Positions 1-64,000 of a stretch of 64,000 bases of DNA are shown here, piece after piece (the first letter of the stretch is position 1; each line of letters begins with the position of its first letter). Source of the DNA: Corythucha ciliata (lineage: Eukaryota > Arthropoda > Insecta > Hemiptera > Tingidae); assembly GCA_038030265.1 (NCBI GenBank), contig CM075941.1:14756001-14820000 (forward strand), written 5' to 3'. A model generated the notes under the pieces. It saw nothing but the letters and a program-made list of their open reading frames with translations, ran no database searches and was not told the origin of the DNA. The position numbers and the translations under genes were made by a program.

Positions 1-451
1 AAACAGTGAAGGTAATAGTTAACTTCCTTTTGGCATATGGAACAAATCTGTAAAGTAAATGCAACACACACAAATTTAGATTTTGGGTAAAAGCTACAAT
101 ATGAGTTGGGTAAATATAACACTCGAGATGAGTGGATTTTACTTGTCCGTAAAGTACACTCTACTCAACTTTAACGCAATTTGTCGTGTAATCGCTACCA
201 TAAAGATGAGTAAATTTTACTATACGAATAGTTGCACATTATAGTTGATTCAACTCAATGGTGTTAGATCTACTGATCGACGGTGAGGTAGTTCCAAACC
301 TTGTAATTGAGTATATTTAACCCAACGACCTGTACTATAACCGTTTTGTTACTTTTACCCAACAGTATTGTAGTCACTGCATTTACTCATTTTTTGAGTA
401 GCTCGAAACCAATTTGGGTTAAATTTACCAGTATATTTTTTTCCGTGATAC
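1..451. mobile_element. TIR-type element fragment, truncated by window edge
   Basis: This AT-rich stretch repeatedly shows variants of GGTAAATTTAC and GAGTAAATTTTAC in both orientations and has no coding signal. It ends with TTTTTTTCCGTGAT directly against exon 1 of small-peptide copy D, replacing that gene's intron. A similar terminus, TTTTTCTCCGTG, closes another segment at about 51857, also next to sequence of the same gene family. I infer a non-autonomous DNA element inserted just inside the intron. The left end is outside the window and no target-site duplication can be checked. Confidence 0.4.
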
Positions 452-506
452 CGGCCAGCCAAATCGCCGACAGCAAAAAAGTGACAATCATCGCTTTGCT
501 AAACAT
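452..506 (-). pseudogene. Small secreted peptide family, copy D: exon 1 relic
   Basis: On the minus strand the ATG is at 506-504. The 55-nt exon encodes a signal peptide beginning MFSKAMIVTFLLSAIW and ends ..GCCG, exactly as in the copies at 13.7, 14.4, 36.4 and 45.9 kb. The family donor GTAAGT is here GTATCA, because foreign sequence joins within the first bases of the intron, and no second exon is present nearby. It is more diverged from the other copies than they are from each other. The promoter upstream is retained, so a transcript could start but could not splice normally. I call it a pseudogene. Confidence 0.72.
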
Positions 507-537
507 GTTGGCTATTGGTTTGTTGGGCTTTGAATGA

Positions 538-569
538 CACAACTTAGCGACTTTAGTCCCTTTTTTATA
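538..569 (-). promoter_or_regulatory. Core promoter of copy D (TATA box and initiator region)
   Basis: On the minus strand TATAAAAAAG (569-560) is followed about 30 nt later by TCATTC, a good arthropod initiator, and then by a short leader to the ATG. Spacing matches the four better-preserved copies. Confidence 0.6.
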
Positions 570-720
570 CGATTGCCTTATCAAAGTAGGCTATTTGATG
601 ATGTTGATTGGCATTGGCATTTATGCTGGTTCATAGCCAGTCATTAAAGTCATTAGATGAAAAAAATGCGAGCCATCCGCCTTATCTCAACTCACCTCTA
701 CAATTACCCGAACCTTTATT
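570..720 (-). repeat. Conserved upstream block of the small-peptide family
   Basis: The segment with GGTTCATAGCCAGTCATTAA, the run resembling ATGAATAAAAATATGCGAGCC, and a CGACTCAACTCTACAATT-like stretch is shared with the regions upstream of copies A, B, C and E and with 51858-52100. It is more diverged here. It could carry regulatory sites or simply be co-duplicated sequence. Confidence 0.55.
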
Positions 721-859
721 TTTTTAACCAGGAAATATTCTTGGATATGGTATGGAGAGCCACCGAGTGTCAACCATATTCATTTCTTTTGCTACGTAAG
801 AGAGATGCAGTTTTTACGGTGTGCACAATGCACATGAATCAAGTTTTCGCCAATCTCCA
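721..859. other. Unassigned spacer
   Basis: No recognisable gene, RNA or repeat boundary is visible between the copy D upstream block and the LINE relic. Confidence 0.3.
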
Positions 860-1260
860 CGTATAAAAAAGCAGAAGGGGTCCAGCAAGGAAGCCTGAAC
901 AGTCTCTTGAGAAAGCTACGCTGACCTCTCGCATCAATGGCCTCTTCGAGGTCATTTAGAAATAAGGCGAAAAGAATTGGACTAAGCAAGGCGCCTTGTT
1001 TCACTCCCATAAGAATATCAACTTCCTCTGTTACGTTTTCTCTACAGAGGACACGCCCCGTTGTTTGTGACAGGAACGCTCGAATCACAGCGCATGCCTA
1101 TGGATGGAATCAAAAGCCGCTGAGAAGTCTACAAACGCTACTCACATTTTACCACGCTTACAGGACAGTTGGAAATTCACCAAGCCAGTTAAAATACAGA
1201 TATTATCCAGCGTTCTGTACCTTCTCCTGAAACCGTCCTAAAACTCTTGTAAGACCCCCC
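860..1260 (-). pseudogene. Non-LTR retrotransposon reverse transcriptase fragment
   Basis: Minus-strand translation in two frames gives central RT motifs. The catalytic block AFVDFSAAFDSIHRHAL lies at about 1140-1090, followed by GVKQGALLSPILFALFLNDL at about 1000-930, as in LINE reverse transcriptases (motifs A and B). Upstream, RRYRTLDNICILTGLV resembles the preceding RT block. At least one frameshift separates motifs A and B, and the YxDD block is missing because the similarity stops near 860. It is a short dead fragment; I cannot fix the clade. Confidence 0.7.
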
Positions 1261-1780
1261 ATTATCCGCCCATTGATACAGCCTCTCAAAAGTAAGACCT
1301 TCAAAAATTTTGCTGTTTGTGTTGTTGAACGAAATGCGACTATAATTTGAGACCCCGTAAGAGTTTCCTTTGTACCTGATAATGGCTGTGATAGACTAAG
1401 TTGTCGGTCTGTTAATTGAGGCTGTGATGATAGCTTTAACTCCCCTGGTGATAAAATTTGTTGTGATTCTAGTAATGTTGGATTTGTTGATTTCATTTAT
1501 TTTGAAAGCCTCACGGAGAAATTAATGAAATTTGTTGGAAAAAGGTTCTTTGACGGAAGACAACTGGCCTACCTAATGGAATGTGCTTCACATGTTACCT
1601 ATACATGTTTCTATTTGGGTTTAATGGTGGGGAGTCTCATATGCTTTTAATTAATTGTTTTATTCACTTCTTTTGAAGACTTTGTTCATAACGGACTCAA
1701 TAAAACCATATTTCCTTTTAAACGTCTCGGCTTACAATCATAATAGTAGCAAAGGAACGTATGAAAGGTGAGTCTTTCAC
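1261..1780. other. Unassigned region between retroelement relics
   Basis: The part next to 1260 may be older RT sequence (a minus-strand frame reads FEGLTFERLYQWADN). The rest shows no recognisable motif, and no Penelope RT core is visible upstream of the GIY-YIG frame. Confidence 0.3.
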
Positions 1781-2281
1781 TTGATTAGAGTTTGTGGCTG
1801 CCTCCGAACCTCAAATATTGGTCCACTAACAAATTATAGTGGGTATTACTCCCAGTCGGCAAAATTAGTTAAGCAGGAGGAGATTTTTTGTAATATACAA
1901 CTATACAATTACATGGCAAATAAAGTAAGTCAGTTTGTGCCACCGCTTAAGGATAATACGGACAAAATGTTGAGTTCACATGTTGTGTATGCGGTTGGTT
2001 GTTCTTGTCATAGGGTATATGTTGGCAAGACAATACAGCTCGTAAAAAGTAGAATGGCACAGCATGCTAATAATATTAGAAATAATCAGGGGTGCACTGG
2101 GCTCTCACAACATGTGATTGAAACGGGTCATGTTGTGGATGTGAGTAATGTTAAAATTGTTGCAAGGGACAGTAATGAAAGGAGGCTTCAATGGTCTGTC
2201 CATGTTAAATTGATGCGGAATAATGTTAATTTGCAGGTTGATTCCAACAGAGTTTGTGAACAGTATAATCACATATTATAA
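1781..2281 (+). pseudogene. Penelope-like element GIY-YIG endonuclease domain
   Basis: An uninterrupted frame of about 166 codons ends at 2281. Its central part reads PPLKDNTDKMLSSHVVYAVG, then CSCHRVYVGKT, an arginine-containing helix, and QH...GLSQHVIETGH. This is the layout of the GIY-YIG nuclease at the C-terminus of Penelope-like retroelements: the linker PLKD, a Y...YVG pair replacing GIY/YIG, and a Cys pair before the second strand. The frame opens with TTG and no RT domain precedes it, so this is a 5'-truncated copy (usual for the group) that keeps a clean endonuclease frame. In intact elements this domain nicks target DNA for priming. Confidence 0.8.
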
Positions 2282-2628
2282 ATGTACCGAAAGACGAATT
2301 TTGGGAATAGAGCAATGGTGATGCCGTTGGTGAGTGGAGGGGATTAGTGGTTGGGGGGGGGGGAGTGATAGATTGGTGGCTTCGAGTTATGTTTAGTTGC
2401 GTTACTTGCAGTAGAAGGGTAAGATGTCTTTTTCGTTTATGCTCTTGGCTTATTTTTACGTGTTAATGTGGGATTTTAAGTAATTTATTGTTCGTAGAGA
2501 CAGTTGCTGATGATGGGTCACAGTTGTGCCCCACGAATGCAGGCACAGGCGAATGCAGGAATGCACAGGTGTGCATTCGACGATTAAAGGAGACTGCAAA
2601 GTAATTGGTTGTAGTTAGTTCCTAAAGT
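2282..2628 (+). other. Probable 3' region of the Penelope-like fragment
   Basis: Non-coding, containing a G-run near 2355 and GCTGATGATGGGTCACAG at about 2508. It may be the 3' tail of the Penelope-like copy, but no terminal repeat was found. Confidence 0.3.
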
Positions 2629-4762
2629 TTGGAGAGGAGCATTCACAAAGGGACAACCGATATAAGTGGGTGGCTTCAATCAGCAAAAGCTCGTATCGCA
2701 CCAGTGAAACCAGTCACTGTGCCACGTCTGGAACTTTGTGCCACTCAACTTTTGGGAAGAACGATTAAGAAGTTTTTACCACTCATTCCTCTACTCGATC
2801 CAGAGCACCTGCTTGCTTTCAGTGACTCTATGATAGCTCCTTTACACGGTGTGCGTTCAACAACCACGCACCGACCGAAACGCCCGCGTAGTACGGGTGT
2901 GAAGTGCACAGTTAGATCTGGGTATGGCGTAGAAGCCCAATGGAGGCTTAGGCGCCTGCCGGGCTCAAAGCCCGGCGCCCCCGCCAAAAAAAAAAGAAAA
3001 AAATGATAGCTCTTTCGTGGATTACTGCAAATCCGCCACCTATGTGGAGAGTTTTCGTCGGTAATCGGGTTGCAGACATCCTCTCAAACGTCCCTGCAAA
3101 TCACTGGTACCACATAGCATCGTAAGAAAATCTGGAAATGGATTGAAGCCATCGGATCTCCTCACCAAAGATTTGTGGGGGGAGGGTCTCCCGTGGTTGA
3201 AAGAAAAACCCCTGAATTGGCCTCTAGCGAGGATTACTCCGGGGCTCGTTCATCCAACTGTTCAAATCGAAACCAAGACTGTTTTGACCACCTCATATTC
3301 AGCTCACGAATTTACAGGGTTGAAATTAGTACTGGAAGACAAATTTTCCACTCTCACTACCCTTCAATTATTAGTTGGATGGTGTTTTCGTGTTCTTTAC
3401 AATTCTTCAGCCGCCAACGTGCGACGCAAAGGCCCCTCTCAGCTTCTGAACGTAGACAAGCGATGGATGTATTAATTCACAGAGCGCAGGCAATAACTTT
3501 CTCTGGAGCTCTCCCACGCACAGTTCTCGAAAAAAAAACCTACGTTTGACAAAAGTCCTGGGTCTTTTCGTCGACTGCAAAGGAATTTTACGAGTTGGAG
3601 GACGCCTTAACTGTTCAAATCTTTCCGAGAAAGCGAAACATCCTGCTCTACTCCCACAAAAGCATCCTCTCACAAGACTCGTAATTGATCAAGCCCACAC
3701 ATCATATTTACATGTAGGTCCTCAGGCTACGTACGCTCACATCAGAACGCAGTATTGGATCGTCAATGGAAGAAATAGCGTACAGCGCCAGTTGAGCAAG
3801 TGTGTTCGACGTTTTTCAGTGAAGCCTCGGCCGTACGAGCCTCCTATGGCCTATTTGCCCAAAGAACGAGTTAGCGGTACTTATCCTTTTCGTATAATCG
3901 ATGTCAACTTTGCTGGGCATTTCAAAGTCTCGAACACTGGGAAGCCGTGGCTCCAAGATTATAGACGTATACGCTGTGTTCTTGTGTTTTCATACGAAAG
4001 CAGTCCACATTGAAGTCGTTTCGGACCTGTCAACAGACAAGTTTTCAATCGCCTACGAACGATTTGTCTCAAGAAGAGGCTATCCGTCAGCTGTTTGGAG
4101 TGACAATGGTCGATCTTTTCTTGGAGCCGCGAGTGAAATGAAGAAATTACGGCATCTTCTAATAAGTCCAAAATGCTTGCTCGATGAAAGCCACCCAAAA
4201 TTTGACCGAATGGCACTTCATACCTCCGAACGCACCTCATTTCGGAGGCTGTCAAATCGATGAAGCGTCTACTTAAGTTGGTACTCAAGAATCAAATTCT
4301 AATAATGGAAACCTTTCGAACTATTTCGGTTCTAGTTGAAGCTGTCATAAATTCTCGGTCTTTCTTCTCGGATTTATCGGTCTTGACTCCAGCCCATTTT
4401 TAGGTTTGACGTTCGTTGACAAATTTGCCGTCAGAGTCAAATTATGACGATCGGTCTCGAAATGGCGATATATCAAGAACACAATGCAACAATTTTGGAA
4501 ACGATGGTGACTAGAATATCTGCAAGAAATGCAACAAAAAACCAGGTGGAATACACCTTCAAAATTAGCCAATATTGGGGATGTGGTACTCGTCGAGGAA
4601 GAAAATGCCAATGCCCCCCCCCCCTCTTCAACGGGATATAGAGGTGTCATCGTTAAGGTCTATCCTGGAATTGACGGTAGACGTCGTGTAGCCGACGTGA
4701 AAACTTCATCCAGTATCATCCAGCGGCCTGTTCACCGACTTCGCCCTCTACCTGAATCTTAA
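2629..4762 (+). pseudogene. BEL/Pao LTR retrotransposon: degenerate RNase H-integrase region
   Basis: Several frames in order on the plus strand match the 3' half of a BEL/Pao pol. They are: the RT/RNase H connection (RIAPVKPVTVPRLELCATQL, about 2697-2750); an RNase H segment (AFSDSMIA, then WITANPPPMWRVFVGNR after the SINE); a PSDLLTKDLWGEGLPWL block at about 3145-3200; the integrase zinc-binding region (GILRVGGRLNCSNL ... QYWIVNGRNSV); the catalytic core (RGYPSAVWSDNGRSFLGA, about 4075-4130); and the C-terminal domain (IGDVVLVEEENA ... KTSSSIIQRPVHRLRPLP, to 4760). Frames change several times and stops intervene, so it cannot encode an active polyprotein. A SINE interrupts the RNase H region. 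No LTR was found on either side. Confidence 0.82.
2840..3002 (+). mobile_element. SINE with T-arm-like 3' half, inserted in the BEL/Pao relic
   Basis: A 163-bp segment ends in an A-rich tail (2984-3002) and is bracketed by a perfect 10-bp duplication ATGATAGCTC (2830-2839 and 3003-3012). Removing it restores the BEL/Pao reading SDSMIALSWITANPPP. The part before the tail has a CCGGGCTCAAAGCCCGG hairpin resembling a tRNA T-arm. A second copy lies on the minus strand at about 15109-15270. Short length, poly(A) and TSD indicate LINE-driven retroposition; the tRNA link is an inference. Confidence 0.82.
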
Positions 4763-5478
4763 GACGCCCGGAGAATATGTTTGAACCCTGGACCTTACGC
4801 ACGTTCCGACAAAAATAATAATAATAAAAAATATATAATTGTTGATTCGAACGAATTTAGGCGTTTCTATTACGAGTCGAAACAACAGCCCTTCAGAAAA
4901 TGGCCATTTTTCGGATGTCAGCCGCAGGTGGAGAGGCAGTTAACCAACAAAAATGCCGTCAACAACGCTCACAGATAATATCCTGATACAGGGCGGTTAT
5001 CGCGAAAAAGTGCCAAAAACCACAAAAAAGTTAAAAAATGTCGCTGTTTTTCTATACTTTAACCCATTAACGCCCAAGTTTTTTTAAGTCATAGTTTTGG
5101 TGTAAAAAGAGGTAATATTGCTCAGAATACCTTGATTTAGACGGGAAAAATGTTTTTAAAAAATTTACGCTAGCGTATGACTCCAGGAGCCCGAGTGCCC
5201 GAATGGGCACACTGGGAACTAACGCACTCGTGTTTCCACAACAAAATTGTTGATTTCCACTTTCTTTTTTCCAGTTCCTTCACGGACAAATGAAGGGATC
5301 CCGTCGTGCCGCTCAATAAAATGCTCAAATTTCCCTCTTGGATATTTCGAGAACAATTTATTTTCAGTCAAAGTCTTTATGGCATTACTGACTTTGTTGA
5401 AGTTGCTGCAAGTGGTTAAAAAAACAATCAAAATCAAACATTTTTTCGGGTAAGTTCAAGTCATTAACACAATCTAGT
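4763..5478. other. Unassigned region, possibly internal LTR-element sequence
   Basis: No convincing coding segment. Short runs of A and T occur near 4805-4850. It separates the BEL/Pao relic from a Ty3-type integrase tail and may contain further decayed pol sequence. Confidence 0.3.
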
Positions 5479-6125
5479 TTGAATTCGTTGCTTTTCACGT
5501 ACAGAAATACGCCGTGCACAACCACACAATCCAATTCATCTTCCCTTCTATTTTCTTACCAGGTTCGTAACCCTCTATCTATCTTGAATCCTACTGTAAG
5601 TATCTATTACCAAACCGGCTCCTTCCAATCCGCCCTCGATGGGTCGGAAGTTTGGCATCAACGATAATGTTTTAGTATGGAATGCTGACAAGAGCCAAAC
5701 CTACAAATGGGTCGCTGGACGAATTATGGAAAAAGTTGGGAATATGATTTACATAATTCAGATCAGTTTTTTGTCTCTCCACTTTATAGTGGAGAGACAA
5801 AAAACTGATCTGAATTATTGATTCAACTCCACAACGTCGCCATCACTGCAATATTATGATTTACATAGTCAAATTGTGTTCAGGGGTACTACGAAAAGCT
5901 CACAGCAACCATCTTAAACAAAGTCGCTTAAATGACAGAGTGCTCATCCTCCCCCACGCCCTGTGTTACAAGTAGAAACATCGTCAGACTCTGAGAAGGC
6001 TCCCGATAATGTTGAAAATGTGAATTCTAGGTATCCCACGGGAAAGAGACAGCGGACCAATGAGAGTATTTTACGAAAATCCTCGAGAATATCAAGACCT
6101 ACAAAGCGCTACTTCCTATTAGTTG
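5479..6125 (+). pseudogene. Ty3-type LTR retrotransposon integrase C-terminus
   Basis: The first frame gives LLFTYRNTPCTTTQSNSSSLLF, the FLLxYRNTPH..TTxxSPAELLF block of Ty3/gypsy integrases. A second frame from 5639 gives GRKFGINDNVLVW...KWVAGRIMEKVGNMIY, the C-terminal SH3-like part. A third near 6040-6115 gives KSSRISRPTKRY, the basic tail seen before the stop in many gypsy elements. Frames are disrupted and a 29-bp-arm palindrome interrupts the reading at 5755-5816. A polypurine tract and probable 3' LTR follow, so this is the 3' end of a decayed element. Confidence 0.72.
5755..5816. repeat. Perfect palindrome with 29-bp arms and 4-nt loop
   Basis: The arms 5755-5783 and 5788-5816 are exact reverse complements around TTAT. 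It sits inside the integrase relic and replaces expected coding sequence. The arms begin with continuous integrase-region sequence (AATTCAGATCAG), so the structure looks like a local inverted duplication rather than a separate transposon. Confidence 0.85.
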
Positions 6126-6230
6126 ATGGTGCGGGATTATTAATATTTCATATCCATTGTTATTATTTTTTTACTGTTATTATTTTTTCCCCTTTTCTTG
6201 TATTTTTAATATGATGATTATAATTTTTTA

Positions 6231-6365
6231 AGGGGGAAGATAATGTTGTATTGGTCTCGCGCCAAAAGCTTATGGTAAGGTTAAGTGACGGTTTCATCTT
6301 TCATAGAAGAAGGTTGTTTTATCTGTTCTGGAGTTGTGGCTTAATAAATGTGTTCAGTCTTGGCA
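6231..6365 (+). mobile_element. Polypurine tract and probable 3' LTR of the Ty3-type relic
   Basis: AGGGGGAAGA at 6231-6240 is a polypurine tract in the expected position after the integrase tail. TGTTGTATTGG at 6244 could open the LTR, and AATAAA at about 6342 could be its polyadenylation signal. The right end is not defined because no partner LTR is in the window. Confidence 0.5.
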
Positions 6366-6715
6366 TTCAGCACAAATGTTCATTTCCCTTCAAACATAAC
6401 ACAAACCTTCCTCGCCCTGACTATCTCTATCCCCTCTCTCTATTTTTAGCCTCATCTTTGCGCATTTTCAAGTTTCTTCGCAAACCTGCAATCCTTTTTC
6501 TTTCGTTTTCCATGGCTTCCTCACCATCATCTTCCCTTTTCGATTACCGTTTCTGAGTCTCTTCTCGGCGAAATTCTCACGAGCTAATTTTTTACGGGGT
6601 TTTTCCTCAGTTAATTGTTTTTTTACGATTCGCGCGCTTTTTGGGTTTCTCCCCGGTTTTGAGTCATGTTGTGGAATGGAAATAGGGACATTTTTGGAAC
6701 AACAGATAACCCCTT
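6366..6715. other. Unassigned, C/T-rich spacer
   Basis: No motif or repeat recognised. Short frames on both strands look incidental. Confidence 0.3.
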
Positions 6716-6718
6716 CAG

Positions 6719-7668
6719 GGGGCCTGTTCCGTAAAGTTAGCAACAGTCAAGATGACAGTTGATAGCGACAGTCGATTGTGGTGTTCTTATCAACTGTCGT
6801 TTTCTATATGTTGAGATCGTTTTGTGTGTTGGTGTTGTGTAAGAACAAACTTCCATAAACAATAATGAATTTATTTGGATACAATGAACCACATCAATCG
6901 TACTTCGTTCGAATATGTGTCCCGATCTGTCAGCTGTGACTGAAGAAGTCTCAGTGCTACATGAAGACGAAAATAATAGCAATTGGAGAACCGCAATCTC
7001 TGGGCATTCATCCTGCTAATTCGAAAAAAAAAGTCAATCCAACTATGGATAGACGTAAAAAATAAGCAGCTTATGTGTGAGCTCGCTTGAAAATACATTC
7101 TTTTCCTTTTTTCTTAAGATTAGAATGTCGCCATACGAGGAGGCTAGGCCCTTTAGCTTTGTTGACCGTATCCCCGAGGTCCTTGTTCGTTGGGACGGGC
7201 CCCTAGATCACGAGTTTCCCTTGTCTTCAGCCATTTACGTCTCCTATTTTCCAATAATATCACGAAAATACGCGAATGTGTCACTATCGGCAAGTTGTGG
7301 GAGGCGGTAACGTCTGAGTTTAGAGGCACTTTTCCACGTCCACCCTCGACAAAACACAATGCTACCCTCTGTTACAGCTAGCGGCATCAAATGACAATGA
7401 TGGAAAGCAAAGTCAACACTTAATTCAAGTAATAAACTCAAAAAAGTACACAGATTGAATAATCCTTCCTTCTTATCAACAGCCGGTGTCGTTAACAACA
7501 CCCCCGAGGTGCTGTTTTGATACCAACACCAAATCCTAACTCATGACGTATAACGACAATTCAAGTAGTGTTGTTTTCTTACAGAACATCTCAAGGTGAC
7601 GTCATCACTATTGACTGTTGCTATCAAGTGTCGTTTTCAACTGTTGTTAACTTTACAGAACAGGCCCC
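6719..7668. mobile_element. 950-bp non-autonomous TIR element, 3-bp TSD CAG
   Basis: The left end GGGGCCTGTTCCGTAAAG and the reverse complement of the right end GGGGCCTGTTCTGTAAAG match over about 25 bp. Subterminal GACAGTTGATAG-type motifs are also inverted. CAG flanks both ends (6716-6718, 7669-7671). There is no transposase frame. The 3-bp duplication and GGG-start TIRs are like PIF/Harbinger-type elements, but that assignment is inference. Confidence 0.75.
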
Positions 7669-7735
7669 CAGATTGCATTGAGGGGTCAGGTTTTGTGAGA
7701 ACAGGAGTCATTAATTAAGAAATTCAAATTAACAA

Positions 7736-8147
7736 TGTAACGTGCGCTACGCAAGGGGGACAAAGGTTGCCGGTCCCGAGGCTGAACAACATTACGGTAT
7801 GGGACAGGGGGCTGAGCAAAGAGACCAAAGCTCACTTGAACGGCACGGCTAGAGTCGCAATAGGCAACCTAGTTCAATTCCCCTCTTACCCAATCCCGAG
7901 TATTCCAGGCGGACGACGTGCCGAAAATAAAGGAGTCGATCGCCAGCTACCAGCTCGTGAAAGTGTATCCTGTTTAATTGTGCCCTGAGAACCATCGTGT
8001 CCCCCCCCCCCCAGTAGTCTCTTAGTTATAATTGTAAGTGGGTTGGGTTTGCTTAGTTAAGTTAATAAAGTTTAGAGTGTTACTCGTGATTTCATGATTT
8101 TGTCCTGTTCCTCCCCAGTAACGGACCCAAAAAACCCCCCCGTTACA
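7736..8147 (+). mobile_element. 5' LTR of an LTR retrotransposon (412 bp)
   Basis: The segment starts TGTAACG and ends CGTTACA, a 7-bp inverted terminal match with TG...CA ends. AATAAA at about 8064 lies in the second half, as expected for the R region. A primer binding site follows 3 bp downstream. The 3' LTR is absent from the window because the element is cut off near 9190. Confidence 0.75.
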
Positions 8148-8150
8148 AAC

Positions 8151-8168
8151 TGGTGTCAGAAGTGGGAT
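8151..8168 (+). promoter_or_regulatory. Retrotransposon primer binding site
   Basis: TGGTGTCAGAAGTGGGAT just inside the LTR matches the PBS type common in Mag-like Ty3 elements, complementary to a host tRNA 3' end. The cognate tRNA cannot be determined here. Confidence 0.7.
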
Positions 8169-8476
8169 GCACCCCACGTGCCGTCCACTGCCGGCCATCT
8201 GACTTGAAAAAGGTAAGAGATTTTTTTATTCTCTAGTACCCCAGCGTTCAAGTTGCTACTTTAGGAATTATTAGCAATAATCCCCCCCTGTCCTAGCTCT
8301 TCCCTCTTCTGCAATTTCGCTTTCCTTTCCCTGTTGTTGAATAGCCTGTCCTTGGCTATGACTAATTAAAACACCCCCCTCCCTGCTCACTCCAAAGCAG
8401 AAATTAGTTCAACAGCCTTCACATCGCTCTCCTTCTCCTCTTCCCGATCGTCATTTTCCCCCTTCCACAAGGTAAA

Positions 8477-9130
8477 ATGCTGGAAGCCCTAGCGTTCCTC
8501 AAGGCCTATAATGACGAGATGGACAGGATAGCAGTGGAAGCGAGAAAACTTATCGGTGTTCATGAAAAAATCCAACAGATAGTGAACACCATAGCCCAAC
8601 ATTTGCAACCAGACCCTGCGAATATCTGCCTTACTCCTAGTCCTTCACCCAGCCCTGAACCCGAAATGCTCCCCTATTCCCTCACTACTAATCCACCTCT
8701 CATGCCCTGCACTGTTCCTCGTCCCTTTCTGCCCGAGCCGAGTCCAGCAAACCACACGGCAGCATCCCCCCAACTTTTTCCATGCCTTACCAACCTCCCC
8801 GTGGATTCAAACCCTGGACACTATTACCCCCCTCCACAACTTACGGTGAGACCGACCCTTGCACCCCCTGCCACAACCCGAACCATTTCCCCACCTCCAC
8901 ATCAAGCGGCCCCCGGGGATGCCTTCCCTACTTCCTGTTCCCCACACAGTCCTGAACCAGAAATGACCCCTAACCCTCTCACCCTAAATCCACCTTCCAA
9001 GCCCACCACTATACCCTGGAACCCCATCTCCTCCTCACTGCCAAAATCCATTACAAACCCCCTAACAACCCCAACCACTCCAGCGTCTCACCCGGGCCAA
9101 TTTAGGGACTGTCTCTCAAACCCTATTTGA
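8477..9130 (+). pseudogene. Gag-like proline-rich protein of the LTR element
   Basis: A 217-codon frame starts with ATG about 310 bp after the PBS. Residues 1-45 (MLEALAFLKAYNDEMDRIAV...) look helical and may form a coiled coil. The rest is rich in Pro, Ser and Thr with repeated PxPEPEM motifs (two copies, about residues 60 and 157). No zinc knuckle, protease or RT follows, because the element breaks off before 9240, where small-peptide-family sequence begins. Position after the LTR and PBS supports Gag; sequence alone would not. Base composition is strongly C-rich compared with the AT-rich surroundings. Confidence 0.55.
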
Positions 9131-9229
9131 CCTTGAACCTGATGACTCTCCCCGAACCTAATGGACGTTTCTTCCACAAGCCGAGTTCTAAAACGAACGC
9201 AGCTACCCCTCTGCATTTATCAATTTCGC

Positions 9230-9690
9230 CCACTGAAATGCTTATAACTTGTATGAACTTTTTTGTCGCACAGGGACGATGGCTGAAGGTGTTGTTGGTG
9301 ATGGCGCGGGCAGATTTTATTTAAAAATCACCAGACGCACTCATCGGGCTAAAACTACCGTTGATAATATTATATCCTTGTCCGCATGTGCCAATTTACC
9401 GGTATACTTTTCCCCCAAATCGGGCATTCATGCAAGTTCCCCATTGATGTGGATTTTGGTTTAAGAGGAAGGAATTCACCTATGATTTTGGGAAACGAAC
9501 CAAGCTGACTGCTGCCCTCTGAAATCTGTTTAGTGATGACATCTATGTTTGGGCATTGACACACACAAGGAACACGTTGTGATTTGAAAATTTTTATTCT
9601 ATATGACAAAATTTCAACTAATTGGCAAACAACGACCCAATTTTTGGGTTTGAGTTTGGGGAAAACTATTGGGGACTCAAATCGAAGTGG
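9230..9690 (+). pseudogene. Small secreted peptide family, copy F: exon 2 relic and flank
   Basis: TATAACTTGTATGAAC...CGCACAG at 9243-9273 is the intron 3' end seen in copies A, B, C and E, including the acceptor. Exon 2 starts at 9274 with GGACGATGGCTGAAGGTG (reading TMAEGV), but then runs into a different sequence instead of the family exon end. That sequence (about 9310-9690) is shared with the region upstream of copy C (36780-37090, opposite strand) and in part with 13862-14060. Exon 1 and the promoter are absent, replaced by the LTR element fragment. Confidence 0.65.
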
Positions 9691-10022
9691 CTGACATCTG
9701 GTGTTATCAGTGAAAAGCTCCAGGAAGCATATAAGACATGATAAATCATTCAGAATGTCGTGATTGTTTGGCTTAAAAGGGCATACTGTGCGCGATAATA
9801 TGGTGAGACGATTTTCTTTTTTTTAATTAATGTAAGTATTACTCACTGAATAAGCGTATGACCGTTCATAATTGTTAAAACCAATTATATCATAAGCCGT
9901 TTCTTAGTCCTTCCAGAATAAGGGCGATTTACCGAGTATTACTCGTTTCCATACTCTATTATATCCACTACACGAAATGATTTATTTCAGATGGGCTCGG
10001 ATATTGTTAATCTGCCTGAGAT
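9691..10022. other. Unassigned spacer
   Basis: No gene or repeat boundary recognised. Confidence 0.3.
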
Positions 10023-10799
10023 TAGGCGGGCATACACGAGCAGATATCTGCGGCAGATATCATGTTTTTGACAGATATCGGTGGTGAAAATTTGCTCGTT
10101 AGTGGGCAAGAAACGACGACAGATCAACCGTGATCAGCCAAACAATATCGGTGGGAGTTCAAATTCGCCAGATGTGGTCTGTGGTCTTCCACTAATCAAC
10201 CGATTTCTTATGAGAGATATCTGGCAGACATAGATCGGCCGATTTCGAATCGGGCGTCGCCCCTTAACGCAACGATTTTAACCACCGAAACTTCAGTGAA
10301 CATGTATTTTCTATTCTTTTTATCATATCGCACCCTCGCTACAATAGTGTCGTAACTCAAAAACATATTTTTTTCAGAAAACACTAAAAAACAGTTTTTG
10401 AAAACTTGGCTGAAAACTGTTTTTTGTGTTTTTTCATATTGTTAAAAAAATATGTTTTTGAGTTACACTATTGTAGCGAGGGTGCGATATGTATGGGTCA
10501 AGCTCTTTGCTCCCTCTACTAATTTTCTAACTTCACATCTGCCACCGATCTCAAATATCTTTCGAACCCGACCGATAAATGAAATCTGTCACTTTTTTTT
10601 CCGCAACAGATCTCAATCTGCCAGATGTGCCCCCACTAACGGGCAGATTTGATCGGGTAACAGATATCGGTCGCAGATAACTTTTGTATACGCTAAGGGG
10701 CGACGACCGATCTCATCGTTTGCTCTAGATCGTTAACGATATCTGTTGAAAATATCGGCCGATCAAATCTGTCAGAATTATCTGTCCGTGTATGCGCCA
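10023..10799. mobile_element. TIR element rich in CAGATATC motifs, carrying a nested foldback
   Basis: The ends are imperfect inverted repeats: GGCGGGCATACACGAGCAGA on the left against GTGGCGCATACACGGACAGA from the right end read in reverse. Inside, CAGATATC/GATATCTG and CGGCCGAT motifs recur on both sides of an inner element. No protein is encoded. A 3-bp TSD is possible but not clear. Confidence 0.6.
10324..10491. mobile_element. 168-bp palindromic MITE nested in the 10.0-10.8 kb element
   Basis: Arms of about 75 bp starting CATATCGCACCCTCGCTAC and ending with the reverse complement face each other almost throughout, differing by small indels. It interrupts the outer element, so it inserted later. 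Confidence 0.8.
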
Positions 10800-11879
10800 C
10801 TATTATCCGCTGCATTGGCGATTTCCAGCGACCATTGATAGAGGGATCTGTTGTTCTCAAAGCAAAACATGTTGAGTGTGACGTTGTTGGAGAAGATGAC
10901 AATTTCCTTGAATATTTCGCCCAATGCCTTCCAACGTTTATCTTGGAATGCCAACCTCATTTTCGAATACAAAAAATTCATTGTGATATAGTGACAAGTG
11001 CAATTAAAAAATGCACGTGCACCTAGGCACGTCAGGAAGTTTTTATTTCAACTTTATTATACATAGGTACATTACAGTTGTGCGAGCCAGTTTTAGGAAC
11101 ATGGAGCGCGTAAGACATGAAAGTGCATGATGCCAACTTCATGGATTTCACCCTTTTGAAAGAAAAATTTCCAGGGTGTTAGCTCATTTGTAAAGAGCAA
11201 TTTATCGGATATCGCTCCTTAAAAAAAAATAACGGATTTTACCATTGCAAATTTTGCGGACTATTTGGCTCTTACAGAACCAAATTTCACAATTTTTACC
11301 CACTCAAAAGGCCAATTACGAAAAATTGACTCCCTAAAAAGCCAATTTTGCGGGACTGGCCCAAGAAATAATCCAATCTAACTGGTTTGGGCTGTGACCG
11401 TCAAAAATGAAATTCTTGGATTTGGGCTGTTTCATAGTTAAAATCTCGAGGATTTGACACTTACTGAATATCCAAGGTTTAAGGTATCAACCAAGGTTTT
11501 GGCTAATTGGAGGACTAATAATTTCGCTCCCTAGAAAAAAAAAGCAATCTTTCGGATTGGTTTTGCCAAAACCCAGATTTAACGAATCATGCTCGTCAGG
11601 AATCACTATTTTGCGCGGTTGGCTCTCTAAAAGGAGGCCGTCTTATGGATTTCACACGTTTAAATTCAAATTTGTAGGGGTGTTAACTAATTTTAAAGAG
11701 CTATTACGCCGATCCGGCTATCTTAAAATACTTGACCGTTTTTAAAAGACTGACCGCGGGACTTGACCGCTGTCCCATGGATATACATAAAACAAATCTC
11801 AAATTTTGTTTCAAGTGTTACTTCCAAACAGAGTTATTGTTTTTCCGTTCTAGGTTTGCCTCAAAGGTCTGCCGGGACC
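10800..11879. other. Unassigned region with weak degenerate repeats
   Basis: From about 11130 to 11760, phrases such as AATTTTGCGGAC, GGATTTCACC and TTGGCTC...AAA recur loosely, like the decayed arrays at 15.6-16.7 kb. No coding feature is recognised. Confidence 0.35.
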
Positions 11880-12137
11880 AGGGGGTGATTCTGTAACTTG
11901 CAAAATTTACGTGTCGTAACTGTGAAGGGGGGGGGGAGAGGATGTATCACGTAGCCTTGGTTTTTCCACTCATTTGTTAAAATTTGTTATTTTTTCTTCG
12001 AGACCACACATTCTCGCGTGAAAATTCGGCAGTTTAATTCACTAGGTATCGTAAAAACCATGACAACGAGGTACCTCCCCTCGCCCTTCTTCCATTTTAC
12101 GACACGTAAATTTTGCAAGTTACAGAATCACCCCCCT
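11880..12137. mobile_element. 258-bp foldback MITE
   Basis: AGGGGGTGATTCTGTAACTT and the following 20 bases are repeated in reverse complement at the other end (12098-12137), giving TIRs of about 40 bp. A diverged relative seems to lie at about 55345-55590 (GGGGGCTGATTCTATAG and a shared internal GAGGTACC segment). Confidence 0.75.
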
Positions 12138-12249
12138 GGAGCCTCCTGGGAAGAGAGGAAATGCTGGAAGACATTTGTCAAATGCACCTGAACTCATCGA
12201 ATTCCTTGTTCAAGGAGCTGGAGAATTATTTTTTCTTTCTCATGCACTG

Positions 12250-12378
12250 GGGCCTTATTCCGAGCAGTCGGGAAAAAATGCCGCAAGCGGGATCCAAGGA
12301 CGCTACATCAGAAATAATACTATCCCGCCATAGCAACCACCTCACGTGAGTTTTTCCCGACAACTCTAATTACGGCCC
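12250..12378. mobile_element. 129-bp MITE, member of a pair with 42453-42581
   Basis: The ends GGGCCTTATTCCGAGCAGTC and the reverse-complemented right end match imperfectly. The interior contains GGGAAAAAATGCCGCAAGCG. Length and sequence agree with the copy at 42453-42581. The flanks are CTG and CAG here, against CAG/CAG at the other copy. Confidence 0.72.
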
Positions 12379-12644
12379 CAGGTGTACCTAGAAGGAAATG
12401 AACATATGTGAGGAGAACGTCATATTAACCGAAGCGATCCGGTAGGGATGGCGCTAAAAACCAGTCAATGCTTATCTGGCCTCAACCACAGAATGATTCA
12501 AAAGTCGCCGACTTCAAATTTCAGCGAGCAACGCATATAATTTGTATACCTACGCCCGTGGAAGCAGGAACTGTCCCCTTTTCTAGCCAAGGCTTCAGGA
12601 AACACGTTTCTGGTTATTTCAAAGACACATTGATTTACTTCTAA
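12379..12644. other. Unassigned spacer
   Basis: No recognised feature. Confidence 0.3.
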
Positions 12645-12869
12645 TTAAGCAAGTTGGAAATGTCCGGAGGAAACCCGCGTGAATTTCGACACTTCTTTCC
12701 CGATCCTCAATAATATTTTCCCTGGGTTTTCCATAATTTTTTCAGGAGGTAAACAATGGAAAGAAACATTGGGGGTCCGCTTGTTATTTGGACATTGAGA
12801 GACACAACACACGAAGTGGGTTTTTGGGGACTCCCTCCAAGCGCAAATAATTGTGGTCCACTTCTTCAC
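12645..12869 (-). pseudogene. THAP-type zinc-finger domain fragment
   Basis: The minus-strand frame contains CCVSQCPNNKRTPNVSFHCL, then PPEK and, near the end, TRVSSGHFQL. This is the C2CH layout of THAP DNA-binding domains: an early CxxxC, SFHxLP, and a terminal VCSxHF. The third Cys is Ser in this copy and the usual central Trp is not seen, so zinc binding would be lost. THAP domains occur in P-type transposases and in host regulators derived from them. Only this one exon-sized piece is present. Whether it was part of a transposon or a host gene cannot be decided. Confidence 0.5.
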
Positions 12870-13149
12870 CCGCCAGCAGTCGTTTAATCTATAAATTAAT
12901 TACATAAATTGAGAACTGAGCTAAATTACCATGCCAAACTATTGCCTTATAAACTGTTTAAATGCCTTTCAGACGATATTTTGAAACGATCGTACCGCTC
13001 TTTATAATTCGATTGAGTTACCAATAAAACGGGCGGTTGGGACAAGGAAGAAGCTCCATAAAATAACATTCCTTCCGTAACTATTAAATTGTTCACGGTA
13101 AGCAATAATTAAATAGGTGGATATACTGAATAAATCTGTCGCCGGTATT
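12870..13149 (+). repeat. Upstream block of small-peptide copy A, left part
   Basis: From about 13020 the sequence (ACGGGCGGTTGGGACAAGGA, then ATTAAATTGTTCACGGTAAG) matches the upstream regions of copies B, C and E. It is interrupted by the tRNA-bearing foldback and resumes after 13447. Confidence 0.55.
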
Positions 13150-13447
13150 TTAATTAATAAATTAATTAGACTGATATTATCCGGACGACGACGGAAGGGC
13201 ATAGCCCAGCACGATTCGAGTTTCGAGAAACAATGGACCTGGTTGGGGTTCGGCTTAGCTTATCCCTCGGAGTACGACTCCCATAGGCGCCTCCGTGGCG
13301 CAAATGACAGCGTGCTGGACTGGTAATCCAGAGGTTGCGGGTTCAAATCCCGCCGGGGAGCCATTTTTTCTCGAAACTCGAATCGTGTTGGGCTATGCCC
13401 TTCCATCGTCGTCCGGATAATATCAGTCTAATTAATTTATTAATTAA
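13150..13447. mobile_element. Foldback element with 81-bp inverted arms enclosing a tRNA-like gene
   Basis: The arms 13150-13230 and 13367-13447 are reverse complements with two mismatches in 81 bp. The 136-bp centre holds a tRNA-like sequence with an A box, a B box and a T-run. The element splits the upstream block of small-peptide copy A: AATAATTAAATA occurs at about 13106-13117 and again right after the right arm, consistent with a duplication of the target. About 30 bp between the left occurrence and the left arm are not explained. Confidence 0.75.
13289..13363 (+). tRNA. tRNA-Thr(GGU)-like gene or pseudogene
   Basis: The anticodon stem CTGGA/TCCAG encloses loop CTGGTAA, giving anticodon GGU (Thr). 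The T-arm GCGGG-TTCAAAT-CCCGC is perfect and the D-stem is GCGC/GCGT. The A box TGGCGCAAATG and B box GGTTCAAATCC fit Pol III consensus, and TTTTTT follows at once. The acceptor stem GCCTCCG/CGGGGAG has two mismatches at its end, and CCA is present in the DNA, which is unusual for an animal tRNA. It may be a degenerate gene or a derivative maintained by the foldback. Confidence 0.6.
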
Positions 13448-13601
13448 TAATTAAATACTAGATAAACAACTTAGCTTGTAATTGTAGATTTGAGTCGATA
13501 AAACGGAAGGCTCGCATATTTTTATTCATTTAATGATTTGTTATGAACTAGCTTTGATGCTAACAGCATCATCAAAGTAATTTAGTTTGATCAGGCAATA
13601 G
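13448..13601 (+). repeat. Conserved proximal upstream block of copy A
   Basis: Contains ACTAGATAAACAACTTAG, CGATAAAACGGA, ATTTTTATTCATTTAATGAT and a GATGCTAACAGCATCATC dyad. All are found upstream of copies B, C and E in the same order. Confidence 0.6.
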
Positions 13602-13637
13602 TATAAAAAGGGACTGAAGTCGCTAGTTCTGTCACTC
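13602..13637 (+). promoter_or_regulatory. Core promoter of copy A
   Basis: TATAAAAAG at 13602-13610 and TCACTC at 13632-13637 have the TATA-initiator spacing of an arthropod Pol II promoter, predicting a start near 13634 and a 32-nt leader. Confidence 0.7.
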
Positions 13638-13665
13638 AAAGGACAACAAACCAAGAGCCAACATT

Positions 13666-13909
13666 ATGTTTACCAAGGCAATGATTGTCACTCTTTTGGT
13701 GTCGGCGATGTGGCTGGCCGGTAAGTACGCCGAACTTTCTTCCCGCCGTTCTTCACCGTTTTTTTTTTTTTTGTTTTTTTTTCATATCTTTTTTTTATTA
13801 GTATAACTTGTATGAACGTTTTTGTCGCACAGGGACGATGGCTAAAGATCTTCTCCCTACTCTGAACGGAAGAAATTCACCGATTATTTTGGGAAACCAA
13901 CCAAGGTGA
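13666..13909 (+). CDS. Small secreted peptide family, copy A (two exons, chimeric end)
   Basis: Exon 1 is 13666-13720 and exon 2 is 13833-13909, joined by a GT-AG intron of 112 nt with donor GTAAGT and a T-rich body. The spliced frame encodes 43 residues. MFTKAMIVT...WLAG is a typical signal peptide with probable cleavage after TMA, leaving about 20 residues starting KDLLPTL. After PTLNG the sequence switches into a segment that is intergenic at other copies (upstream of C and F), so the C-terminus differs from copies B and E. This looks like an unequal-recombination product that still has an open frame. No function is known to me. The start is supported by the conserved leader and promoter. 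Confidence 0.62.
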
Positions 13910-14321
13910 CTGCTGATCTCTGAAATCTGTTTATTGATGATGTCTATGTTTGGCCATTGACACACACAAGGGAACACGTTGTGATTTGAAAATTTTGATT
14001 CTATATGACAAAATTTCAACTAATCGGCAAACAACGACCCAATTTTTGGGATGGAGTTTGGGGGAAACTGTACAACGGGCGGTTGGGACCAGGAAGAAGC
14101 TCCATGAAAAAGCATTTCTTCCGTGATAATTAAATTGTTCAGGGTCAGGGTAAGCGATAATTAAACACTAGATAAACAACTTAGGTTATAATTGTAGAGT
14201 TGAGTCGATAAAACGGATGGCCCTCATATTTTTATTCATTTAATGATTTTAATGACTGGCTATGAACCAGTTTGAATGCTAATCAACATCATCAAAGTAA
14301 TTTAGTTTGACCAGGCAATAG
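13910..14321 (+). repeat. Upstream block between copies A and B
   Basis: This is the same upstream sequence as before copy A, without the tRNA foldback. It therefore shows the empty site of that insertion (GATAATTAAACACTAGATAA at about 14155-14174). It is near-identical, in reverse, to 36527-36990. Confidence 0.7.
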
Positions 14322-14357
14322 TATAAAAAGGGACTGAAGTCGCTAGTTCTGTCACTC
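14322..14357 (+). promoter_or_regulatory. Core promoter of copy B
   Basis: TATAAAAAG at 14322 and TCACTC at 14352 repeat the copy A arrangement exactly. Confidence 0.7.
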
Positions 14358-14385
14358 AAAGCACAACAGACCAAGAGCCAACATT

Positions 14386-14633
14386 ATGTTTACCAAGGCA
14401 ATGATTGTCACTTTTTTGGTGTCGGCGATGTGGCTGGCCGGTAAGTACGCGGAACTTTCTTCCCGCCGTTCTTCACCGTTTTTTTTTTTTTTTTTTTTTT
14501 TTTTTTTCTATTTTTTTATTAGTATAACTTGTATGAACTTTTTTGTCGAACAGGGACGATGGCTCAAGGTGATGTCCCTACCCCTACTCTTGGGGAAGAC
14601 GCGGGCATTTCAGCCGGTCTTGGTGGTAAATGA
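14386..14633 (+). CDS. Small secreted peptide family, copy B (two exons)
   Basis: Exon 1 is 14386-14440, the intron 14441-14553 (GTAAGT...CAG, with a long T-run) and exon 2 14554-14633. The product is 44 residues: a signal peptide with hydrophobic core IVTFLVSAMWLAG, likely cleavage after TMA, and a mature part of about 22 residues (starting QGDVPTPTLG, ending GLGGK). It is shorter than copy E because the exon-2 segment between GEDAG and the stop is replaced by a short run. No cysteines, so not a disulfide-rich peptide. A polyadenylation signal follows. Copy C encodes the same peptide. Confidence 0.68.
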
Positions 14634-14763
14634 TAAAATGATAGTAGGATAGCTTCACCTACGCCAAGACTTATGATGGCCAGAGCGTGCACTCACAGTT
14701 CTGTACACATTTTTTTTTACGTTTACTTCAACAATGATAATATGGCAGTTGTAGCAAAGTCAT

Positions 14764-14769
14764 AATAAA
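14764..14769 (+). terminator. Polyadenylation signal of copy B
   Basis: AATAAA about 130 nt after the stop, in a block conserved downstream of copies C and E, fits a short 3' UTR ending near 14785-14795. Confidence 0.65.
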
Positions 14770-14795
14770 GAGCACTATAATCACACACCACGCAA

Positions 14796-15108
14796 CATTG
14801 TTTTTCAAGTTGGACCGTGAACCTAAAAGAATAAGCAAGTAGCCACTCAGTGGCGCTTCAAAGTGGTTCCGTGTGGTGAGGCCCTAAAACAGGAATTTTG
14901 TTTTTAACGTTTCATGAAGATGACTCTGCGGACTGAGTAATCAGTCGAAAAACAAATTCCATGCCACATAGTAATATTACAGATAAATACCCGCGAAATT
15001 CCAACCTTCTCAGCCAAACATCCGCGAAATTGCAAGCTTCGAGTATTCATTTCTTTTGGAAAAAAGCTAGTTTTGAGGGGCTGAATCCAATCAAAATTGC
15101 ACGTGTTG
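14796..15108 (+). repeat. Dispersed downstream block of the small-peptide family
   Basis: Segments such as TTTTTCAAGTTGGACCGTGA, GGACTGAGTAATCAGTCG and GCGAAATTCCAACCTTCTCA recur in reverse at 30815-31150 and partly at 37690-37745 and 39170-39230. Confidence 0.65.
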
Positions 15109-15270
15109 TTTTTTTTTTTTTTTTTCGGGGGCGCCGGGCTTTGAACCCGGCTGGAGCTTAAGCCTCCCTTGGGCTCCTACGCCATATCCAGATCTAACTG
15201 TGCACTTAACACCACGCGTACTACGCGGGCGTTTCGGTCGGTGCGCGGTTTCTTGAACGCACATCGCCGG
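15109..15270 (-). mobile_element. SINE, second copy, minus strand
   Basis: Reading the minus strand, CGCACCGACCGAAACGCCCG, CACAGTTAGATCTGG and a CCGGGTTCAAAGCCCGG hairpin are followed by a poly(A) tail. The order matches the copy at 2840-3002. TSDs are not clear because the tail merges with a T-run of the family's downstream block. Confidence 0.72.
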
Positions 15271-15590
15271 GAACGCCCACACGAAGCCGAGAGTGCCGTG
15301 TCACAGCTCGCCGCAGCCTTATAGTGTAACGGACAATGGCTGGATTCGAACCGAGACTCAAATAATAAATAGGTGCTAAATGGCAACTTTCGTGGCTTAA
15401 ATTATGAGAAAGACCCTTTATATTTATCGCTAAAAGTAAGAATAAATCGCGGATTCACAGCTAAATTCGACAAAAACGCTAATGCGCAGCTAAAATTTGA
15501 AAAATGCTAATTTTCAGTTTTCAAAGGTGGCTTCGTGGCTAAAGCGAAGAAGCCATAATTTAGCACAACCTAATGAATTATATTAACCGT
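15271..15590. repeat. Short decayed array of GCTAAAATTxAGAAAAACGCTAAT type
   Basis: From about 15400 the phrases ATCGCGGATTCACAGCTAAA, AAAACGCTAATGCGCAGC and GTGGCTAAAGCGAAGAAG are loose copies of the unit of about 30 bp that forms long arrays at 56-57.8 and 60.3-61.3 kb. Confidence 0.5.
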
Positions 15591-16887
15591 TTCTTTGGAG
15601 AATATGGACCCTCATAGAGATTTCCACAGGGCCCCGATATTAGGTCCTCCTCAGGATCCAGGGTCTCTAGCTCTAACCCGATCCGCGGAGGATTCGAACC
15701 ACAAACCAGAGAGACCCTCATAGTTTGCCCCTCTGAAATCCCATTTTAGTGTGTTGGCTCATCATTGCAAACAAACGTTGCCTTAGGGGTTGGCTCCTCA
15801 GCCATTAAATTACGTGGGTTTGGCTGATTTTAACAGGTTTTGCTCTCTTAAGTTCGGAATATGCCGTCAGCTGTGGGTTTGGCTTCTTAAACCCATTAGT
15901 TTCGGGAGTTATCCCACAAATAAACAGCATTTGAGGCCATTGCTTTTTTAATAGCCAAAATTTGGCGAGCTCGGCTACAAAAAAAAAAAAAAAACAAACA
16001 AAAAACAAAAACAAAAAAACAAAAAACAAAAAAAAAAACAAACTTGTGCTGAGGTCAACTCGGTAAAAAATTAAGAAGTTCACCCAGTTGGCTCTTGAAT
16101 AAACAAATTTCCTGGAGTTGACTATTTGAAACACCAAATTTCGTAGATTTTTTACCACGTAGCTAATCCAATTCCTCTTGTTTAACTCACTCACTCACGA
16201 ATAGGCAAATGAATTTGTGTGCCATGGGATTGGCGTGATAAAAAAAACCAATATTGTGCCTTCTTTCTATTCAAATTCGTGGGAGTTTTTCCTTCCAAAA
16301 CCAACTTTCACGCGTTACTTCCTCCACAATTCTGTAAATATGAAGAAAAACGCTAAGGGTTCTCTCCTGAAATTCCACTGAAATTGGGACGCGAAACTTG
16401 CAATTTGGAGGCTAATTATTCTTCGAATCTCGGCTCTATGGTCACCTCTTGAAACTTTAATTCTGTTCAGCTCCACAATAGAATATTAAGACGCGAATCT
16501 GCGCATTTTCACGGGATTTTAGATCAAAATGTTTAAATTTCGTTACCATTAAGCTTCGACGTTGCAATTCGAAGGCTATATTCAGTCGTGGAATTTGCTT
16601 ATTGACATAGCTACTCAGTCCGCGAATCACAAATCGGTAAAATTTCAGCTTTAGAATTTCGCTGTGTTTCTTCAAAATAGCCATTTCGCAGCTGTTTATT
16701 CCCATAAACAAGCAACTTTGTCTCAATTTAACCCAAAATTTGTGGTCACCGGTAAAGCTCGCTTTAGTACTTCTGAAGTTGGTCTCAGACTTAAGGTCAA
16801 TTCAGACTATTCGGACGTGACGTGAGAACAGGCTGTCCCATGTATGATACAGGTGAGGGGTGAAGACGCGTTTTCTGGGGTTTCGTC
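15591..16887. other. Non-coding region with degenerate TTGGCT-type repeats
   Basis: Between 15740 and 16740 short phrases like GTTGGCTC, GGGTTTGGCT and TTTCGTGGGAGTT recur with little conservation. A run of A with interspersed C lies at about 15980-16043. The frame covering it translates to a Phe-rich string and is not a gene. Confidence 0.4.
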
Positions 16888-16895
16888 GGGGAAGT

Positions 16896-19800
16896 CAAGG
16901 CTACTAGAACTAACAAGGTTGGCCATTACAATGTAAACAAGACGAAAAAGTTGCCTCAGTGTTTTGATTGGTCGAGACCGATTGTGACGTAGAAATATGC
17001 TCCTCTTCCCGCCCCATTGTTTATAGTCTATAGTATTTATGTAGAATTCGTGTTTTTTGAAAGCCCAAACTGCCCAAACTATTGTTTTATTTAATTCAAC
17101 CAGAATTTCGGGCTTCGTACCTTCACCATGGTATCTTCAGGTGGCAATATTCTTGTATAGAAAGATATTTCGGACCAAGAAAACTTCCCATTTCCTTCGC
17201 AGCCCTCCTAGCCCCGGCGCTTCTTCTCATTTTAATGAGGTATACCAGCCCTTCTATGTAAATAAAAAAAATTAAACCCTTTGGAAATTTTTTTCTTATT
17301 TAAAGTTGGCATATTTTCAATCCCGCCAAATCGAACATTTTCCGCAACGTAACATACGCTGCATTCTCTGCCCTTTTCATACCTCTAAATGGCTAATTAA
17401 TTTATCCTTTATTATTTTATTATTCAAGGGCTCAATACAAGGATAATAATACATCTACTTTTTAATGGTTGTTTTTTAATTTGTCTGCTATAATAGATCA
17501 TAAGTCGGGAGCTGTTCGTAAAAAGACCCCACAGTTTATTAATTAACGATTTTAGAAGTTTTCGGTCACTTCAATCACATTGTGATCAGCGGCTGCAGAA
17601 ATCACCCTTTTTAAGGGTGTGAGAGGGGAAAGGGCGGGAGCAGAGGCACGACCCCCCCCCCTCAATCAAAATACTTCCTCTGCCACTGATTGTGATTGCG
17701 CCAGCAATGAGCTTGCGTCATACGCGCTTAACGGAAAAAACGCACTTCCTACGTTGTGCTTCTTTGACTAATTTGCAACCCGAGCTTTAGAATAAGGATT
17801 AGTCTGACAGCAAAGAGTGTAGCACTCAAACCTACCAAGTAGCTTGATAGCATCCGCTGGAATATCGCTGTCCTTGTCAAGTTGTCATGCCTCTAAATGG
17901 CTCTTTTGTTTATCCACCATCCATGAAAAAACAATAGGGCAAAGAAATACAGTGTGGGAAGTGGATTTTTTCGATAGACGCATGTAACGCAAAAATATCA
18001 TGGCGGGCATTCACAACGTGATTGAAGGGGACGAAAACTAGTAAATTTGTTCATCAATCATTAATTGTTGAGTAATGATGCCCACTTTGTGCTCTATTGT
18101 TGAATAAATAAATTAAAAAAGAAAACATCTATACATGGGTTAAAAGTATATAACCCATATGAAACGTCCTCATTGCCGTGCAATACCGAAAGCCCGTGAA
18201 TTCCATAAATGTAGTTTATTTTATGCAGAAGTGAAGCTTGTCTGGGTCTTCAGTCTAGGTGCCACACTGTTGTCCTGGGTCCAGTATGGATCACTAAGCC
18301 TTGCCAGCCTTTCCCTCAACATTACAGAGGCTATCTGCTGTCGGTCCTTCAAAGGTTCAATGCCCGACTGGACTTGCATTGCAGTGATTGGTGTAGACCT
18401 TGGGCCACCTGTTACGACTCGCAGGGCGCAGTTCTAGGCTTTTTCCAGCTTTGTGAGGTGGGTATCTGCAGCAGTCACAGTAATCTCAGATCCATACTCC
18501 AGAACAGGGCGCACGTAGGTTTTGTAGGTTAAGGCCAGGACATCCTGAGTTGCACCCCATTTGGTACCAGTGAGTCGCTTGAGCAATTTACATCTATTCA
18601 GGCCTCTATCCTTCAGAGAATCAATATGTTTCCTCCAGGTGAGCTGCGTGTCCAGTCTCGTTAATTCCAGGACTTGTAACCTGGTTGATGACATCATCAA
18701 TCATTATGCTGAACAGCTTCGGGCTCAGCACTGAGCCCTGCGGAAGTCCCTGGCGAGTCTGTCTGTACACTGAGACCTCATTGTTGTATCGCACCCTAAT
18801 GAAGCGCTGAGCAAGAAAAGAGGCGACAAACCTGTACATATGTCCATGCACCCCAGCTCCAGGAGCTTACTGAGCAGCTTTTTCCGCCAGACAACATCAA
18901 ATGCTGATTTAAAATCCACAAACACAGCCAGTGAGCTTTGTTTACGTTGGAACCCGTTCTTTATTTCTTGGGACAAATGGGCAATATGTTCCATGGTACT
19001 GCGGTGTGCTCGGAATCCTGCCTGCGCGTGGGATAGCAGTCCCCGTTCTTCCAGGAATATGTTCAGCCGGTTGAGAACCATCCTCTCCAACAGCTTGCAA
19101 AACACACTCGTGAGTGCAATTGGACGGAAGTTCCCTGGGCAGGTTGGAGATTTGCCCTTCTTAGAAATGGGTATTATTTCTGTTTTTCGCCATTCTGCAG
19201 GCATTCCAGCTACCCATACTCGATTCAGGAAAGTCAACACTGTTTCTTTGGCTTTTTCTGCCATATGAATAAGAAATTCTGGTAGGATCTCATCAGGACC
19301 TGCGCTTTTTCCTTTCTTAGATTGCGTGAGGGATGCTCTAAGTTCAGAGATAGTGAAAGGGCTGTTGAAAAGGTCCTGCTCCATCTAGTTCAGTGCTACT
19401 GGTTTCAGCTCAGTGTATGGCTTACCATTGTGCTTCTTTGGTCTGTAGTTGCTTACAGCATAGTAGTGCTTACAGAAGTGTGAAGCTATGTCCTTTGGAT
19501 TGGTAAGTAGCCTGTCTCCTCTCTTCATGGGCTGATTTTTTTCTTCCCTTTCATTGCTGAGCCTGGAAACAAATTTGTGCGCCCTGAGCCCGTCCTTTCG
19601 ATAGTCCATCCTTCCCACAAAACCCCTGTAGGACTGCCTCTTATCCTGAACCACACCCCTTCTCAAAATTGCCTCTTTTTGTTTAAGTATTACACGATCA
19701 GCATGTCTTCCTGACTCTTCAGCAGCATCACGCGCCTCATCTCTCTCCTCCTTTGCAAGCTGGAGCTGACTGTTCCAGAAAGGTCGATAATGCTTCACCT

Positions 19801-21232
19801 TTCCCCTGAGTACTGCCTTCTTAGCGCATTTGAGTATGGCACTTCTCAGGCTGTTGTATGTCTTATCAACACTCTCCTCGAGAAGCTCGAAAGTGATTGC
19901 CTCATTGGTTGCTTCATCATACACCTTCCATTTTGCCTTCTTCAGGTTCCACCGAACAAGAGTGTTCCTCTCACTGGGACGCAGGCCACGGTTGTGTAAG
20001 TTAACGCACAACAGCTTGTGACCCATACTTCCGCGACTGTGCTGTAGGTGGTGAGACATTTTTTGTGCTAGAGTCGGGTGGGCCAATATAGCATCAGGGG
20101 TTAAGGTATATCCGGAAAAAGACATGAATGTTGGCCTGCCTTCCTCATTCTCAACATAAGTCACTGGGTTCGCGTCAATAAAGTCCTCCCAGATATGGCC
20201 TACTGCGTCAGTTTGTGTATAGCCCCAGCGGCTTGAAGGCGCATTCAGGTCTCCATAAAGGATCGAACCTGAGTCCCATATTGACTCGAGCCAAGCAAGA
20301 TTTGGCTTGTTATGTGGGGGGTTGTACACCACAAAGAACCTGTAGCGCCCTCCACTCTTCCAGACTTCCGCAGTCACTGCCTCCAGTTTATCCTGGGCGA
20401 GTGTAAAATTGTATAATTATTTACTTATCAAGTATTGTAATAAGTAAAAACATTTAGTGGTAATTAACAGTAAGTTCGTTCAACTCTGTATTAATAATGA
20501 ACAAAATAATGCTGCGATTTATTATTCAGTAGAATAAACTTTTTTGTAAAAGACAAACAAAATCGACACCCCACACCCCCTATGATCTCAAATCCTTTGA
20601 AAATCACTCTCAAAAATCGTGTTCTGTTCTACCCTCTTTATCCTCTTGAAATTTTGAACATGACAACGCGCCACGCCGATACGAGACCATGCACTAACGT
20701 TTTATCTCTTCAAATGACAACAATATTTGTGAAATACTCTCTATACACAAATTTGATTTGTATACAAAATGTTCTCTCCCCTCCTGTTCCATGCGCCACA
20801 ATTCACCATGGGAAAGTGTTTTTTGAAGCAAAATTTTCCTACCCCGTTTTATCTCTTTACGCTTTGGATGCACCACGATTTTTGAGAGGAAATAAGAACG
20901 CAAGTGTATGGCTGGCTAATGTTCTTGAAGGAAGGGTGAGTGTTTTGTTCAGCTTCAACATAATATTTTTTGTATAAATAAAATATGTAATAAACATTGG
21001 TATCTTTTTTCTAGCCTTAGGGGCCAAGCAATGTGCGTAACATCAGTAAAAAATTCGATAATAAGATTTGATTCACCTGAATAACTCAGTTTCAAAAGAG
21101 TTGGAATACTACATGAATAAAGTGTGGTGGGAGGGAGCATATTGTGACGTGGGCCTCCACCCCTCGCCTATATATATAGAAAAACGTAAACAAACGGCGT
21201 AATGGCCAACCTTGTTAGTTCTAGTAGCCTTG
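16896..21232. mobile_element. 4.3-kb TIR element with 8-bp TSD, containing a LINE relic
   Basis: The first 34 bp (starting CAAGGCTACTAGAACTAACA) are an exact reverse complement of the last 34 bp, and GGGGAAGT flanks both ends (16888-16895, 21233-21240). The interior contains the decayed LINE at about 18239-20402 and AT-rich sequence. No transposase of its own was recognised. An 8-bp duplication excludes mariner- and piggyBac-like types. The CAAGG start resembles the 278-bp element at 40460. The LINE presumably inserted into the element. Confidence 0.85.
18239..20402 (-). pseudogene. Non-LTR retrotransposon (Jockey/R1-like) endonuclease-RT, decayed
   Basis: Read on the minus strand. From about 20377 it gives an APE endonuclease C-terminal half (FFVVYNPPHNKP, ILYGDLNAPSSRWGY, a TPDAILAH motif in place of the catalytic DL..V block). 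A linker follows, then an in-frame TAG at 19387-19385. Next come RT motifs: KKGKSAGPDEILPEFL, FRPIALTSVFCKLLERM, LAVFVDFKSAFD, then after a frameshift GLPQGSVLSPKLFSIMIDD. The YADD block is deleted: the reading jumps to LTWRKHIDSLK and YVRPVLEYGS at 18660-18480, then on towards 18239. The N-terminal endonuclease, ORF1 and poly(A) tail are missing. It cannot be active. Confidence 0.8.
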
Positions 21233-21240
21233 GGGGAAGT

Positions 21241-22439
21241 TTCGACTCATAATAAACCTTATCACCTTATCATCAACCCCTAGGACAGTTTGACATTATT
21301 GATACAAATCCCACGTTTTAAGGCAGTTCAGTGTTTTTCACAAATTTTTTAAGTTTCTCTACGTAATAATTAGTGTCGGGAAGACCTGATTCGCAATCGA
21401 CAGGGGCTACTTGATTTTTTGAATCCGTCCGGCTTCAGATGAACATTATTTTCCTCACCTCTCTCTAGAATTCTAGATAACCAAAATGTCTTTTCACTCC
21501 GGCGCAGCTCACGGTAAAAACACTTCGTGTAGTCAAATTGAATCGTCTATTTATGAGTTGATTATAATAAATTATGCTTTTGAAGTCATAACAGACGTGT
21601 TCGACACATTTACACCCTCAAGAGACCACCGTCAAAAGCACACGAATGTCGGGTTTGGTTTCTTCCGGGATTAGTCGAAATTGATGACTTTCGGGTGACA
21701 AGCAAACTCGAGACACAGGGTACGGTGTACAGCACTTGTGAAACTGTGAGGATCACCATCACCCATGAAAACTTATTTTCTGGCCGTTGAGCTCACTACA
21801 CTGTGTGTGTTTTTTTAAAGTTTTTGGTGGGATTCAGTGTTCGGTGTTACAGAAACGACTGCCCTTTCTTCTTTGACATATTCGTATTCAATTCAGCCGC
21901 TACAGTTTTTCTGCGATGACTGCAATCTACAACGATCATCGTAGAACAATATCAACATGGTTTTTTTAAAGCTGGCTTCTCCTTCTTTGTGAGCCTTTAC
22001 TTCGCCGGGCACCAAGTTCACGAGCCATTTTTATAATCTCCGAAAAAATAAATAAATAAAAAGGCGAGGGACTATTCACTTTAACCAACACAAAAAATAT
22101 CTAAACGAAACGGCAGAAGTTGGAGACTAGACTCCTCCTTACTTCTTCTAAACATTGAAAGGGGGTGAGGTGGGTTCTAACCTTCTTATTTGTTATGAGT
22201 CGAATTACCTTTGAAAAATCGAACCTCGCTTCCCCATCGTATTGTAAACAAAACATTTAAGAGTTTCCTCAAATGCTTCAAAACTGCAGATTGACGTCAT
22301 TTTTCCCTTGCACCATCAATCCCCTCTTGAAGAACTTCAAAATTTATTTAAAAATCACCAGAAGCTGATTTCTGTGCATTTTCCCTCCTATTTTGGGGAA
22401 GCCGTGAAGAGCCAAAGGGTTTCATTTTAATAACAAATA
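21241..22439. repeat. Dispersed flank sequence of the small-peptide family, mixed
   Basis: The part at about 22120-22230 (GGGGGTGAGGTGGGTTCTAA...) is repeated in reverse at 42640-42730. The part at about 22245-22360 (ACAAAACATTTAAGAGTTTC..., TGACGTCATTTTTCCCTTGC) is repeated in reverse at 37085-37190. The stretch 21290-22100 has no recognised feature. Confidence 0.55.
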
Positions 22440-22512
22440 CTTTTTATTAAAAAAATAAAAATAAAAATAATAATAATAATAATAATTATAATAATAATAA
22501 TAATGATAATTA
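22440..22512. repeat. AAT-rich microsatellite
   Basis: Tandem AAT/AAAAATA units lie directly 5' of the LINE insertion point. Confidence 0.85.
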
Positions 22513-22767
22513 CTTTACCGGGGGGCGACGGTTGGGGTAACGCGGCGGGGGCTGAGTGAAAGTGGGCGCGGAGCTTCCTCAGCTTTAGCGATGAACCTCG
22601 GACGTATAGGGCCCGACCCCCTTGTCCGGGCATTAGTCCGCCGTCGCAATCCCCAACTAGCCGACTGCCATGGACTTGGGTCCTCTCTCGGTGCCGCGCA
22701 CAGCGGGCCGGGAGGCCTCCTCGTGGTGCCCCCTGGGTAGTGGTCGACTTTGTCGGCCACTAGCGAA

Positions 22768-23914
22768 ATGGCAGAGGTGGGAAAGGGCAATGACTCAGGG
22801 ACACCTCCCCTGTTGAGCTTTTTCCTTCACTCCCGGCGACGGGGGGCAGGTCGGCAGGCCCTGAGGTGGCAGCCCCACCAGCCGACTAGGTGGTTCCGGG
22901 CTAACCCCCCGGCCCACCGAATCAACAACGTTCCGAAAAATAAAGTGAAGGCCGTAGTACCGGAAGGCCAAAATGCCGGCAGTTCAGGGGTTGCAGCCAC
23001 CCCTTTCAAAATTCAGGGACTTTCAAAATTCCACAGACGAAGAAATCCTAGATGGTCTTGCCAACCAAAATGTCGTAAAAATCAAACGCTTCACGCGTAA
23101 AGGTTCGCCCACGCTGGGCTTCACATTCCTGCTGACCTTCAACGTACCAACACTACCTGACAGCATAGACGCGGCATTTTACCGCTTGAAAGTAAGACAA
23201 TACATCCCTCTCCCGAGGCGATGTTTCAACTGCCAGCGCTACGGACACAGCTCATTGGCATGTCGAACATCAATCGCTATGTGCCACTGTGGAGTAGCGA
23301 AACACGGTACTGAAGTCCCATGCACCCAACCTCCTACCTGTATCAACTGTAAAGGACCGCACTTCACGAGTGCCACACAATGCCCGGCGTATAGACTCGA
23401 AAGAGCGGCGCTCACCCTTAAAGCCAATAACCCCCAACTTAACCTCCGGCAAGCCCGTCAACAAGCAAAGGGAACCGTCTTAGAACGTCAAGAACCCTAT
23501 GCAACGGTTGCCCAACGCCATTTCCCCTCTCTCCCTGGCCCCTCAACCTCACAAACCTACAGCTTGGAACCATTCCTTACCCCCTATTACGTAGAAAAAC
23601 GAGCTTCCAAAACTTCAAATGCCCCTACTGAACCGCCAACCCAAGTACTAACTTCTTCTGAATTAAGTGACGATTTCTCCGATAAAACATTTATCACGCC
23701 AACAAGAAAAAAAGGTTGGCCGCGAGGCAAACCTCGAAAACCTCAAGGAAACGTCACCAGTTCACCTACTAATACAACAAAGAAACCACAACACACTTCA
23801 ACACCTCCCATAACAAAAACAACCACATCCCCTCAAACACTCCCCCCTCCAAAACCACCCGACAAGGATCCAGATCACCTTACGGAGCCACCAACCCCTA
23901 ATGCCAGATTATAA
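22768..23914 (+). pseudogene. LINE ORF1: Gag-like nucleic-acid-binding protein
   Basis: The first in-frame ATG is at 22768. The reading changes frame around 23000-23030, after which the C-terminal part is open to the TAA at 23912-23914. After the shift come a Jockey-type linker (LDGLANQNVVKIKRFTRKG, LTFNVPTLPDS...), then CCHC zinc knuckles (CFNCQRYGHSSLAC, a degenerate CHCGVAKHGTEVPC, CINCKGPHFTSATQC, about residues 84-146 of the downstream frame). A basic, Pro/Thr-rich tail follows. It would package element RNA. The stop overlaps the ORF2 start (TAATG), suggesting coupled translation. The frameshift makes this copy non-functional unless corrected. Confidence 0.8.
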
Positions 23915-26900
23915 TGAACAGAAATTCTCGAAATTTAAATAATCCCCCACCAAAAAACTGTATACTTCAGTGGAACATCCGAGGGTATCATCAACACTCG
24001 GACGAGCTCCGCTCGATTATTTCGAATCACACCCCTTTCCTCATAGCACTTCAAGAAACCCACTTTACGAACTCCTTTTTCACTACCCCTAACGGCTACA
24101 ATCTACTCCAAAAATCATGTACTCCACGAGAGGGTGGACGCCGCCATGGCGGAGTTGCCCTACTCATTTCCAACACCTTACAGTATACAGAAATTTTACT
24201 TAACACGCCACTACAAGCGATAGCGGCTCGACTCACCTCTCCCTTGGCCATTACAGTGTGTTCCCTTTACCTTCCGGACACCACTTGGAGCCCGGAAGAT
24301 GTTCGGAACCTCCTACGATCACTCCCCTCCCCCATACTCTTGCTCACGGACGCCAACTGTCACAACATAACATGGGGATCGCGACGTACATCTACCGCCG
24401 GCGCTATCATGGACTCCATTCTATCGGATTCCAACCTAACCATCCTAAACGATGGTCATCCAACCCACTTCACCTCATCCTCAGGAACATTCGACGCGAT
24501 TGACCTCAGCGTTGCAAGCCCTAGCTTATCCACTGCCTTCGAATGGATAGTGCTCCCAGAACTTCATCATTCTGATCACTACCCAATTCTACTCAGACAC
24601 CATTCACCTCATGCAGATATCACTTTCCCCGAACGTTGGATGCTCAGCAAAGCTGACTGGGAAAAATATTGCAATATCCTAGAACTACCAGAACTTACTG
24701 ATGACCCGGATTTAGACGTTGAAAATACGACATTAGCCATATCTTCTGCAGCAATCCAATCTATTCCTCGCAAAACGAAACGTTATCCACGTCCCCCAGT
24801 CCCCTGGTGGAATGATGAGATCTACGCTGCCATTCATCTAAAAAAAACTGCCTTCAATAAATTCCAAAAATACCCCTCAGAAGAAAACCTCATAAATTTC
24901 AAACGTCTCAAGGCCAACGAACGCAGACTTAAACAACAAGCCAAACGAAAATCATGGGCGACATACGTGCCTGGTATCAATACCCAAACCTCCTCGAGCG
25001 AAGTTTGGCGCCGAATCCGAACCCTGAAAGGCGTCCCACCTACCCTACCACCAACTACACTCACCAATGACTCCGGTCAAACTTTTCAAACCCCTTCCGA
25101 AATATCTAATCACCTAGCCCAACATTTTGAATCCAACACAGCTGCATATAATCCAACACATGACCAAATTCCTAATTCACAATGAAATCTCTTCACAGCT
25201 ACAGACAGTGATTACAACACCCCTTTTTCGATGCCCGAACTTGAACAATCCATCTCACTCCTTCCTGCAGGAAAATCCCCAGGACCTGACGATATACCCA
25301 ACGAATTTTTAACTCACCTTACCCAACCTTCTAAAAAAAAGCTCCTTTCCCTATACAACTCTTTATGGCACAAACACTATTATCCCAGGGCATGGAAAAA
25401 AGCAATCATCGTACCGATACTAAAACCCGGAAAGAACCCCAAAAATGCCAACAGCTACCGCCCTATTTCTCTAACCTGCTCAGTGGGAAAATTATTTGAA
25501 AAAATGATAAATTACCGCCTAATGAAACTACTTACAAATCGCAACCTTCTAAATCCCTTGCAAACAGCCTTTCGTTCCGGACACTCTACCATAGACCAGC
25601 TCGTTTCACTAGAACAATTCATCCAATGTGGGTTTCTCAATAGAGAACACGTCACTGCGGTTTTCTTCGATCTGACAAGAGCATTTGACCGAGTTCTCCG
25701 TAAACCAATTCTAAATCAACTGTCCCAATGGGATATTTCAGGAAATCTACCATTAATCTTACAAAGCTTCCTTACGAATAGAAATTTCACCGTCAGAATA
25801 GGTAGCACCTTTTCTAACCTGTATGAACAAAGGAATGGCATCCCCCAGGGCTCAGTGTTGAGTACCACACTCTTCCTGATTGCCATGAACCGAATCAACA
25901 GCAACCTCCCAACTACTATCCACACGTCTATTTATGCCGACGACCTTGTTGTCTATACCAGTCATCCTAACAAATCAACAGAACACAACCACCTCCGGTA
26001 TGCAATTAATCAGCTTGCGGAAAACGCTAATGCAATTGGCTTGACCTTCTCTCCTACCAAGACCTCAGCTATCCTCTTTTGTCGACTTCGCTACCACCAC
26101 AACCCCCCCGAGTAATTTCGGGAATTACTCTTCAAAATTCACCCATAACGTACAAAGAAACACAAAAACTCCTTGGCATTACCTTCGATAAACAGCTTCG
26201 CTGGAAACAAAACATATTTGAAATTAACAAAAAATGTAACAAGACCCTAAACTTAATGAAAACCCTTGCTAATCACAACTGGGGATCAGACGCCTCACTG
26301 CTTATAAAAATTCTTAACTCCCTCATCCGTTCCCGTATGGAATATGGGCTCCAGGCTTACGGCTCAGCCCGTAAATCCTGGATGATGACTCTTGACCACA
26401 CGTATCAAGCCGGTTTGCGAATAGCACTGGGAGCTTACCGATCAACACCTTGTGCCGATTTATACTTTCTATCTCAAAATCTACCTCTACATTACCACCG
26501 TCAACAAATCTTGCTAAACTATACTCTTTCAATCAAAACACAACCTAACCACTTCCTCCACTCTGAACTTTTCAATCCTCCACACTTACAATTATTCACC
26601 CAACTCCCCTCGCGCACACGTCCCCTTTCTGTTCGTCTGCGCGAAACCTTAGCCAACTATTCTACAAATTTGAACCCCGTGATCCCGAAATTAAATTCTG
26701 AAATCTATCCCTGGAATTACCCTGAAATACTTATAGACTATACCATTAAAAATTTGTACAAGAAAAATGACACTCCCCCTGCAGTCATGCAATCCCACCT
26801 TAATAGAATATTAAATACCAAGTATACTAACCATCACCTTGTCTACACTGACGGATCAAAAATGACCTCCGGAGTAGGCTGTGCCCTCTACTCCCCTCTT

Positions 26901-27653
26901 GAAACATCTTTCATCTGTCCTCTCCCAACCCATTTTTCCATCTTCACTGCCGAGTTATACGGCATGCTTTTTGCGTTAGATCACTTCCTTCATTATAATC
27001 ACACTTCTTTCCTTCTTCTAACCGATTCGTACAGCTCTCTAGAGGCAATTCGTAACAAATTTACCACAGACCCGGCCATAACAAATATTCACCACAAAAT
27101 TGTCCAACTTGCTTCACAATCAAAATCTGTAACTTTCATGTGGGTCCCAAGCCACATAGGCATTGCGGGGAACACCCAGGTGGACTCCCTTGCCAAATTT
27201 GCAGCGTCACACCAACCTTCTGACCTTTCCATCCCGTCAAGGCAAGATGATGAAAAGCATCGGCTGAAACAAATAATTTGGAATAAATGGAACACAGAAT
27301 GGAATAGAAATCACACAACATTAGGATCTCTATACGACAACCCACAAAAATACGCCCCCCCTATTGGCTTCACACGAAAGGAGAATATTACTATCCTCCG
27401 ACTTGAAACAGGTCACACTAGACTCACCAAAAATCACTACATAACACGAAGCGCACAACCATACTGTTCACATTGCGAAGAACCTCTTACCATAACCCAT
27501 ATCCTACTGGACTGCCCACTATTCACCGCAGAAAGAGCCACGTGTAACTTCCCACCGAATCCAACTATTACGACCCTTCGAACTACATCGAACGAACTAC
27601 TGAAAAACGTCCTACAGTTCCTAAAATTAACTAATATATACAGTAAACTATAA
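23914..27653 (+). pseudogene. LINE ORF2: APE endonuclease, reverse transcriptase, RNase H
   Basis: ORF2 starts ATG 23914 in the TAATG overlap. The endonuclease shows LQWNIRG, ALQETHF, LTDANCHNITWGS and HHSDHYPI. An in-frame TGA at 25183-25185 interrupts the linker; the same frame continues through RT (SPGPDDIPNEFL, SYRPISLTCSVGKLFEKM, FFDLTRAFDRV, GIPQGSVLS, YADDLVVY). A one-base loss in a C-run at 26103-26109 then shifts frame. RNase H follows (YTDGSKM, FTAELYGMLFAL, LTDSYSSLEA, WVPSHIGIAGNTQVDSLAK), then a CxxC...H...C zinc motif (YCSHCEE...HILLDC) and the stop at 27653. An RNase H after RT favours the I-type clade over classical Jockey. Two lesions inactivate it. Confidence 0.88.
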
Positions 27654-27838
27654 AAACACCATAACCACGGATCTTACCTTAGTAACCCGCAGCATCTGAA
27701 GATGTGAAACACACTGATATCCAGGCTAATGACCCTAGCAGTCGATGCCCTAAAAGGGGGGGTGGTTTTAGCCGGTAGTCTGCCATCCGGCAGGAGTCCG
27801 GCACTCTGTGCGTAAATGCATTTCCACCTCCCTGCTCC

Positions 27839-27873
<35 letters not shown>

Positions 27874-27878
27874 TTACC

Positions 27879-28269
27879 TTGCCTTGCTGATTGAGTCACT
27901 AGGAGTTTACGGCTCGTACTTTTATTTATTTTTTTTCACAGTATACTTTATTGTTATTATAATTTTTTACATTTGAGGATAATCTCCTTTATGGGCATTG
28001 GCCCGCGAAAAGGAGATGAGTCTTTGGAAAATATCGATATACATATATACATTTTCCACATGGTTGATTACAACCCTAAATTGAATAATGATTGATTGCA
28101 TAAATAAATACATAATAAATAATATGTATCATTTAACAACATTTTAACCGCAAAAAGGTGATTTTGAGGTTTCAGGAAATGTTCTAAATATGGGAGTTAT
28201 CTACTGCATCTGATTATATAAATAATGAATATAATAAATAAATATGAACTTAATAAATATATAATAAAT
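27879..28269. other. AT-rich spacer
   Basis: Repeated AATAAATA-type runs at 28085-28265, with no gene or RNA signal. Confidence 0.4.
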
Positions 28270-28422
28270 TGTAGCGAAGCAACACAACAACAACATGGGT
28301 TGCCAAAAAAAATAATGAGTCGTTCTGTTTCCTGAACCCCAACAATTTTCAACGTGATTTTAAAAAATAAAATTAAAGTTTATATTTAGTTTTGCGTTAA
28401 CAGCTCGATTGTGTCTCCCACA
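28270..28422 (+). mobile_element. 5' LTR of a collapsed Ty3-type element
   Basis: Starts TGTAGCGAAGC and ends CTCCCACA. A PBS (TTGGTGACCCCGAC, 28425-28438) follows after 2 bp. The last part, TTTAGTTTTGCGTTAACAGC..CCACA, recurs at 28852-28895 as the 3' remnant. Confidence 0.65.
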
Positions 28423-28499
28423 AATTGGTGACCCCGACCGAGATCTTGATCTGTACAACAGGCTCGACCTCTTTCATTTTCGCTCAATTCCGTGTCGGA

Positions 28500-28775
28500 A
28501 TGGAGAATCACCCGGGAACTTCGATTCCTTCGACCTCAGGTACCGATCCCCATTCGACTCCTTCTCCCCATTGTAACTCTGTTTCAGTCGAACTCCCAAA
28601 ATTCTGGAACGCGGACCCAGATACCTGGTTTTTAAACATGGAAGCGCAATTTGAACTTGCACGCATAATTTCGCCGCCGACTAAGCTCAATCATTTAATT
28701 TCGGTAATCGAACCGGAACATCTTCGGGAAATCGCAGACGTTCTACGCTCAGAAACGCTTACTTACTCAAACTGA
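28500..28775 (+). pseudogene. Ty3-type Gag N-terminus, truncated
   Basis: From the ATG at 28500 the frame has a short Ser/Thr/Pro leader, then VELPKFWNADPDTWFLNMEA, QFELARI and a KLNHLISVIEPEHLREI block. This is the typical start of the capsid region in arthropod Ty3/gypsy Gag proteins. A TGA follows the TYSN motif and the same frame continues KTAILNRFGQSDESKLN until the sequence jumps to the 3' LTR remnant at 28852. The rest of gag and all of pol are deleted. Confidence 0.75.
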
Positions 28776-28851
28776 AAAACCGCTATTCTCAACCGCTTCG
28801 GCCAGTCCGACGAAAGCAAATTAAATAACCCAATAAATTGGCCCGATAGAG

Positions 28852-28895
28852 TTCAAATTTAGTTTTGCATTAACAGCTCGATTGTGACTTCCACA
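28852..28895 (+). mobile_element. 3' LTR remnant of the collapsed element
   Basis: About 44 bp match the end of the LTR at 28379-28422 with a few changes. The pair brackets the truncated gag, so a large internal deletion removed gag-pol and most of the 3' LTR. Confidence 0.6.
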
Positions 28896-29907
28896 AAATA
28901 AATAGTCAACAATATATACATCATTTAACAGCTGTTCAATCATAATATAACTCTCGGTAAATAGAGTAGTGACTAGCCGAAGTGAGTAGTCTTAGTCTCA
29001 GAAGTGACTAGGATAATTTTTGAGCCATATTTTAGCACCTTAGGAAGAGGCTAGGCAACAAGAACTAGAATATTATATTAAACGACTTTCCTCTTCTTTT
29101 TGAGAGTCTATGAAGTCCCTATACAGTTCTTCATTTTTTCCCCTTCCGTTTCTTTCTAGTAGTCGTTTTTTCAAACTCTCTTCCTGTTTAATGCAAAATT
29201 TTATTCCACTATAAGAATATTGTTTTTGGGCGGATACCGTGTTTATTCGTGGCAAGTCCATATTTGCTTCACTATTGTGTCTGGTTTGCCTTGCATGACT
29301 TACCAATGCGCAGTCCCCATCCCTAAAGACTTGCTTTATGCAGTTCATTCCTGCGAGACTGTGGAAGTTCAATAAATTTAGTTTGTTGAATAATCGGGGA
29401 CGGACACGAGATAAGAGTTGGGTTATATTACCTTTCCTGGTTACCCCAAATTCATTACAGTATTGAGTGATTTATTAATATTTACTTAATTTTAACGTTC
29501 CAAAAGTTGTTTTATGTTTTATGAGCTGAAATTTAGGTCTATTGTAAGCAATTGATCCACAGACGGTGATAGTTTCTTCCGGGTTTCAGTCACTGAGGCA
29601 GAACAGAATGTGTATTCCCCACATCGCTCGGCCAAGAAGTCTTGTTCCTATGTTACTTGGAAAATGAATTTTGACTAGAGAATCATCAAAACGTGGTCTT
29701 TTTATTCTATAATACACAAATGGCGTTTATTCGACCGATCCAAAAAGAACGAAATTCCGATGAACTACGCGTTTGTTGGTTGCTACTCGAGGGCTGGAAA
29801 GGACCGTGTATCCTTCTTCAGATTCTTTTCCAAGCATCAGGGTGAGGTAATCTTCTTCAGCACTATAAAAGGAGCACGTGGACATTCTACGTTAAGCATT
29901 TCCCAAC
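28896..29907. other. Unassigned region
   Basis: A 99-codon minus-strand frame at 29073-29372 is rich in Lys/Glu near its end but matches nothing I recognise. No repeat boundary found. Confidence 0.3.
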
Positions 29908-30075
29908 GCTCTTTTCACACAAACGCGGTTTCACGAGGCCCCCGCGTGTAATCCGCGTGAATGCCGCTTTCTCATCGAACCAAGTAATATGTACCGCACG
30001 TGTGTAAAGGTGTACGTGGTCAATACGCGGCAGCCAAAACCGCGCCGCGAGAAACCTCGTATATGTGAAACGAGC
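29908..30075. mobile_element. 168-bp imperfect TIR element
   Basis: GCTCTTTTCACACAAACGCG at the left corresponds to GCTCGTTTCACATATACGAG read in reverse from the right end, with further matching GGTTTC inside. The region is unusually CG-rich. No TSD is clear. Confidence 0.5.
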
Positions 30076-30814
30076 CTAAAACGCGCTAGTTAAAAGTTAA
30101 GCCACTTCAAAATTGACGGGATGGCAACGTGAAAGGGTTTGAAATGAAACGATTGGTCTGGTCCGACTACTGTCACCCATTTGCATTTACGTTCCCGTAC
30201 CGACAATAAATTGTGAACTGGCCTTTTTTCTTGAATAACAACGGAAAACTCACTCTTGTCATCACAAAGCCCTTGTCTCCGGCATTCCGAACTCCCGAAG
30301 TACTAACTAAGACACTTCTGTCGACGTGTTGCGGTTCAAGTGATTTCAAATCGCGAAATTCCTCTTGTGTGAATGCACTCACCACGTCGCCGGGAAATGA
30401 CGGGCGTCTGTAGAATTTCCACTAATGAACCTTTGTACTAGAAAGGACACTACGATTGAAATAAGTTGCCCGATTTTTATTGATGACAAGATGTCAAATG
30501 TTGAGCGATAGGATACTCACGAGCAAGGACCGGCACCGATTCATTTTCATTTTTTTTAGATATCGGCGATCCTACCTTCGATAATCCCCCAGCGTAGTCA
30601 CTTAAGTTCCATTTTACGTAATTTTGATGCTTACAAAGCCATCAAGACTGAGCTATTGAGAAAAAAAACCGATTTGCAGCAAGCTTCCAATGTAGAACTT
30701 ACATGAACGGGGCAACCAGGAATAGATAACAATGCAATGCCAACTCGATCGTAACCTGCCGAGTCCTTTCCCAATGGTGACGAGTGCTTGAATTTTCTCT
30801 TTCTACATATGACT
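30076..30814. other. Unassigned region
   Basis: Short opposite-strand frames overlap around 30173-30413. None has a recognisable motif. Confidence 0.3.
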
Positions 30815-31150
30815 CCCAAGGTGCCGGTAAACACAACCTCTTGCAAGTGGGATTACTTTCTTATTCTTTTAGGTTCACGGTCCAACTTGAAAAACAATGT
30901 TGCGTGGTGTGTGATTATAGTGTTCTTTGTAAAAAAAACAACAACACGTGCAATTTTGATTGGATTCAAAACTAGCTTTTTTCCAAAAGAAACTAATACT
31001 CGAAGCTTGCAATTTCGCGGATGTTTGGCTGAGAAGGTTGGAATTTCGCGGGTATTTATCTGTAATGTTACTATGTGGCATGGAATTTGTTTTTCGACTG
31101 ATTACTCAGTCCGCAGAGTCATTTTCATGAAACGTTAAAAACAAAATTCC
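30815..31150 (-). repeat. Dispersed 3' flank of the small-peptide family, no coding part
   Basis: The reverse complement matches 14790-15100 (TTTTTCAAGTTGGACCGTGA, GCGAAATTCCAACC, GGACTGAGTAATCAG). It also carries CTCTTGCAAGTGGGATTACT, shared with 42240 and 45370. The exon and poly(A) region are missing: the match jumps at a T/A-run near 30935. Confidence 0.65.
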
Positions 31151-31214
31151 TGTTTTAGGGCCTCACCTCCAGAGCATTGCGGATCTAAATCATTTTCCGA
31201 TTAAAATCCAAAAT

Positions 31215-31353
31215 CAAGATCCTGGATCTAGATCTGGATTTAGATCCTTTTCGAAGGATCTGGATTTAGATCCTTTTTCGAAGGATCTGGATTTAGATCC
31301 TTTTTCGAAGGATCTGGATTTAGATCCTTTTTCGAAGGATCTGGATTTAGATC
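31215..31353. repeat. 27-bp GATC-rich minisatellite, left part
   Basis: Four to five tandem copies of a 27-bp unit containing GGATCTGGATTTAGATCC and TTTTTCGAA. The unit is itself built of inverted GGATC motifs. The minus-strand translation (NPDPSKKDL repeated) is a by-product. The array is split by the LTR element and resumes at 35279. Confidence 0.85.
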
Positions 31354-31476
31354 TGTGAGGTTTGAACACATGAGTTGAAAAACAATAAAAACAGTTTTGA
31401 TTTGGTTGTCTATGTGAAACTGTTTCATTTCACTCGGGTTCTCTGAACACGAGTTTTCAGGGTATCCGACATTACA
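31354..31476 (+). repeat. Left LTR (123 bp)
   Basis: TGTGAGGTTTG...GACATTACA. It differs from the right LTR by one A in an A-run, so little time has passed since insertion. No PBS follows; antisense RT begins at once. Confidence 0.88.
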
Positions 31477-33548
31477 TTTTTTTGAGTCAACCGGTACAAT
31501 GGAGTTAAAATATTGGCCATGTTTGGAACAAACCTCATGAAGTACGTCACCATTCCCAAAAAACTCTTTAGCTCAGACAAATTTGATGGACGTTTCATTT
31601 CAAGGATATCTTGTACTTTGGTGGGATCTTTCCTAATTCCTCTTCTATCAATGATATGACCCAGAAATTTAATTTCGGGTTCAAAAAATTTACACTTGTC
31701 CAAATTGAGACGAAATCCAGCCTTACTCAATGATTCAAATACATTTTCCAAATTTTCGAGATGCTCTTTTATTGTTTTTCCGGTAACAACCAAATCGTCT
31801 AAATAATTCACGACTCCCGTAAGACCTTGCACACATTTTTCGACTACTTTTTGAAAAATTCCGACTGCTGGTTTGGTCCCAAAAGGTAAGCGATTCACCT
31901 TATAAATCCCTTTGTGAGTAGACCATGCGAGAATTAGCCCCGATTTGTCATCTAATTCCAGTTGATTATACGCATTACGAAAATCTAACTTGCTGAAATA
32001 TTCTCCCCCTTGAAGAACATTCCAAATTTCTTCTACTCGAGGTAATGGGTGTTGAACATCTTCAAAAAACTTATTGACTGTTATTTTATAATTTGCACAA
32101 AGTCTTAATGACACCCCATCAGGTTTAAGTATAGGAACTAAAGGAGTCCCCCAAACCGAGCTATTGATTTTCGAAATTACTCCGCTTCTCTCCAATCGTT
32201 CAAGTTCCTGATCCACCTTTTCCTTGAAGGCAAATGGAATAGGCCGAGGCTTACAAAATTTTGGAATAGCATCCTTCTTAATTGCTAAGCTTATTTTCTC
32301 ATACTCATACTTCCCTAGGTCTTCTTGGAAAAGCGAATCATACTTCTTCAACAATTTATCTATGTCTCTCTTATTCTTATTACCGAATTGAGAAATATGG
32401 TTTATAGTTGCCTCGAACGTTTGTAACCAGTCCCTTCCCAATAAAGGCTTCATTCCTTTAGGAACAACGACCATTTCACACATGTGTCTCTGATTCCTCC
32501 AAGATACGCAGCCGACTATTTTTCCCAAAGGCTTGATTATTTCTCCCCCATACGCTTTCAATTTGATACCGGTTTTTTGTAATGGAAGAAAGGAGAAATA
32601 ATTGAAATAAATTTTGCTAGGAAGAACCGAGACCCCAGCTCCCGTGTCAATTTCTAATTGAAGTTTTTTTTCTTCAAGTAGCACAGTCGTTTCAATGGGA
32701 CTAACATGATTCAATCCTACACGGAACACATCCAAAAGACCCAAATCATTCATGTCTTTATCTTCTTCTTCGATCGTTTTCGTGCTACATATTTTGTCAG
32801 AACAAACAACTGCTAAATGACCTTTTTTTCCACACTTCTTACAAATGTAATTCTTGTACCTGCAGTTCACGAAGTCATGATTATCTTTTCCACAAGAACG
32901 ACATTTTTGAAACTGTCTGGGCTTCAACTTATTGATTTCTTCTGACCGACTGTGATCTTGCTTCGAAAATGACTCTTTTCTCAAAGCAATGTCATAAAGG
33001 TCCATGAGCGATTTCTTTTGAGGATCTTCTTCACAAAGCCGATCTAAAATATTAGTATGAATAATACCACAGACAAACTTATCCTTAAGGACTTGTTCCA
33101 GACATTCGCCGAATTCGCAGTCAGCTGCGAACTTCTTACACCGAACAAACCAATCTGCAACACTTTCATTTTCATGTTGTTCCATTTTGTAGAAACGGAT
33201 CCTCTGTCGAAAAATAGAAACTCGACACGAAAATTGCCTGTCCATCAAACTGCAAATTTCATTATAAGTTTTAATTTTTGGTAGTTCCGGAGAACACAAA
33301 TTTCGCAAATAAGAATACGCTTCTGTTCCCATCAGCGAAATAAAAACTGATGTTTTACGATCTTCCTCGACAGCATTCACTTCAAAAAACTGGTCTAAGC
33401 GTTCCTTGTATATTGACCAATTATCAGAACTCACGTTAAATTCTGATATGTTACCGATATTCAACGGCCGTACAACTGATTCCGACGAACGAGCCACATT
33501 TCCTTCCCTTCGACCTTCTTCACTGTACACGCGTCTTCTCAGTGGCAT
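31425..33548 (-). CDS. Ty3-type Gag-protease-RT polyprotein, inverted and RT-truncated
   Basis: The likely start is ATG 33548-33546 (MPLRRRVYSEEG), just after the inverted PBS; the open frame upstream of it is antisense RNase H. Order: Gag with a W(F/Y)-rich capsid region, two CCHC knuckles (CRSCGKDNHDFVNC, CKKCGKKGHLAVVC), protease (IDTGAGVSVLPS), then RT (RPIPFAFKEKVDQELERLE, LDFRNAYNQLELDD, NRLPFGTKPA, NYLDDLVV, FLGMVTYFMRF). The reading is open for about 700 codons with no lesion. RT ends at LTPLYRLTQK and runs into the left LTR, so RNase H and integrase cannot be translated from it. Enzymatic domains look intact apart from that end. Confidence 0.86.
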   Translation of the reverse strand: MPLRRRVYSEEGRREGNVARSSESVVRPLNIGNISEFNVSSDNWSIYKERLDQFFEVNAVEEDRKTSVFISLMGTEAYSYLRNLCSPELPKIKTYNEICSLMDRQFSCRVSIFRQRIRFYKMEQHENESVADWFVRCKKFAADCEFGECLEQVLKDKFVCGIIHTNILDRLCEEDPQKKSLMDLYDIALRKESFSKQDHSRSEEINKLKPRQFQKCRSCGKDNHDFVNCRYKNYICKKCGKKGHLAVVCSDKICSTKTIEEEDKDMNDLGLLDVFRVGLNHVSPIETTVLLEEKKLQLEIDTGAGVSVLPSKIYFNYFSFLPLQKTGIKLKAYGGEIIKPLGKIVGCVSWRNQRHMCEMVVVPKGMKPLLGRDWLQTFEATINHISQFGNKNKRDIDKLLKKYDSLFQEDLGKYEYEKISLAIKKDAIPKFCKPRPIPFAFKEKVDQELERLERSGVISKINSSVWGTPLVPILKPDGVSLRLCANYKITVNKFFEDVQHPLPRVEEIWNVLQGGEYFSKLDFRNAYNQLELDDKSGLILAWSTHKGIYKVNRLPFGTKPAVGIFQKVVEKCVQGLTGVVNYLDDLVVTGKTIKEHLENLENVFESLSKAGFRLNLDKCKFFEPEIKFLGHIIDRRGIRKDPTKVQDILEMKRPSNLSELKSFLGMVTYFMRFVPNMANILTPLYRLTQKNVMSDTLKTRVQRTRVK

Positions 33549-33549
33549 T

Positions 33550-33567
33550 TTGAAAGTCCTGTCGCCA
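33550..33567 (-). promoter_or_regulatory. Inverted primer binding site
   Basis: On the minus strand TGGCGACAGGACTTTCAA, immediately before the gag ATG, has the TGG start of a tRNA-complementary PBS. It should abut the left LTR but lies about 2.1 kb away, facing the opposite way. Confidence 0.65.
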
Positions 33568-34401
33568 AAAAGATGCTTTGATGCTTCCAAAACGGGACTG
33601 GGTGCTGTTCTGCTCCATTCACTTCCGGGTGCAGCTGACAAACCTATAGCATTTGCTTCTCGAATAATGTCGAAAACGGAGCAGCGGTATTCGATGATCC
33701 ACAAAGAAGCACTGGCTTTATACTGGGGTGTAAAAAAGTTTTTCCAATATCTGAAAGGCCAGAAGTTCACTTTGGTATCAGATCATAAACCTTTATTGGC
33801 TCTTTTTGGGGAACATAAAGGAATTCCAGAAATGGCTTCAGGTCGTTTACAGAGATGGGCTTTCTTCATTTCCGGATTAGATTATCACTTGGAGTACGTG
33901 AAAGGAGAGAAAAATGTCGCTGATTCTTTGTCCAGACTGAATGCCGACAAAGTTTCGACATCCAACGAGGAAGAAGAGGTAGAATATGTGAATTTGGTAG
34001 AAGAGGAGTTGAAAATTGATTTGTCGAAGATACGGACTTTGACACGGCGTGACCGGACGCTAAGCAAGGTTTTCGATTGGGTACGTAACGGCTGGAAAAA
34101 GGTTACCGATCCAACTTTTATGCCATTTTACGCTAAAAGAGACGAGCTGAGCATTGAGCAGGGCGTCCTTATGTGGGGGTATCGACTGGTGATCCCAGAT
34201 CAGTTCAAAATATTGTTATTAAAAGAACTGCACTCCACTCATTTAGGAGTTCAAAAAATGAAATCACGGGCTCGGTTGGCCTATGAATTGAGGCTTTGGC
34301 TAGAGGATGCTCGATTTGTGCAGGTCTTAGACAAGAGCCTAATAAAACGGAGCTTCAGAAATGGCCTAGTACAGAAAAACCCTTCGATCGCATCCATATA
34401 G
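33568..34401 (+). pseudogene. Ty3-type RNase H and integrase zinc-binding part
   Basis: Directly after the inverted PBS the plus strand reads CFDASKTGLGAVL, IAFASRIMSKTEQRYSMI, HKEALALYWGVKKF, LVSDHKPLLALFG and VKGEKNVADSLSRL. This is a complete Ty3 RNase H domain. A linker and the start of the integrase HHCC motif follow (LLKELHSTHLGVQKMKSRA). Near 34280 the frame shifts and part of the HHCC region is lost; the next frame supplies the two cysteines. No start codon precedes the domain. Confidence 0.82.
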
Positions 34402-35099
34402 ATTTTTTGGGACCTTTCTTAAATAACATGTTTTTGATAGTTACAGATGCCTATAGCAAATGGCCGGAAGTCTACCAAATGAAAAGCACTTCAGCTAAGG
34501 CAACTGTTGACAGGTTGCGGGACTTATTTTCACGGTATGGACTTCCAAAAATACTGGTCTCGGATAACGGTCCGCAGTTCAGATCCCAAGAGTTTCAAGA
34601 TTTTTGTAAGAAAAACGCGGTTTCACACATCCTTACTCCCCCGTTCCATCCATCGAGTAACGGAGCAGCGGAGAATGCTGTGAAAACTTTCAAAATGGGA
34701 TTGTTGAAAAATTTGAAAGGGAAAAATATTTCAGAGTTGAACACGGTTATTCATCGTTTTTTGTTTTCCTACAGAACGTCAGTACATGCTACGACGGGAG
34801 AAACACCTGCGAAACGGATGTTTGGACGTGAAATAAGAACGTGCTTGGACTCATTGATGAAGACTTCAAATGAAGAAAAAGCTGAAAATCTTCAGGTCAA
34901 GAATTACCGAGGAACACGGAATGTGACATTCTGTCAAGGGGAAAAAGTCTTGTACAGGTGTTACTCAGATCCGAAGGCGAAGAAATGGAAAGAAGCCCTT
35001 GTGGAGAAAATGTTGGGGCGAAGAGTCTATTTAGTACGAGATCCTTCTACAAATATGACCACTAAAAGGCATGCTGACCAGCTATTGAAGACAAGTTAA
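34296..35099 (+). pseudogene. Ty3-type integrase catalytic and C-terminal domains
   Basis: This frame opens at a TTG that is not a true start. It gives the zinc-motif cysteines (CSICAGL), then the catalytic core: FDRIHIDFLGPF (first Asp), KILVSDNGPQFRS (second Asp), PSSNGAAENAVKTFK (Glu), followed by FLFSYRTSVHATTGETPAKRMFG. The C-terminal domain reads GEKVLYRCY...KWKEALVEKMLGRRVYLV and ends TKRHADQLLKTS. DDE residues are all present. Only the frame break at about 34285 separates it from RNase H. Confidence 0.84.
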
Positions 35100-35104
35100 T
35101 AATG

Positions 35105-35109
<5 letters not shown>

Positions 35110-35149
<40 letters not shown>

Positions 35150-35156
35150 AAAGTAA
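35110..35156 (+). promoter_or_regulatory. A-tract and polypurine tract
   Basis: A run of about 38 A followed by GGAAAGTAA directly precedes the right LTR. The purine stretch is the expected plus-strand primer site; the long A-run is unusual there. Confidence 0.65.
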
Positions 35157-35278
35157 TGTGAGGTTTGAACACATGAGTTGAAAACAATAAAAACAGTTTT
35201 GATTTGGTTGTCTATGTGAAACTGTTTCATTTCACTCGGGTTCTCTGAACACGAGTTTTCAGGGTATCCGACATTACA
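35157..35278 (+). repeat. Right LTR (122 bp)
   Basis: Same as the left LTR apart from one base in an A-run. Contains AATAAA near 35186. Confidence 0.88.
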
Positions 35279-35935
35279 AGATCCTTTTTCGAAGGATCTG
35301 GATCTAGGATTTTAAAGGATCTTAGGAAAAAGTATTTTGGATTTTAAAGCAAGATCTTTTTACAGATCCTTTTGCTTCCTTTCATCCAAAAAAATAAAAA
35401 GCATAGTCAGCTTGAAGTTTCAGCACCACCCCGCGCTCATTAAACCAGCCCATGCCGTTCTCTCTGCCATTACTGCCGCACTGTCAGCTTTTGCTTTTGT
35501 CTTTCAATCTTCAACTAACCGAATCTACGATGAGTTCTCGGTCCCCCCCCCCATTCCTCTTTTTAAACCGAGTTCGTTTCCATTCTTCGTTCGCAACTCG
35601 CCCCGTCACTCGCTCTTCGTCTTCCCGCGTGACTCATAAAGTTTTGTTGTTTTGATTGATCGTATTTTGTTATTCGTTAAAATTACCGCGACGTGACGTG
35701 CGTCGGTGTGTCATGGACATGAGCAGCATCGGTTCCGAGCATGAGTTCAGAATTTAATTTTTAACTTATGAAAAAATAAATATCTTGGATCTTTAAAGGA
35801 TTTTCAAAATCCAAGGATCTTGATCCCGATCCTTTTTCTATTCGAAGATCTCGATCTTTGATCTACATCATTTTTTGGAACGGAGGATTTTGTATTTTGG
35901 ATTTAGATCCAAAAAATGAGGATCTTGTCAAGCTC
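35279..35935. repeat. GATC-rich minisatellite, right part, and unassigned middle
   Basis: 35279-35340 and 35770-35930 contain degenerate GGATCTxGAT and AGATCC units continuing the array at 31215. The middle (35400-35760) holds no recognised motif except a C-run at 35546. Confidence 0.6.
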
Positions 35936-36055
35936 TGCTCACCACACGGAACACGGAACCACTTTGAAGCGCCACTGAGTGGCTACTTGCTCATTCTTTT
36001 AGCTTCACGGTCCAACTTGAAAAACAATGTTGCGTGGTGTGTGATTATAGTGCTC

Positions 36056-36061
36056 TTTATT
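36056..36061 (-). terminator. Polyadenylation signal of copy C
   Basis: AATAAA on the minus strand in the same downstream context as copies B and E. Confidence 0.62.
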
Positions 36062-36192
36062 ATGACTTTGCTACAACCGCCATATTATCATTGTTGAAGT
36101 AAACGTAAAAAAAAATGTGTACAGTAACTGTGAGTGCACGCTCTGGCCATCATAAGTCTTGGCGTAGGTGAAGCTATCCTACTATCATTTTA

Positions 36193-36319
36193 TCATTTAC
36201 CACCAAGACCGGCTGAAATGCCCGCGTCTTCCCCAAGAGTAGGGGTAGGGACATCACCTTGAGCCATCGTCCCTGTTCGACAAAAAAGTTCATACAAGTT
36301 ATACTAATAAAAAAAATAG

Positions 36320-36370
<51 letters not shown>

Positions 36371-36462
36371 GGTGAAGAACGGCGGGAAGAAAGTTCCGCG
36401 TACTTACCGGCCAGCCACATCGCCGACACCAAAAAAGTGACAATCATTGCCTTGGTAAACAT
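36193..36462 (-). CDS. Small secreted peptide family, copy C (two exons)
   Basis: Exon 1 is 36462-36408, the intron 36407-36273 (GTAAGT...CAG) and exon 2 36272-36193. The spliced product is the same 44-residue peptide as copy B, including the GLGGK end. The intron contains about 49 consecutive T on the coding strand, which makes it 22 nt longer than in copy B. Promoter, leader and 3' signal are intact. B and C share at least 1 kb in inverted orientation, so they are a recent duplication. Confidence 0.68.
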
Positions 36463-36495
36463 AATGTTGGCTCTTGGTCTGTTGTGCTTTGAGTG

Positions 36496-36526
36496 ACAGA
36501 ACTAGCGACTTCAGTCCCTTTTTATA
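36496..36526 (-). promoter_or_regulatory. Core promoter of copy C
   Basis: TATAAAAAG at 36526-36518 and TCACTC at about 36496 on the minus strand repeat the family arrangement. Confidence 0.68.
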
Positions 36527-36990
36527 CTATTGCCTGGTCAAACTAAATTACTTTGATGACGTTGATTAGCATCCAAACTGGTTCATAGCCAGTCATTAAA
36601 ATCATTAAATGAATAAAAATATGAGGGCCATCCGTTTTATCGACTCAACTCTACAATTATAAGCTGAGTTGTTTATCTAGTGTTTAATTATCGCTTACCC
36701 TGAACCCTGAACAATTTAATTATTACAGAAGAAATGCTTTTCCATGGAGCTTCTTCCTTGTCCCAACCGCCCGTTGTACAGTTTCCCCCAAACTCCATCC
36801 CAAAAATTTGGTCGTTGTTTGCCGATTAGTTGAAATTTTGTCATATAGAATCAAAATTTTCAAATCACAACGTGTTCCCTTGTGTGTGTCAATGGCCAAA
36901 CATAGACATCATCAATAAACAGATTTCAGAGATCAGCAGTCACCTTGTTTGGTTTCCCAAAATAATCGGTGAATTTCTTCCGTTCAAACC
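36527..36990 (-). repeat. Upstream block of copy C
   Basis: Near-identical in reverse to 13862-14321. It lacks the tRNA foldback found before copy A. Confidence 0.7.
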
Positions 36991-37750
36991 AAAATGCACA
37001 TCAATGGGGAACTTGCATGAATGCACATGCGGACTAGGACACATCAACGGTAGTTTTAGCCCGATGGGTGCGTCTGGTGATTTTTAAATAAATTGCAATG
37101 TTCTTCAGGAGAGGATTGACGGTGCAAGGGAAAATGACGTCAATCTGCAGTTTTGAAGCATTTGAGGAAACTCTAAAATGTTTTGTTTATAATTTACACG
37201 AAAAATTAAACCCCAGAAAATGCGTCTTCCCTTCTCTTCCCAACACCATCTATTTCATTAACTGCCTTTTGACGTAATCAAACCCACACTCGGACTTTTT
37301 TAAAATTCGCCTAAAAATAACCCTTGACTGATTTCAATGTGTAATGTGTGCAATTGTCTTTTTGAAGAGCCCTCTTCAAGAAACACCAGTGATTGAAAAA
37401 TTTGTATGTTCCCCACTGGGTTGTTGTTTGCCGAATAGTTCAAATATTGTCATAGAATCAAATTTGTATCTCCTAACGTGTATCTCTTTTCTATACAACA
37501 CCCCAGGGCTGAATAGCTTCAACATTTTCTTAAAAGTTTCGTCATGAACGGTCATGAACGGTGATGAACGCAAATTTTGTAGTAAACAGTGGCAAATAAG
37601 TTACTCGTTTAAGGGGATAAACATATTGCGAAACTTCTATTTTAAAGAAAATCATCGACATTCTAAAATAGCAATTTTGTTTTTGAAAGTTTCATGAAAA
37701 TGGTTCGGCGGACTGAGTAATCAGGCGATAAACAGATTCCATGGCTGAAT
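36991..37750. repeat. Further family flank and spacer
   Basis: 36991-37090 matches the sequence after exon 2 of copy F in reverse; 37085-37240 matches 22245-22360 in reverse; 37690-37745 matches the block downstream of copy B. The middle is unassigned. Confidence 0.55.
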
Positions 37751-39131
37751 ATCATGTTTCACGAGACCGAGACCGTGATGTGAGACTGAGTGGTCTCGGT
37801 CTCGGTTCTGAAAAGTTGTTATAGGTATCAGTATCGGTCTCGACCATAGAAAGTCGGTATCGGTCTCGTAAGTCTCGGTCTCGGAAGTCTTGGTCTCGAA
37901 AGTCTCGGTATCGGTCTCCAAAAGTAAAAAGATCTGAGGGCCTCGAATGCAAAATTTTAGTGTAACTATCCAGGAAACACTCAGTCAACTACGATAGATT
38001 CTGTAGGACATATCGACGCGGGGGAACAAAACAATCGAATAGGATCGATCGTGTTGGGAATAGCACGGACGCGACGAGGGAATTCCTCTTTCTCTTCCCT
38101 CATACTTAGCTCTTGGGCTCTCAGATTCTTGGTAACCAGTTGGAAAAGTCTGCGCATAAACGTTCAGACAAAGCGCTAAATATGTGTGTCTGAAATTGCG
38201 AAAAAGTGTACGTTTGTGGCTCTAAAGTGGATAAAAAGCACAAATTCACGGCTGAAATGGATAAAAATTGCTAATTAGCGGCTAAGATCGAGAAAAAGCG
38301 ATCGTCAGTAGCTGGAATTGAAAAAACGCCTATATCCGCGGTTTCAGGAGGCAACTTCGTGGTTTAAATTTAGGAAAAGCGCTACTTAATTTTCGACTGA
38401 ATTTGGGGGGGGGGGGTTGATAATTCACCGTCAAAATTTAGAAAAAGTGCTGATTCGCGGCCAAAAATGAGAAAACTCCTAATTCACGTCTAATATTGAG
38501 AAAACACCAGTATTCGCGGTTTCTGTATACAAATTGGTGTCCACAATTGATAAAATGCCATGACTGAACGCCATAGTGCGTAAAAATTATATTTTTTATT
38601 CATTTGGAAACCAAGGGGCCTCATTGAGATTTCTGCCCACTGCCTATGGTTAGAATTATTTGGCTTTAGGGGTTTTCTTCATAAAATAAACAATACCTCG
38701 ATGTGGTATTGGAGGGATGGGGGGGGGGCATAGGCTTATCTGGTACCCCTCTCGGGTTGGGTGGGGGGACGAAACCCCACTCATTCCTTCGGTACACCCT
38801 TACCACCAACCCTCGGGTAATTCTGCTGCCCCCCCCCCCTTGGATTCGCCTACGGGTGAGGGGGTTATGGCACAGGCAGGTTATGTTATGACCACAACTT
38901 TATTATTATTATTAAACGGGGAGGGAAGCCCAGAAGAAACTATCTCCTACCAAACTCGACCTATAAGGTCTATTGTGGTGTCCTCTGTTTTTTGTGGTTT
39001 TTTCCTTCCTTCTCTCCTCCACCACCCCTTCCACCGTTTTTCAGATACCGAGACTGAGTCTTGGTCTCGTCTCGAGAATTGTGGTATCGTCTCGGTCTCG
39101 CCATCTTAAAAGCAGGTCTCGGTGCATCACT
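37751..39131. mobile_element. hAT-like element with GAGACCGAGAC end repeats, older copy
   Basis: The right end reads, in reverse, TAGTGATGCACCGAGACC, the TIR of the 61324 element. The left end TATCATGTTTCACGAGACCG is a diverged version. Both ends carry clusters of GAGACCGAGAC-type units. Candidate 8-bp duplications TGGCTGAA and TGAATGAA agree only partly. The interior includes a short array of the 30-bp unit (38160-38560). No transposase. Confidence 0.6.
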
Positions 39132-40450
39132 ATGAATGAATATCCGTCAAGTTGCAACATTGGAGATAAATAGCTGCGAAATTCCAACCTTCTGAGCCAT
39201 CAAATCCTTCACATTGCAAGTTTCGAATCTTTCTGTAGGTAGATTGCTGTAGTCAAACCAGATTCTGATGGGTCTAGCATTCCCCTTGGAATACGATTGT
39301 TCAGCTTCCCCTTGCTCCCAGCCCAGCACTTGCCGTGAAATTGATGAGTCTTTTCGGGTCCTCTGAAACTGCGTCCGCGTCTTTGCCGTTTCTCAGACCT
39401 GCTCTCCTAGGCGTCATGGAAGCTTATTATGAGTAGAATACAATTGCCTGTTTCCTGCTGAGTTCTTCTTCACTCTGATGCCAATACGTTTGGTCACTTA
39501 AATCCTGTCATGAAGAACAATGTTTCGATTCTGGCCCGTGTATTCCCTCATCTCTCTTCGCTAACTGTATCCGGGCGTTCCATTGGAAGTTTACTCCTTC
39601 CCTTTACTTAAGCCTTATTTGAGCAGTCGGCGAACTCGTCTACCGTTTTTCCCTTTTCCTTGTTGGTGTGCGAAAAACATGATTGCTGCCATCGGTTTGT
39701 ACCGCTCTTTTATTTATCCTCGTCGTCTTGCTCGTGGTGGATTACTTTCCCCGCAGCCTTTTCTGTCTGTCTGAACTCCGTTTGCTCTGTCTTTCACTCG
39801 TTTGAATAAAAAAAAACAAAACTAACTGCAAAATTCTTATTTTGTATTTTCAATAGGTTCGTTCGTTTGTCTTGCAGTGTAGTGGTGGTGGTGGTGTAGT
39901 CCGAGCAGTCCGAGATTGACGACATTTTTTAATAGCAAACGAACCCTTTTCGTGCAAATGGCTAACCTTACGATAACAAAATCGTTACCTTTATAATTTA
40001 TTCCCGCTTCCCAAACAGAAATGTTGACAAAAAGTAATTATAGAGCAGGTTATAACATTTCGAGCAGCAAGCTCTTCCTAATTTTTCAGTGTAGATAGTG
40101 CTGCACTAAACAGTCCGAGATTTGAGAAACGAACGCTGTCAGTGTAGTTCGGAATGACAAAATAACGCTTTTCGGACTGTTCGTGCAGTCTAGAGCAGCT
40201 CCGGACGACAAACGAACGAATCTGATAATATCTGATAATAACCTTCACATTTGTCCATGGAGGTAGGAACAACTGGAGAGAGAGAAAGGTTGTTTTTTTA
40301 ATGTAGAAACATGTGAAGCTGGGTTTTCCGCCATTACACACCCACTGTTATCATTCACCTAGAGAGGACGGGAGGGGAATTTATCACTTTTGTCACTGAT
40401 CAAGTATCAAATTGTCAATATTTTTGTTGGGTGAGGCCTGATAACAGATG
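39132..40450. other. Unassigned region
   Basis: 39170-39235 resembles the family's downstream block (GCGAAATTCCAACCTTCTGA). The remainder shows no recognised feature; short GTAGTGG repeats lie at 39878-39897. Confidence 0.35.
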
Positions 40451-40459
40451 GTGTGTAGT

Positions 40460-40737
40460 CAAGGTGACTAAACTTTACTATAGGTGCCGCAGATTTCCCC
40501 CTGCCCATCGGACAGGAGGGGTGGAGACTGACGTCACCAGCAGTCCTTTGCTCCCGATTGCTCACCCTAGAGCAGCAGAGCAAGTTAATTTTGAAATTGA
40601 AGTTTATGAATTCTCAAAAATCACAACCCAATAACAATTAATAATGTACTGGGTCCAGCGCAATGGCGGTTGGGACTGCTCGTGACGTATGTGAAGGACA
40701 GTGATCTGCGGCACCTATAGAAAATTTAGTCACCTTG
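40460..40737. mobile_element. 278-bp MITE with 9-bp TSD
   Basis: TIRs of about 37 bp start CAAGGTGACTAAA and include CTATAGGTGCCGCAGAT on both arms. GTGTGTAGT flanks both ends (40451-40459, 40738-40746). A 9-bp duplication is typical of Mutator-like elements. Confidence 0.82.
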
Positions 40738-40746
40738 GTGTGTAGT

Positions 40747-42224
40747 AATGGCGACCGGCTTCACGAAAAATGCGTTTCGCTCCCTCCACTTGTTCCTACC
40801 TTCATGAATTTGTCACTCGTCACTTCGCCGGTGATAGTGAAGCTTTGAAAAAATGTTTCAAGGAAGGGGCCAACGAATGGAAAGTTTCAGAAGTCCTTTT
40901 TTTTTTTTTTTTTGTGGGTTAGTGGAAGATGCAGAATGTATCGAGAAACCGTGAATTAGTACATGTTTTTAATTTTAAGCATGAAATTTTCCTCCAGAAC
41001 AGTACTTTCGCGGTTTTTCTCCATAATTCCCTAATGGTAGAGAACCCCCCCCCCCCCACGCCAAATCTTCACAACGCCCCATATAGTCTTGAAAAGTCGA
41101 GCTAAACGTAAAATATAATTTTTACGTATGCGCTAAATTTTGATTTTTTCCTCCGGAAACGGAGAATAATAGAGTTTTTTTTTTTGTTTCAATTTTGGCC
41201 ACGAATTAACTTTTTTCTCAAAAATTCAGCAGCGAATGAATAATTAATCTTCACTTTTAGGCATGAAAGCGTTTTTTCTGAATTCAAGCCGCGAAAGAGT
41301 TGTTTCCAATAATCATGTTACAATTTTTCTTAATCTTATCTGCACATATTACGCTATTCTTCTTTTCTTTTATTTTTGTAGTGAATTTGAGATGTTTTCC
41401 CCTTCCCACTGTAGTCCCCATGGACCCGTATGGGAAAGTTTGTCGTGGCGCATCCGCCTTAGTGTCGAAGTGTCATGAGACCCGAATATGCTTTGGACTA
41501 TTTTTATTTATACGATAAGACGGTTGGGCTCTGTTGAAGGACGCCGTTAGCTCGCCCCCCCCCCCGCTATTGTGAGCTGCTCAGTCATGGACCAAGTTTT
41601 AATAATTATTCTAATTTAATTACAACTCTACATACACTCGGTATTACCAAGTTCAGGAGTTGACCAGCCCAGAATTAGGCTTGTATGAGGACGTAGTTAA
41701 ATGTATAGCAAGTTTAAAATCTCCTAGGCGATAAAAATGTGATAAGAAACGTGTAGCTCATTAAACAGGAGTGAAGTAACGTGTTGAAAAAAAGAAAGAA
41801 AAGAAACCCGCAGAGAATAGAGATAGCCATCAAAAGAGCGCGAAAGGGTTCGAGTTTTGTACAATTGGAAGAAGCGCGCGGAAAAGGCAACTCAAAAATA
41901 AAATATCGTTAATTACCCGGTCGACGTGGGTGGCGACGCCAATCGATCCGCCACCACCCCCGCAGTAATCTTTTTAACGCGCGAGTTGAAGAAAATCGGC
42001 ACACTTACGTCTCCACCCCCGCCCTATCGCCAGTCGTTTATTTCAAAGCAAAAGCCTGCGAGAAATTACTTTGATATCACCCCCCCCCCCTTTCACTTCC
42101 CCATATCGTTACCTTACTGTCATAACGAGTTGATAAATTTCTTTGAGGGGTTGAATTCTCCAAGGGAGATGGGCCGAACTCCTGCATACCCGTCGATGCA
42201 TTTGAGCGGAAGGCCGGGACTCCC
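40747..42224. other. Unassigned region
   Basis: Contains homopolymer runs (T at 40898-40914, C at 41046-41058, 41557-41566 and 42080-42090). It also has loose phrases like GCGAATGAATAATTAATCTT that may be decayed 30-bp units at 41000-41320. No supported gene. Confidence 0.3.
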
Positions 42225-42440
42225 AAGGTGCAGGTTAACATAACCTCTTGCAAGTGGGACTACTTGCTTATTCTTTTAGGTTCACGGTCCAACTTGAGCA
42301 ACAATCTTGGGTGGTGTGTGACTAAGTGCTGTTTATTATGACTTTGCTACAACTATTATATCATTGTCGAAGTAAACGTAAAAAAAAATGTGTGCACGCA
42401 CTGGCCTTCATAAGCCTTGGCGTGGGTAAAGCCAAGACCT
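42225..42440 (-). repeat. 3' UTR/flank relic of the small-peptide family (copy G)
   Basis: Matches 45345-45570 and 36000-36170 (GTTCACGGTCCAACTTGA, TTTATTATGACTTTGCTACA, GTAAACGTAAAAAAAAATGT). It stops at the segment corresponding to the start of the 3' UTR; exon 2 is not present. Confidence 0.62.
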
Positions 42441-42452
42441 TCTACAGAACAG

Positions 42453-42581
42453 GGGCCCTATTCAGAAACGTCGGGAAAAATGCCGCAAGTGTGGTTGCTA
42501 TGGCGGGATAATGTTATTTCTTATTCGGAATCCTTAGATCCCGCTTGCGGCATGTTTTCGCGACTGTTCGGAATAGGGCCC
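42453..42581. mobile_element. 129-bp MITE with CAG TSD
   Basis: TIRs start GGGCCCTATTC. The interior shares GGGAAAAATGCCGCAAG with 12250-12378. CAG flanks both sides (42450-42452, 42582-42584). Confidence 0.78.
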
Positions 42582-42639
42582 CAGGCCGGAGTGCTCCCGC
42601 TGAGACGTCACGGAAAGAGACCAAATTTTATATGGGATG

Positions 42640-42830
42640 GGAAAGCGAGGTTCGTTTTTTCAAAAGTAATTCGACTCATAACAAATAAGAAGGTTAGAAC
42701 CCACCTCACCCCCTTTCAATGTCCGCAGTGTTTTCGTAGCACTCATTCACTTGCAGAAAAATCTGCGATGATGGAGCAATTCATTTCCACCTACCCTCTC
42801 TGAATTAAAATATTTGTTAATGGAGAAGAC
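42640..42830. repeat. Dispersed repeat shared with 22120-22230
   Basis: The reverse complement of AAAGGGGGTGAGGTGGGTTC and neighbours is present. The rest is unassigned. Confidence 0.5.
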
Positions 42831-43120
42831 TGGTGGAAATGGAGTGCACCGGAGTAGAATTTTATACAAATGGAAAATGCTATGAGTGGTAATGGCTACC
42901 ATGGTTGTGGCTTGAGTCCAAAATATTTTCAATATGCTTGTTCCATTGTTTCCTAGTGTAGAAAAAGTGCTCCACCAGTACCTGATTTCATTATTTTGAG
43001 AAATAATTAATGAAGTCGTGTGTCAGTGCTGCAATTTTTCTGCATTGGACAACAATGGAACAGACCTATTATATTGGATCACTCGGACATTTTAAGCCCT
43101 TTTTATTCAATCAGTGCAAG

Positions 43121-43227
43121 TTTGATGTCGAGGAAAGAAAGCTCACTCCCACTAAAAATTGTTTTTTTATTTCGTGACCGCGGTTTCAGCTTAACGTGGG
43201 AGTGAGCTCTCTTTTCTCGACATCAAA
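43121..43227. repeat. Inverted repeat, 32-bp arms
   Basis: TTTGATGTCGAGGAAAGAAA and following bases (43121-43152) face their reverse complement at 43196-43227 with few mismatches. Confidence 0.75.
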
Positions 43228-43287
43228 TTGTTGGATGCTCCCACACTTCCGGCCTAATAATTCATTATCAGTGCAAGTAGTCATGTG

Positions 43288-43423
43288 GCGTTTTCCATTT
43301 ACATAATATTCCGCTCTGAAGCCGAGCTTTCCATCCGTCTTCTCGTTACCATTTGGTATAAATCAGAGAACACGGGTGGAAATGCTCGGCTTCAGAGCGG
43401 AATTTTATGCAAATTGAAAACGC
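43288..43423. repeat. Inverted repeat, about 50-bp arms
   Basis: GCGTTTTCCATTTACATAAT...GCCGAGC (43288-43337) faces the reverse complement at 43373-43423. A partial right-arm-like copy occurs at 42828-42880. Confidence 0.75.
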
Positions 43424-45344
43424 TTATAGCGTTTTTCTGGGTGAAAACCCAGCTTTTTCGACGCGGTTATTATTAACACGCGGTTTTGTGAGCAACACCA
43501 ACACGTGTACCCTCCAACAAAGACCGCCATCCAAAGCATTCTTGGAAAGCCCCTCATGGTTCAATTTTTTCGAATAATTCAAACAATTACTTTTCATTCA
43601 TTTCATTATGCACTCTCTTCATAGTTTTCTTTCGAATCACCAAAAATATTCCTTGGTACATATAGTTGAAAAGTCCCTACCTCGGAAGAATGTAATTAAA
43701 TTAAATTAAAGGCTTTCAATTTTCTCCCGGTTTATAAAATATATGTGTAAATGTCACGTGGATTCCATCTTTGTGGAAGGAAGGAGGAAAGCAAAGAGGG
43801 AATAAAGTTTTTGAACGATTTTAAAGGGAAGAAAGTGCTGAACAGCGGGGGATGGTTTTGAAATAAAACCACGACGGATAGTTTTTTGTTGTTGCTTTTT
43901 TAAACTATTCTAAAAATTGGAAAAGTTTTTAAAAGCTAGACAATGAATCAAGCCTATGAAACAATCGGCCACCGCGAATAAAGCAGAGCGGCTCCCGGCT
44001 AGGGCGGAGTAGTTGGTCTTCTTTGCTTTCGTCACACGTAAGAGTGGGGGCGAGCCTTCCGGCCTGTTCTGTAGAAGGTCTTGGTAAAGCTCTCCGATTT
44101 TCAATTACGTATTAAGTCTGCAGTCCGTGGCTTACCGCCTGTGAATCAGCCAAGCTATGTCACAGTTGGGCCCGAATACATGAATCTAAAGGCTCCACAC
44201 ATTATTTTTCTGAAAGTTTTGTGAAAAAAAAAGGTATGCACCCCGAAGGGCCACTGGGACGGGGAGGCAAGCCCTTCATGTTATAACCCTCGTTAAAAGT
44301 ACAATGAGACCCATTTTGTGCATGTTTAAGAAGGTAAACTTAAAACTTTTTCTGCTAGCCCGTGAGAAAGTGACCTCAACTGGGATAGAAAACATGGGAA
44401 CCGCGCATTTTTGTTTTTTAACTCGGGAACAACCTTCATGTATTGATTACGATGATTAATGACAACACTAGCAACAAAGCGTATAATTTTGTTTTACGTA
44501 AGTCGACTAAATATCGACAGATAACATTCAAAATAACTAATACTGCGTGAACGTGAGTAGCGCAGTAGAGGTTTGGTACACGGAAAAACCGAACCGAAAT
44601 TTTCCTGTAAAGTTTACTCATGACAATGGCTTCTGCTTCATTGGCACCCGTAAAATTTAATGTGCTGACTCAAATACCGCTGGTGTCAGACCAGTTAATG
44701 ATGTGGACTGCTGCGAAAAATCCCAACATTCCCCACGAGAATTCAACAATATTATCTATTCCTCCTTTATTGCAGTATAACATTGTTCGTTCCATAGGAA
44801 AATGTTGATTTGGCACAACAACTTTCGCTGTACACCTACGCTTCTATTAAGGTGGTCAAAGAGCCCGAACATTACCGTAGAGCCCGGTGTTCACGTTACT
44901 TTTAGAGCACTAAAGTATGCGGCGTGACCCAAGTGATGATTGAAGTTGCCAGAGTTAAAAAAAAGTGGTGCGTCCTCATCTTCCGGGCGTTGGTGGTTGA
45001 CATTATTAATTGCGGCGTTGTTACCCTTATGCTATGGGGTGACCACAGTCACCCCATAGCTACTAGTTAGATACTAGTCAGGGGCCAGAGAAAGGAGTGT
45101 AACGTTCACCGAAAACAACAATTGGGTGGTGACCTTACATCAAATAAACACAGTGAGCTCAGTGTACGCTGAAAAATGAAAAATAAAATAAATGCTTGAT
45201 CAGCGAAAAAGCTCAGCCAGGACTTAAGACATAAAAAATCGGGGTGGGGGTCACCCGCCATCACGCATTCATTATTCAGTCTTTCAGTGAGTGGGATGTT
45301 TGAGGCTTGTATACTGATGCATTTTGGCGGGTAGCTTGAACTCC
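43424..45344. other. Unassigned region with one short hairpin
   Basis: No gene supported. 45031-45060 is a perfect hairpin (GCTATGGGGTGAC and its complement). At 44580 CACGGAAAAACC could be one end of a TIR element. 44043-44100 includes an inverted copy of the phrase ACCTTCTACAGAAC found at 42438. Confidence 0.35.
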
Positions 45345-45453
45345 CAAGGTGCCGGTAAACACAACCTCTTGCAAGTGGGACTACTTGCTTATTCTTTTAG
45401 GTTCACGGTCCAACTTGAAAAACAATGTTTCGTGGTGTGTGATTATAGTGCTC

Positions 45454-45459
45454 TTTATT
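45454..45459 (-). terminator. Polyadenylation signal of copy E
   Basis: AATAAA on the minus strand, about 130 nt after the stop, in the conserved block. Confidence 0.62.
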
Positions 45460-45589
45460 ATGACTTTGCTACAACTGTTATATTATCATTGTCGAAGTAA
45501 ACGTCAAAAAACTGTGTGCAGTAACTGTATGTGCACGCTCTGGCCATCATAGGTCTTGGCGTAGGTGAAGCTATCCTACTATCATTTTA

Positions 45590-45897
45590 TCATTTACGTA
45601 ATCTTGAAGTAGCACCGGTGAGTGCATTGGCCAAGCCACTCGTAGTATCAGTCAGTGCCCCGCCCGCGGAACTACCAACACCGCTGACTAATTTGCCCGC
45701 GTCTTCCCCAAGAGTAGGGATAACACCTTTAGCCATCGTCCCTGTGCGACAAAAACGTTCAAACAAGTTATACTAATAAAAAAAAGAGATGAAAAAAAAA
45801 AAAACGGTGAAGAACGGCGGGAAGAAAATACGGCGTACTTACCGGCCAGCCACATCGCCGACACCAAAAAAGTGACAATCATTGCCTTGGTAAACAT
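45590..45897 (-). CDS. Small secreted peptide family, copy E (longest form)
   Basis: Exon 1 is 45897-45843, the intron 45842-45742 (101 nt, GTAAGT...CAG) and exon 2 45741-45590. The product has 68 residues. The signal peptide is as in the other copies, probably cut after TMA. The mature part of about 46 residues begins KGVIPTLGEDAG and is rich in Gly, Ala, Ser and Thr, with no Cys and a basic end (SRLRK). The pattern of spaced hydrophobic residues (KLVSGVG, GALTD, GLANALTG) could form an amphipathic helix. Copies B and C keep the first ten mature residues and the stop context but lack most of this segment. No homologue is recognised. A TATA promoter and 3' signal are present. Confidence 0.68.
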
Positions 45898-45930
45898 AAT
45901 GTTGGCTCTTGGTTTGTTGTCCTTTGAGTG

Positions 45931-45961
45931 ACAGAACTAGCGATTTCAGTCCCTTTTTATA
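45931..45961 (-). promoter_or_regulatory. Core promoter of copy E
   Basis: TATAAAAAG at 45961-45953 and TCACTC near 45931 on the minus strand. A hAT relic begins about 45 bp further upstream, separating this core from the conserved upstream block. Confidence 0.68.
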
Positions 45962-46005
45962 CAATTGCCTGATCAAACTAAATTACTTTGATGATGCTAT
46001 TAGCA

Positions 46006-46793
46006 TAGGGTTGCCAGATCAAAAAGCTTGAAAGTAGGACATAAATGTGGAAAAAGTAGGACAAAGCAGGACAGGACTCCTGGAATTCCGGACGATAAAG
46101 TAGGACATGATATACCTGGAGTCAGGAGATGAAAAAATGAATGATAGTTTTCAACAAATTGTTATTTAAAAAAAACAAACAAACAAAAACACGACAGGTC
46201 AATATTTGTCGCTACTCCCAACCTTGGAAAGTATTTCATTTTTCGTGAGAACGAATTTGTAGAATTGTTGGCAATCGTATGGGAAGAATGTTTTTACAAT
46301 AATGAGATCCCTCACTGTCTCAGATCGAAGCCGATTTCTTTCCTTCGTCCATTGGCTCTCGATCAAGGAGAAAACGCGTAGCGTGTCACTATTTACTGTA
46401 TTCCGACTCTGACACGAACCACAATGAAAATTACACCTATTACACTTCACAGGAACACTGCGCGAGACAACTACATTCATTCCAGAAAACGAAGGGATCA
46501 TAGATAAAGGATATACATACTTCAATCATTATCATCATGGAAGGTTACACGATAAAGGAAGGTTAGCCTCCTTCCCTTGGGAAAACATAAAGAAAGCGTC
46601 TATGAACAGTGCGATTGAAGTGACGAGAGGCCTTGCAGATACTTTTGAGCCCACAAAAAAAAAGTAGGACGAAAACCAAACAATGTGAAAAGCAGGACAA
46701 ACATGCAGGACATCCTAAAAAGGAGGGTAGGACGCGCAGGACAGATCGAAAAGTAGGACATGTCCTGCAAAAGTAGGACGTCTGGCAACCCTA
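46006..46793. mobile_element. 788-bp hAT transposon derivative, 8-bp TSD
   Basis: TIRs TAGGGTTGCCAGA and TCTGGCAACCCTA are exact over 13 bp, and TATTAGCA flanks both ends (45998-46005, 46794-46801). Both ends carry clustered AAAGTAGGACA motifs in the two orientations, typical of subterminal transposase sites. A C-terminal transposase fragment remains on the minus strand. The insertion lies in the upstream block of copy E. Confidence 0.9.
46199..46525 (-). pseudogene. hAT transposase C-terminal dimerisation region
   Basis: The frame ends with RVFSLIESQWTKERNRLRSE, TVRDLIIVKTFF and CQQFYKFVL, which matches the hAT C-terminal dimerisation domain (the ER[V]FS...R...L..L motif). The N-terminal BED finger and catalytic core are absent, so this is an internally deleted copy that would depend on a transposase supplied elsewhere. 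Confidence 0.72.
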
Positions 46794-47249
46794 TATTAGC
46801 ATCAAAGCTAGTTCATAACCAGTCATTAAAATCATTAAATGAATAAAAATATGCGAGCCATCCGTTTTATCGACTCAAGTCTACGATTATAAGCTAAGCT
46901 GGTTCTCTAGTGTTTAATTATTGCTTACCCTGAACAATTTAATAGTTACGGAAGAAATATTATTTTATGGAACTTCTTCCTTGTCCCAACCACCCGTTTT
47001 ATAGTTTCCCCCCAAAAATCGATCAATTTCCTCTTCGTAAACACATATCCCCTTCAAAAATTGGATCTTTGTTTGCCGATTAGTTGATATTTTGTCATAC
47101 AATTCCTACGAAAAAAATAAATTACTGAAATTGCGAAATTAGAGGGGAAATGAAAAAATAATTAAACAGGCAAGAAAAAATTATTCAAAATCGAATTTCC
47201 TATTCCAAAAAAGTAACTTCACTTATAGCATGGAACTGGAAGAAGCAGT
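46794..47249 (-). repeat. Upstream block of copy E
   Basis: Continues the family's upstream sequence beyond the 788-bp insertion, ending at the 2.5-kb hAT element. 46809-47257 is duplicated almost exactly at 51858-52306. Confidence 0.75.
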
Positions 47250-47257
47250 TCCGCCCT

Positions 47258-49780
47258 CAGTGGCGTGCCCAGGAATTTTTCTTGGGGGGGGTTTTCAAAT
47301 TACATAAAGGGCACGGTCCTTTATAGTCAACTCTGCGCCAATAGTCAATTCATCTTTTAAGGGCGCGAATAGCCAGTTTGGCAATTTTTTCGGTGCAGCA
47401 TGGCACAAATCGTCATTTAAGCCATCTATACAAGGCGCGAATGATCGGTTCCGGTATTTCTAAGGCACGAATTGTCCGCAGTTTCCCCGTTTTCAAGCCG
47501 CGGAAGATCAGTTTTTTTTGCTGGTGCCGATAGCCACTTTGAAGACGCGCAGTAGCCTCTGTAGGGCGCAAAAGATCTGATTAGCTAATCTTTGGACCGT
47601 GAATTTCTGGTACGAGTATGCCATTTTTAAGACTTAAATAGTCAGTTTTGCTATTTTTAGGGAACGAATCGTCAGTTTAGACATTTTCAGGGCATGAGGT
47701 TCAGTTTGGCCATTTTTTATGCTGGATAATGGTCGATTTTGCATTTTCAGGACATGAATCATCCGTTTCGGACCTTTCAAAGCACGAATCTCGCGGGCCG
47801 CTATATGTAGAGTTGGTATTACTAATTTTAGGACGTGAATAGCCAGTTTGGCCATTTTTACGGCGCAAAATGTCAGAATGGTCATTTCTAAGGCATGAAG
47901 AGTCAGTGCGATATTTTAAGTGCTCGAATCATCAGTTTTACTAGTCGAAATGGTCAGTTTTGCTGTTTTTAGAGCGAGAAATTTCTATTTTTCAAAGCGC
48001 TAATGGTCAGTTTGGCCAATTTAAGGACAGGAATCGTCTGGGTTTAGGCATTTTCAAGGCGCGAATCGTCAGTTAAGCTATTTTTAGGGCGCATAGAGTC
48101 AGTTTTGCCGATTTCATGGCTTGCATAGTCGGTTTGGCCAATTTTAGGGCGTGTAGTCTTGAAGCATGACATTTATATAGGGCGTCAAACCAAGGCGATA
48201 ATGGTCAGTTAGGGCATTTTTGGCGTGCGACTGGTTGATTTTGCCATTTTCAGGGCGCGAATCGTCAGTTATACTTTGCCCAAACATAACAGCATATAGG
48301 CGGGTTCAATTAGTCACTTCTAGCCAATTACGCACGAATCGTTATTTTGACCATTCTTGGCGCGCTAATGGTCTATTTTGCAGCATACAGGACAGGAATA
48401 TAATCTGTTAAGGCATTTCCAGGCCGCCTAGAGTCATATTGACCATTTTAGAGCGAGAATCGCCAATTTGGCTATTTTTGGGGCGTGTGAAGTCATTTTG
48501 GCGGTTTTATAGAGTGGTAAATGCCAATTTTTAGGGCGCAAATATACATTTTAAATGCAAGAATCGTCAGTTTTGCCATTTGCAGGCGCGATTATAGTCA
48601 GTTTAGCAGTTGTTAGGTAGTGAATTACTGCCCTGTCAAGCCATTTTTAGTCAGTCTAGCGAAGCACACAATCTCCCAAGCCCAAGCCCCTCGCTTGAGC
48701 AAATCCTAGATCCGTATCTGAGTACGAGTATGCCATTTTTAGGGAGTGAATAGCCAGTTTTATTTTTTTTATTATTATTTTTTTTTTTAGGGCACGAATG
48801 TTAAATTTAGACATTGTGAAGGCTCAGTTTGGCTATTTTTGACGCGGGAATTGTCGTTTTTGCCATTCTCAGGTCAGGAATAATCTGTTTAGGCCTTTTT
48901 AAGGCGCGAATCGTCAGTTTATTGTTAAACTGACTCTATGTGCCCTTGTCTGGGGCACATGGAATGGTGTTGCCGATTTTGTGGCTTGATTGCCCAGTCT
49001 GGCCATTTTTAGGGCGCGTAGAGTCAGTTTGGCCATTTATATAGGGCGTGAATAGTACGTCAAGTCAAGGCGCGAAAACCGTCAGTTTGGCCAATTTTGG
49101 CGCGCGGGTGGTTGTTTAGCCATTTTTAGAGCAGGAATCATCTGTTCAGGCATTATCAGTGCACAAATTGCCAGTTGATCCAGTTTTATGACTCTTAAAA
49201 AAAGTCAGCTTGGACAATTTTAGAGCGGGAATCACCAGCTTGGATATTTTTAGCGCACTTATGTATAATCAGTTTAGCTTTTTTCAAGGCGGAATCAGTT
49301 TTAGCTATTTTCAGGGCGCGTGAAGTCAGTTTGGCTATTTTTATGGCTCAAATACTTAGTTTTGCCATTTTGGGGCTCGAGTATAGTCAGTCTAGGATTC
49401 TGTATGGTGGGAATAGCTAATTTAGCTAATTTTAGGCAGCAAATGGCTGCCAAGTCATCTTTAGTAGAATTTCTCAAGCCCCTCTCTCTTGAACAAATCC
49501 TGAATCCACGCCAAGACAGTGGAATAAATACCATATTATGCCGTGGATAGTTACTTAGGGTACTAAATTGCTAAAAAAAGAACTTTTAGGGTCATACAAA
49601 TCACGTTTTTGTTGTTTCTTTTGTTTGTTTGTTTTTTTACTTTTTTACTTATTCATTTCATTTTATTTATTTATTTTGTATTTCTATTTCTTTTTTATTT
49701 CTATTTATTTTGGTGGGCTGAAGTACTCTGGGGGGGGGGGGTTCTGACCCCCAAAACCCCCCCCCATAGGCACGCCACTG
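47258..49780. mobile_element. 2.5-kb hAT-type element filled with about 30-bp repeats, 8-bp TSD
   Basis: TIRs CAGTGGCGTGCC and GGCACGCCACTG are exact, and TCCGCCCT flanks both ends (47250-47257, 49781-49788). The paralogous segment at 52299-52306 has the single, unfilled TCCGCCCT, directly proving insertion. G-rich runs follow each TIR. No transposase; the interior is a degenerate array. Confidence 0.93.
47310..49460. repeat. Degenerate array, unit about 30 bp
   Basis: Units approximate ATTTTTAGGGCGCGAATCGT followed by CAGTTTGGCC, with strong drift and occasional longer interruptions. TTAGGGCGCGAAT is the most stable core. Frames through it are incidental. Confidence 0.8.
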
Positions 49781-50971
49781 TCCGCCCTTTCTGGAGTCAA
49801 AGTAGATCTTTACATTTTTGGGCACTCCACGAAAGACGGCTGTTTGAGGTACAAACGACATTTTCCCCGCTCTGAAATGACGTGGAGATTACCGACATTG
49901 TCGTGCCGTGAGTCATTTCAAGAGACCCGAGGCACAGAGTCGTCAATCGTACAATACACTCTTCACCTAAATGCTTCATCCCACTGCCATCCCGAACTTC
50001 AACTGCATGAGCAGACCTTCTTATATATAGACCTTGGGTGAAATGTGCCTAAATTTGACGATCTGATCAGGAATTTCTGAACGTTCGCTGAGGTATCTCA
50101 GTCAAAAATGCGTCGATTTTAAAATTTAAAAAGCCATTTTGTAGCATGTTTTTCCAATAATTTAACCGTACCTTTACCCCGAAGACTTCGGAAGATTAGA
50201 ATCGTCTTTGAAGGAAACGGTAAAAATCAAGTTTGCACTTTTTCGCTTTTTCAAGAAATAAAAGAAAATACTTAAACATTAGTTCGGTTAGTTGCAACAG
50301 GGTTTCTAAATCCCAAAATGTCTGCTCTTCTCAGAAATGTAATCGGTATTGTTCTGTTACGAATGGCTAGGACGCTAGAAATGATTATTGACGAAAAGAA
50401 CGCGTTTGGCCGAAAAATGACAAAAATAACTGTAACTCGGAAATGAAGCGTTTGCGACCCTATGTTCATGTGGTGATTTTGGTTCGTCCTCGTTAGTACT
50501 ACGACTGGTTAAAGTCCTGATCATTCCTCCTGAAACACCCTGTATTATTTACTTATACTCCTACTAAACTGTGAAGTGAAAACGAGAAAAATAATACTTC
50601 GTGAGCACTGCAAGGTTTATTGTGTCCACCGGCATTCTGTAATATGCTCAACATTTTCAAACTCATGCGTATTTTACATGGTACTTTATTTCACAAGATG
50701 AAAAACATACCGATTGCTAGGGACGCTCAAGGAGTAATCCAGGGTCAAAGTAAATAGACTTAAGCTCGGTGCACACGATGCATTTTTCGAAGCATGTTTA
50801 CTTGCATGGTGAAAAAAAACATATGATCCCCATCAGTGACCGGATGTTTTTTAGAACAGGCAGGCCATCATGCTTCAAAAAAATGCATCGTGTGCAGGGT
50901 CAGGCATTACCCGAAAGATCGGTCAGCAGGGTACCCGAAAGTCGGCTAGCCAGTCACCCAATTCTTTGTTT
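49781..50971. repeat. Segmental duplication, first copy (right part)
   Basis: Nearly identical to 52299-53508. Together with 46809-47257 it is the first copy of a segment of about 1.65 kb whose second copy starts at 51858. The content is non-coding apart from an embedded TIR element. Confidence 0.9.
50770..50896. mobile_element. 127-bp TIR element, first copy
   Basis: TGCACACGATGCATTTTTCG at the left is matched in reverse by CGAT/GCATTTTTTTGAAGC-type sequence ending TGTGCA at the right, giving TIRs of about 25 bp. It was present before the segment duplicated. Confidence 0.7.
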
Positions 50972-50991
50972 GAATACGGACGCCTTGATCA

Positions 50992-51857
50992 CACACAGAA
51001 AAAAATCACCAAAAATCAGGTTTGGGAAGCACGCCTAAAAAACGTCCGATCACTGTGATCAGGGGGTCCTGCGGGGACCTATTCCATAATCAGGCTTTCA
51101 TTTAATTAATTCCGTCTCGCGCCCTAACTTGGCTGTGCTGATTTGACTTCACCTAATTATCCATAAAACTGTAATAAAGGTCAAATATACTAAGTAGTAG
51201 GATCTTCTAAAGATAGAGGTAGTCACAAAATTTTGCACAGAAACTGCAAGGTGAAGAAAACCGAAAACGAGGTAGAATTTATAATTTCTGTTTGTTCCGA
51301 GTACCGAGAAAGAGGTAGTTCTTACTTTATTTTCATACTTCATTTTACCATAGTGCAGCAAGATAGCAAGGTAAGAACATCTTCACATGTTACCATAACC
51401 TTTGTTGTCCGGTTGATTGTACCTCAGCTGGATGGTTAATTCAACCTCGAGCTCTAGTAGAAGCTACCCGCCTGAATTTTATTTGAACCCAACGAAACGG
51501 TAGTTCCAACTACAAAAGTGGTCGCCCGTAACCTTACGCAAGGTAAAATTTACACAACACGTAGTTGGCCTAACCGTACGTCTGTAGTCAAACAAACCAA
51601 ATAAGTCAGTTACGCCTAACATACTGAAAGGCTGATTGTACAAGTTGACTTAGGTTAAAGGTTTACTATCTTTAGGTTGTTCTCACTATCCGTTGTAGCA
51701 GTAAATATAATCAGACGTATAGTAGAGTCTACCCAAGTCACTTTACTTTATTTGTATAGTTCCATTTACTTTCTGTTAGGCTGTCACTTTTTTAACCTAA
51801 TTTTCGGGTTGGCTGAACCCTATTTTTGGTTAGTTTAACGAAATATTTTTCTCCGTG
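50992..51857. mobile_element. Probable TIR element at the duplication junction
   Basis: The left end CACACAGAAAAAAATC and the reverse of the right end, CTACACGGAGAAAAATAT, are similar. The right part resembles the GTAAATTTAC-rich segment at 1-451. It occupies exactly the gap between the two copies of the segmental duplication. Confidence 0.5.
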
Positions 51858-53508
51858 TAGTTCATAACCAGTCATTAAAATCATTAAATGAATAAAAATA
51901 TGCGAGCCATCCGTTTTATCGACTCAAGTCTACGATTATAAGCTAAGCTGGTTCTCTAGTGTTTAATTATTGCTTACCCTGAACAATTTAATAGTTACGG
52001 AAGAAATATTATTTTATGGAACTTCTTCCTTGTCCCAACCACCCGTTTTATAGTTTCCCCCAAAAAATCGATCAATTTCCTCTTCGTAAACACATATCCC
52101 CTTCAAAAATTGGATCTTTGTTTGCCGATTAGTTGATATTTTGTCATACAATTCCTACGAAAAAAATAAATTACTGAAATTGCGAAATTAGAGGGGAAAT
52201 GAAAAAATAATTAAACAGGCAAGAAAAAATTATTCAAAATCGAATTTCCTATTCCAAAAAAGTAACTTCACTTATAGCATGGAACTGGAAGAAGCAGTTC
52301 CGCCCTTTCTGGAGTCAAAGTAGATCTTTACATTTTTGGGCACTCCACGAAAGACGGCTGTTTGAGGTACAAACGACATTTTCCCCGCTCTGAAATGACG
52401 TGGAGATTACCGACATTGTCGTGCCGTGAGTCATTTCAAGAGACCCGAGGCACAGAGTCGTCAATCGTACAATACACTCTTCACCTAAATGCTTCATCCC
52501 ACTGCCATCCCGAACTTCAACTGCATGAGCAGACCTTCTTATATATAGATCTTGGGTGAAATGTGCCTAAATTTGACGATCTGATCAGGAATTTCTGAAC
52601 GTTCGCTGAGGTATCTCAGTCAAAAATACGTCGATTTTAAAATTTAAAAAGCCATTTTGTAGCATGTTTTTCCAATAATTTAACCGTACCTTTACCCCGA
52701 AGACTTCGGAAGATTAGAATCGTCTTTGAAGGAAACGGTAAAAATCAAGTTTGCACTTTTTCGCTTTTTCAAGAAATAAAAGAAAATACTTAAACATTAG
52801 TTCGGTTAGTTGCAACAGGGTTTCTAAATCCCAAAATGTCTGCTCTTCTCAGAAATGTAATCGGTATTGTTCTGTTACGAATGGCTAGGACGCTAGAAAT
52901 GATTATTGACGAAAAGAACGCGTTTGGCCGAAAAATGACAAAAATACCTGTAACTCGGAAATGAAGCGTTTGCGACCCTATGTTCATGTGGTGATTTTGG
53001 TTCGTCCTCGTTAGTACTACGACTGGTTAAAGTCCTGATCATTCCTCCTGAAACACCCTGTATTATTTACTTATACTCCTACTAAACTGTGAAGTGAAAA
53101 CGAGAAAAATAATACTTCGTGAGCACTGCAAGGTTTATTGTGTCCACCGGCATTCTGTAATATGTTCAACATTTTCAAACTCATGCGTATTTTACATGGT
53201 ACTTTATTTCACAAGATGAAAAACATACCGATTGCTAGGGACGCTCAAGGAGTAATCCAGGGTCAAAGTAAATAGACTTAAGCTCGGTGCACACGATGCA
53301 TTTTTCGAAGCATGTTTACTTGCATGGTGAAAAAAAACATATGATCCCCATCAGTGACCGGATGTTTTTTAGAACAGGCAGGCCATCATGCTTCAAAAAA
53401 ATGCATCGTGTGCAGGGTCAGGCATTACCCGAAGAATTATCTATCGGCCCGAAGATCGGTCAGCAGGGTACCCGAAAGTCGGCTAGCCAGTCACCCAATT
53501 CTTTGTTT
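51858..53508. repeat. Segmental duplication, second copy (1651 bp)
   Basis: Joins the equivalents of 46809-47257 and 49781-50971 without the 2.5-kb hAT-type insertion. A few substitutions and an insertion of about 17 bp near 53435 (GAATTATCTATCGGCC) distinguish it. It includes part of the small-peptide upstream block but no exons. Confidence 0.92.
53288..53414. mobile_element. 127-bp TIR element, second copy
   Basis: Same element as 50770-50896, duplicated with its host segment. Confidence 0.7.
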
Positions 53509-55020
53509 TCGTTTGCCCGAGAACCCTACGTTCGGCTAGTAATTGAAACGATGAAATTTTAATGGGTTAACCGGAAGCCTACATTCGGCTAGGAATTCAA
53601 CCGAAGTGAGATGTTTTCGGTTGACCTGTAACCGTTCATTCGGGTGAGCGGTCATTGGAAGTATTTTCTTCGTGTTGCTCTTGAACTGAACATCGATCAA
53701 TCTGGCATGCACCTTCAACTGTCTGTGTACCGACCTGCCTCGCCATGTTGGTTAAAGCTTTGCTGAAAAGGAGCCAGATATTATGACCATTTACTATAAT
53801 GAACCGGCTGAGCAAACGCCTAGTTAATTGGCCAGGCTGAAAAGTTTAGCCTCGCTGGTTCATCAGCAAATTTTCATCTCAGCTGACTGAGGATTCACTG
53901 AGCAACATCACCAATGATGAAAGATTATAATCCTTCCTAACAAGCCTACAAGGTAACTCTTTCCAAATTCGGTGAGATGCTCAAGTGATTCCTGAGGTCG
54001 TTGGGTTAAATGGCTCATTCTCAGTAAAACAACCAGAGAAATAAATGATAAGGCGATTAAGAGGTATCAAAGACAAACCGTGGGTACCTTTTTTTCTGTT
54101 GTTCGATGTTTTGAAGAAATTCGAAAAGAAGTTAGATGCTTTCCCCTTCACGCGTAGAAGAATGAAGAATTATGGCCTGGCGGCTTCACAGCATGGCTTC
54201 TTCCAGGATCCTCCCTCCCTTTTCACTTGTACTCGGTTCTTCGTTACCCTAGCGTCAGCTAAAACACTTCCTATCGGGTTCCCTTCCTCACGATGCGAGA
54301 AATTTGTCCTTGAAACCCGACCGAAGGTCGGTCGACCGGACCGATGAGGCTATGAATTTCCCTAAAGGACAATTCGACTTTTTTTTCCCGAGAGACGTGA
54401 CTGAGTGAACCCTTTCCCCACCACCACATGTAGCACGCTTATCCCTCCCTCTACCTTTTAAAGCTATAATCACTATTTTTCGGTATTATTTTCTTAGTTT
54501 ATATTAACGGGTAAAATTGTAAAAAGTGAACAACTGTTAAGGCGGGCTAAGATAAAGCGCGGAAGAGCTATACCCACACGCTTTTTGACCGAAAATAATA
54601 TTCGGTCGTTACGGCTACTTTATTTGGGTCGTGTGATAATCGAGAAATAAATTCGGTTGGGATTTCGTTTGGCTAGTCACCCGAAGAATTCATCCTTGAA
54701 TCTATTCGTGTGAAGCTTACGCTTTCTGATCAACCGAATAGTGTTCTGGGGTGAAACTAGCCCGATTAGTGTAAACACACGAACCCATCGTGTCAAAAAG
54801 TATCTTGCTACGGTCAAAAGTTCAGTCCAACCGAAGAAAAATGGCACATTTCGTGTGACAATCACCCGTGCTTCGTCCAATAAAACGATTTAACCGAACC
54901 TTAAGTTGAATGTTGCACGAACGTCGTGCAATATCGACCCGAAAACTGCTGCCAGTTGACCGAACACCTCTTCGGTTGCTTGGGAAATTTCTTCGGTCGA
55001 ACATTTTTTTTCTCAGTGCG
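53509..55020. repeat. Region dense in ACCGAA/TTCGG motifs, possible large TIR element
   Basis: TTCGGCTAG, GGTTAACCGGAAG, CAACCGAAG, TCACCCGAAG and TTCGGTTG recur in both orientations throughout. It ends TTTTTTTTCTCAGTGCGG, whose reverse (CACTGAGAAAAAAAA) resembles the ends at 50992 and 51857. The left boundary is hidden in the segmental duplication. No protein recognised. Confidence 0.45.
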
Positions 55021-55975
55021 GAGCTTTCTGTGCATGTGATTCGACCTATTGGTGGATCGAGTTATTTGTTGTTCGATCAATTTTTTGACCTCAAGAAAAC
55101 CCAGTGAAATTGATTTTTGAAGACGGACCCGTGAACTTGATTTTTTTTTTTTGCGTGACCCCCATGAAACTCCGCAAAATTGGCTTCTTGACAGGGAAAA
55201 CCCCGCTAAACTTATTTTTGAGGTGCCTTACGCAAAGAGAGTGAATTTTTAGGCGGCAAAAGTGTGAACGTCTGTTTTTTTGTAGTGGCAACCCCGCGAA
55301 ATGAGGGTTTCCATTTTTGTTATTTTTTACGAAACACAAAATCAGGGGGCTGATTCTATAGAGACCTTTAGCAACACCCCCGCTAACGCTAACGCAAACG
55401 ATAAATCAGTAGTTGCTTGGTTACGAAAGATCTGATTGGTTGAAATTTGAAAATAAAGTTTCCGGAGGATTTAACGGGAGAGGGCTAAAACTCACTTATA
55501 ACTCTCAAACTTCCGCAACATGAAATGGAAGGAGGGCGTGGGGAGGTACCACGTTGCCACGGTTTTTACTATTAAAACGGAAACATTTCCGCAGCCAAAC
55601 CCGCGAATTATGTTTTTTGAATATACCCAGCACTCAAACCGACAAAATTAGTTTTTTGAAGAGAAAACGCCGCAAAATTTATTTATGGAAGGGTCTAATC
55701 CACGAAATTTGATTATTTTAAAAGCCAGAACCAAGCAAGGAAACGTCCTGATTGGATGGAAAATCACTAATACGAAAAAGGGGTAAATTCGTCGTTTTTG
55801 ATAAGATAAAGGACCTTCGGCTTCATAATAACACTTATCTTTGGTGAACAGTGGGTCAACCAATTCGGTAAGGAAAGTAGAGGGAAGAGAAGTTGCAACT
55901 AATTGAATGAGAGTGCGCTGGCCGCGGGTTCATGTTCTTCTTGACGGGCTACAGCACATTACATTCTCCTATAAT
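55021..55975. other. Degenerate repeats and a diverged foldback relative
   Basis: 55090-55330 and 55590-55740 contain loose units like CCCCGCAAAATTGGCTTCTT. 55345-55590 has pieces similar to the 11880-12137 MITE. No gene. Confidence 0.4.
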
Positions 55976-57860
55976 ACGAAAGGTGGAAAATCGCCGCATT
56001 CGAGTGACTTCAAAAAAGGGATAAAATCGCAAATTCGCGGTCATAATAGAGAAAATTGCTAATTCGCGGCTAAAATACAGAAAACTCTAATTCATTTCTT
56101 CCGATGAATTCGTGGCTAAAATGCGGAAAAATTGCGGCTAAAATGGGGAAAAATGGTTAATTCTTGGCTAAAATGGAGAAAAATTTCAAGTTTTTAGATG
56201 AAATTGAGAAGCGCAACTTCATTTCATGGCTTATATGAAAACACCAAATCGTGGCTTCTAAAGGCAACTTCGTGGCTGAAAGTGATCAAAATCGCTGATC
56301 AGCAAAATATAAGCGTTAAATTTCCGGGTGAAAATTGGGTAAACCGTCACTTCACGGTTCAATTGGTTCAATTCAAGAAAAAAAGCTAATATTGAGAACG
56401 AATTGATTTTCACAGAACATGAAAAGTCGCAGTGTCTGCAGGCAACTACAAATTGAGAAAAAGCGTTAGTTTATGGATAAAAGTGAAATAATCGCTGGTG
56501 ATAGATTCGCCCGGGGGCGCCAAATCTCTGAGGCCGGCACTGAGAGGGTGCGCAATTTTCATCAAAAACGCACAGTCAGAACACTATACAGGCTGAACGC
56601 TGGCTATACGCTGAAATCGCGCGATTCCCGCACACGTGTAGGTTGGAGCAGGCTCGCGTTTCGATGGAAATCACGCGCTCGCTACAAACTCTAAACCCAC
56701 TCTAACAGCTAAAATCACGAGGGTCCTGTGTCACGTCACGTAGCACTCGGGGTAATTCTCAGTTAAAATTAAAGAATAACACTCATTCAAAGCTAAAATT
56801 GAAAAAAAAAATCAGAAATTCACGATTTTGGGGAATGATTTCGTCACTAAAAATAAGACAAAGCATGTCCGCAACTGGACAAAATTACCAATTCGGGAAT
56901 AGAATCATGTAACGCCCAAACTTACATATAATTGAGAAAACACCAATTCGTGGATAATATTGAGAACCTGAATTTCGGCCGTGAGTTAGCACTTTTTCTA
57001 GCTTATATTTACGAATGGGCGATTTTTCTCAACTCTATTCGTGAATTAGCCATTTTTCCCAAACTTAACCCTGAATTATTGCTTATTTTTCTCGAGTCGA
57101 CACGATTTTTTTCTCTTTTAGCCAAGGCCGTCTTCACTACAGTTAATTGGGGCCACTAGGCCAGGGTGAAATAGGACCCCCTCAGGGAAATTGTGATATT
57201 TCCACTTTTAGCGATGAATTATAATTGTCTCAATTTTAACCGCGAATCAGCAATTATTTTTCACCATTTTCTTGACGTATTAGCGTTTTTATCGCAGCGC
57301 TAATTAACCGTTAAATTTGGAGAACACGCTAATTCACAGCTAAAATGAGGAAAAATCGTCCTTTCGTGAATAGAATCGAGAAAAGGCACTAAAATTTTCA
57401 CAGCCAAAATTGAGAAAAACGATAATTCATTATTGAAATTGAAACACAACCAATTCGCCGATTTGAGAGGCAATTTTTGCCTAAAAGCGAGGCAAAAACT
57501 AATTCATCAATAAAAGGATAACAAAATCGCTAATTCACCGCTAAATTGAAGAAAAAAATTAATTTGCGGCCGAAATTAAGAAAAAGTGCGATTCCGTGGT
57601 TAACATTGGGGAAAACCGCTACTAGTTTGCGGCTTATGGAGACATATTCAGCTAAAATATAGAAAAATGGCTAATTCACGTATAAAAGTGAAAAAAACCG
57701 CTAATTTGAAGCTTAAATAAAGCAAACCCCAAAGTCGCGGCTAGAAAAGAGAGAAAGCACGGATAGGCGGCAAAAAATTAAATCGTATGCCGCTAATGGA
57801 CGGCTAAAATTGAGAAAAAAGTTAGTTTGCGGTTAATCACGCCACTACGTCGTTGACGGC
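55976..57860. repeat. Degenerate array, GCGGCTAAAATTGAGAAAAA type
   Basis: Dozens of imperfect units of about 29-30 bp. Most read GCTAATTCGCGGCTAAAATT then GAGAAAAAC on the plus strand. From about 56970 to 57300 several units are in reverse orientation (TTTTTCTCAA...GTGAATTAGC). A less repetitive patch at 56500-56760 is interposed. Confidence 0.8.
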
Positions 57861-60300
57861 AATTCAAATAGATTCGCGAGGGTTTGTCTCTTTAACAGGC
57901 CAAATTCACGGATGCGGCTCTTTTAAACACTAAATTTCACAGGTGTGGCTAGTAAAAATCCAATTGCGATGGCTTGGCTCATTCATATAAGCCAAAGTTT
58001 CTGTAAAGGATGAGGTAGGAGTGGTGAAGTAGAGGATGTGTATAGGAGGTGAAAAGCGCGATGCCCTGCTTCGAATGAATAATACCAAAAGACCTGTTTT
58101 GTGTCTGATTTGATGATTTTTGAGATTACCATTTTCAATTTTAGGGCCGAAAAACATTTACCTCCGGTTACATTCGCAGTTTTCTTGTCGATTTGTTACT
58201 TCCGATTGGGTTTCGACAGGTAGTTGAGTTCTGTGAGTTTCACAAGTTCCTCCTTCCCATTCTTGCCACCACACTGTTGCCGATGATTCCAAGCAACGGT
58301 GAATTTTATTTGTTTCAGGCATCCCAATTTACTTGCCATTGCTCACCCGTCAAACTCTCATATATACGCATCAGAGGCCTTAAAAGAAGATAAGTTCAAC
58401 GCCCGGAAGGATGCAGACAAATTGATAGCTCCCAACCATTTTTCAATCGCCTGGATGAAGAAGAAGAAGATGAAAAAGAATAAAAAAGAAAAGACAATCT
58501 ATGCGAATGTACCTACACCCCAAGCTGTGTCAGAGAGCCCAAAAATGAGTGATGATAACGCACAGTAGACTCCGAAGAGTATTCCAAAGTTATATTTGCC
58601 CTCACGTGAAGTGACAAATTATCCTTTGTGGATTCACTGTGTATAACAAAAACAGGAGCCTCATCCATTATTCCGGAGCCACACATCCCCCTCCCACCGT
58701 ATGAATATAGCACCTTTGACTAAATAAAAAATGCTGCCCCCCCCCCCACCGTGATAAAATGATTGCTTGATGGTACGGAGAAATTTCGGGCAACTCGAAA
58801 GATTTCTGTATTACGATAACAAGCTATCATTTCACTTTTTATGGTGCGAGAGAGACGAGAAAAAAAAATAATTGAGCCGATTGAGCCCCAACCCTTCGTC
58901 CTTATTGTCTTACCATCGAAGTCACTCTCAAACTTTCGCTGCTCGCCGTTCCTTCACGATCAGATAACTCTCCTCCTCTTCGAGGAGCGTTCGATGATTT
59001 TCATTCTGTCGTGATGGCTGATGGTTAGGACGATCCCAAGGTGGAAGAAGACTTGTGCTTTTTTTTCTCTCTCTCTCTCTCTCTCTTGTTTTCTTAGTTT
59101 TTTATCTACCAAAGGGGCTGACGCCCTTTCGACCTCGCCTCGTGTCACTACCACCAATCCCTCGTTAAACTATACAAAAAACAACTTGAAAAAACCAAAT
59201 TTAGAGCGATTATCGCTCAATATCGTGAACCTGCTATTAAGCAATTTTCAGCTCGTTCAATCTGTCCGATAAATAAGAAAAAATAATCAACTCCTAAGGA
59301 AGAACAAGTAGGTGGTGTTATTTCGTGTAAATGGGGTTGGTGGTGGCCATTAAAAAATGTCCGTATTTGGAAATTTCAATCAAAAACTCATAATCTAGAA
59401 CACGGGGCGAAGGAATAATAACTGCCCAGCCGATAAGATCAGATGCCTGGGTGTCCTCCGAAACGCGGAACTTTGGTGTTGTAGGCCCTCGGGTGATGTT
59501 GCCCGGTGGAGGTGTGACGAGCTTTCCACCCTAAACAGCCCAAATTTGTCATAATTTCGCGCTCAAATTTTAAAATTCTGTTGGAAGAAAGCGTCATCAT
59601 TATACCCGGCTGGGGTCCAATGCCCGAACAAACCTGCAGCCCTCGAGGGGGACCCCATAAAGTTGATGGTAAATGGGGGAATAAATTAACGTTTTTTCCT
59701 CCTTTTTTGAAAGAGAAGGGGCCGGGGGGCAAACATTTCGATAGTATCGAAATTATCGTCAAATAATTTTGTTTGTCAAGATAAAAAGCAATAGGGCGAC
59801 TACACCGCTACCGGTAGCGCGACTTGTTGAATATTCATCGAACTGTTTGAATAATGCGCGGTGAAACATTTCTTTGAAGAAAAAACCACCCCTCCTTCCA
59901 CACTTCTTCTAGTTTTAATGAACCTTCTACAAGAAAACGCTTCCACAACGTTGCTTAAAGTTGGTAGCTTTTCGCTCAGAAATAACACTTTTAATTTGTA
60001 CATAAATTTAGCGTTGCCGAACGAAATGTCCACCCTAACCCAACCAATCACAGACGTTTTTTCCTTCATGTCCCTCTCCCCACCTATAAAATATGGACTC
60101 TTCGACAGTAAAAGAGTTCCTCTATTAATCCAGATAGGAGAGCGGCCGGTAATATCTCTGGACGACTCACAATAATGATTCAGTATTTTAATCAATTCCG
60201 GAGAATTATTTTTTTGTTACAATCCAGTAAAAGCTTTGAGACTGTGAGTGGCGGGGGATTACCGGAGGGGCTATTGCCCTGTCAGGGGGAAGTTTTTCAC
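57861..60300. other. Mostly unassigned region
   Basis: No supported gene. A CT microsatellite lies at 59065-59087. Frames on both strands overlap at 59800-60195 with no recognisable motif. A plus-strand Lys-rich frame at 58299-58568 is low complexity. C-runs occur at 58737-58748. Confidence 0.35.
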
Positions 60301-61300
60301 AAAACCACGAATTGACACATTTTCGGAATTTTAGCCACGAGTCACTTCTTTATCACAACGCTATCGAAGAATTTTATCGTTTTTTTTTTTTTTTAGAACT
60401 TTTAGCCGCATAATTGATCAAGAACAGAAAATTAGCTATGCATTCTCAATTTTAGCTGGCTGAGGACGGCCCTGAACATTTGGCGCCCCCGGGCGAATCT
60501 TTCGCCAGCCGTCAGTATCCGCGATTTGGCGTTTTCTCTATTTTAACCGTGAATTAGTGTTCTTCCCCCTCACTTCGGCGCTTTTTCTCAATTTCTTTGG
60601 TGAATTGACGATTTGTCACCTTTTTATAGTCTCGACTTAGCAATTTTTCTCTATATTCGCCGTGAATTTGTGTTTTTCGATTTTAGCCACAAATGAGCAC
60701 TTCTTCTTAATTTTAGTCGCATGAATTAAGTTACCCTGAAAACCATGACTTGCCTTTTTTCTTGGTTTTAGCCATGAATTAGTTATTTCTAGTTCGAGCC
60801 GCGAATGAGACACAATGAATGAGACAATTTTCGCATCATTTTTACGCTGTTTCTGAACAGCGGATTTTCGCGGATATTTAACCGCGAATTAGCGCTTTTT
60901 CCTTATTTAACCTCAGATTAGCGATTTTATTCACTTTCGGCCATGAAGTTAGGTACCTTCTTAATAAAGGTAAGGTGAATTAGCGATTTTTCTCTATTTT
61001 AGCTGCAAATGAGAGATTCTTCCCAATTTTAACCGTGAATTAGCGCTTTCATCATTTGAGACGTTAATCAGCGTGTTTCGTAATTTTGATTGCGTAAATT
61101 AATGCTTTTTTTCTACACATCATGCCCGATTTTTTCCCTTTTTCTCATTTTTAGCCGCAAAATGACGCGTTTTACTTTGAATCAACCAAGTATTTTGTTT
61201 TTAAATTAGGATTTAGCGCTTCACCTCCCTATAGCCGTGAATTAGCCATTTATCTCAATTTCAGCCTCATATTAGCGTTATTCTAAATTTTCAATCGAGA
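60301..61300. repeat. Degenerate array, mainly reverse orientation
   Basis: Units read TTTTAGCCGTGAATTAGCG then TTTTTCTC, the reverse complement of the 56-57.8 kb array. The spacing of about 30 bp is kept although sequence is heavily diverged. Confidence 0.78.
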
Positions 61301-61323
61301 ATCCTCGAAATGGTGCTTTTACC

Positions 61324-61454
61324 TAGTGATGCACGAGACCGAGACGAGACCATCATTTCTGGTGCTCGTTTTCTGACCTCGAGCCGAGACCGAGATGAGA
61401 CCGCTATTTTCGAGACGAGACCGAGACTGGTCTCGGAATTAAAAGAATGAAAAG

Positions 61455-61491
<37 letters not shown>

Positions 61492-63832
61492 ATGGCTCAT
61501 TTATTAATACAGAACATTTTAACAATGAAATGACCTTGTTTTATGCCGAGACGGCTATTCTGTTATGGGCCTCCGGGATGTGGTGGATCCAAGGGGTGGA
61601 CATATCCCCCCCCCCCAACGCACAAAATGACATAAAATAATGGGGAAAAATTTAGTTTTTGTAACAATATCGTTGGAAACACGCACATTTCTTCTTCTTT
61701 CACGAATTATACATCATGGTTTTCGCACGATCACGGAGGGAAGTGATACTTCCCCTTCGCCAGGCACCTCAACAGGGAAGTTGATTTTTACTTGAAAAGA
61801 TGAGCTAGGTGAAAAAGCATTTTTTTTTTTCACTCACTAGTGAAGCAAATTAAGGCAGAATGCCAATAATTTCACATTTTCCCTCGCAAGCGAAGGAAAC
61901 AGGAAGGCTTTCACTCACTAGTGAAGGAAAGTGAAAAAAAGTTCTGTATTCAATTAGCGTACCCTTGCCTCCGAACACTTGCAGGAAAGACAATTAAACC
62001 TGTTGGTCGTACGAAAAATAATATCCACAACTCGTGGACTCGGCCCCGCCTCCTGAGCCAAACACAACTCGCAGGTAAAACTCCACTTCCCTCACTTGTT
62101 GTGAAATATAATATTATTTCTCTTGTCTCGCGAAAAATATCGTGCATACCGCAATTCACTTGCTCGTATTCATTTAGTCGACTCGGATTTGCCTCGCCAG
62201 CCAAACAACGTAGTCGCAAGTAAAATGGCACTTGCGTGTCTCGTTACATGTAAGATACTTTTTTTTTTTAAACAACTGATTATTTTAGAGCCTAGGGGAT
62301 AAAAATTTCACTTTATCGCCGTGACCCAAAAAATCAGCCCATGTTTTAATAAAAAAATACTGTACACACCGCGTCAAAAAAGTGATTTTGGGGATTTGGG
62401 GAGGGGGGCTACACCTCGCCCGTCCAATTTTTTCTTTCGGCCTCGAAAAAATCGATTTCTTGCCTAGGCGTATAATCTATTATTCCTAAGATAATTCTTA
62501 AAGAAGTGTTTGAGCAGACGTTCATCGTGCGTAAAGACCTACTTTACACACGCCGTGCGGTAAAGAGCTCACGGTAAATGAGTGAACTCTTTACCACACG
62601 GCGTGTGTAAAGTAGGTCTTTAAGCACGATGAATGATGGGTGAAGGATGAGTGGAACCGTAAAAATTACAACCCAAAAAGGTCAAAGTCAGCTGATTATG
62701 TTGGTGAGTTGGTAGAAGAATTGAGGCAGGGAAGCCCGCTTTCATTTTACGCGCTTCTTTTGTTTCTTCTTTTTTATTTCTCTAGAATGAAGTTGTGTGG
62801 CAAATGGGAGACTTTACGGAACCCTTAAATTAAATAATTATGAACCTAGTTGGCTTTAAAAGGCTTTGAACGACCGAAGGTAAAAAAAAGCGTACGATCC
62901 TGAGGCGTATAATCGCACTACAAACTCTACCGATGATGGCACTCGACTTCGTCTCGTGTCACAAACATCGTGCCTCGTTCGTTAAAAGCTCCTTCATGCC
63001 TAGGTATCGTAATAAAAAAATGGGTTAAGGTTCCCGGGGGGCCGGTGAATTACAATGCAACCCATGGTTGCTCGCGCACTAGGCAGCAATGATTTCCAGG
63101 CTGGGGCAGCCACTAGGACAAGCCCAACTTCACAGCAGCCAACTGGCTGCCGCGGCCAGGCTGCTTAGTGCAAGGGAACCCTAATTTTGCGTTGGAAACT
63201 TCCCTGGGCCACTATCATCAAACTCGACACCACTTTAAATTTTTTTTTTTTTTTTAAACTAACATTGCCAGTCGAAGGAGGGTCTGATGTATGAGGGGGG
63301 GATTGTGCACCTCTGCCTCGTCGTGTCTGGGAAGGGAAGTCTCTCGCTTGAACTAAATGAGTTGGCATGTGCGAAATTTTGAGTTGATCTCGTTGAATTC
63401 CCAACAGTTCCCCTTTCACGTTCTCAGTGTGGCGACTGTTTTAAAGGAACGATTCTATTTTGGGGCAATTACAAAGCTCTTTGGCCATTAATCAGTAGTG
63501 CATCACTTATCTCCCTTCGTGCCACGAGCCAGCAGGAAGGAAAGCAAAGTATAAATTCATCTATCGTCGTCATATGTAATCATTGAGGCGAGAATAGGAT
63601 GATTCGTCACTAATATCACACATACTTTGAATTCGCGCCTTTAACTTTTCGAGACGAGACCGAGACTTTCGAGACCGAGACCGAGACGAGACCGACTTTT
63701 CATGACCGAGACCGAGACGAGACCGACTTTTCATGATCGAGACCGAGACCGAGACGAGACCGACTTTTCATGAGCGAGACTGAGACCGAGACCACTCAAG
63801 TCTCGTCTCGGTCTCGGTCTCGTGCGTCACTA
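61324..63832. mobile_element. 2.5-kb hAT-type element with GAGACCGAGAC subterminal repeats
   Basis: The left end TAGTGATGCACGAGACCGAG and the reversed right end TAGTGACGCACGAGACCGAG differ by one base, and CTTTTACC flanks both ends (61316-61323, 63833-63840). Each end has many GAGACCGAGAC/GACGAGACC units (61330-61440, 63650-63820). Inside are a poly(A) run at 61455-61489, a long palindrome and non-coding sequence. No transposase, so it is non-autonomous. Confidence 0.9.
62521..62633. repeat. Large palindrome, about 52-bp arms
   Basis: TTCATCGTGCGTAAAGACCT...GAGCTCAC faces its near-perfect reverse complement ending AGCACGATGAA, with a spacer of about 10 nt. It is nested in the hAT-type element and may be a small foldback insertion. 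Confidence 0.85.
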
Positions 63833-63840
63833 CTTTTACC

Positions 63841-64000
63841 CAATGTTGGGAACGAATAATATTAGCAGTGACCACGTTTTTATCCGCTAACTATGCCCTA
63901 AGAACATCACATTAGCGCGTCTTCTCAATTTTAGCCGACTAAGGGACGAAATATTACTTTTCGCGTGTTCCAAGAAAAAAGCACTTTCACCAATACTTAT
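63841..64000. repeat. Continuation of the degenerate array after the hAT-type insertion
   Basis: CACATTAGCGCGTCTTCTCA and ATTTTAGCCGACTAAGG resume the 60.3-61.3 kb pattern, so the element inserted within this array. Confidence 0.6.

What the first reader, a model, noticed from the sequence alone, without database searches (positions are those of the whole stretch)
13602..14795. A hidden family of two-exon small secreted peptide genes
Spliced by eye, copies A and B here, C at 36.2 kb and E at 45.7 kb all give a signal peptide plus a short Cys-free Gly/Ala/Ser/Thr-rich mature part (about 20-46 residues). They share TATA, Inr at +30, the 55-nt exon 1, a GTAAGT donor, a T-rich intron and AATAAA. 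Single-ORF scans miss them because the coding parts are 55 and 77-152 nt. I recognise no known family.
Basis: partly seen in the sequence, partly recalled or inferred. Interest (0 to 1): 0.9.

Follow-up and report, generated by a model that had tools for sequence, protein, structure and literature searches.

The report
Fast-evolving secreted helical peptide genes
An arthropod genome carries a cluster of tiny two-exon genes for secreted peptides whose export signal stays nearly fixed while the active part changes unusually fast, the pattern seen in gall-midge saliva proteins, which suggests an undescribed set of molecules shaped by conflict with another organism or an equally fast-changing target.

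Summary
The observation largely holds. Copies B, C and E encode a signal peptide in a 55-nt exon 1, a GTAAGT donor, a 101-135 nt intron and a short Cys-free Gly/Ala/Ser/Thr-rich mature part. Copy A is a relic: its exon 2 is truncated and fused to an intergenic repeat, without AATAAA. I count 18 exon-1 copies, 13 in a C5 cluster around the window; I judge 9 of 18 intact. Exon 1, the core promoter and splice sites largely persist in distant copies. Exon 2 is hypervariable. In an 8.9-kb duplicate otherwise 99.5% identical, it has 13/74 differences plus in-frame 6- and 72-nt indels (p=5e-16). In the closest trio, exon-2 dN/dS is about 15 (p=6e-5), though not above 1 in distant pairs. Several mature parts show an 11-residue amphipathic period; a single-sequence fold of E is helical. 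No relative was found in Pfam, PDB or a 5.8-billion-protein database. Evolution resembles Hessian-fly SSSGP genes. Expression, gland and species are undetermined.

The parts
14322..14358 (+). copy B core promoter: TATAAAAA at 14322, TGTCACTC initiator-like with its A at 14354
   Evidence: spacing measured; block alignable in diverged copies
14386..14440 (+). copy B exon 1 coding part (signal peptide, 55 nt)
   Evidence: constrained in distant pairs
14441..14553 (+). copy B intron, GTAAGT...CAG, T-rich
14554..14633 (+). copy B exon 2 coding part (mature QGDVPTPTLGEDAGISAGLGGK plus stop); hypervariable segment
14764..14769 (+). copy B AATAAA
13602..13638 (+). copy A core promoter (TATA 13602, initiator-like A 13634)
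13666..13720 (+). copy A exon 1
13833..13909 (+). copy A truncated exon 2, open by read-through into an intergenic repeat; relic, no AATAAA
36490..36526 (-). copy C core promoter (TATA 36526, initiator-like A 36494)
36408..36462 (-). copy C exon 1
36193..36272 (-). copy C exon 2 (protein identical to B)
36056..36061 (-). copy C AATAAA
45925..45961 (-). copy E core promoter (TATA 45961, initiator-like A 45929)
45843..45897 (-). copy E exon 1
45590..45741 (-). copy E exon 2; 46-residue mature part with 11-residue amphipathic period
45454..45459 (-). copy E AATAAA
449..706 (-). relic: upstream flank plus exon 1 only (GTATCA in place of the donor), same junction as a C3 copy
9243..9295 (+). relic: acceptor and first part of exon 2
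42257..42432 (-). relic: 3' end of a unit
30850..30928 (-). relic: downstream flank of a unit
46795..47015 (-). upstream flank of a unit; next to copy E it is separated from the gene by an insertion
51860..52064 (-). relic: upstream flank of a unit
8064..16883 (+). block duplicated at C5:14724048-14732958, 99.5% identical outside B exon 2

Best explanation
This is a birth-and-death family of TATA-driven, two-exon genes for small secreted linear peptides in an arthropod. Exon 1 encodes a nearly fixed signal peptide. Exon 2 encodes a 22-46 residue Cys-free mature peptide, in several members with an imperfect 11-residue (hendecad) period that would form an amphipathic helix. New variants arise by duplication in the cluster, conversion-like replacement of exon 2 and rapid amino-acid change under diversifying selection, while signal exon and, within the cluster, promoter and UTRs stay alike. 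Shown by computation: gene structure, copy set, exon-2 hypervariability, excess of amino-acid change in the closest trio, helical periodicity in some members. Inferred: transcription and secretion, folding of the helix on a membrane or other hydrophobic surface, and use as gland-secreted effectors (saliva, venom or another secretion) in conflict with another organism or against another fast-changing target.
For: Structure and open frames. Family also on C1, C2 and distal C5 (relics on C3, C4). Exon 2 is the most divergent stretch of an 8.9-kb duplicate (43/8739 elsewhere vs 13/74, plus 6- and 72-nt indels; next worst 74-column stretch 5). Close trio E/L013b/L016 (E-L013b, E-L016, L013b-L016): nonsynonymous 15/109, 19.5/106, 15/106 vs synonymous 1/41, 0.5/38, 1/38 and 3'UTR 10/190, 10/189, 8/189; omega 14.7, LRT p=6e-5; IQ-TREE MGK rejects omega=1, p=4e-4 (null kappa from a grid). 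Exon 1 in distant pairs: E-L022 S 4/11, N 2/43. Moment at the helix angle of 100 degrees p 0.0006-0.0135 in 7 of 10 mature peptides; AlphaFold2 single-sequence model of the E mature part: helices 7-16 and 20-45, mean pLDDT 87.1, pTM 0.44.
Against: No expression data. dN/dS is near or below 1 in distant pairs (dN/dS values E-L024 0.52/0.48, E-L023p 0.63/0.62, E-L022 0.84/1.10, L023p-L024 0.21/0.18), and L013b-B shows N equal to S (0.154 vs 0.150). Substitutions in the trio sit mostly at first codon positions ([9,4,3], [15,3,2], [10,3,3]), so an odd mutational process is not excluded. L013b, one of the three, is broken in exon 1. The B/L016 exon-2 difference groups B with C against L016 at 13 of 13 sites and is better explained by replacement of one exon 2 than by 13 separate mutations; some of the 13 lie beside the 72-nt gap and depend on alignment. 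Distant copies differ in detail: TATA-to-initiator distance is 22 in L023p, L023m and L024, and no AATAAA lies within 1 kb in L023p and L024; over the whole 190-nt 3'UTR, E against L022, L023p or L024 is at the shuffled level (53-55% vs 52-53%). Three of 10 peptides (B/C, L016, L022) show no helical moment; lag-11 hydrophobic pairing is significant only in E, L013b and L016, and in L024 lag 15 is stronger than lag 11. Net charges of -3 to +2 do not favour a classical lytic peptide.
Confidence: 0.6

Rival explanations
1. Immune antimicrobial peptides: linear Cys-free helical peptides of the cecropin kind, diversified against microbes. (Odds of the functional rivals overlap with the best explanation, which leaves the target open.)
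For: Small, Cys-free, helical in the E model, signal plus short mature part, clustered with broken copies, diverging exon 2. Cecropin and Gly-rich diptericin genes are reported in Collembola (abstract of PMC10051947).
Against: Mature charges are -3 to +2 in the open models, not strongly cationic; no match to a Pfam AMP family at E up to 1 except Entericidin at 0.061, below its cut-off.
Confidence: 0.2
2. Ice-, surface- or desiccation-active peptides: 11-residue repeats with spaced Thr, working like fish type I antifreeze protein or LEA peptides (both recalled).
For: 11-residue identities in E (10/35, p=6e-4) and L023p (13/34, p=0.001); Thr-Thr pairs 11 apart in E, L023p and L024, four Thr in register in L023p.
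Against: No Thr pair 11 apart in L013a, L016, L022 and B/C (4 of 7 peptides); positive selection on the mature part is not expected for ice binding; Gly content is high for a lone helix.
Confidence: 0.1
3. Reproductive or pheromonal peptides diversifying by sexual conflict or species recognition.
For: The same evolutionary signature is expected.
Against: Nothing in the sequence points to it; no tissue data.
Confidence: 0.15
4. Non-coding repeat units or dead copies; open frames are incidental.
For: About half of the 18 exon-1 copies look broken; the region is dense in transposable elements.
Against: Splice sites and frame kept in diverged copies, exon-2 gaps in multiples of 3 in the pairs, frame-dependent excess of amino-acid change, few places genome-wide.
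Confidence: 0.05

Closest known systems
Hessian fly small secreted salivary gland protein genes, SSSGP-1 (PMC2955719; abstract, section list and part 1 of 3 of Results read)
   Same: Cluster of tandem and inverted copies; one intron near the signal/mature boundary; signal-coding part of 57 nt; promoter, 5' and 3'UTR and signal alike while the mature part is super-diversified; dN/dS above 1 in moderately diverged pairs (above 18 in one); a recent inverted duplicate encoding an identical protein (here B and C).
   Different: Sequence similarity to SSSGPs was not tested directly. Mature parts here are 22-46 residues, Gly/Ala/Ser/Thr-rich, several with an 11-residue period; mature-coding lengths in the paper's Table 1 are mostly 189-636 nt. 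Salivary expression untested here.
Cecropins and other linear helical antimicrobial peptides (recalled; Collembola survey abstract)
   Same: Cys-free secreted helical peptides of about 40 residues.
   Different: Not strongly cationic, no cecropin match.
Fish type I antifreeze protein and other 11-residue-repeat peptides (recalled)
   Same: 11-residue period, small residues, Thr at the period in some members.
   Different: Gly-rich rather than Ala-rich; Thr register in 3 of 7 peptides only.
Springtail polyproline-II antifreeze proteins (search listing and abstract starts only)
   Same: Small Gly-rich arthropod proteins.
   Different: No Gly-every-third register and no Cys in the 7 peptides examined; the features of the known family are recalled.

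Membership tests
SSSGP-like super-diversified secreted peptide genes | conserved signal exon and UTRs with diversified mature part | tested here: met
   within the cluster; for the distant copies the signal exon and promoter block only, the whole 3'UTR being at shuffled level
SSSGP-like super-diversified secreted peptide genes | clustered tandem and inverted copies | tested here: met
   13 of 18 exon-1 copies at C5:14.674-14.803 Mb, both strands
SSSGP-like super-diversified secreted peptide genes | positive selection on mature part (dN/dS above 1) | tested here: met
   trio omega 14.7, p=6e-5; not seen in distant pairs or L013b-B
SSSGP-like super-diversified secreted peptide genes | expression in salivary gland | not testable with these tools
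   no transcript data
cecropin | sequence match to the family profile | tested here: not met
   Searches (5 full-length peptides; 4 mature parts): no cecropin match at E up to 1, within HMMER's filters
cecropin | strongly cationic mature peptide (recalled) | tested here: not met
   charges -3 to +2 in the open models
type I antifreeze-like | Thr repeated every 11 residues on an Ala-rich helix (recalled) | tested here: inconclusive
   Thr pairs 11 apart in E, L023p, L024 but not in 4 other peptides; Gly-rich
springtail PPII antifreeze | Gly every third residue (recalled) | tested here: not met
   Gly falls in all three registers in 7 of 7 peptides, best 6 of 9 in one register
transposable element or dispersed repeat | many copies genome-wide | tested here: not met
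   11 places; 18 and 20 rows; of 55 rows, 20 scattered rows are 37-56 nt matches at query positions 861-924, which is the T-rich intron of B, and one is a 63-nt match elsewhere. The tool warns that counts of repeats are lower bounds

The most novel reading that the evidence does not exclude
A previously undescribed class of secreted peptides built on a Gly-rich hendecad helix, in which one gene cluster keeps promoter, signal and UTRs nearly constant and swaps or rewrites only the mature exon, so that a single arthropod generates a peptide library under an arms race; the same genetic design as gall-midge effectors reached with a different, minimal peptide fold.
Probability: 0.35. Interest if true: 0.8.

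Novelty: new member of a known kind. Interest (0 to 1): 0.62.

Why it matters
Genes like these are missed by single-ORF scans and here by homology searches. If expressed, they show that the SSSGP mode of evolution (fixed signal and flanks, rewritten mature exon) is not peculiar to gall midges, if this arthropod is not one, and can act on very short Cys-free helical peptides. The 8.9-kb duplicate, in which the mature exon is by far the most divergent stretch, is a compact natural case for asking whether gene conversion or selection rewrites such exons.

Tried and rejected
Rejected: non-coding repeat (see rivals); copy A as a working gene; Pfam SseC (E=0.039) and Entericidin (E=0.061), both below their cut-offs, and four weak PDB matches (E 0.34-0.86), taken as chance. 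A wrong-frame reading: in frame +1 the trio looks 'purifying' (S 0.17-0.28, N 0.070-0.077), but read directly from the sequences printed that frame has a stop inside exon 2 of E, L013b and L016, and its 'synonymous' rate far exceeds the 3'UTR rate, so I keep the predicted frame. For the LINE frame of the window, 17 of the 19 listed hits that bear an organism name are arthropods and 2 bear bacterial names, identity at most 37% (120 of 138 hits listed), so I say arthropod. A nuclear COX1 copy reminds me by recall of Hemiptera; this was not tested. Fold search of the helical model was not run, as a 46-residue helix would match very many chains. One literature search for such Gly-rich hypervariable arthropod peptides (5 of 6 terms required) gave no paper; no broader claim is made.

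Full report
Setting. The window is C5:14756001-14820000 of a 400.9-Mb assembly of 57 contigs, of which C1-C7 are chromosome-sized (30.9-71.5 Mb). Of 8 larger open frames scanned with Pfam, 6 carry reverse transcriptase, endonuclease, RNase H or integrase domains and 2 have no match; the long frames around the window look like transposable elements by eye. For a LINE frame (window 26031-27650), 17 of 19 listed hits that bear an organism name are arthropods and 2 bear bacterial names, identity at most 37%. I take the organism as an arthropod without a close annotated relative; it was not identified.

The observation. TATA starts 32 nt before an initiator-like A in TGTCACTC, and AATAAA follows in all three. 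B and C encode the same protein. A has the 5' half intact, but its exon 2 passes after about 31 nt into a repeat also found upstream of B and C, its mature part is not of the family composition and it lacks AATAAA within 1 kb. I treat A as a relic; its duplicate in L015 has also lost the acceptor AG.

The family. A blastn scan of the 180 kb held around the window and of five other loci, a fuzzy exon-1 scan and three genome searches with the window stretch, the L024 unit and the L022 unit give 18 copies with exon 1. Thirteen are in the cluster: A, B, C, E and a relic at 449-706 in the window, and L010, L012, L013a, L013b, L014a, L014b, L015, L016. Five are elsewhere: L021 (C3), L022 (C1), L023p and L023m (C2), L024 (C5:47.3 Mb). 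Exon-2 relics lie at window 9243 and its duplicate in L015, in L011 and at C4:26.40 Mb. I judge nine of the 18 intact: B, C, E, L013a, L014b, L016, L022, L023p, L024. A and L010 also read open, but with a truncated or shifted exon 2; L014a has lost its ATG, and L013b, L023m, L012 and L015 are broken in a frame or splice site; L021 and the 449-706 copy show exon 1 only. L023p needs an acceptor three bases downstream; L016 and L014b have GTAATT and GTATAT donors. The donor is GTAAGT in 12 of 18. The exon-1/donor pattern has 11 places at up to 3 mismatches and 0 for its reversed control. The last probe, L022, gave 20 rows, all at places already known; the tool's counts are lower bounds.

Conservation by segment. 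Between E and L013a, L022, L023p or L024 exon 1 is 85-96% identical and exon 2 45-62%, where shuffled exon 2 gives 40-51%, so exon 2 keeps only a weak likeness. The core-promoter block and a short stretch after the stop align in the distant copies, but TATA-to-initiator distance is 32 in 10 of 16 copies measured, 34 in 2, 31 in 1 and 22 in 3, and L023p and L024 have no AATAAA within 1 kb. Over 190 nt of 3'UTR E is 81% identical to L013a and 94% to B, but at shuffled level against L022, L023p and L024. Exon 1 in distant pairs shows more synonymous than nonsynonymous change per site (E-L022: 4/11 vs 2/43; E-L023p: 4/11 vs 2/43; E-L024: 3/12 vs 5/42).

The mature exon is the hot spot. Window 8064-16883 has a duplicate at C5:14724048-14732958. 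Outside B exon 2 they differ at 43 of 8739 aligned bases; inside they differ at 13 of 74, with a 6-nt and a 72-nt indel, both multiples of 3 (Fisher p=5e-16; the next worst 74-column stretch has 5, in the T-rich intron of A). B and its duplicate L016 have 0/189 differences in the 3'UTR, 3/113 in the intron and 2/55 in exon 1. In a three-way comparison all 13 exon-2 sites read B=C against L016, whereas outside exon 2 B groups with L016 at 11 sites, with C at 6, and C with L016 at 4. So one exon 2 was probably replaced or rewritten as a unit; the direction is not settled, and some of the 13 sites sit beside the gap and depend on the alignment.

Selection. In the closest set with alignable exon 2 (E-L013b, E-L016, L013b-L016), nonsynonymous differences are 15/109, 19.5/106 and 15/106, synonymous 1/41, 0.5/38 and 1/38, and 3'UTR differences 10/190, 10/189 and 8/189. 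One-sided Fisher tests on rounded counts give N against S p=0.035, 0.001 and 0.041, and N against 3'UTR p=0.011, 0.0003 and 0.003. A codon model gives omega 14.7 and rejects omega=1 (p=6e-5); IQ-TREE MGK rejects omega=1 with p=4e-4 for the trio, 2e-4 with B, 3e-4 with L013a and 0.008 for six sequences (that output does not print omega). The intron and upstream flank of the trio differ more than the 3'UTR does (intron 20/101, 11/101, 15/108; 5' block 21/95, 6/95, 19/95), so the 3'UTR is the lowest of the neutral yardsticks. Against the reading: distant pairs show dN about equal to dS, L013b-B shows no excess, and the trio's changes lie mostly at first codon positions, which can be read as swaps among Ala, Thr, Ser and Gly codons but is unusual.

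The peptide. The eight distinct open-model mature parts have no Cys, at most one aromatic residue, G+A+S+T of 0.50-0.73 and charge -3 to +2. E can be written KGV IPTLGEDAGKL VSGVGSSAGGA LTDTTSGLANA LTGATSRLRK: lag-11 pairs of large hydrophobics 6 (p=5e-5) and lag-11 identities 10/35 (p=6e-4). Lag-11 hydrophobic pairing is also significant in L013b and L016 but not in the other 7 of 10; lag-11 identities reach p<0.05 in E, L013b, L023p and L024, and in L024 lag 15 is stronger. At the a-priori helix angle of 100 degrees the moment has p 0.0006-0.0135 in 7 of 10 peptides (E, L013b, L013a, L014b, L023p, L024, L011 exon 2) and is not significant in B/C, L016 and L022. With the best angle over 60-180 degrees only E, L013b, L024 and L023p stay below 0.05; at strand-like angles of 160-180 degrees L022, L013a and L014b have minimum p of 0.02-0.05. 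The peptides are related, so these tests are not independent, and the 11-residue period was noticed after looking. AlphaFold2 on the E mature part alone gives helices 7-16 and 20-45, mean pLDDT 87.1 (72.9-87.1 over five models), pTM 0.44; no control sequence was folded.

Known relatives. Pfam, NCBIfam and PDB have no credible match. The protein database has none either: no candidate for E, and for an alignment of 8 there were 647 word-sharing candidates, none at E up to 1. That database does hold arthropod proteins, though tiny spliced genes are often unannotated. The closest known design is the Hessian fly SSSGP-1 cluster (PMC2955719; abstract and part 1 of Results read): same exon layout, clustering, an identical inverted pair and dN/dS above 1. 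It is a parallel, not shown to be homologous.

Mechanism proposed. TATA-driven transcription in a secretory tissue (inferred); signal cleavage after T/S/A/V-x-A (read from sequence, no predictor run); a linear peptide that can fold as an amphipathic helix on a membrane or other surface (inferred from periodicity and one model); diversification by duplication, exon replacement and selection (shown in part). The target is unknown; an effector role is my leading guess at about 0.5, immune about 0.2, reproductive about 0.15, ice or stress about 0.1. The 0.6 given to the best explanation is for the whole description with the target left open, so it overlaps with these.

Noticed in passing
window 13150-13447: A tRNA (Rfam, 13291-13358; anticodon loop reads CTGGTAA) sits between 87-nt inverted repeats 97% complementary; a similar tRNA-like stretch lies downstream of the L010 copy.
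   Followed up: no
window 46010-46800: About 780 bp inserted in the upstream flank of copy E, with inverted ends (AGGGTTGCCAGA / TCTGGCAACCCT) and ATGCTAATA on both borders: a DNA-transposon-like insertion (read).
   Followed up: no
window 47350-49400: Degenerate dispersed repeat of about 30-nt period, 16 to 18 copies in the two largest families listed.
   Followed up: no
window 449-706 and L021 3411-3661: Upstream flank plus exon 1 joined to the same non-family sequence at two places on different chromosomes, as if moved together.
   Followed up: partly
L014 1400-2030: The intron of copy L014a holds an insert with inverted ends (CTATAGGTGCCGCAGAT...ATCTGCGGCACCTATAG) and the copy has GTG in place of its ATG.
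   Followed up: no
L066 1501-2841 (C2:28402495-28403835): Nearly full-length nuclear copy of mitochondrial COX1, open under the invertebrate mitochondrial code, plus several shorter matches.
   Followed up: partly
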